Position numbers and translations under genes: made by a program. Below are positions 1 to 29,803 of a stretch of 29,803 bases of DNA, piece after piece. The DNA comes from Nitrospirota bacterium (GTDB lineage: Bacteria > NPL-UPA2 > JAADIA01), in contig JAADIA010000070.1 in the NCBI GenBank assembly GCA_013151555.1, positions 1-29,803 of the forward strand, given 5' to 3'. Under the pieces are notes generated by a model. The model was not told the origin of the DNA. It saw nothing but the letters and a program-made list of their open reading frames with translations, and made no database searches. Position 1 is the stretch's first letter, and each line of letters begins with the position of its first letter.

Positions 1-392
1 TCTATGCCGGATACCGAGTTTCCATATTGGACATCGAGTTTCCTGAGTATTTCAAGTGCTTGATATGAATTGTGGTCTTTGCCGGGGCCAAACGACTGGA
101 ATTCTACTCCAACAACTCGCTCTCCATTACCTGATGAGGGATCTTGCCATTGCACCCGGGCCCGAAGGTTCAAAGGAGTTTTGTTTGGAACCAGCAATTG
201 GGTAATAATTTCCTGGCCCTTGCTAAACTTCTCCTGGCAGACAAAGGCGACTCCTCCTTTACTTATGCTCACCATAGGGTGTGACTTTGAAAACCCTTTC
301 AGTAAAGTGAGCAGTCTTATTCCTCTATATCTCACTTTCCCGCCAGGTATCTCAAACCGACGACACTTTCTCCTGTTAACAATTTTCGCCAT
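1..392 (-). CDS. PilZ-domain protein (partial, runs off left edge)
   Basis: This frame is open from an ATG at 392 to the window edge, so the 3' end is missing and about 130 codons are visible. PilZ domains bind cyclic di-GMP and control motility, secretion or exopolysaccharide. The N-terminus has the arginine-rich signature (RRKCRRFEIP, about residues 7-16). A D/NxSxxG-like element follows (VSISKGGVAF), then an RVQW strand and a GVEF strand, which is the usual PilZ order. The Asp/Asn of the second motif appears as Val-Ser, so ligand affinity is uncertain. A Shine-Dalgarno GAAAGGA lies about 8 bases before the ATG; an in-frame GTG sits one codon upstream. The gene has its own promoter and a leader of about 165 nt. 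The family call rests on motifs only. Confidence 0.72.
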   Translation of the reverse strand, partial: MAKIVNRRKCRRFEIPGGKVRYRGIRLLTLLKGFSKSHPMVSISKGGVAFVCQEKFSKGQEIITQLLVPNKTPLNLRARVQWQDPSSGNGERVVGVEFQSFGPGKDHNSYQALEILRKLDVQYGNSVSGI

Positions 393-453
393 CACGATAT
401 CCTTTCAAATTTTGCCTTGTAGATAATAATAGATACCCAACCTTCACCCAAAC

Positions 454-500
454 GAAAAAGGCAACCTTTGCTTTCCTACCAGGTAAGCTGGGGTTGCCTT
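454..500 (-). terminator. Terminator-like hairpin in the PilZ leader
   Basis: On the minus strand a 9-bp stem AAGGCAACC/GGTTGCCTT (492-500 with 458-466) closes a 25-nt loop and runs into TTTTTC. It lies about 65 nt before the PilZ start and downstream of that gene's predicted promoter, so it may act as an attenuator rather than the end of another gene. A second stem (AGTGC/GCACT with inner GTGA/TCAC) precedes it at about 506-537. No known riboswitch class could be matched. Confidence 0.5.
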
Positions 501-548
501 ACTAAAGTGCTCAGGATTTGTGAAGCTCACTATGGCACTCTCCTTATT

Positions 549-566
549 AATAATTGCACAATTATT
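549..566. promoter_or_regulatory. Perfect 18-bp palindrome at predicted transcription start
   Basis: AATAATTG-CA-CAATTATT has 8-bp perfect arms and overlaps the predicted start site and -10 box of the PilZ promoter. This is a typical position for a repressor operator. It is AT-rich, so chance occurrence is possible. Confidence 0.4.
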
Positions 567-593
567 TTAACATGAGGGAATTAGGCCGGTCAA
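564..593 (-). promoter_or_regulatory. Sigma-70 promoter for the PilZ gene
   Basis: On the minus strand TTGACC (588-593) is followed after 18 bases by TAAAAT (564-569). Transcription would begin near 557, inside a perfect palindrome, giving a leader of about 165 nt before the PilZ start. Read by eye; not tested. Confidence 0.5.
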
Positions 594-744
594 GATAAAA
601 GGATATTGACCTGCCTATTGCCGGGACATGGTAAATAAGAGGGCCTAAGGGATAAGCACCGGATTTCTTTTGCTAAGTCACAGTACTATCAGTAGATATA
701 TGGGCGCAGTTTATGTTTTGCTTTAATTAAATAAATAGTGTCAG

Positions 745-798
745 CACCATTTATTTCCTAACTTATTTATTCGGAAACCTTGCTGATGCCGGGATTTC
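745..798 (-). pseudogene. Tautomerase 3'-end remnant, copy A
   Basis: On the minus strand this stretch can be read IPASARFPNK-stop and matches the end of the intact tautomerase at 1990-2187 (TPASVKFPDK-stop). The DNA match continues through about 20 bases past the stop codon. Upstream of it no tautomerase coding sequence is recognisable. It is either the tail of a decayed paralogue or a repeat mobilised with that tail. Confidence 0.6.
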
Positions 799-881
799 AT
801 TATTCGCTCATATATTCTAACATCATTATTGTCAAATGCCTCACTTCAATATTGTCCCCCGATTTTGCAGGAATTGATATC

Positions 882-1346
882 TTATTTTTTTGCTATGAAC
901 CATAATACGAAAAGAGTAATAGGAATCAGAATGTCGGGTATTATCGTTATGGCATTCCCGGGGTTAAAATTTCTTTTCTGAAGCATTTCTTTGATGTGAA
1001 CAATTGCTGCACCTATAAGAAAAACTGTCGTAAAGACAATCGTAGCAAGCCAAAAGTTATCTCTGTACCAGAAGCTCATTACTCCGAGCAGACCCATACC
1101 CAAACTGCAATATCCTAGTTCTGCCTGAAACAGAGTTCCTGTGGGCCATCCAATGCTACGCGCGACCCGATCTCTCAGGAACAAGTGTCCATACCCGCCC
1201 AATATTCCGGTTAACCCAACGGTAACGGTGAGTTGGTATAGCAGGAGAGTATATGCAGCGCTCGCAATATCTTTCATCGAGCCTGTTACGAACATCGCAA
1301 CTAGCCCAACTATCCAACCAATAACGTAGTAAATAAGAAAAGTCAT
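882..1346 (-). CDS. Small integral membrane protein, DUF6790-like
   Basis: The 154-residue product has about four hydrophobic segments: residues 1-20, about 30-52, about 80-100 and 132-152. A conserved-looking central stretch contains GHLFLRD and RSIGWPTGTLFQAELG. That pattern resembles the DUF6790 family of uncharacterised membrane proteins; function is unknown. The ATG at 1346 was chosen because the open frame upstream of it (to 1460) encodes a basic, low-complexity stretch without the character of a membrane protein. The ribosome-binding site there is weak (GAAAGAAGAAAG). The gene is flanked on both sides by tautomerase-tail repeats and seems to stand alone. Confidence 0.6.
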   Translation of the reverse strand: MTFLIYYVIGWIVGLVAMFVTGSMKDIASAAYTLLLYQLTVTVGLTGILGGYGHLFLRDRVARSIGWPTGTLFQAELGYCSLGMGLLGVMSFWYRDNFWLATIVFTTVFLIGAAIVHIKEMLQKRNFNPGNAITIIPDILIPITLFVLWFIAKK

Positions 1347-1480
1347 TTTCTTTCTTCTTTCGTCCTGCTTTCTTCTTTTAAGGGTTTTACTTGTAATAGC
1401 TTGGGCTAAACTTCTATCTTGAAGAGGTGTTGGGGGGTGGAATACTAATGTTATAAGCAAGTTTATCTTGACTTAAGTGC

Positions 1481-1530
1481 CATTTTAATTCCCTGGTTTA
1501 TTTGTCCGGGAACCCGGCTGATTAGGTTCC
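1481..1530 (-). pseudogene. Tautomerase 3'-end remnant, copy B
   Basis: On the minus strand the sequence aligns with the intact tautomerase end (GGTTCCCGGACAAATAAACC against AGTTCCCGGATAAATAAACC). A three-base gap and an in-frame stop lie upstream of this block. The reading FPDK-stop is conserved, as are bases after the stop. It cannot encode a working tautomerase. Confidence 0.55.
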
Positions 1531-1537
1531 ATATTTT

Positions 1538-1566
1538 GCGTGCAATTTGCGTGCAATTTGCGTGCA
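1538..1566. repeat. 11-bp tandem repeat, about 2.6 copies
   Basis: The unit GCGTGCAATTT occurs at 1538-1548 and 1549-1559, followed by a partial copy GCGTGCA at 1560-1566. It sits in non-coding sequence upstream of the DUF6790-like gene. Regular spacing of one helical turn could suit a DNA-binding protein, but replication slippage is the simpler reading. Confidence 0.7.
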
Positions 1567-1600
1567 GCAGAACCGAATCGCATTTTTAAGGGGAGCACAC

Positions 1601-1628
1601 TATTTCTTCCTTATTTATTCATCCGGTT
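1601..1628 (-). repeat. Degenerate tautomerase-tail repeat, copy C
   Basis: On the minus strand the sequence after the stop of the zinc-ribbon gene (CCGGATGAATAAATAAGGAA) resembles the CCGGATAAATAAACCAGGAA block at the end of the tautomerase gene. It is shorter and weaker than copies A and B, so it may be chance similarity in AT-rich sequence. Confidence 0.3.
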
Positions 1629-1935
1629 AAAATTCCTGAAGCATAAGTTTATAAGTATCCCCGAGCTCTTTGAGCAATCGATCCGTTACGATAAATAAAT
1701 AATAACTTAAGACGATAATGACGATGCTTATGATTACTTTTTTTCTCCGGCTGAAACGGGGATTAACCAAGAGCAAAGGCAAGGCGAAGGGGCCGACAGA
1801 TAAGAAAGCAATGATCAGCCAATAGGTTTTGAAATACCATTTCTCCTCTTTCTTTTTATTGAGAAATTCCCCGCAATGCTTGCATTTTATTGCTGCATCT
1901 TGTATTTCTTCAGCACAATAAGGACACTTTTTCAT
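1627..1935 (-). CDS. Zinc-ribbon membrane protein
   Basis: The 102-residue protein starts with a double-zinc-knuckle ribbon, CPYCAEEI followed by CKHCGEFL (Cys 4, 7, 19 and 22), of the type found at the N-terminus of many small membrane proteins. A charged linker and two hydrophobic segments follow (about residues 37-58 and 67-84). The ribbon should face the cytoplasm and bind one zinc ion; no catalytic residues are seen. The role is unknown. The gene lies about 50 bp after the tautomerase gene in the same direction, so the two could be co-transcribed. Confidence 0.7.
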
Positions 1936-1971
1936 AACCGGGAATACCTCGTTTTAATAGAGACAACAGCG

Positions 1972-2025
1972 ACCATTTATTTTCCTGGTTTATTTATCCG
2001 GGAACTTTACTGATGCCGGAGTTCC
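1972..2025 (-). repeat. Tautomerase 3' end, intact reference copy D
   Basis: These bases cover the last codons of the tautomerase (ending FPDK), its TAA stop and about 18 bases beyond. The block recurs at 745-798 and 1481-1530, and more weakly at 1601-1628, always on the same strand and next to a small gene. Confidence 0.6.
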
Positions 2026-2187
2026 GCCTATCCCCCAATCGTCCTTTTCGATCTCATTGATAATTACATGCACCGCCTCTGTGGGGCAGTCGATGGTATC
2101 AACTACGGCAGCGGTTACTTTCTCGATTAGTTTTTTCTTCTTTTCTTTTTCTCTTCCTTTCCATAAATCAATTCTTACCACGGGCAT
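1990..2187 (-). CDS. 4-oxalocrotonate tautomerase family protein
   Basis: Small tautomerases use an N-terminal proline as catalytic base for keto-enol isomerisation. From the ATG at 2187 the 65-residue product begins MPVVRIDLWKGR, giving Pro1 and Arg11 after removal of Met, as in 4-oxalocrotonate tautomerase. The conserved GIGG turn follows Trp50, which takes the Phe50 place. The residue aligned with Arg39 of the classical enzyme is His (EAVHVII), so the substrate is probably not oxalocrotonate. The start is fixed by the need for Pro1 and by an AAAGGAG Shine-Dalgarno 8 bases upstream; a longer open frame to 2292 is not credible. Family length is about 60-70 residues. Substrate unknown. Confidence 0.85.
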   Translation of the reverse strand: MPVVRIDLWKGREKEKKKKLIEKVTAAVVDTIDCPTEAVHVIINEIEKDDWGIGGTPASVKFPDK

Positions 2188-2265
2188 TTTAATTTCTCCT
2201 TTCAAGGATGCCATGAACAAAATGGTTGAGTATTGTAATGGTCCGAATTGCTCGATAGAACAAGA

Positions 2266-2283
2266 GGCAGAGTAAACTCTGCC
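2266..2283. repeat. Perfect hairpin GGCAGAG-TAAA-CTCTGCC
   Basis: A 7-bp perfect stem with a 4-nt loop lies between the end of the EF-hand gene (2317) and the tautomerase start (2187). It could be a minus-strand terminator for the pyk/EF-hand pair, but the following bases (TCTTGTTC) are only mildly T-rich. Confidence 0.4.
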
Positions 2284-2316
2284 ATTATCCATCGCGCATG
2301 AATGTGCAAGTATTTA

Positions 2317-4521
2317 TTACATTAGATATAACTCCAAGGAGCGGCATGTATACAGAACCAGTATCAAAATAAGTATAATGAGGGAGATGATTAAAACCAT
2401 TAGAGCCCGCTTCCTTGAAGGTAAGGGAGTGTAAGCAAACTTTTTTACAAATCCGGCTACTACATCTTTTTGCTCTTTCCGCGCCCCTTTCGGCAGATGG
2501 GGCACGTGGGTGAAGAGTCGTCCCAGGGTGGTATTGAGGCGCATGTTCACGTTTACCGCCCAACCCAGGGCTTCCAGGAGCACGCTCATATCTCTTTTGC
2601 GTATCTTGGCAAAACCTATGATTATCCCGGGTAAGAGAATAAGGGCTCCTATCCCCACTAATGCTCCCAGGATATGAACCGGTTTCACCTGGGAAAGGGC
2701 CTTGGTAATATAAGCAAAAGCGGAGCCAAGAGCAGCGATGGCTATTCCTCCTCCCAACAAAAGGTCGCGGCTGACGCCCGAGGCGCTTGGTCTGGAGGTG
2801 GTCGCTTCCAGCTTGGTCTGGCGGGATTTGGTGAACTTATCTACTTGTTTTCCGATTAAGCCCCCTATTCGCTGAAAGGGTGACTTCACTGATTCCCAGA
2901 GGCTGATGGGATTGACGACAATATCTATTACCTCTGCATCCCATTCCTGGCCGTCCAGAGTAAAGAAGACTCCGCGTTTCCCGATACGCAATCCCCCGGC
3001 ATCCCCGGAAGTTACAGCTGCCACAATCTCAAATTTAATGGTTTGACTTTGCTTACCATTAACCCTGAGCGTAGTCGAAGGGTCAATATCTTTGTCCCGG
3101 CGACCGGTGATTTGTAGATAGAGTAGATACATATAACTTTGCGCGGCTATCTTTTTATGAGCCTGGCGGTCGCGAACTTTCATGGTAAGAGTTATTTCTC
3201 TTCCCTCAATTACCAAGGTCCCCATTTCAATAAGGGCCCGCCGTTCGGGATTGTAAAGATTGGTAAAGCTGACAAAATTGTTTGCTAACTCCATCAACCA
3301 TCTCTGGTAGAGGATTAGCTTTTCCAGATTATGTATCTGGTCCAACTCGTCAGCCGCAGCCAGGTCTTTGGCAATCAGCTCGCTTATTTTCTCTCTGTAT
3401 GGTCCGCCAAGATAGGTCTGTAGTCTCTCTGCTCCCAGTTTTTCAACCTTAGCTCCCTGCTTACTTCCCAACCAGGTTCGATAGAGAACAAAGATACTTT
3501 TTACCTGCTCCCACTGTTTTTCCGTAAGCTGTTTGACGGGTTCTCCCAGAGCCCGTTTGAGGACTTTCTCTTTCAGTTCAACCAGGCGTTCAAGATATAA
3601 AGGGTTGAGCGTTGCTTCAAAGTCCAGAATACCTTTTGGGTCGGGGGCAGCTATGGGTGCGTCCTTAAGCCGGGCTTCCATTGCGGATTTATCCCGGAAA
3701 TCAATTTCTTCAAGCTCCTTCTGGCGAAGCTGCATTTGAGCCGCAGTGCGTTCATCGAATCTGACCATGGCACACTGGGCAAAATATTGCTCAATCTTCG
3801 TTTCTAAACTCACCACTAACTGATAAGCCGGCGGGGTTTCAGTTCCCCATGGCATAACCTCTGTGGTTTCCTCTCCGGGGGGAATTTCCCCTTTTGCTTT
3901 CCAAGCAAGGTAGTCTTCCGCTGCTTGAAAAAATTCTTTAACTTGCTTTTCACTAATCCCCGGCTTGCCGCAGGCATCCATAGTTGAGCCCACGGTCTCT
4001 ATTACGGCAACGATAAATTGAGCTAAATCAGAGTCGGCCGTTGCTGCCGGAGGGATAACTCCATCGCCGTTATTTGCTGCATTAGCCATAATACTTTTTA
4101 CATCCCGGACCTGAGCCAGACTAATCTCCTCGGCACCCAATACGTTAAGATTGGTTAACACGAGTTCGGCTGCGATTTGTAACTTTTGACCTTCGGGATG
4201 AGTGGTATCAATATCGCTGAATCTCAGAATATCACTGCCTTCGGAGAGACGGCTGCGATTGCCAAGAAATCGAAACAGCCAGGCTTGGGCTGCTTTTACT
4301 TCATCGCTCCTGATCCGACCGTTCTTGTCCCCGTCCAGATAAGAAGTAAATGCCGGATCGCAGTTAAGGCTGTCAGTGGAAATGCTGGTAGCTGCCCAGT
4401 GTACATCATCAAGAACCTGGATATTCTCCAAATCCCGGGCATCCTGGATTCTAAGCTGATAGCTGCCACCGTAATTTTTAAATACCAGGGATGAACCGGG
4501 TCGAGCCGTCAATTTAGGCAT
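2317..4521 (-). CDS. Large EF-hand membrane protein of unknown function
   Basis: I do not recognise a named family. The 734-residue product has a canonical EF-hand loop at residues 63-74 (DGDKNGRIRSDE, with ligands at positions 1, 3, 5 and 12). A degenerate second loop follows near residue 155 (NNGDGVIP). The middle, about 180-520, looks soluble and largely helical. The last quarter has three or four membrane segments: about 585-605, 612-635 and a very hydrophobic one just before the C-terminus. No signal peptide is seen. The start overlaps the 3' end of pyk by 13 bp, with GAGGGA about 8 bases upstream, so translation is probably coupled. A calcium-responsive membrane role is possible but only inferred from the EF-hand. 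Confidence 0.7.
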   Translation of the reverse strand: MPKLTARPGSSLVFKNYGGSYQLRIQDARDLENIQVLDDVHWAATSISTDSLNCDPAFTSYLDGDKNGRIRSDEVKAAQAWLFRFLGNRSRLSEGSDILRFSDIDTTHPEGQKLQIAAELVLTNLNVLGAEEISLAQVRDVKSIMANAANNGDGVIPPAATADSDLAQFIVAVIETVGSTMDACGKPGISEKQVKEFFQAAEDYLAWKAKGEIPPGEETTEVMPWGTETPPAYQLVVSLETKIEQYFAQCAMVRFDERTAAQMQLRQKELEEIDFRDKSAMEARLKDAPIAAPDPKGILDFEATLNPLYLERLVELKEKVLKRALGEPVKQLTEKQWEQVKSIFVLYRTWLGSKQGAKVEKLGAERLQTYLGGPYREKISELIAKDLAAADELDQIHNLEKLILYQRWLMELANNFVSFTNLYNPERRALIEMGTLVIEGREITLTMKVRDRQAHKKIAAQSYMYLLYLQITGRRDKDIDPSTTLRVNGKQSQTIKFEIVAAVTSGDAGGLRIGKRGVFFTLDGQEWDAEVIDIVVNPISLWESVKSPFQRIGGLIGKQVDKFTKSRQTKLEATTSRPSASGVSRDLLLGGGIAIAALGSAFAYITKALSQVKPVHILGALVGIGALILLPGIIIGFAKIRKRDMSVLLEALGWAVNVNMRLNTTLGRLFTHVPHLPKGARKEQKDVVAGFVKKFAYTPLPSRKRALMVLIISLIILILILVLYTCRSLELYLM

Positions 4522-5540
4522 GAAGAAGTTCCCTCTTTATGCGCTTCCGCATACTTTATAATTTTGTTCATCAAGTCTACTACTTTGTGAGGATGTTTTC
4601 CCACTGCGGTTTCCCCGGATAAAAGGACATAATCGGTCCCGTCAAAAATGGCGTTTGCGACATCGGAAACTTCTGCCCGGGTGGGCACTATTTCGGTGGT
4701 CATGCTATCCAGCATCTGGGTGGCCACGATTACCGGTTTGTGCATCTGGCGACATTTCTTGATAATTTCTTTCTGGATTACCGGCACCTGGTATATGGGA
4801 ACACAAATGCCTAAATCCCCCCGAGCGACCATAATTCCATCTGCCTGGCGGATAATGGCATCTATGTTGGTTAAAGCTTCCCGACTTTCCACCTTGGCAA
4901 AAATTTTACATTCCGGAAGCCGGGATTTTATGATGTTTCTAAGAGCAACAATATCCCTTGTCTTTCTTACAAACGACTGGGCAACATAGTCCAGTTTATT
5001 TTCTACGGCAAATTCTATATCATGTTTATCTTTAGCGGTTATAGTCTTAAAATCCAGTTTTATGTCCGGGATGTTTACTCCCTTTCTCTCTTTTAATATT
5101 CCGCCGATGACAACTTCCGCCTTCACATCTTTTTTTTCTACCTCTTTTACTTTTAGGATTATCTTGCCGTCATCGATATAGATGAGACAGCCTTTAGTAA
5201 ATTTCTTAAGAGAACCTTTATAATCAAAATGGACTCTCCCTTCGGAGCCTTCTATTTCCTCCTGGGTCAGGTAAAGGATTTGTCTTTTACTGAGGGGAAA
5301 CGGTTTTTTCAACCTCCCGAGACGAATCCGAAAACCTTCCAAGTCCTGCATTATTTTTATTGCTCTTCCCATCTTACGATTAAGCTTTCTTACCAGCTTA
5401 ACTCTCTTTAGATGTTCATCCCAATTACTGTGAGAAAAATTAAGTCTGACGACATCCAGCCCGGCGATAATCATTTTTCTCAAAACAGTTTCGCTATCGG
5501 TCGAAGGTCCTAAAGTGGCGATTATTTTTGTTTTTACCAT
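4509..5540 (-). CDS. pyk: Pyruvate kinase, short form without C-terminal domain
   Basis: Pyruvate kinase transfers phosphate from phosphoenolpyruvate to ADP in glycolysis. Visible active-site elements are NFSHS (34-38), the catalytic lysine in AKVES (Lys216), the metal-binding MVARGDLG (237-244) and ATQMLDSM (273-280), then SGETAVGK. The B-domain lies near 80-160. At 343 residues it is about 130 shorter than typical enzymes because the C-terminal (PK_C) domain is absent; the frame ends soon after the barrel. The usual GPxIR loop reads EGFRIR (69-73). A GAGGAAGGAA ribosome-binding site precedes the ATG, and a TATAAT box lies at 5564-5569. The next gene overlaps its stop codon. No allosteric control through PK_C is expected. 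Confidence 0.88.
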   Translation of the reverse strand: MVKTKIIATLGPSTDSETVLRKMIIAGLDVVRLNFSHSNWDEHLKRVKLVRKLNRKMGRAIKIMQDLEGFRIRLGRLKKPFPLSKRQILYLTQEEIEGSEGRVHFDYKGSLKKFTKGCLIYIDDGKIILKVKEVEKKDVKAEVVIGGILKERKGVNIPDIKLDFKTITAKDKHDIEFAVENKLDYVAQSFVRKTRDIVALRNIIKSRLPECKIFAKVESREALTNIDAIIRQADGIMVARGDLGICVPIYQVPVIQKEIIKKCRQMHKPVIVATQMLDSMTTEIVPTRAEVSDVANAIFDGTDYVLLSGETAVGKHPHKVVDLMNKIIKYAEAHKEGTSSCLN

Positions 5541-5563
5541 AGCTGTTTCCTTCCTCTTCTTTG

Positions 5564-5569
5564 ATTATA
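5564..5569 (-). promoter_or_regulatory. Possible -10 box for pyk
   Basis: A perfect TATAAT lies 24 bases before the pyk ATG on the minus strand. The -35 position (AAATGA) is poor. It also sits beside an AT-only inverted repeat (AAATAAA-TTCA-TTTATTT), so transcription could equally read through from the lipoprotein gene. Confidence 0.3.
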
Positions 5570-5599
5570 CCTGAGGGGAAATAAATTCATTTATTTAAT

Positions 5600-6550
5600 T
5601 TACTCCGACCCTTTTCGCAGCTTTTCCACCAGGACTTTCCCGGTCTTCATTTCCGGAAGCCAGAGGTTGCCGTTTTTCGTATCATAAAAGAAATCTGCCG
5701 GACCATTGACTTGTTGAGACAAATCGATAACTGCTAGTTTTTTCGTCTTCAAATTATAGGTACGGATAAGTCCGGTTTTGTCTGGAGCAACCCAATCGGA
5801 GAAAATAACTTTTGAGTTATCCAAAAGGGCTACTCCATCTAACCCTCCGATTGGACCTGTTAGCGCTTGATATTCATGTTTGTCATTGCGAAGAGAAATT
5901 ACTCCTAACTTTCCATTAAACTTATATCCCTCCCCGAAACTCACCACGAATAAGCGTTGTGTCCGGGAATCAAAATAGAGACCATTAGCTCCGGGAATGT
6001 TTTCTGCAAGAAGCGTAAAACGCGGTTTTTCTCCCAGGGATATTTCATAAACCTTCCCGGTGTCGGTTGCGGACACTACTAAAGTTTTCTTATCCACAAC
6101 CGCTAAATCGTTCAAAAACATCGTTCCTTGAGAAGAAAAATCAAGGTCAAAAGTCTGCTTACGGGTAATCAAATCAAATCCGACTACTCTATCAATATCC
6201 GCTACAAAAAGGACCTGGTTAATAATTGCCATTCCTTTGGGTGCATTCAAAACTCCTGTTTTCGGAAGATACTTTTTATCCAAAATGTCACCATTAGGGG
6301 CAAGCCGGGAAATAAACCCATCGCCATCCTTTACAGTGGGGGCAAGCTTCTTTCCCACGTTAGAAACAAATAAATACTTGCCGTTAGCCTCGGCAATTAC
6401 ACTCTCGGGGGAAGAAAAGCCCTCAATAACTTTTGGTGTGGTGATGTCGGATATTGATGTCTGGCATCCAGCCAAGAACAAGAAAGAAATAACACTTACT
6501 ATCGTGAACTTAAAAATAGCAATCCTTGCAGCTAATTTATCTTTAATCAC
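5600..6550 (-). CDS. Lipoprotein with SMP-30/NHL-like beta-propeller
   Basis: The 316-residue product begins with a basic and hydrophobic signal ending in a lipobox (FLFLAGC, Cys about 29), so it should be lipid-anchored to a membrane facing the periplasm. The mature part has repeated strands with patterns such as SPESVI, APKGMAI, NGLYFD, GLDGVAL and GPADFFYD. These recall SMP-30/gluconolactonase and NHL-type six-bladed propellers. Catalytic metal ligands of SMP-30 cannot be assigned, so a binding role is as likely as lactonase activity. The start is a GTG at 6550 behind AGGAGAGAGG. The gap to pyk is about 60 bp. Confidence 0.68.
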   Translation of the reverse strand: MIKDKLAARIAIFKFTIVSVISFLFLAGCQTSISDITTPKVIEGFSSPESVIAEANGKYLFVSNVGKKLAPTVKDGDGFISRLAPNGDILDKKYLPKTGVLNAPKGMAIINQVLFVADIDRVVGFDLITRKQTFDLDFSSQGTMFLNDLAVVDKKTLVVSATDTGKVYEISLGEKPRFTLLAENIPGANGLYFDSRTQRLFVVSFGEGYKFNGKLGVISLRNDKHEYQALTGPIGGLDGVALLDNSKVIFSDWVAPDKTGLIRTYNLKTKKLAVIDLSQQVNGPADFFYDTKNGNLWLPEMKTGKVLVEKLRKGSE

Positions 6551-6672
6551 AACCTCTCTCCTTTTTGAAAGATACCTTTAACCTAATTCACTTCCCTCAC
6601 CTGCCTCTTCTTTACGCAGGCTTACGCTACCTTCCTTTTTTTATTTCCGTAAATAAATGGGCTGGCCCTATT

Positions 6673-6694
6673 AAAAAAGTAGCCTGTCCCCTTT
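6673..6694 (-). repeat. AAAGGGGACAGGCTAC-T6 element
   Basis: On the minus strand AAAGGGGACAGGCTAC followed by six T abuts the stop codon of the radical SAM gene. From memory, similar GGGGACAGGCTACTTTTT strings recur in some uncultured-bacterial and deltaproteobacterial genomes near REP-associated transposases. Only one copy is present here and no transposase is nearby. Confidence 0.3.
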
Positions 6695-8261
6695 AATTTT
6701 TTAGATGTTTTTTTGCTTTTTTTAGTTTTTGGGGGAAGGTGCCTTTTTTAAATTGTGAGGTCCATCCTTTCATGATAATCCAGCCGCCAAAACGAACCAG
6801 GGCGTTACGCCAGGAACGGTACCATATCCTCCATCCTGATTTAATGTTATGCAAAAAGAAGACTAAAGCCGGGAATGAAAAGATATGCAGGCCTACCATA
6901 AATATATATTTAAACCGGTAAAATTTACCCATAATTTTTCTCATGGAAGCTTGCATCTCTTCTGCCGTTAGAGGTTCATCGGGATCGAAGAGAGGAAAAT
7001 TGCCGTCATAGTATTCCCAACCTATGTCCTCGGTTGAGTAAACCCTGTTTTGCTTTTCGAGTCTCTGTCTTAATTCTGTCCCGGGTAAGGGAACAGGTAA
7101 CAAGACTTGTACAGTATCAAGTTTGGCCTCCTTGATAAAATTCTTAAAACGTTTTATGCGTTCGTTTGCCGACATCTTAAAATTTATGCCGTCTTTTAAG
7201 GGATAGCCAAAGATAAACATCCCGTGCACCAAGAAACCGAATTTATGATACGCCCTTGCAAGAGAGATCATGTCTTCGGGCCGGACGTGTTTCCGCATAG
7301 CCTTTAGTTCTTCTTTAATGGGCGACTCAAAACCAATGGCTACGGAGTTAATACCTGCCTGGCGCATGGCAGAAAGCAATTCGGGATCCATAGCTTTATC
7401 CAGTCTTATTTGAACGGTTACATCCAATCTTCGGCCAATGCTTTCCTGGTAATCCCGGAGCATATTGCAGAATCGTATCGTTTCATCCCGTTGTTGTCCA
7501 AAAAGGTCATCGACGATAAAAAAATGTCTGGCATCATTGGTTTCCAGAAGGAAACTAATGTTTTCCAGCAGCCGTTCGGGAGAGGCGCTTCGGGGCTTAC
7601 CTTTAACGGTGCAAAACTCGCAGTCCATACCACAACCCCGGATCCTTCCTACCGGGTAAAGGGTAATCCTGGCATAACGCACTAAGGAGAAGTCCGGTGA
7701 GGGCAACTTGTCAAAATCCGTCAGGAGCTCTCTTTTGGGAGTACAAATAATCCGTCCATTATCTAAATAAGCAATGCCTTTTACCTGATTCACATCCCGT
7801 TTGCCTTCGAGAGCTTCAAGAAGCTCTTTAATGGTTTCTTCTCCCTCACCAATAACTAAATAGTCAATACCGGAATTCAAGGCTTCAGCTATATTATCTT
7901 CAATAAAATGCTGTCCCCCGGCAATAGTAATAATCCCCTTATCTTTATAGAAACGAGCAATTTCATAGAGTCTGGGGATGGTGCTTGTCAGACCGCCATA
8001 CAATCCAAGAACATCCACAGGCCTCTCTTGTTGCAAAAATTCATGGTCGGCTCCGAAAAAATCGCTTTTAGGACCATATCGGCAAAGATTGTTTTCATCA
8101 ATAACTTCAACATCCCATCCTTGCATCTCATTTACAGCGCTAGCTACACAAACCGGACCCAGGGCCGTCATTGTCTTAGCAATATGAGAATAAATATTAA
8201 AGGCCGGATAAGCGGGAACAACAATTCTCAATCTGTGTCTTTTTTGGGATGAATTAAACAT
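6693..8261 (-). CDS. B12-binding-domain radical SAM protein
   Basis: The 522-residue protein fits the class B cobalamin-binding radical SAM layout. An N-terminal Rossmann-like domain spans about residues 10-155 (IVVPAYPAF, then VLGLYGG and IAGGQHF, then YLVIGEGE). A radical SAM barrel carries the cluster motif CGMDCEFC (Cys210, 214 and 217; CxxxCxxC). A C-terminal extension includes a hydrophobic stretch near 450-475 and a basic tail. These enzymes methylate or rearrange unactivated carbons in natural products, lipids or cofactors; the substrate here is unknown. The ATG at 8261 follows AAAGGAGG by 5 bases and is preferred over the ATG at 8282. It starts 24 bp after the ldh stop codon and is probably co-transcribed. 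The membrane-prone tail suggests a lipid or envelope substrate, which is inference. Confidence 0.82.
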   Translation of the reverse strand: MFNSSQKRHRLRIVVPAYPAFNIYSHIAKTMTALGPVCVASAVNEMQGWDVEVIDENNLCRYGPKSDFFGADHEFLQQERPVDVLGLYGGLTSTIPRLYEIARFYKDKGIITIAGGQHFIEDNIAEALNSGIDYLVIGEGEETIKELLEALEGKRDVNQVKGIAYLDNGRIICTPKRELLTDFDKLPSPDFSLVRYARITLYPVGRIRGCGMDCEFCTVKGKPRSASPERLLENISFLLETNDARHFFIVDDLFGQQRDETIRFCNMLRDYQESIGRRLDVTVQIRLDKAMDPELLSAMRQAGINSVAIGFESPIKEELKAMRKHVRPEDMISLARAYHKFGFLVHGMFIFGYPLKDGINFKMSANERIKRFKNFIKEAKLDTVQVLLPVPLPGTELRQRLEKQNRVYSTEDIGWEYYDGNFPLFDPDEPLTAEEMQASMRKIMGKFYRFKYIFMVGLHIFSFPALVFFLHNIKSGWRIWYRSWRNALVRFGGWIIMKGWTSQFKKGTFPQKLKKAKKHLKN

Positions 8262-8285
8262 ATCAGCCTCCTTTCTCTTCATATT

Positions 8286-9242
8286 TTAAAGTTTTAGTTT
8301 CCTGATAATTTCTTTGAGAGTATTTGCCGAATTCTTAAACTGCTCCTGCTCCTGAGTTGACATTTTCAATCTTAAGAACCTATCCACGCCACTTTTATTC
8401 ACCACGGAAGGAATGCTTAAACAGATATCATTAATTCCATCGTAATCATTTATGAGGGTGGATACCGGAAGAATAGAATTCTCATCTCTGAGTATTGTCC
8501 CGACTATCTTAACCAGGGCCAGGCTAACAGCATAGTAAGTAGAACCTTTTGCCTCAATAATTTTGTAAGCAGCCTTCTTCACTTCTTCAAAAATGTTCGA
8601 GAGTTCTTCTTCCCGGTTACATTGGTTACATTTCTTACATCTTAAACAATACTTATCCAAAGTCATCCCGCCGATATTGGCGCTGCTCCAGAGAGGGAGT
8701 TCGGTATCTCCATGTTCACCGACAATATAAGCATGAACATTTCTGGGGTCTACCCCGCAGTGTTCACTGAGCAAATACCGGAACCTTGAGCTGTCCAGGA
8801 CGGTACCGGAACCGATGACTTTAGAGGGAGGAAAACCGGAAACTTTCAAAGTTACATAGGTCAAAATATCTACGGGGTTGGAAACAACCAAAAGAATAGA
8901 ATCCGGGGCATATTTTGTTATCTTCGGAATTATTTCTTTAAAGAGTTCCGCATTGGCTTCAACTAAGTCAATTCTCGTGTGTCCGGGTTTTTGATTAATC
9001 CCAGCGGTTATCACTACAACATCAGCATCTTTACACTTGTCAAAGCCAGAGGAATAAATCCTGGTAGGATGCGCAAAATTTAGGCCGTGGCTTAAATCCA
9101 TACACTCGCCTTCGGCTCTGTTTTTGTTCCGGTCAATGAGAACAATTTCTCTGGCTAATCCACTTATCATTAAAGAAAAAGCAAAAGTGCTTCCAACGTT
9201 CCCGGCCCCAATTACTGCAACCTTGGGACTTAAAGATTTCAT
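8286..9242 (-). CDS. ldh: L-lactate dehydrogenase
   Basis: The enzyme reduces pyruvate to lactate with NADH. The 318-residue product has the dinucleotide motif GAGNVG (12-17), an acidic residue after the second strand (LIDRN), Gln84 in NQKPG (the lactate- rather than malate-dehydrogenase residue) with Arg90, and the catalytic His177 in GEHGD. Length is typical. A CxxCxxCxxC cluster (Cys199, 202, 205 and 208) sits in the loop after IGGMTLDKY; I recall a similar Cys-rich loop in the Thermotoga enzyme. The ATG at 9242 sits behind GAGGTGGAG; the upstream frame to 9305 adds a low-complexity tail and is rejected. A strong promoter lies at 9402-9430. The radical SAM gene follows. Confidence 0.88.
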   Translation of the reverse strand: MKSLSPKVAVIGAGNVGSTFAFSLMISGLAREIVLIDRNKNRAEGECMDLSHGLNFAHPTRIYSSGFDKCKDADVVVITAGINQKPGHTRIDLVEANAELFKEIIPKITKYAPDSILLVVSNPVDILTYVTLKVSGFPPSKVIGSGTVLDSSRFRYLLSEHCGVDPRNVHAYIVGEHGDTELPLWSSANIGGMTLDKYCLRCKKCNQCNREEELSNIFEEVKKAAYKIIEAKGSTYYAVSLALVKIVGTILRDENSILPVSTLINDYDGINDICLSIPSVVNKSGVDRFLRLKMSTQEQEQFKNSANTLKEIIRKLKL

Positions 9243-9401
9243 CTTCTCCACCTCTTTCGTAATTTCGGGCTTCGAACCTGGAGTTCTGCTCCCGCTCCTC
9301 TTCATACCGCAAAAGGAAATTCAGGCATTATAAGCCATACCAAAGATGTATTGGTTCTTTCGATTGTATTGCGCGGGAAAGGGTTTTGTTAACCTATACA
9401 T

Positions 9402-9430
9402 ACTATATCGCTTGCCCGGTTTTCTGTCAA
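9402..9430 (-). promoter_or_regulatory. Strong sigma-70 promoter for ldh-radical SAM operon
   Basis: On the minus strand TTGACA (9425-9430), a 17-base spacer and TATAGT (9402-9407) give an almost perfect promoter. Transcription would start near 9395, leaving a leader of about 150 nt before the chosen ldh start. Confidence 0.75.
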
Positions 9431-9551
9431 ATATATTTTCTGTGTTTTGCTCTTGGCCGGGGAAGCGAATTTTTCTTTACAAGCAGACAGATTAAGTCTT
9501 GGAGTTAAAACATTTAAAAATAAGACGGGGAATCTTGGATGGATTCAGATT

Positions 9552-10832
9552 TTACTCATGTCTCAGGGCTTCTATGGGATCCATGTTGGCAGCTTTACGG
9601 GCAGGATAAAGCCCGAAGATGATGCCTATAGCCGCAGAGATACTGAAGGCGAGGATAAGGGACCAGGGAGTGATAATCGTCTTCATTTTGGCAAAATGGC
9701 TTACCAGAAAAGGAATGGTTACTCCGAAAACAACTCCCAGCAGACCTCCTCCGGCGGAAAGGACCACTGTTTCCACAAGGAACTGGGTGACGATATCTTT
9801 TTTCTTGGCTCCCAGGGCTCGACGAATACCAATCTCCCGGGTGCGCTCGGTAACGCTGGCCAGCATGATGTTCATTATTCCGATGCCGCCTACCAGCAGA
9901 GAGATGGCCGCAATGGAACCAAGCACAACGTTAAATATCCGCTTTGTCTGCTCTGCCTGGCGAAGGAGTTCCAGAGGAATAATAAGCTTGAAGTCTTTCT
10001 TCTTGTGAAATCTCTCCAAGAGATTCTGAATAACTTTGGCCGTAGCGGGAACCAGCTCAGGGCTGGCTACTCTCACATTGATCTGGTGAAGTTGAATCCT
10101 TTCCATATTAAAACTTCCCGACTGGCGCCTGACGATAAGTTCGCCAAATCTTCTCCGGGCAGTGGTCAAAGGAATGTAAACATTGAAGTTGTATTCATCG
10201 ACAGTTATATTTGAACCTCCCCGGGCATTAGTCCCTCCCCGGTTTTGCATAATGCCCACAACTCGATAGTAATCACTGCCGATTTTAATCTCCTTACCCA
10301 GGGGGTCTTCATAGGCAAAGAGCTTCTTAGCAATTCCCGCTCCCAGGACGCAGACATTAGCGCTCTTATGCATATCGGTGAAGGTGAGAAACCGGCCCCG
10401 CGAAACACGAAAGTTGCTAATATCGGGATACCAGGGAACGGTTCCTATTACCTGACCTTCTGCAAGGCGATGACGATATCTCATATCCTGACGGATGTTT
10501 CGCATCGGGACTACTGCCTTCACACTGGGTATGGTGCTGGCTATTCTTTTTGCATCGTCATAAGTCAATCCATATTCCACAACAAAAGTGCGTCCGGTGC
10601 TGGCATTCTTATTATCGGGAGGTTTAACACTCTTAATAATGATGTTGCTGCTTCCTAAAATCCTGATCATCTTCTGAGCTTCCCAGCTGGCTCCCTCGCC
10701 AATGGAAAGCATGGCAATAACTGAGGAGACGCCGAAAATGATTCCCAGGACGGTCAAAGCCGACCGTAGTTTATGAAGAATCAGACTTTTGATGCCCAGT
10801 TTTATCATCCTGACAATACGAAAACTAACCAT
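9552..10832 (-). CDS. MacB-like ABC transporter permease (FtsX/MacB type)
   Basis: The permease of a mechanotransmission-type ABC exporter sits in the inner membrane and drives efflux or lipoprotein movement. The 426-residue product has the four-helix MacB layout: TM1 at about 18-42 (LTVLGIIFGVSSVIAM), a large periplasmic core domain (about 45-290), then three C-terminal membrane helices starting near 300. The conserved ERTREIGIRRALGA coupling region and a C-terminal PIEALRHE follow. No nucleotide-binding domain is fused; the ATPase is the gene just upstream, 15 bp away. It is the last gene of the sigma-led unit. The substrate could be an antibiotic, peptide, siderophore or lipoprotein; the sequence does not say. 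Confidence 0.88.
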   Translation of the reverse strand: MVSFRIVRMIKLGIKSLILHKLRSALTVLGIIFGVSSVIAMLSIGEGASWEAQKMIRILGSSNIIIKSVKPPDNKNASTGRTFVVEYGLTYDDAKRIASTIPSVKAVVPMRNIRQDMRYRHRLAEGQVIGTVPWYPDISNFRVSRGRFLTFTDMHKSANVCVLGAGIAKKLFAYEDPLGKEIKIGSDYYRVVGIMQNRGGTNARGGSNITVDEYNFNVYIPLTTARRRFGELIVRRQSGSFNMERIQLHQINVRVASPELVPATAKVIQNLLERFHKKKDFKLIIPLELLRQAEQTKRIFNVVLGSIAAISLLVGGIGIMNIMLASVTERTREIGIRRALGAKKKDIVTQFLVETVVLSAGGGLLGVVFGVTIPFLVSHFAKMKTIITPWSLILAFSISAAIGIIFGLYPARKAANMDPIEALRHE

Positions 10833-10847
10833 GGCGGTTCCTTAGCT

Positions 10848-11516
10848 CTATTCCTCTAGGTACCCATCCTTGAGCCTCACTATCCTCTTAGCTCTGGCGG
10901 CTACTTTGTCTTCGTGAGTAACCATAATAATGGTTTTACCCTGCCGGTTGAGCATATCCATGAGGTTCAAGATTTCTTTTCCCCTGGCCGAGTCCAGATT
11001 TCCCGTGGGTTCGTCTGCCAGAATAATAAGGGGATCGTTAGCCAATGCTCGGGCGATAGCCACCCGCTGCCGTTCCCCGCCGGATAATTCTCCCTGCCGA
11101 TGTTTAGCTCTCTGGCCCAGGCCCACCATCTCTACAAGCTCAAGACTACGCCGATGACACTCCTGAGGTGACCGTCCCTGGTAGAAAAGAGGCACTTCGA
11201 TATTCTCTATTACCGACAGTTGAGAAATAAGATTGTAGGATTGAAAAACGAACCCGATCCTTTCGCTTCTTATCTCGGAGAGGGCATCGTCGGAAAGGCG
11301 AGAGATGTCTATTCCACCCAAGAGATAGGTGCCTGCGCTGGGGCGGTCCAGACAACCCAATAAATTTAAAAGGGTAGATTTACCTGAACCGGAAGGACCC
11401 ATAATAGCGGCATAATCCCCTTCCTCGAAAGAAAGCGAGATATCCTTTAAAACCTCGACAGATGTCTCTCCCAGGAGGTAAGTCTTTTTTAGATTACGGA
11501 CTTCAGCAATGTTCAT
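10848..11516 (-). CDS. ABC transporter ATPase, LolD/MacB type
   Basis: This is the nucleotide-binding subunit that powers the adjacent permease. The 222-residue product carries Walker [10 protein letters not shown] (40-48), the Q-loop FQSYNL, the signature [10 protein letters not shown] (144-153), Walker B with ADEPTGNLD (167-175) and a switch His in VTHED. Length and LDRPSAGTY context fit the MacB/LolD family. The ATG at 11516 overlaps the TGA of the adaptor gene (ATGA), implying coupled translation. A longer open frame to 11594 merely re-reads the adaptor's end and is rejected. Confidence 0.93.
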
Positions 11517-13237
11517 CTTTGTTTTCCATCCGGTGTTCCTTGTTCCATGCGCCGTTTTATCTCCTGGCGTTGCTCCGGCGAAAGCTTCTTCCACTGCTCC
11601 AGGAGTTTTCCGGATATCTTCGGGGAAATCTTTTTCTCTGGAATCCGGGCAGAACCGGAGGCCGGGGGGACCTTTTTCTTTTCTTTCTTTTTGGGAGAGC
11701 TAACCTGCATATCCTGGTCAGAGGCAATAACGGGTGGGAGAAGAAGCACTTTTTCTCCTTCTTTTAAGCCCTTCTTAATCTCTACGAATTTGTCGTTAGA
11801 CATCCCTACCTCCACCGGCACCGCCTTTACTTCCCGGCCGTGGACGACATAGCAGACCTCTTTCCCTTCCCGCATGGAGACAGCCTGGATAGGCACGCTT
11901 AATACATCCTTGAGGCGGGCAACGATTATTTCTACCTTGGCGGACATGCCCGGTTTGAGGGAATCGACAACTTTATCAACGGTAATGTTCGTACTGTAAA
12001 CTTTTAGGTCCGGATTGAGCCAGCGCATCTGAGTATCGGGCAGAATAGCCACTTTACTTACGGTGCCTTTCAACCTCATATCGGGAAAAGCATCAACGGT
12101 AATGATAGCTTCCTGCCCTATTTTGACCTTATCAACAACAGTCTCATGCACTTTAACATCGACTTGCATGGCGGAGATGTCCGGCAGGGTTATGATGGGC
12201 TGTCGTTCCCGGATCATTGCTCCCGCTTCAATGAGATTTTGGTTGCCTCTCATGCCCCCGCCGCTGGAGGCATACACTACTAATCCCGATTGAGGAGCTT
12301 TGATAGTGGTTTTCTTTACCTGCCTACCAAGTTTTGCTAAGCGCTCCTTTTGTAACTCAAAGGTAGCCTTCTGGGCATTTACCTTTGCTTTAGCCTGGGC
12401 AATCCGGGATTTGGCCCGCTGGATAACCCGCTCCAACTCTTTCTTAGCCTCTGCATAATCGGACTGCTGTTCTCTCACTTGCTTAGGGTGAGTATACTTC
12501 TCCAGCAGCCTCAGCGTTTCCTGAGCCGCTTCCAGATCCAACTCCTGTTTCTTTAAGGCAAGTTTGTCAGCTTCTAACTCGCTCCGGGTCACATAACCTT
12601 TTTCCTGAAGTTTTTCCGTCCAGGCCAGTTTATCAGCGGCTCGTTTAGTTTCTTCCTCAGTAATAGTGATATTAGCTTCTGCTTTTCTCTTCTCTTGAGG
12701 CCAGTCTCCTTCCAGATACTTGTCCAGGTCCATTTTGGCAAACTCTAATTTAAGCTCTGCAGCCTTAATTTTGCTCTCGTTCTCATTTTTCTGAATCTCT
12801 AAGGCTTCCCTGGCCTCGGTATAGGAGGCCTGGGCATTCTGAAAGGTGATCTCCTGCTGAGCATAGCGCTCCCGCAGATTGGCCGAGTCCAGAACGACCA
12901 GAACGTCGCCCTTTTTTACAAAGGTTCCCTCCGGAACGATACTGATAATGGTAGCTTGTCCTTCTACTTCGGAAACGATATTTACCGATTTCTTAGCTTT
13001 CAGATTGCCACTCTCAATAACAGAAATGAGCAAATCTCCCCTGGTAACGGTGTAGGTCATACCCGCCTGGGGATTAGTCCCGGATCTGGGCAGTCGGACG
13101 ATGATAAAGGCAAGGGAAATGAGAATAATAAGGACAACAACAATCTTCTTGATTGTTTTTTGCCTCATTGTCTGCTTTATCCCGGGCTCTATTACTTCTC
13201 CAGCCTGGTTAGTGTTATCCTGGGCTTTATTCTCCAT
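11513..13237 (-). CDS. MacA/HlyD-like periplasmic adaptor protein
   Basis: Adaptors of this family bridge inner-membrane transporter and outer-membrane channel. The 574-residue product has a short cytoplasmic N-terminus, one membrane helix (about 31-48), a split lipoyl domain (IVSEVEGQATIIS near 86-98, then TIKAPQSGLVVY), a long alpha-helical coiled-coil hairpin in between (about 120-310), and beta-barrel and membrane-proximal domains (IITLPDISAMQVD to about 520). Length exceeds typical MacA (about 370-400) because the hairpin is long and a Lys/Pro-rich linker leads to a C-terminal helix with LSPEQRQEIKRRMEQG. The start overlaps the TolC-like gene by 11 bp and the end overlaps the ATPase gene. 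Confidence 0.88.
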   Translation of the reverse strand: MENKAQDNTNQAGEVIEPGIKQTMRQKTIKKIVVVLIILISLAFIIVRLPRSGTNPQAGMTYTVTRGDLLISVIESGNLKAKKSVNIVSEVEGQATIISIVPEGTFVKKGDVLVVLDSANLRERYAQQEITFQNAQASYTEAREALEIQKNENESKIKAAELKLEFAKMDLDKYLEGDWPQEKRKAEANITITEEETKRAADKLAWTEKLQEKGYVTRSELEADKLALKKQELDLEAAQETLRLLEKYTHPKQVREQQSDYAEAKKELERVIQRAKSRIAQAKAKVNAQKATFELQKERLAKLGRQVKKTTIKAPQSGLVVYASSGGGMRGNQNLIEAGAMIRERQPIITLPDISAMQVDVKVHETVVDKVKIGQEAIITVDAFPDMRLKGTVSKVAILPDTQMRWLNPDLKVYSTNITVDKVVDSLKPGMSAKVEIIVARLKDVLSVPIQAVSMREGKEVCYVVHGREVKAVPVEVGMSNDKFVEIKKGLKEGEKVLLLPPVIASDQDMQVSSPKKKEKKKVPPASGSARIPEKKISPKISGKLLEQWKKLSPEQRQEIKRRMEQGTPDGKQR

Positions 13238-14894
13238 TGTTCGTCTCCTCTTGCCATAATCCTTTTTCGTTAACTTGAAGGGTGCCGATATCCCGCCAGA
13301 ATTCCAGCCTGGCTATGGTATGGTCCACTAAGGCTCCGATCAAACCGTTTTGGGCCTCGAGAAACGCTTCCTGGGAGTCTAAAAGGTCTCTCGTATTCAC
13401 CCGGCCGGCCTGAAGAAGAAGGGTTGTGCTCTCTACCCGCTTTGCGGCCAGAGTGACACTCAATTTCTGAATATTATAGCTTTCCTCAGCTTGCAGCAGG
13501 CGGCGATATGCTTGTCTGACCTCAAGCTTTATATTATCTTCAAAGCTGAAGAGAGTCCGTTTCTGGCGGTCCAGGCTAATAAGAGATTTTCGGTAAGTGT
13601 TCCGTTCCTGCCGGCGATTCAGGGGAAGCCCGACATTAAGCTTGGTGCTATAGGTTCCTTTCTGGAAACGGAAATCGGTCATACTTGTCGGGGGAGCTGA
13701 ATTCACATCTGCAGATAAAGATAGGCTTACATCCGTTCTCAATCCATTTTTAGCCAGGAGTACCTGGCGCTCGGCATCTTCAACTTGGTCGCGGACGTTC
13801 ATTAAATCGAGCCGGTTCCGGAGGGCTGTCTTGACAGCCCCTTCAGTCTGAATTCCGAGAGAAGTGATGCCCTTCCGGACAAGACGGGTAAGCTCTGACT
13901 CATCAAGGATGATCTGAGCATCTGTAGGTAATCCCAGAGTTATCTTGAAACGGTCCAGAAGACGCTCGTCCTCCTCTTTGACCCGAATCCAACGATTCTT
14001 GGCCCTCAGTTCATTTTGCTTTGCTTGATCCACCTGAAATTCAGGAAGCCTTCCCGCTTGCGCCATCAATCGGGACCGTTTGCTTGATTCAATAAGGTTC
14101 TGATAATTATTGAATTCGTTTTTTACCACATCGTTTTGCTGAAGTACCCGGTAGTAATCAGTGGCAATCTGGACTGTAAAAGTTCTCTGGTATCTGGCAA
14201 ATGAGCGAACCTGGTAAAGGACATTTCTCTCTGCCTGGGTAAGGTTTTCCTGGGCTATCCGGCGCCCGGCACCCCGGGTGAGAGGTTGGATAATGCCCAG
14301 GGAGAGAAGAGAAGAAGCGCTCTTGCGAGGGTCGCCGGTAAAATAACGCAGGACGTCCAATCCCAAATCGACTCCTATCTCAGCCCCGCTTGCCAGGAGT
14401 TGTTTAAGACCAAAATCGGCCCCGCCCGTCCCGTAACGTTCGTTCCCCTGTTTAGTAACCCCGGCCGAAAGGCTGCCGTTAAATCTCGGGCCCCACTTAT
14501 ATTTCTGATAGGTCAGGTCCAGAGCCGCCAGGTAAAGGTCTTCTTTTTTACTTTGATATTCCCGGCTGTCCTTTACGGCAATCTCCAGGGAACGGGCCAG
14601 GGAGAGGATAGGAATTTTCCGTTTCCCCTTCTCTGTTTTTGGCTCCGGCTTGCCGAAAGGATTAATCTTCTTTTGCTCAATGGTGAAATTGCTATTATTG
14701 ATGTTAAGTGCTTCCTTCTGCTTCTGCCGGATTATCCGGTAAGTTTCCTTGTCCGCATCCTGCCGGTAATGAGCCGTGCTGCAACCTGAGGCGTAAAGGA
14801 CTAAGGCCAGGATAAAAAGGGAAGAAAAAGTTAACTTTATTTTTCTCCAACTTCCTTTATTTTCAGAAAAACGTGTCCTGTTACCGGCTCTCAT
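13227..14894 (-). CDS. TolC-family outer-membrane efflux lipoprotein
   Basis: Outer-membrane factors form the trimeric exit duct of tripartite pumps. The 555-residue product has a basic N-terminus, a hydrophobic signal and a lipobox (LYASGC, Cys about 38), as in acylated TolC relatives. The mature part has two long helical stretches around beta segments. The first repeat is near 90-300 (SLARSLEIAV and later ERNVLYQVRSF) and the second near 330-540 (GAVKTALRNRLDL and later AGRVNTRDLLDSQ), which is the OEP double repeat. The ATG at 14894 overlaps the stop of the Spy-like gene (ATGA) with GAGGATAA just before it. Confidence 0.87.
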   Translation of the reverse strand: MRAGNRTRFSENKGSWRKIKLTFSSLFILALVLYASGCSTAHYRQDADKETYRIIRQKQKEALNINNSNFTIEQKKINPFGKPEPKTEKGKRKIPILSLARSLEIAVKDSREYQSKKEDLYLAALDLTYQKYKWGPRFNGSLSAGVTKQGNERYGTGGADFGLKQLLASGAEIGVDLGLDVLRYFTGDPRKSASSLLSLGIIQPLTRGAGRRIAQENLTQAERNVLYQVRSFARYQRTFTVQIATDYYRVLQQNDVVKNEFNNYQNLIESSKRSRLMAQAGRLPEFQVDQAKQNELRAKNRWIRVKEEDERLLDRFKITLGLPTDAQIILDESELTRLVRKGITSLGIQTEGAVKTALRNRLDLMNVRDQVEDAERQVLLAKNGLRTDVSLSLSADVNSAPPTSMTDFRFQKGTYSTKLNVGLPLNRRQERNTYRKSLISLDRQKRTLFSFEDNIKLEVRQAYRRLLQAEESYNIQKLSVTLAAKRVESTTLLLQAGRVNTRDLLDSQEAFLEAQNGLIGALVDHTIARLEFWRDIGTLQVNEKGLWQEETNNGE

Positions 14895-15298
14895 TTTATC
14901 CTCTGTTTATACTTTTTTTCCCATTCCCGCATTTTCTTATCGGATTTCCGGCAAATCTTATCAAACTTTGCCTGTTGTTCCGGATTAAGGACGGCTCTGA
15001 TCTCTTCCCGGGAAGAAGATTTAATCTTTGCGAATTTGCTTATCATTTCGCTTCTAAATTGAGCAATCCGGGCCTTCTTCTCTTCCAGAATCTTGCTTAC
15101 TAACTCCTGCTGCCGAGAATCAAGATGAAGTTCGTCTGTAAAACGTTTTATAAGAGTTTCCGGAGCCGAGCTTCTCCCGTGGCGATAGACAGGTCTTCTT
15201 CTCTTCTGCTCCATCCTCCCGGCTAAGACCCCTATTCCCAGGCCCAGGACTAAAACAATGACCATAAGCACTACTATCTGCTTCTTGGTGTTTACCAT
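14891..15298 (-). CDS. Spy/CpxP-like periplasmic protein
   Basis: The 135-residue product has an N-terminal membrane anchor or signal (about 8-26, LMVIVLVLGLGIGVLAG) followed by a basic, all-helical domain. This carries the spaced motif LDSRQQELVSKIL and, later, LNPEQQAKFDKI, the LTxxQ-type pattern of Spy, CpxP and CnrX-like proteins. Such proteins are periplasmic chaperones or stress/metal sensors. Few His, Cys or Met residues are present, which argues against a CnrX-style metal site. It sits between an ECF sigma/anti-sigma pair and an exporter, so a sensing or feedback role is plausible. GGAGG lies before the ATG, just after a perfect palindrome. Confidence 0.75.
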   Translation of the reverse strand: MVNTKKQIVVLMVIVLVLGLGIGVLAGRMEQKRRRPVYRHGRSSAPETLIKRFTDELHLDSRQQELVSKILEEKKARIAQFRSEMISKFAKIKSSSREEIRAVLNPEQQAKFDKICRKSDKKMREWEKKYKQRIK

Positions 15299-15310
15299 TT
15301 TAATCCTCCC

Positions 15311-15330
15311 GGTATAATATTCATTATACC
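15311..15330. promoter_or_regulatory. Perfect 20-bp palindrome before the Spy-like gene
   Basis: GGTATAAT-ATTC-ATTATACC has 8-bp perfect arms. On the minus strand it embeds a TATAAT that could be a -10 box, with only a poor -35 upstream. It sits just before the GGAGG of the Spy-like gene and marks the only sizeable gap in the seven-gene unit. It could be an operator over an internal promoter or an RNA hairpin. Confidence 0.5.
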
Positions 15331-15377
15331 TGTTATCCTCTCTATAATATAATCAGATACCTATTAGATATTTAAAA

Positions 15378-15836
15378 CTACCAATCCGAAGGATGATAAG
15401 CCACCAGCCTGAGGACCGTATCATCAGTAATCTTCTCTCCGGAATTAACTATTCTTTCTTCCATGGACACGCCGTTTTCGGCAATTACCGAGCCAACCGT
15501 AACCGGTTGAGGTTCCTCGATGAAACTTTTTATCAGAAATACCCCGACCGTTAACACTAAGGCCGAAGTCACAAAAACCAATCTCCTTACCCAAATAAAA
15601 GTTATTAGTTCTTCCCGTTTCTCCCTCAGCCGGGAGGTTAACTCTTCCCAGAAGAGAGGTCCTCCTGTCTGAGAATCTTTACGGGAGAATAACTCCTGCT
15701 CTTTCTTAAAGTCGGAAAGTGCCTGCCGACACTCCGGGCAGCAAGAGAGATGATTGTTGACAAACGCTATCTTATCTTCACCCAGCTCGTTATCAACATA
15801 AGCGGAAAGCATTCTGCCGATCCGTCTGCATCTCAT
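15378..15836 (-). CDS. Zinc-finger anti-sigma factor (zf-HC2)
   Basis: Anti-sigma factors of the ZAS type hold an ECF sigma factor at the membrane until a signal arrives. The 152-residue product has the ZAS motif HLSCCPEC (His29, Cys33 and Cys36; HxxxCxxC) plus Cys3, one membrane helix (about 83-103) and a short periplasmic tail of about 50 residues. The second of two ATGs (15836) was chosen because GGAGG lies 7 bases before it but only 1-2 bases before the first. The open frame from the first ATG overlaps the sigma gene stop (ATGA). Such adjacency is the standard arrangement for a cognate pair. Confidence 0.88.
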   Translation of the reverse strand: MRCRRIGRMLSAYVDNELGEDKIAFVNNHLSCCPECRQALSDFKKEQELFSRKDSQTGGPLFWEELTSRLREKREELITFIWVRRLVFVTSALVLTVGVFLIKSFIEEPQPVTVGSVIAENGVSMEERIVNSGEKITDDTVLRLVAYHPSDW

Positions 15837-15838
15837 TA

Positions 15839-16408
15839 TCATTCCTCCTTTAAAACTCGTAATAGAGACCGTATTTTCTGTCTTGCTCGATATAAGCGAG
15901 ATTCTACCGTTCCCAGGGAACAGCCAAGAGCTTCGGCAATCTCATTATACGACAGTCCTTCTATTTCCCTTAAAGTTATAATTGTTCGATATTTTACCGA
16001 GAGACTATTCAAAGCCATCTGGATAAGCTCTTGTAATTCTTTAGCCTTAAGTTCTTGCCAGGCGGTTTTCGGAGCAGAAGCAAAGATACTCAGAAGAGAC
16101 TCTTTCTCTTTTCTCCCGAAATTCTCTATACTTACCAACTTCTCGCGTTTTTTCTTTCGGAAAAAGTCTTTTACCTGGTTTACGGCTATCCGGTAAAGCC
16201 AGGTATAGAAATTCGAGTTCTTCCGAAAAGAGGGAAGAGAACGATAGACTTTGATAAAAACATCCTGGGAGATATCCCAGGCATCAGTCCGATTGCCGGT
16301 TATGGAATAGATAGTATTATAAATCTTATCCTGATATTTTTTAACCAGCTTTTCAAAAGAAGTCTGGTCTCCTTCCAGAAAATCCTCAATAAGCTGATTA
16401 TCATCCAT
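15839..16408 (-). CDS. ECF-type RNA polymerase sigma factor
   Basis: ECF sigma factors direct RNA polymerase to stress promoters. The 189-residue product has region 2 (FEKLVKKYQDKIYNTIYSI, then DAWDISQDVFIKVYRSL and TWLYRIAVNQVKDFFR) and region 4 (LSVKYRTIITLREIEGLS, then YNEIAEALGC and GTVESRLYRAR). No extra domain is fused. The ATG at 16408 (MDDNQLIEDF) is preferred over one at 16492 because it gives the usual family length and because an ECF-type promoter lies at 16438-16466, inside the longer version. Its cognate anti-sigma gene follows directly. Its targets probably include its own operon. Confidence 0.9.
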   Translation of the reverse strand: MDDNQLIEDFLEGDQTSFEKLVKKYQDKIYNTIYSITGNRTDAWDISQDVFIKVYRSLPSFRKNSNFYTWLYRIAVNQVKDFFRKKKREKLVSIENFGRKEKESLLSIFASAPKTAWQELKAKELQELIQMALNSLSVKYRTIITLREIEGLSYNEIAEALGCSLGTVESRLYRARQKIRSLLRVLKEE

Positions 16409-16437
16409 GTGCCGCCCATCATCCCTACCCTTATCGT

Positions 16438-16466
16438 TTAGACGAAAGGGCCGGGCAAAATATTCC
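16438..16466 (-). promoter_or_regulatory. ECF-type promoter upstream of the sigma gene
   Basis: On the minus strand GGAAT (16462-16466), a 17-base spacer and CGTCTAA (16438-16444) match the classic ECF pattern GGAAC-N16/17-CGTCTA. Transcription would start about 20-25 bases before the chosen ATG. This suggests autoregulation, as is usual for ECF sigma operons. Confidence 0.6.
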
Positions 16467-16495
16467 CTACGGATAAAATTGTTATACAACAATAA

Positions 16496-17383
16496 CTACC
16501 GGCTTACTTGAGCGAATTGGTGCTCGGCGTTATAAGAACTGCGGACGAAAGGGGATGAAGCTACGGATAAAAAACCCATCTCCTCACCTATTTTCCGATA
16601 CTTCTCAAAGACTGCGGGAACAATGAATTCTTCCACGGGAAGATGGTTTTGAGAAGGAGATAGATATTGTCCAATCGTGAGGAGATCGCAGTTCACTTTT
16701 CGGAGGTCTTTCATCACCCCGATTATTTCGTCTTCCTTCTCCCCCATCCCTACCATCAATCCTGATTTGGTATAGAGAGATTTATTAAGGTCTTTAACCA
16801 TCTTCAAAACATCCAAAGACCTCCGGTAATCGGCCTCCGGCCTGACGCGAGAATAGAGACGGGGGACGGTCTCAAGGTTATGATTAAAAATATGGGGAGG
16901 GTCTTGAAGAACAATTGTTTTAAGGCTGGATATTGACCCCTGAAAATCGGGAGTAAGCACTTCAATCGTGGTCTGAGGAAGGAAGCGGTAAATTTCCAGG
17001 ATAGTATCCCGGAAATGCCGGGCGCCTCCATCGGAGAGGTCGTCACGGGTAACGGAAGTAATCACGATATGCTTTAATCCTAATTGCCGGGAAGCCCCGG
17101 CAATCCTTCTCGGTTCTCCCGGGTCAGGATGGGTGGGTTGCCCTCCTTCTACGGCACAGAAACGACAGTTCCGGGTGCAGATATTTCCCAGAATCATAAA
17201 AGCCGCTTTCCGGTCAGAAAAACATTCTCCCCGGTTAGGACAGTGAGCACTTTGACAAACCGTATGCAAATTAAAATCTTTGAGAAGGGAACGGGTGGAA
17301 TTGCTTTCCTGGGGCCAGCGTTTCTTCAACCAGGGGGGGAATTTCTTCTTTTGCTTTTCTGAAGATGTTTTATTGCTTTCCAT
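16496..17383 (-). CDS. lipA: Lipoyl synthase
   Basis: This radical SAM enzyme inserts two sulfurs into octanoyl groups on lipoyl domains. The 295-residue product shows both iron-sulfur clusters: the auxiliary CX4CX5C (Cys43, 48 and 54) and the radical [11 protein letters not shown] (Cys69, 73 and 76). It also has the C-terminal RSSYNA that ligates the auxiliary cluster through serine. Length is normal. It follows lipB by 27 bp in the same direction, so octanoyl transfer and sulfur insertion are encoded together. GGGAGA lies 12 bases before the ATG, a rather long spacing. Confidence 0.96.
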
Positions 17384-17410
17384 TGCTTACTATTATCTCC
17401 CGAAAAGTTG

Positions 17411-18118
17411 CTAAGATTCAAATAGGCAGGAACCGGGACTGACAGCCAGTCTCATTTCGAGGTTGAATACTTCTCCAAAACGTCTTATAAGGTTTTTTTG
17501 TAAATCTTTTAACTTCGGGGTATCTCCTCCCGGAGTCGTTCTTTTTTTCAGTTCCGTTAGCGAAGTTACTCCTTTCCCCTTTATTCCACAGGGGTTTATC
17601 ATAGAAAAATAACTCATATCGGGATTGATGTTCAGGCAGAACCCGTGAAAGGTTATCCAATGACGCACGCCAATACCGATAGCAGCGATCTTTTCTTTTC
17701 CTACCCATGCTCCGGTATATCCCGGGATGCGCAGGGCTTCTACCTCGTAATCGGAAAGAAATTTAATAATAACTTCCTCTAAATTGCGGAGCATGAGATG
17801 AACGTCCCGCCCATGTTCATTCAGGTCCAGGATAGGATAGCCTATCATCTGTCCCGGCCCATGGTAGGTGATATCTCCCCCCCGGTCCACTTCATAGACA
17901 GAGACCCCTTTTTCTTCCAGATGTTTGTCTGAAACAAGAAGATTTTTTTTACTTCCGCTTCTCCCGATAGTAAAGACGGGAGGATGTTCTACCAGTAACA
18001 AGGTATCATTAATTTCTTTCTTAAATCTTTTCCCAACTAATTCCCTTTGTAAATCCCAGGCCTTTCGATAATCAAGGATCCCCGGAAGGAAAACATCACA
18101 TTTTCGCTTGGTCTTCAT
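17411..18118 (-). CDS. lipB: Octanoyl-ACP:protein N-octanoyltransferase
   Basis: LipB moves octanoate from acyl carrier protein to lipoyl domains. The product has VEHPPVFTIGRSG (RxG near 54), RGGDITYHGPGQ, the catalytic Lys143 before AAIGI, and the catalytic Cys177 in NPCGIKGKGVTSL. Length (235) is normal. The ATG at 18118 was preferred; a GTG two codons upstream is also possible. The start abuts a palindromic repeat (18123-18170), whose edge supplies a weak GGTG Shine-Dalgarno. Confidence 0.94.
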   Translation of the reverse strand: MKTKRKCDVFLPGILDYRKAWDLQRELVGKRFKKEINDTLLLVEHPPVFTIGRSGSKKNLLVSDKHLEEKGVSVYEVDRGGDITYHGPGQMIGYPILDLNEHGRDVHLMLRNLEEVIIKFLSDYEVEALRIPGYTGAWVGKEKIAAIGIGVRHWITFHGFCLNINPDMSYFSMINPCGIKGKGVTSLTELKKRTTPGGDTPKLKDLQKNLIRRFGEVFNLEMRLAVSPGSCLFES

Positions 18119-18122
18119 TTTC

Positions 18123-18170
18123 ACCGCAGAGTTCGCCGAGAACGCAGAGATTCTCGGCGTTCTCAGCGGT
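18123..18170. repeat. Palindromic CGCAGAG-type intergenic repeat
   Basis: An inverted repeat of 48 bp reads ACCGCAGAGTTCGCCGAGAA in its left arm and its near-complement TTCTCGGCGTTCTCAGCGGT in its right arm, around an 8-base centre. This type of element recurs between genes in many uncultured-bacterial genomes. A degenerate half copy lies at 23130-23159. Confidence 0.7.
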
Positions 18171-18232
18171 AAAATGTACTTTTTTTGTTTTTCCGGTTTT
18201 CTTTTTGTTGCTGCCCTCTGAAGTTTAGATTT

Positions 18233-19900
18233 CTACATCTTTTCAGGAGCGGAAATTCCTAATAAGTGGAGGCCGTTCTGCAAGGTGGTTTTGACTCCTT
18301 TTACCAATATCAAACGAGCAGAGTTCAAATTGCAATCTTCGCTAATTACTCTACATTTATTATAAAAATTATGGAAGCAGCCGGCTAAATCCCGAAGGTA
18401 AGCCGTTAATCCCTGAGGTTCCAGAGTTCGGGCACAGGTTTCTACCACTTCCGGGAACTGGAGTAATTTTTTGATGATTCTTAACTCTTCTTCCTCTTTC
18501 AGAAGAGATAGGTCCGTCTCCCCTACTCCCCCGAACTTTATTCCTCCCTCTGCCGCAAAGTTTAAGATACTACAAATCCGGGCATGAGCATACTGGACAT
18601 AATAAACGGGGTTCTCCGGAGATTCTTCCCGGGCTAATTTCAAATCGAAGTTCAAGTGGCTATTCGTTCCCCGCATGAGAAAGAAAAAACGGGCGGCATC
18701 TTTACCTACTTCATCTATGATCTGGCGAAGAGTTACAAAGTCTCCGGACCTGGTTGACATACGCAGTTTTTCTTTCCCCCGGTAGAGGCTTACTAATTGG
18801 AGAATGATAATCTTCAAGCTCTCTTTATCGTAACCAAGAGCTTCTACCGCTGCTTGCAGACGGCCGATATAACCGTGATGGTCGGGACCCAGGATATTTA
18901 TCAGCTGGTGAAAACCTCTTTTGTACTTGTTCCGATGATAGGCAATATCGGGAGCTAAATAAGTGAATTGGCCGGAGCTTTTTTTTATTACCCGGTCCTT
19001 TTCGTCGCCGAAAGAGGAAGACCTGAACCATAAAGCTCCTTCTTTCTCGTAAAGGACACTTTTTCTTTCCAGTTCCTTGATAACTTCTTCCACTTCTCCG
19101 TTCTCATACAAGCTTCCTTCTTTAACACGGTTATCGAATTTTACCCCGAAATCCGCTAAATCTTTTTTTATTCCTTCAAATATCTTTTCTTCGGAAAGTC
19201 GGCGAAAAGTCGCTGTGCCTTTGACGTTTCGACCGTGCTCGTTTAGTATCTCCCGGGCAATATCGGCTATGTATTTCCCTTTATAACCGTCCTCGGGGAA
19301 TACTGTTTCTTCTCCTAAAATCCGGCGGTAACGTGCTTCAACCGATTTCCCTAAAATCTCCATTTGTTTTCCGGCGTCATTATAATAATATTCCCGCTGT
19401 ACCTTGTAGCCAACCATATCCAGGATATTAGCTAATACGTCCCCCACTGCTGCATGCCGGCCATGGGCTACGGTAAGCGGTCCGGTAGGATTAGCGCTGA
19501 CGAACTCGACAAGGATTTTCTTTCCTTGTCCCAGGTTGGATTTTCCATAATCGGTCCCTTCCTTCTCAAGCCTGTCCAGTACCGGATAAAAAGCCTCTGG
19601 TTTAAGGAAGAAGTTGAGAAAACCGGGACCGGCAACCTCTACCCGACTCAATATGGAAGCGGGAGAGATAAGAGATTCAATGTGATTTGCGATACATTCG
19701 GCTACTTTGCGAGGAGGAAGTTTCACCTGGCTGGATATCCGGAGGGCAATATTGCTAGCCAGGTCTCCTTGTTCTTCCAAGGAAGGGATTTCCAAATGGA
19801 TGGAGGGAAGATGCTCCAATTTCATTTCCCCTTTTTCTTCCGCTTTATTTAGACCCTTCTTTATCAGAACAGCAATGGCTTCCCTAATATCTTCAGACAT
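18233..19900 (-). CDS. argS: Arginyl-tRNA synthetase
   Basis: ArgRS charges tRNA-Arg. The 555-residue product has the N-terminal additional domain (about 1-110), the class I signature ANPTGPLTVAHGRHA (136-150, HIGH equivalent), the KMSKS counterpart RMSTRSG, and the C-terminal anticodon-binding helix bundle ending near NGLHLLGISAPEKM. Length is normal. AAGGAAA precedes the ATG and a promoter lies at 19939-19966. A 114-bp gap with a palindromic repeat separates it from lipB. The genome's heavy AGA use makes this an essential supply enzyme. Confidence 0.96.
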   Translation of the reverse strand: MSEDIREAIAVLIKKGLNKAEEKGEMKLEHLPSIHLEIPSLEEQGDLASNIALRISSQVKLPPRKVAECIANHIESLISPASILSRVEVAGPGFLNFFLKPEAFYPVLDRLEKEGTDYGKSNLGQGKKILVEFVSANPTGPLTVAHGRHAAVGDVLANILDMVGYKVQREYYYNDAGKQMEILGKSVEARYRRILGEETVFPEDGYKGKYIADIAREILNEHGRNVKGTATFRRLSEEKIFEGIKKDLADFGVKFDNRVKEGSLYENGEVEEVIKELERKSVLYEKEGALWFRSSSFGDEKDRVIKKSSGQFTYLAPDIAYHRNKYKRGFHQLINILGPDHHGYIGRLQAAVEALGYDKESLKIIILQLVSLYRGKEKLRMSTRSGDFVTLRQIIDEVGKDAARFFFLMRGTNSHLNFDLKLAREESPENPVYYVQYAHARICSILNFAAEGGIKFGGVGETDLSLLKEEEELRIIKKLLQFPEVVETCARTLEPQGLTAYLRDLAGCFHNFYNKCRVISEDCNLNSARLILVKGVKTTLQNGLHLLGISAPEKM

Positions 19901-19938
19901 CTCAGTTTCCTTATTATTATTCTCTTAAATCGTAACTC

Positions 19939-19966
19939 ATTTTACCAAAGTTGGACCAGAAGTCAA
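19939..19966 (-). promoter_or_regulatory. Sigma-70 promoter for argS
   Basis: On the minus strand TTGACT (19961-19966), a 16-base spacer and TAAAAT (19939-19944) form a good promoter, with transcription starting about 30 bases before the argS ATG. Confidence 0.6.
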
Positions 19967-20025
19967 ACGAAAAGAGTCCCTGTGCTCCTCTAAGTGTTTA
20001 ACTAATCGGTTTTCACAATTGCTTA

Positions 20026-20040
20026 GAAGATAGTATCTTC
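20026..20040. promoter_or_regulatory. 15-bp palindrome between divergent promoters
   Basis: GAAGATA-G-TATCTTC has perfect 7-bp arms and lies 26 bp upstream of the gspE -35 box, between the argS and gspE promoters. This is a suitable place for a regulator of the secretion operon. Confidence 0.4.
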
Positions 20041-20065
20041 CTTATCTGCCGGGTCTCTTCTGAAT

Positions 20066-20094
20066 TTGACAAAAAGGATTACTTCGGGTATTAT
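20066..20094 (+). promoter_or_regulatory. Strong sigma-70 promoter for gspE
   Basis: TTGACA (20066-20071), a 17-base spacer and TATTAT (20089-20094). Transcription would start near 20101, only about 11 bases before the ATG at 20112 but 26 before the in-frame GTG at 20127. Confidence 0.7.
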
Positions 20095-20111
20095 TAACAA
20101 AAGAAATATTT

Positions 20112-21854
20112 ATGGGAGTGGTGGTTGTGAAGAAGGAAAGCGAGTCCTTCCCGGGTAAGATATTTGTCGAAAATAATATAGTAACCAGAGAAGAATTAGA
20201 TATAGGGATTCGTGAACAGCAGCGGAGAGATAGCCGGTATCTTGGTCTAACTCTGGTAAAGTTAGGGTTTGCTGCTGAAGAAGAAATCCTTCCGATATTA
20301 GCTGAACAGTTATCTGTCCCTTATGTCAAAGTAAAAGATAAAGATATTGACCCTTCCGTGATAGAGAAAGTCCCTGCCAAAGTTGTCTACCACTACAAGG
20401 TTATGCCTTTGGAAATGAAGAACGGAATTTTAACCATGGCCGTAACAGATCCTCTGGCAGTGCATGTATTGGATGATATAAGATTGTTGTTGGGCTGCGA
20501 GATAAAACCCGTTTTAGGAGGAGAGAAAGATATCCTGGAGGGACTGAATAAGTATTACGGAATAGGAGCAGAAACGGTAGAGGGGATGATAGATGAAACC
20601 GGCCTTGCTAAGGTTAAAGAGTCAAGTCTGTCTGAAACCGTTCCTGAAGATATAGAGGATTTAGCAGAAGATGCTTCCATAATCAGGTTTGTTAATCAGA
20701 TCTTACTTCAGGCCTTTCACGATAGGGCTACCGATATTCACATAGAACCGTTTGAAGATGAACTCCAGGTAAGATACCGTATTGATGGAGTGCTTTACGA
20801 AACGAGCATACCTCCTACCATTAAACATTTCCAAGCAGCTATTATCTCCAGGATAAAGATAATGGCCAAATTGGATATAGCGGAAAGGCGCTTACCTCAA
20901 GATGGCCGGATAAAGGTAAAAGTCGGAGAAGAAGAACTTGACTTGAGGGTTTCCATCCTCCCTACTCCTCACGGAGAAAGTGTAAATATACGCTTGCTCA
21001 GTAGTCGGTATATGCTCCTCGGTTTAAAGAATCTGGGTCTGTCGGATAAGGACATTACTATCCTGGAGTTGATGATTAAAAAACCTCACGGGATAATTCT
21101 GGTTACCGGTCCTACCGGCAGCGGAAAGACCACTACTTTGTATGCTTGTTTAAGTAAAATAAACAATAACGAGAAAAAAATAATCACTATAGAGGATCCT
21201 ATTGAATACCAGTTAAAAGGAATAACTCAGATTCAGATTTTGCCCAAGATAGATTTGACCTTCTCCCGGGGATTGCGTTCCATGTTAAGACATGACCCGG
21301 ATGTGATGATGGTAGGAGAAGTAAGAGATTATGAAACGGCAGAGATAACTATCCGGGTGGCCCTGACAGGACATTTGGTCTTCAGCACTCTTCATACCAA
21401 CGACGCTGCCGGGGCAGTAACCAGATTATTGGATATGAGTATTGAGCCTTACTTAATATCCTCATCTGTAGAGTGTATTATCGCTCAGAGATTGGTACGG
21501 CTTATCTGCCCGGACTGCAAGCATGAAGTTAAACAAAAGAAGGAACTTATCGAGGAGATGGGGTTCACCAAGGAGATCTTGGAAACGGAGGCAATCATCT
21601 TTGAAGGCAAAGGATGTGAAAAGTGTAAATTTACCGGTTATCGGGGCAGAACCGGCATCTACGAATTTTTAGTGATGAACGATGAGATAAGACAATTAGT
21701 TCTGGAACGAACTCCGGCAAATATAATAAAGGAGAAGGCAATCTCCCTGGGAATGAGAACCTTGCGCCAGGACGGATGGGAAAAAGTGCGTAAAGGGTTG
21801 ACTACCGCCAGTGAGGTTGTAAGGGTAACTCAACAGGAGGATATAATGGAGTAA
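20112..21854 (+). CDS. gspE: Type II secretion ATPase GspE
   Basis: This cytoplasmic hexameric ATPase powers pseudopilus assembly. The 580-residue product has an MshEN/GspE N-terminal domain (about 10-150), Walker A GPTGSGKTT (about 332-340), the EDPIEY Asp box, Walker B region HDPDVMMVGEVRD, His box LVFSTLHTND, and a zinc-binding tetracysteine (CPDC about 466-469, CEKC about 503-506) typical of GspE and PilB. No Shine-Dalgarno precedes the ATG at 20112. A GTG at 20127 has GGGAG 8 bases upstream and is a serious alternative start. GspF begins immediately after its stop. PilB cannot be excluded by sequence alone, but the pseudopilin genes downstream are Gsp-type. Confidence 0.93.
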   Translation: MGVVVVKKESESFPGKIFVENNIVTREELDIGIREQQRRDSRYLGLTLVKLGFAAEEEILPILAEQLSVPYVKVKDKDIDPSVIEKVPAKVVYHYKVMPLEMKNGILTMAVTDPLAVHVLDDIRLLLGCEIKPVLGGEKDILEGLNKYYGIGAETVEGMIDETGLAKVKESSLSETVPEDIEDLAEDASIIRFVNQILLQAFHDRATDIHIEPFEDELQVRYRIDGVLYETSIPPTIKHFQAAIISRIKIMAKLDIAERRLPQDGRIKVKVGEEELDLRVSILPTPHGESVNIRLLSSRYMLLGLKNLGLSDKDITILELMIKKPHGIILVTGPTGSGKTTTLYACLSKINNNEKKIITIEDPIEYQLKGITQIQILPKIDLTFSRGLRSMLRHDPDVMMVGEVRDYETAEITIRVALTGHLVFSTLHTNDAAGAVTRLLDMSIEPYLISSSVECIIAQRLVRLICPDCKHEVKQKKELIEEMGFTKEILETEAIIFEGKGCEKCKFTGYRGRTGIYEFLVMNDEIRQLVLERTPANIIKEKAISLGMRTLRQDGWEKVRKGLTTASEVVRVTQQEDIME

Positions 21855-23081
21855 ATGCCAAAATTTATTTATGAGGCTAAAAAGGGACCTCAAGAGCTTA
21901 TCAAAGGTAGTATTGAGGCTGAGACGTCGGATGCAGCCATTAGTCAGCTGAGTGAAATGGGTTATTTCCCTTTCTCGGTTAAGAAGGAAGAGGAAATTGG
22001 AAATAGCAAGCTGAAAGGAATTCCCTTATTAAGGTTAGGACCGCAAAGGGTTAAGGCCCGTGATTTAAGTATATTTGCCCGGCAGTTATCCGACCTCCTG
22101 GAATCAGGGTTGACTTTGTTTAAAGCTCTGGACGTCATCCATAAACAAGTAGAAAACAAACGGTTAAAAGAAGTAATCCGGGATATACACAGTTGCTTGA
22201 AAGATGGTCAGACTTTATCAGAAGCTTTAAGCAAACATCCTGATGTTTTCTCCAGTTTGTATGTAAGCATGGTAAAATCAGGCGAGATAGGAGGAATGTT
22301 AGAAAAAGTTTTAACTCGCTTGTCCGACTTTGCCGAGAAGGAGGAAGAGCTAAGAGCAAAAATAAGGGCGGCTTTAGCTTATCCTCTCCTTATGTCTCTG
22401 GTCGGATTAATGGCCATATTTGTTTTATTAACTTTTGTCATTCCCCGCTTAGTTACCATGTTCGAAGATATGGGACAAACTTTGCCTTTGCCCACGAGAA
22501 TGTTAGTTCAAACCAGCCATCTCTTAACCGATTACTGGTGGTTAATAGGGGCTATTGTTCTTCTGATCTTCTTCGTTGTTAAGCGAGTGAAAAGAACGAA
22601 AGAAGGTAAACTCACCTTAGACCGCTTCAAGTTGAGAATGCCTATTATCGGTACTCTGATCAAGAAAGCAGAAATATCCCGATTCGGAATCACTTTAGGC
22701 ACTCTTTTAAATAACGGTATCCCGATGCTTCAATCCCTGAAAGTCGTCTCAGAAACGATGGAGAACGAGGTATTAAGACAGGAAGTTGAAAAGGTTTATA
22801 AAGAGGTAAGCGAGGGAGAAAGATTAGGGAGAAGTTTAGCAAACAGCAGCGATTTCCCTGCGTTTGTTACTAATATGGTAATCGTAGGAGAGGAAGGCGG
22901 TCTCCTGGAGAGAGCCTTGTTTAAAGTGGCAGATGCCTATAACCGCGAGGTAGATAGAACCATAAAGGTAATGACCTCTTTGCTTGAACCCACGATGATC
23001 TTAATCATGGGCGGGGCAGTAGCTTTTATTGTTATATCTATGCTGCTTCCTATATTTCAGATTAACCTGGCCGTGCATTAA
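21855..23081 (+). CDS. gspF: Type II secretion inner-membrane platform protein GspF
   Basis: GspF is the polytopic inner-membrane protein that couples GspE to pseudopilus growth. The 408-residue product has two homologous cytoplasmic helical domains, each with the ARQLSDLLESGLTLFKAL-type signature (about residues 73-90 and again FGITLGTLLNNGIPML). Three membrane segments lie near 170-195, 222-242 and 375-400. Length is typical. The ATG follows the gspE TAA with no spacer; GGAG lies 3 bases upstream and AGGAGG further up, so translation is likely coupled. Confidence 0.95.
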   Translation: MPKFIYEAKKGPQELIKGSIEAETSDAAISQLSEMGYFPFSVKKEEEIGNSKLKGIPLLRLGPQRVKARDLSIFARQLSDLLESGLTLFKALDVIHKQVENKRLKEVIRDIHSCLKDGQTLSEALSKHPDVFSSLYVSMVKSGEIGGMLEKVLTRLSDFAEKEEELRAKIRAALAYPLLMSLVGLMAIFVLLTFVIPRLVTMFEDMGQTLPLPTRMLVQTSHLLTDYWWLIGAIVLLIFFVVKRVKRTKEGKLTLDRFKLRMPIIGTLIKKAEISRFGITLGTLLNNGIPMLQSLKVVSETMENEVLRQEVEKVYKEVSEGERLGRSLANSSDFPAFVTNMVIVGEEGGLLERALFKVADAYNREVDRTIKVMTSLLEPTMILIMGGAVAFIVISMLLPIFQINLAVH

Positions 23082-23129
23082 AAAATAAAATTTTTATAAC
23101 CATAGGTAAACACCGTCTATTTATTTTTT

Positions 23130-23159
23130 ACTGCAGAGTTCCCAGAGCAGGCAGAGAAT
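23130..23159. repeat. Degenerate half copy of the CGCAGAG repeat
   Basis: ACTGCAGAGTTCCCAGAGCA followed by GGCAGAGAAT resembles the left arm of the palindrome at 18123-18170. The second arm is missing. It lies in the 160-bp gap between gspF and gspG. Confidence 0.4.
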
Positions 23160-23242
23160 ATTTAATTTTAAATACGATTTTCTTTTCTCTGTAAGCTCGG
23201 CAGTAATATGGTTTATATGTTAAGAAAAGGAGGGTCCCGGCA

Positions 23243-23683
23243 ATGTTTCCGAAAAGTGACAAAAAAGGATTTACCTTTATTGAGCTTCTGTTGGTGATTA
23301 TCATTATTGGAGTCTTGGCCGCCATGGCTATTCCTCGATTTGCCGGGAAAAGTGAGGAGGCAAAACGAGCGGTCGCCCGGGCAGATGTCGAGGCAAATAT
23401 AGCTATTGCCTTAGATCTATTTGAACTGGATAACGGTCGTTACCCTACCACTGAGGAAGGATTGGCCGCCTTGAGAACCAAACCCAGTGAAGCCGTAAAC
23501 TGGAACGGGCCCTACCTGAAGAAAAGGGTTCCTGTTGATCCCTGGAAACATCCTTATATCTATCTCTCTCCCGGAATTCATAATCCTGAAGACTACGATT
23601 TGTATTCTTACGGACCTGATGGAGTCGAAGGAGGCGGCGATGATATCGTTAACTGGGAAGAGTCTTCCTCGAAAGATAAATAA
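23243..23683 (+). CDS. gspG: Major pseudopilin GspG
   Basis: GspG is the main subunit of the periplasmic pseudopilus. The 146-residue product has a short basic leader cut before Phe in KKG/FTFIELLLV, the conserved Glu5, a hydrophobic helix, and the globular T2SSG domain with RYPTTEEGLAAL, DPWKHPY and YDLYSYGPDG. The last includes the calcium-site loop. GGAGGG precedes the ATG. A 160-bp gap separates it from gspF; no clear promoter could be read there. Confidence 0.96.
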   Translation: MFPKSDKKGFTFIELLLVIIIIGVLAAMAIPRFAGKSEEAKRAVARADVEANIAIALDLFELDNGRYPTTEEGLAALRTKPSEAVNWNGPYLKKRVPVDPWKHPYIYLSPGIHNPEDYDLYSYGPDGVEGGGDDIVNWEESSSKDK

Positions 23684-24152
23684 AGAAGGGTTTACCTTCA
23701 TAGAGTTAATGCTGGTAGCTGTTATCATAGGTATAATCATTGGTCTCTCTACACCTCTTTTTCGAACGACTTTTAATACTCTCCAACTGGAAAGTCTTTC
23801 TTCCAACCTGGCAAAGTTCATCAGATATAGCCAGGAAAGGGCTATTGTGGAAAGGTTGAGATACCGACTGGTTTTCAATGATTCTCTACATAAGTATTGG
23901 CTTGAAGTAGAGAAAGACCCTCTTAACGGGTCCGGAGAATTCCAGCGGTTGAGGAGCCGGTGGGGAAAAGTCCATTCTGTTCCGGAGGGGATTTCCCTGG
24001 AGACAGGAGAAAAGAAGATATACTTTTATCCGGATGGAAAAACCAGTAAAAATACTATCTATCTAAGCAACAAGCAGGGAATAACTTATACTTTAATTAT
24101 GGGGGGAACCCTTGGCCGTGTTCAGGTATTCAATTACCGCAAAGAAGAATAG
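23640..24152 (+). CDS. gspH: Minor pseudopilin GspH-like
   Basis: Minor pseudopilins form the tip of the pseudopilus. The 170-residue product has a prepilin site KEG/FTFIELMLVAV with Glu5, a hydrophobic helix and a mostly beta globular domain (LVFNDSLHKYWLEVE, IYFYPDGKTS) that fits GspH. The ATG at 23640 lies inside gspG (44-bp overlap) behind GGAGG at 5 bases, giving a 16-residue leader. An open frame extending further upstream would place a long non-leader stretch before the prepilin site and is rejected. Confidence 0.87.
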   Translation: MISLTGKSLPRKINKEGFTFIELMLVAVIIGIIIGLSTPLFRTTFNTLQLESLSSNLAKFIRYSQERAIVERLRYRLVFNDSLHKYWLEVEKDPLNGSGEFQRLRSRWGKVHSVPEGISLETGEKKIYFYPDGKTSKNTIYLSNKQGITYTLIMGGTLGRVQVFNYRKEE

Positions 24153-24564
24153 AGATGGATTCCTGCTGTTTGAAGCAATTCTCTCGGTAGCTATTTTATC
24201 TTTTGGGTTGGTTCTGGTACTCCATTCCTTTACCGGTTCTCTTAAAGCTGCCCGGATTTCTCAGAATTATATGAGAGCTGTTTTGCTTCTCGAAGCAAAG
24301 ATGACGGAGTTGGAATGGAAAGGGTCTCTTGACTCAGGAATTTCCGAAGGGAAATTTTCTCAGAAAAACGAGAGATTCGCTTGGAAGATTGAAGCCACGC
24401 CGGTTGAAGAAATTTCCGGCGAAGACGAAGAGAAAAAAAGGGTTGAGTTAAACAAAGTACATCTCACCGTATCCTGGTCCGAGGGCAAGAAGGTAGAGCG
24501 GATAGAATTAACCACCTACCTCAAAAGCCAAGAGAAAGAAAGTGAAGAGCAAAGTGAAGAATAA
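24112..24564 (+). CDS. gspI: Minor pseudopilin GspI-like
   Basis: The 150-residue product has a prepilin site RDG/FLLFEAILSVAIL with Glu5 and a small C-terminal domain (KMTELEWKG, then VHLTVSWSEG) like GspI, whose TELEW-type segment is common to the family. The start is TTG at 24112 with GGGGGG upstream; GTG at 24118 is the alternative. It overlaps gspH by 41 bp and gspJ by 23 bp, so the pseudopilin genes form a tightly coupled block. Confidence 0.85.
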   Translation: MAVFRYSITAKKNRDGFLLFEAILSVAILSFGLVLVLHSFTGSLKAARISQNYMRAVLLLEAKMTELEWKGSLDSGISEGKFSQKNERFAWKIEATPVEEISGEDEEKKRVELNKVHLTVSWSEGKKVERIELTTYLKSQEKESEEQSEE

Positions 24565-25177
24565 AGGATTTACTCTTATAGAGCTTATCATTGCCATGTT
24601 AATATTTTCCATAGTAGCAGTAGCTATCTATTCTACTTTTTCTACCGGTTTAATTGCCTGGAGAAAAGGAGAAGAAAGCAGCCGTTCATATCAAAATGCC
24701 CGCCTGATTTTAAACAAGATGGCTTTAGAATTAAGGAATGCTTTCTTTTATTCAAACATTAAATTCGTGGGAAAAGCGAACGAGTTGTATTTTGCTACCT
24801 TTCTTCCCTTCTCTTCCGTTCCGGGAATTGATCATCAACTTCAACTATACCGGGTTGCCTATCACCTTGATAATAACCACTCTCTCCAGCGTCAGGAAGA
24901 AAGCCTCCCGGAAGTTTTCCAGGGAAAGGAAGAAAAAGCACAAGAGTTTTCCTCTTCTGTCCGGGAATTGAGCTTTGCTTATGGTTATGAATATTATGGG
25001 GAAGGGAAAAAAGAACCTCAATTCATCTGGAAGGATGAGTGGACAGATAAGGAAGCAGTTCCTTCCCTGGTAAGGATTACTCTTACCCTTGAGGGTAACT
25101 CCGGCACTCCGGAAGGAATCACCTTTGTCAGAACGGTATATCTGCCCACAGGAATAATAGGGATAGAAGAAGAGTAA
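24542..25177 (+). CDS. gspJ: Minor pseudopilin GspJ-like
   Basis: The 211-residue product starts at GTG 24542 and carries a prepilin site KNKG/FTLIELIIAMLIF with Glu5. The globular part has the GspJ pattern (RLILNKMALELRNAFFY, a late AYGYEYYG and VRITLTLEG). GspJ joins GspI and GspK in the tip complex. It overlaps gspI by 23 bp and gspK by one base. Confidence 0.88.
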   Translation: MKSKVKNKGFTLIELIIAMLIFSIVAVAIYSTFSTGLIAWRKGEESSRSYQNARLILNKMALELRNAFFYSNIKFVGKANELYFATFLPFSSVPGIDHQLQLYRVAYHLDNNHSLQRQEESLPEVFQGKEEKAQEFSSSVRELSFAYGYEYYGEGKKEPQFIWKDEWTDKEAVPSLVRITLTLEGNSGTPEGITFVRTVYLPTGIIGIEEE

Positions 25178-26235
25178 TGGTATTCAGAAGCAAGAAGAAA
25201 AAAGAAAAAGGCACTATTCTGATTATCACTCTCTGGATTCTGGCTATCTTAGCCGTCCTTGCGGTAGGGTTTGCTTATAGAATGAGTTTAGAACTAAAGT
25301 TGACAGGCTATCAATTGGGAAGATTGAAAGTTCTTTACTTGGCCAAGGCAGGAATAAGGAAAGCCATCCTGGAATTAGAAAAAGATACAAATAGCTATGA
25401 TACCCTTCAGGAAGCCTGGAGTAACAACGAAAAAGCTTTCCGGAAGATTAAATTGGGAGATGGCTGGTTCACGGTAAGTTATTCTCTCCCTAAAGAGGAT
25501 TCAGAAGAAAAAGTCGTCTTTTACGGAATGATGGATGAGGAACGCAAGATTAATATAAACAAGGCTTCTAAGGAAACCCTTGAAGCTTTGTTTGAGCTGG
25601 TCGATGAACCTAAGAGCACTGATATTGCTGCCTCTATTGTGGATTGGCGAGATCCTGATAGTAAAGTCGAAGAAGGTGGAGCTGAAGATTCTTACTACCG
25701 GAGCCTGGATAAACCTTATGACTGTAAAAATGCTGATTTCGAGATGATAGAAGAACTATTGTTGGTTAAAGGAGTAACTCCTAAACTGTTATCTAAAGTT
25801 CGGAATTTGATTACCATCTATGGAGAAGGAAGAGTTAATATCAATACTGCCGGGAAGAAAGTATTACAGGCTCTGGGACGAGGGATGGTCCGAGCCCGGA
25901 ACATCCCGGAAGTCGATGAGAACACAGCTGATAACCTGGCTGAGAGAATTATCCGTTTTCGTGAGCAGGGACAAACGGAAAAAGATGAAGAATATATATT
26001 TAAAGATTTAAACGACATAGTAAATAAAATGAGCAGGTTTGAGGGAGGAACAACAGGGTCCGGAGAAAACAATTTGATCAATGCTCTCAAACCTCAACTT
26101 GCGGTAAGGTCAAGCAATTTTAAAATTACGGTTATCGCTTCCCTGAACGATGGGAAGGTAGTCAAGACAGCTACTGCTATTGTAGCGCGTAATAGCGGTC
26201 AATCAACTATAATAAGGTATTGGCATGATAATTAA
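25177..26235 (+). CDS. gspK: Minor pseudopilin GspK
   Basis: GspK caps the pseudopilus tip. The 352-residue product has a prepilin-like start KEKG/TILIITLWILA that lacks Glu5, the hallmark of GspK, and then the large insert with two ININ-type segments (ININKASKETLEAL, VNINTAGKKVLQAL) of the GspK SAM-like domain. Length fits. It overlaps gspJ by one base (TAATG) and the next gene by 11 bp. Confidence 0.94.
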   Translation: MVFRSKKKKEKGTILIITLWILAILAVLAVGFAYRMSLELKLTGYQLGRLKVLYLAKAGIRKAILELEKDTNSYDTLQEAWSNNEKAFRKIKLGDGWFTVSYSLPKEDSEEKVVFYGMMDEERKININKASKETLEALFELVDEPKSTDIAASIVDWRDPDSKVEEGGAEDSYYRSLDKPYDCKNADFEMIEELLLVKGVTPKLLSKVRNLITIYGEGRVNINTAGKKVLQALGRGMVRARNIPEVDENTADNLAERIIRFREQGQTEKDEEYIFKDLNDIVNKMSRFEGGTTGSGENNLINALKPQLAVRSSNFKITVIASLNDGKVVKTATAIVARNSGQSTIIRYWHDN

Positions 26236-27877
26236 AAAAATTAAGTTATTCTTTATCTCCCTTCGAGGACAGGGAAATAAAGCAAAAATTGTCCTGAATT
26301 CGATCTTAAAAAAGCCTGTACTTAAACAGCCTCTTCCTAAGCCCGGAGAGCGGTTCAGGAGAAGAAAACCAACCTTCTTTTTAAAGAACTCTCTTAGGAA
26401 GAAAAGAGAAGTTATCACCGGACTCGATTTCAATTCTTTATCTCTAAAATTAATTCAAATCCGTAAGGATTCACAAAAAAAGGAAATCATCAACTTAGCG
26501 ACAAAGAAATGCCTTTCTTCCTCCAAGAAAGACATCTCACAAGCTCTGCGAGAGCTTCTCCACGAGCTGAAAATAAGACCCGAACATCTAATTACCTCTA
26601 TCCCTCGACATCTTACTACGATAAGATACCTCGAGTTACCTTCCGGTAAAAAGGCTGAAATAAAAGAGATGGTAAGTTTTCAAGCCGTAAAACTGATCCC
26701 CTACTCCAGGGAAGAGATGATAATCGATCATCAGATTATAGAGACTAACAAAGAAGGGTACTCAAAGGTAATGGTGATCATCGTTCACCGGGATGTAATT
26801 AATAAACATCTTGAGATCTTACGAGAAGCTGATCTTAGCCCGGAGAACATAAAGTTAAGCTCGCAAGCCATCTCTAATTTCTATTTTCTCAGTCAAGGTG
26901 AACAAAATACTGTTAATGAATCTCCTGTTGCCCTGATCGATATAGACTTTTCCTTAACCAATGTAGAGGTTGTCTTTCAGAAAAAACTAATCTTCAGCCG
27001 CAGTCTTTCCTTAGGCATTACCCATCTGCTTGAAGAACAAAAAGGTCTCGGAGGAGAGACCGCTCAAGGAAAATGGAAGAAGAAATTAATAAATGAGATA
27101 AAACAATCTTTTGCTGCCTATAAAAGAGAGAGAAAAAATCAAGAGATAACCAGAATTGTTTTAGGTGGAAGCACAACTGACTTCCCGGGCTTAGATAAGG
27201 ATTTACGAGAAGAATTCTCTCTACCAGTGGAAATTATAGACCTCTTCGCTAATTTGGATATCGCTAAAGGGATTTCACCGGTACAGAAGATTGAGGGTAA
27301 AGAGGTTTCCCTCTGGACGGTTCTGGGATTAGCCGCTGCCGGCAGTAAGACGGATGTGAATCTCCTGCCTTTGGACATCCAACAAGAAAGGGAAAAAGAA
27401 TCAAGCCGAAAAAATATTGTTTTAACCATAACCCTTTCTTTAATTGCTCTTCTTTTGATTTTCACTATTTTCTTTGAAAAGCTACACGAACGGGAAAAAT
27501 ATTTAGATTTCTTAAATCAGCGGATATTACAGACTACTCCTTTAGCAGCACAGGTAAAGACTATGAAAGAGAGAATAAAAGTCATTCAGAACAGGTTAAA
27601 CGAAGAAGGTTCCAGCTTAGATATTCTCTCCGAATTATACCGGATAATCCCCAAAGAAATTTCTCTTACTGTATTTAAATTTGACAAAGACAAGTTGATA
27701 ACTTTAAAGGGAACATCCTCTGCAATGTCGGATGTTTTCAAACTAATCACCGTCCTGGAAAAATCAACTTATTTTGAAAATGTGGAGCATAAATATGCTA
27801 AAACAAGAAGAGGGAAAGATATTACCGACTTTTTGATTTATTGTTCCCTAACTAGGACAGGAGGGAAAAAACATTGA
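26225..27877 (+). CDS. GspL-like PilM-PilN fusion protein
   Basis: GspL anchors the ATPase to the inner membrane. The 550-residue product has a basic N-terminal extension (about 1-60), a PilM/FtsA-like actin fold (starting TGLDFNSLSLKLIQI near 65, with ALIDIDFSLTNVEV and IVLGGSTTDFPGL), one membrane helix (about 397-418) and a PilN-like periplasmic ferredoxin fold with coiled coil (about 420-550). In type IV pili, PilM and PilN are separate; here they are one chain, as in GspL. The overall length exceeds typical GspL. It overlaps gspK by 11 bp and the next gene by 4 bp. Confidence 0.82.
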   Translation: MIIKKIKLFFISLRGQGNKAKIVLNSILKKPVLKQPLPKPGERFRRRKPTFFLKNSLRKKREVITGLDFNSLSLKLIQIRKDSQKKEIINLATKKCLSSSKKDISQALRELLHELKIRPEHLITSIPRHLTTIRYLELPSGKKAEIKEMVSFQAVKLIPYSREEMIIDHQIIETNKEGYSKVMVIIVHRDVINKHLEILREADLSPENIKLSSQAISNFYFLSQGEQNTVNESPVALIDIDFSLTNVEVVFQKKLIFSRSLSLGITHLLEEQKGLGGETAQGKWKKKLINEIKQSFAAYKRERKNQEITRIVLGGSTTDFPGLDKDLREEFSLPVEIIDLFANLDIAKGISPVQKIEGKEVSLWTVLGLAAAGSKTDVNLLPLDIQQEREKESSRKNIVLTITLSLIALLLIFTIFFEKLHEREKYLDFLNQRILQTTPLAAQVKTMKERIKVIQNRLNEEGSSLDILSELYRIIPKEISLTVFKFDKDKLITLKGTSSAMSDVFKLITVLEKSTYFENVEHKYAKTRRGKDITDFLIYCSLTRTGGKKH

Positions 27878-28410
27878 TTCTTTCTAATTTGTCAAAGCGG
27901 GAGAGATGTATTTTCTTTATATCCCTGGCGGTAGTTTTTTTAGCCCTATCCTATAATTTTCTTATAGAACCCCTGGCTCAAAGATGGACAAAAGTAAACG
28001 CTGAGATTGTCAGGAAAGAAATGGAATTGGAAAGAAATTTAAAGATTATAAGTGAGAAAAAAATTGTTTTCGAAGAATATAAGAAATATGCTGAGCAAGT
28101 GAAAGCAAAAGGTTCGGACGAAGAAGAGATAGCCACCCTCTTACAGGAAGTAGAGACTATAGCTGCAAGGACTTCCGTCCGTCTGACCAATGTTGATGAA
28201 CCTCCTCCGGTAAAAAAGACAAAATTTTATAAACTATACGGTGTGAAGATAGAACTGGAGGCCCCTATAGGACCATTAACCAAATTTATCTATCAGTTAG
28301 AAAAATCGCCCCAGGTTTTAAGTGTCCAGCAACTTCGTTTGAGTGCCAAGAGCAGCCGGTCATCCATACTCCAAAGCTATATGTTAATCACTAAAATTCT
28401 CATTCCTTAA
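27874..28410 (+). CDS. GspM/PilO-like inner-membrane protein
   Basis: The 178-residue product has a short cytoplasmic N-terminus, one membrane helix (about 10-30), a coiled-coil stretch (about 40-80) and a ferredoxin-like periplasmic domain (VRLTNVDEPPP, then YGVKIELEAPIGPLTKFIYQLE and LSVQQLRLSAK). This is the GspM/PilO fold that pairs with the GspL/PilN partner. Start is TTG at 27874 overlapping the previous stop (TTGA), with AGGAGGG upstream. It ends the gsp block before a new promoter. Confidence 0.82.
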   Translation: MILSNLSKRERCIFFISLAVVFLALSYNFLIEPLAQRWTKVNAEIVRKEMELERNLKIISEKKIVFEEYKKYAEQVKAKGSDEEEIATLLQEVETIAARTSVRLTNVDEPPPVKKTKFYKLYGVKIELEAPIGPLTKFIYQLEKSPQVLSVQQLRLSAKSSRSSILQSYMLITKILIP

Positions 28411-28448
28411 CCCTTCTCTCCCTGATGTGAACATTCCTCTGAGTCGCC

Positions 28449-28477
28449 TTGACATAAAAGGGTTCGGGTGGTATACT
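28449..28477 (+). promoter_or_regulatory. Strong sigma-70 promoter for the MerR-like/exeA operon
   Basis: TTGACA (28449-28454), a 17-base spacer and TATACT (28472-28477) are close to consensus. The 17-bp spacer is unlike the 19-20 bp spacing of promoters activated by DNA-twisting MerR regulators. Confidence 0.72.
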
Positions 28478-28499
28478 TACTCTTGAAGTAGAGAGTAAG
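28476..28499. promoter_or_regulatory. Perfect dyad over the transcription start
   Basis: CTTACTCT-N8-AGAGTAAG gives 8-bp perfect arms spanning the predicted start site, right after the -10 box and before the ribosome-binding site (AGAGGTAAAG). It is well placed to be an autoregulatory operator for the MerR-like protein encoded next, or a 5' mRNA hairpin. Confidence 0.5.
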
Positions 28500-28510
28500 A
28501 AGAGGTAAAG

Positions 28511-28774
28511 ATGGATAACATTTATCTTATCAAAGACTTGGCAGCAATCACAGATTTATCTATTTATACTATTAAATATTATCTTAAGATTGGTTTAATA
28601 AAAGAAGCCGGACGAAGTCCGGAAACCAATTTCAGATATTTTAATGACTCCACTGTTCATCAGTTAAGGAGGATAAGAGAGCTGCGAACTCAAAAACTCT
28701 CTCTTAAAAGGATAAAAGATATCCTGCCGTCTCACTCTTCCCTGCCATCTGAGGCAGAAAGAAGAGTTGGTTGA
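28511..28774 (+). CDS. Mini MerR-type regulator (DNA-binding domain only)
   Basis: The 87-residue product consists almost only of a winged-helix MerR domain: IKDLAAITDLSIYTIKYYLK recognition helix-turn-helix, a wing with NFRYF, and a second helix pair (TVHQLRRIRELRTQKLSLKR). No effector-binding domain or long dimerisation helix follows, so it may be a small autorepressor or need a partner. It lies in its own promoter unit between the secretion genes and an ExeA-like ATPase. Its stop codon overlaps a TTG that could start the next frame. Confidence 0.8.
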   Translation: MDNIYLIKDLAAITDLSIYTIKYYLKIGLIKEAGRSPETNFRYFNDSTVHQLRRIRELRTQKLSLKRIKDILPSHSSLPSEAERRVG

Positions 28775-28788
28775 AGATAGGAAAGAAG

Positions 28789-29604
28789 ATGAGTTACTTT
28801 AGAGTGCTTGGTCTGGAGAAAGAACCCTTTTCTACCAGTCCCGATCCTGCTTTCTTCTATCGCTCACTGTCCCATAAAACAGCCCTGCACAGGGCGGAAA
28901 TATCCCTTCGGCTGAGGAGAGGATTAACTTTAATTTTAGGTGATGTAGGCACAGGAAAGACCACCTTAAGCAGAATTCTTCTCCAATCGCTCAAAGAAGA
29001 GGAAGGTTTCATTTTTCACCTTATCTTAGACCCCCATTATAAGTCCGAATTTCAATTTCTCTCATCTTTAATAAAAATGTTTCAGGTGAAACCGGCCTTT
29101 CGTTCAACTATGGATTATAAAGAGGCTTTGGAAAAGTATCTTTTTCAGAAGGGAGTTGAGGAAAACAAGACCGTTATCTTGCTGATCGACGAAGGGCAGA
29201 AGCTTACTCCTTCCCTTTTAGAGATCCTCCGTACCTTATTAAATTATGAGACGAATGAGTATAAACTGTTGCAGTTGATAATCCTGGCTCAGATGGAATT
29301 ACTTCCCCGGATCAGAAGAATAAATAATTTCATGGACCGGATCAGCTTAAAGTATATTATTAATCCCCTTGATGAACAGGAAGCCAAGGAGATGATTAAC
29401 TTTCGCTTGCAACAGGCAGGTTATCAACCACACTCAAGCCTCTTTACAGATGGGGCAATTACCCGGATACACGCTCATTCCCAGGGTTATCCCCGGAAGA
29501 TAACTCTCCTCTGCCATAATGCTCTGGAATCTCTGGTCATGAAAGAGCAAAGCCTTGTAACCGAGGAACTTATTCAAGAGTTGATTGAACAAGAGGTGAG
29601 ATAA
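28789..29604 (+). CDS. ExeA/GspA-like AAA ATPase
   Basis: ExeA-type ATPases help insert or assemble the secretin through the peptidoglycan in type II secretion; a related MshM works in MSHA pili. The 271-residue product has the family N-terminus (LGLEKEPFSTSPDPAFFY), Walker A GDVGTGKTT, Walker B VILLIDEGQKL, and a C-terminal AAA lid (GYPRKITLLCHNAL). The peptidoglycan-binding C-terminal domain of full ExeA is absent. The ATG at 28789 (AGGAAAGAAG before it) was chosen over a TTG at 28771. It follows the MerR-like gene by 14 bp. Confidence 0.88.
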   Translation: MSYFRVLGLEKEPFSTSPDPAFFYRSLSHKTALHRAEISLRLRRGLTLILGDVGTGKTTLSRILLQSLKEEEGFIFHLILDPHYKSEFQFLSSLIKMFQVKPAFRSTMDYKEALEKYLFQKGVEENKTVILLIDEGQKLTPSLLEILRTLLNYETNEYKLLQLIILAQMELLPRIRRINNFMDRISLKYIINPLDEQEAKEMINFRLQQAGYQPHSSLFTDGAITRIHAHSQGYPRKITLLCHNALESLVMKEQSLVTEELIQELIEQEVR

Positions 29605-29766
29605 ATGAACGAGGAGCTGTCTCCTGAAGAAAAATTATTGAATCTTATCAAGGGGCAATCTAAGATATCCGCAGATTCAGAGAGACGGGATTCTCCTTCT
29701 TTGCCACCTGCTAAAGAGAATCCGGATACCTCAAAAACAAACCTTCTAAATATAATTTATGACTAA
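29605..29766 (+). CDS. Short hypothetical ORF after exeA
   Basis: A 53-codon frame starts directly after the ExeA stop codon and reads MNEELSPEEKLLNLIKGQ, then a Ser/Pro-rich stretch and LLNIIYD before TAA. The acidic start resembles N-termini of larger secretion or pilus proteins, so it may be the start of a truncated or frame-shifted gene; it could also be a genuine small protein. The last 37 bases of the window (29767-29803) hold nothing recognisable. Confidence 0.4.
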   Translation: MNEELSPEEKLLNLIKGQSKISADSERRDSPSLPPAKENPDTSKTNLLNIIYD

Positions 29767-29803
29767 ATAGGCATTAATTCCACACCTCTTAACACAGGAA
29801 AGT

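Follow-up and report, generated by a model that had tools for sequence, protein, structure and literature searches.

The window, by which we mean the whole 29,803-nucleotide stretch of DNA that was analyzed, contains seven genes that all lie on the minus strand and together span positions 9552-16408. Domain profiles assigned each of them and placed them in the order that a preliminary description of this DNA had claimed. The first gene (15839-16408) encodes an RpoE/AlgU-like ECF sigma factor of 189 aa containing the Pfam domains Sigma70_r2 and r4_2, and it is followed by the gene for an anti-sigma factor with a zinc motif, one transmembrane (TM) helix, and a short periplasmic tail (15378-15842; zf-HC2, 5.7e-9). 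The third gene (14891-15298) encodes a presumably membrane-anchored Spy/CpxP-like protein of 135 aa, which has a GxxxG motif in its TM segment as well as LxLxxxQ and LNPEQ motifs. The remaining genes encode a TolC-family outer membrane factor (OMF) that is a probable lipoprotein (13227-14894; OEP, PF02321, 3e-26), a 574-aa MacA/HlyD-type periplasmic adaptor with an N-terminal TM segment, assigned by profile matches (11513-13237), a MacB/LolD-type ABC ATPase of 222 aa (10848-11516; ABC_tran, 7e-32), and a MacB-type permease (MacB_PCD plus FtsX; MacB_PCD at 1e-43) whose ATPase is encoded on a separate gene (9552-10832). From the sigma factor to the permease, the junctions measure -4 (ATGA), +79, -4 (ATGA), -11, -4 (ATGA), and +15 bp. 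Five of the six are tight, being ATGA overlaps, an 11-bp overlap, or a 15-bp gap, which agrees with the close packing described earlier, whereas the 79 bp between the anti-sigma and Spy-like genes (15299-15377) form the sole long junction, an exception that had not been singled out. Upstream of the unit is lipA, whose reading frame ends at 16496. Downstream is a lactate/malate dehydrogenase gene that starts at 9305, with a predicted sigma-70-type promoter on the minus strand (TTGACA-N17-TATAGT, 9402-9430; 11/12 consensus match) that is likely to be the start of the next transcript, although the region contains nearly the same number of sigma-70-type sites as its shuffled versions. Based upon these neighbors, the unit probably ends at 9552 and is plausibly bounded there and at about 16466, where the preliminary description had also ended it and which is the first base of a predicted ECF promoter. 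Elsewhere in the window, the plus strand carries a type II secretion/type IV pilus-like cluster (20112-28410) with GspE-, GspF-, GspK-, and PilM-like proteins recognizable by eye.

Among the NCBIfam models, the sigma protein best matches RpoE (2.1e-46), under the RpoE equivalog cut-off, and its nearest solved structures are sigma factors of the AlgU/RpoE type, with CnrH being more distant. The anti-sigma protein, for which the second ATG at 15836 may be the start codon, contains the sequence HLSCCPEC. Class I zinc-motif anti-sigma factors are defined by an Hx3Cx2C motif in a protein encoded beside an ECF sigma gene (PMC7406223), and the window protein has both the motif and the location. The window's own genome also contains three more ECF sigma/anti-sigma pairs (L055, L056, and L057) that have neither a Spy-like gene nor a pump.

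The pump genes supply each of the components of a MacAB-TolC system, namely a MacB core with its FtsX TM domain, an ABC ATPase, a MacA-type adaptor, and a TolC-family OMF. The nearest solved structures are MacA for the adaptor (9e-20) and MacB for the permease (1e-51). As read from the sequence, the ATPase motifs are intact (Walker A, the signature LSGGE, the Walker B motif ILADE, and VTHE) and the OMF has an ASGC lipobox-like start. The ATPase scores almost equally against LolD and MacB, as it might if the ABC part were a LolCDE-like transporter of lipoproteins or lipids instead of an exporter of toxic compounds. That assignment is highly improbable, since the permease scores 208 bits against MacB vs 50 bits against LolCE and is encoded alongside its own adaptor and OMF. 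The closest relative of the window OMF and adaptor was found in an OMF-adaptor-ATPase-permease operon lacking a sigma pair (L039, genome G032, 4007-9163), and therefore this type of pump also occurs apart from the switch. The C-terminal tail of the window adaptor (11513-11600) ends in a Spy-motif-like stretch, LSPEQRQEIKRRMEQG, and the adaptor tail at another locus (L040) contains SSEQFRERM.

The Spy-like protein scores 25.3 bits against Metal_resist and 21.0 bits against LTXXQ, both slightly below the Pfam cut-offs (24.3 bits for LTXXQ). Family members L040 and L094 exceed the LTXXQ cut-off, and 11/20 members match LTXXQ at E<0.01. A Pfam Metal_resist search of the window's own genome missed this sub-threshold gene and we used family alignments instead. 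By profile, the nearest solved structure is E. coli Spy (1e-5), with NccX at 0.01. Helices are predicted from the single sequence at residues 45-57, 61-93, 97-103, and 106-134. A single-sequence model compared by VIA gave weak matches, with CpxP ranked first (Z 4.4, rmsd 11 A) ahead of Spy (3.8). Foldseek with the single-sequence model returned no significant match, and a plasmid search with the protein returned no match. Among 40 family members, the two glycines of the TM GxxxG motif are nearly invariant (G19 in 38/40 and G23 in 39/40), and L57, L59, Q63, L104, and Q108 are also conserved. The length of the N-terminal helix and its conserved glycines suggest that it is an uncleaved anchor. 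CnrX, the sensor of a nickel/cobalt switch, has glycines at both of the corresponding TM positions and LKPEH at the LTPEQ site. Because a direct profile comparison with CnrX was weak (probability 24.5%) and the fold comparison had no clear outcome, the proposed relatedness of the two proteins is drawn from their motif positions and gene context.

Alternatively, the locus could be a true cnr/ncc system for nickel, cobalt, copper, or zinc that happens to use an ABC exporter as its pump. Its design is that of cnrYXHCBA, and the sub-threshold Metal_resist match and weak NccX match point the same way. However, the CnrX ligands H42, H46, E63, and M123 align with I50, T54, K75, and I100 in the window protein and are unconserved among the 40 family members, while CnrX H119 falls in an alignment gap and lies opposite S96 when placed by hand. 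In total, the window protein contains only two histidines and one cysteine. Furthermore, MacAB-type pumps are not known to handle metal ions. We thus regard a metal efflux switch as very improbable and a nickel/cobalt signal as unlikely.

With the Spy-like profile, 386 genomes from across the bacteria were scanned and 49 Spy-like loci were inspected, 39 of which are preceded directly, on the same strand, by an ECF sigma gene. Among these 39 triads, 11 run on in the same direction into MacA/MacB-type genes, in most cases together with an OMF gene, three continue into an RND pump (L102, L107, and L122), and 25 have no recognized pump within ~9 kb, with a few of the latter being cut by contig ends. 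Since 25/39 triads lack a recognizable pump, the pump is a common yet optional output, or cargo, of a conserved switch. When relatives were searched for the same gene order, as had been suggested for this locus, a distant genome yielded an identical seven-gene order (L111, G232) and another yielded all seven functions with the ATPase and adaptor swapped (L041, G069). The ATPase and permease are fused at L094, L098, L117, and L123. Contig ends truncate L096 and L103, and only the adaptor and permease are present at L040. Eight sampled families have the ABC version, or nine counting G386, whose sigma gene would fall past the contig end. The sigma factor closest to that of the window (50% identity) is found in G215. 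In the phylum of that genome, the Spy-like gene is present in 6/6 genomes and all five of the loci read carry pump genes as far as the contigs reach. None of the eight genomes sampled from the phylum of the window itself has a close copy, and thus the unit was gained or lost in that phylum. One further locus (L119, G263) carries two sigma/Spy-like triads in tandem beside an RND pump.

Two sets of control loci were compared with the triads. The first comprised 80 moderately similar RpoE-type sigma loci, mostly from Pseudomonadota and Verrucomicrobiota, and among the matches listed none had Spy-like, OMF, MacA, MacB, or RND genes. The second set was matched, being made up of 40 further ECF sigma loci drawn from the genomes that carry the triads, and likewise included no OMF, MacA, MacB, or RND genes (0/40) and had one marginal Spy-like match, with four of the stretches shortened by contig ends. 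A pump of any kind at 14/39 triads compares with 0/80 (Fisher p 2.6e-8) and 0/40 (1.2e-5) control loci, and both p values are optimistic, as the loci share ancestry. The association of the sigma pair with the pump therefore exceeds chance. The statement in the preliminary description that the combination is unusual did not hold, since the triad occurs widely, roughly one in three of those sampled has a pump, and cnrYXHCBA is a characterized precedent. A limited literature search turned up no paper in which an ECF switch is linked to both a MacAB pump and a Spy-like gene; an earlier description is possible.

Motif comparison identified a predicted ECF promoter, GGAATATTTTGCCCGGCCCTTTCGTCTAA, on the minus strand at 16438-16466, with a -35 GGAAT, 18 nt, and a -10 GTCTAA, and it sits 29 bp ahead of the sigma ATG. 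A looser form, GGAA[TC]-N17/18-GTC[ACT][AG], was found in 9/40 regions upstream of triad sigma genes, including that of the window, against an expectation of 0.4 (from shuffles) to 0.6 (from locus density) for 40 regions, a somewhat favorable figure given that the motif was picked after viewing these regions. The two loci closest by sigma sequence (L227 and L228) have GTAAC-N18-GTCTAA, with TTTCGTCTAAA as in the window. At L092, one copy of the motif precedes the sigma gene and another precedes a divergent OMF-MacA-ATPase operon, a layout that speaks for the pump being a target of the sigma factor. A genome-wide count of the exact GGAAY-N17/18-GTCTAA gave four matches vs six for a backwards control, and this lack of excess fits a local regulon. 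A short inverted repeat (CCCTT...AAGGG) surrounds the -10 box at 16425-16450, and L227 and L228 have a different one at the corresponding position (CCTCT...AGAGG). A second copy of the promoter motif lies directly 3' of the Spy-like gene in L091 (at 8698) and L106 (at 5739), where the sigma factor may drive a further downstream transcript.

The 79-bp gap ahead of the Spy-like gene could separate two transcripts. In that case, the sigma pair might run a distant regulon, while transcription of the Spy-like and pump genes would start independently, from a second promoter or operator within the gap. This is the sole long junction of the unit, and it contains a perfect palindrome, GGTATAAT-GAAT-ATTATACC (15311-15330), that occurs only once in the whole genome and is possibly an operator or an mRNA hairpin beside the ribosome-binding site. 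However, no sigma-70-like site was found on the minus strand of the gap, the relatives with the most similar sigma sequences have no such gap and their triad continues into the pump, and the controls described above show linkage between triad and pump. Two independent units are consequently improbable, and we infer that all seven genes are transcribed together. As for RNA structure, the intergenic sequence ahead of the Spy-like gene was no more stable than shuffles (z -0.77).

The reading we favor, at a probability of about two in three, is that the seven genes make up a CNR-like switch across the membrane, which controls a MacAB-type tripartite ABC exporter of its own and has the Spy-like protein as a co-sensor. 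At rest, the membrane anti-sigma factor would hold the RpoE-type sigma factor, and the GxxxG-anchored Spy-like protein would join the membrane complex and provide the surface for periplasmic sensing that is missing from the short-tailed anti-sigma factor. Periplasmic or envelope stress would then engage the Spy-like domain and free the sigma factor, presumably following the CnrX/CnrY pattern, in which CnrX keeps CnrY and CnrH at the membrane until periplasmic metal binding frees CnrH (PMC7689651). The freed sigma factor would transcribe the unit from GGAAT-N18-GTCTAA (16438-16466), yielding more of the switch proteins together with the OMF, MacA-type adaptor, and MacB-type ATPase/permease, and the offending compound would be removed from the periplasm. 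Pumps of the MacB family draw substrate out of the periplasm by mechanotransmission (PMC8277102), and therefore the compartments that are sensed and emptied would coincide. Our guess is that the substrate or inducer is an amphiphilic or peptide-like envelope-active compound. The sense-and-expel interpretation offered in the preliminary description has thus, apart from its supposed rarity, gained from the conserved linkage, its absence from control sigma loci, the sigma-type promoter, and the motif at L092, and as judged from sequence a self-contained unit of this kind is plausible.

The assignment of sensing to the Spy-like partner stems from the anti-sigma factors. A candidate with a single TM segment lies beside the sigma gene at 33/39 triad loci, with a median tail of ~40 aa, and such short tails would leave little space for a sensor domain. 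The zinc motif is present in 13 of these 33 candidates, and a GxxxG motif complementary to that of the Spy-like TM was found in only two of the 33 anti-sigma TM segments. Conversely, the Spy-like protein might be no more than a chaperone induced by the sigma factor, acting as an effector as E. coli Spy does, with the anti-sigma factor sensing stress itself through stepwise proteolysis as RseA and RsiW do. The profile match to E. coli Spy (1e-5) would suit such a role, as would the resemblance of a zinc-motif single-pass anti-sigma factor to RsiW-type factors (PMC4598750). Nevertheless, Spy and CpxP are soluble, whereas the window family keeps a TM-like helix with a near-invariant GxxxG common to CnrX; its gene accompanies the sigma pair and not the cargo, even at pump-free loci; and the anti-sigma tails are short. 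We therefore consider a chaperone role alone unlikely, albeit one to be taken seriously, and retain the Spy-like protein as the presumed sensor. More tentatively, and at somewhat less than even odds, GxxxG-anchored Spy-like proteins may constitute a broad, undescribed class of co-anti-sigma sensors, in which a metal-free chaperone-type fold reads envelope damage or clients and relays this through the membrane to short-tailed anti-sigma factors, ABC and RND exporters are interchangeable outputs, and CnrX is one specialized metal-sensing branch. The comparison places the cnr nickel/cobalt switch in a wider, multi-lineage pattern of a sigma/anti-sigma/Spy-like triad able to run ABC or RND exporters. 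In the Spy-like member, the membrane signature and a putative hairpin signature are retained, whereas the metal site is not.

Several known systems share parts of this design. With MacAB-TolC, an exporter of macrolides, enterotoxin, and peptides, the window unit has in common a MacA-type adaptor, a MacB-type permease core, and a TolC-family duct. Unlike that system, it encodes the ATPase and permease on separate genes instead of the N-terminal ATPase-permease fusion of E. coli MacB, has its own OMF and a longer adaptor (574 aa) within the operon, and is proposed to be under its own ECF switch. The Spy-like protein resembles E. coli Spy, CpxP, and ZraP in its two LTxxQ-type motifs, with Spy being its best solved-structure profile match, but those proteins belong to two-component systems, whereas the window protein appears to be anchored by a GxxxG helix and is tied to an ECF sigma pair. 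An Azospirillum operon encoding RpoE8, a hypothetical protein, and a "periplasmic heavy metal sensor" is reported to be upregulated upon RpoE6 overexpression (PMC12826043), and going by its description, in which no pump is included, it seems to be a triad of this type. The nearest known design is that of cnrYXHCBA/nccYXHCBA from Cupriavidus metallidurans pMOL28 and related sources, a characterized nickel/cobalt system with an RND pump. Both encode a membrane anti-sigma factor, a CpxP/Spy-type protein that is membrane-anchored (presumably so in the window), and an ECF sigma factor together, both place these switch genes directly ahead of an outer membrane factor, an adaptor, and an inner-membrane pump, and the TM GxxxG along with the LxL and LxPE(Q/H) positions are common to CnrX and the window Spy-like protein. 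The window unit differs in its ABC/MacB-type rather than RND pump, its sigma-anti-Spy rather than anti-sensor-sigma gene order, its zinc-motif anti-sigma factor in place of the class II CnrY, its RpoE-type sigma factor, and a Spy-like protein that does not have the CnrX metal ligands. It is thus a cnr-type variant whose pump is of the ABC class and which lacks the known metal site.
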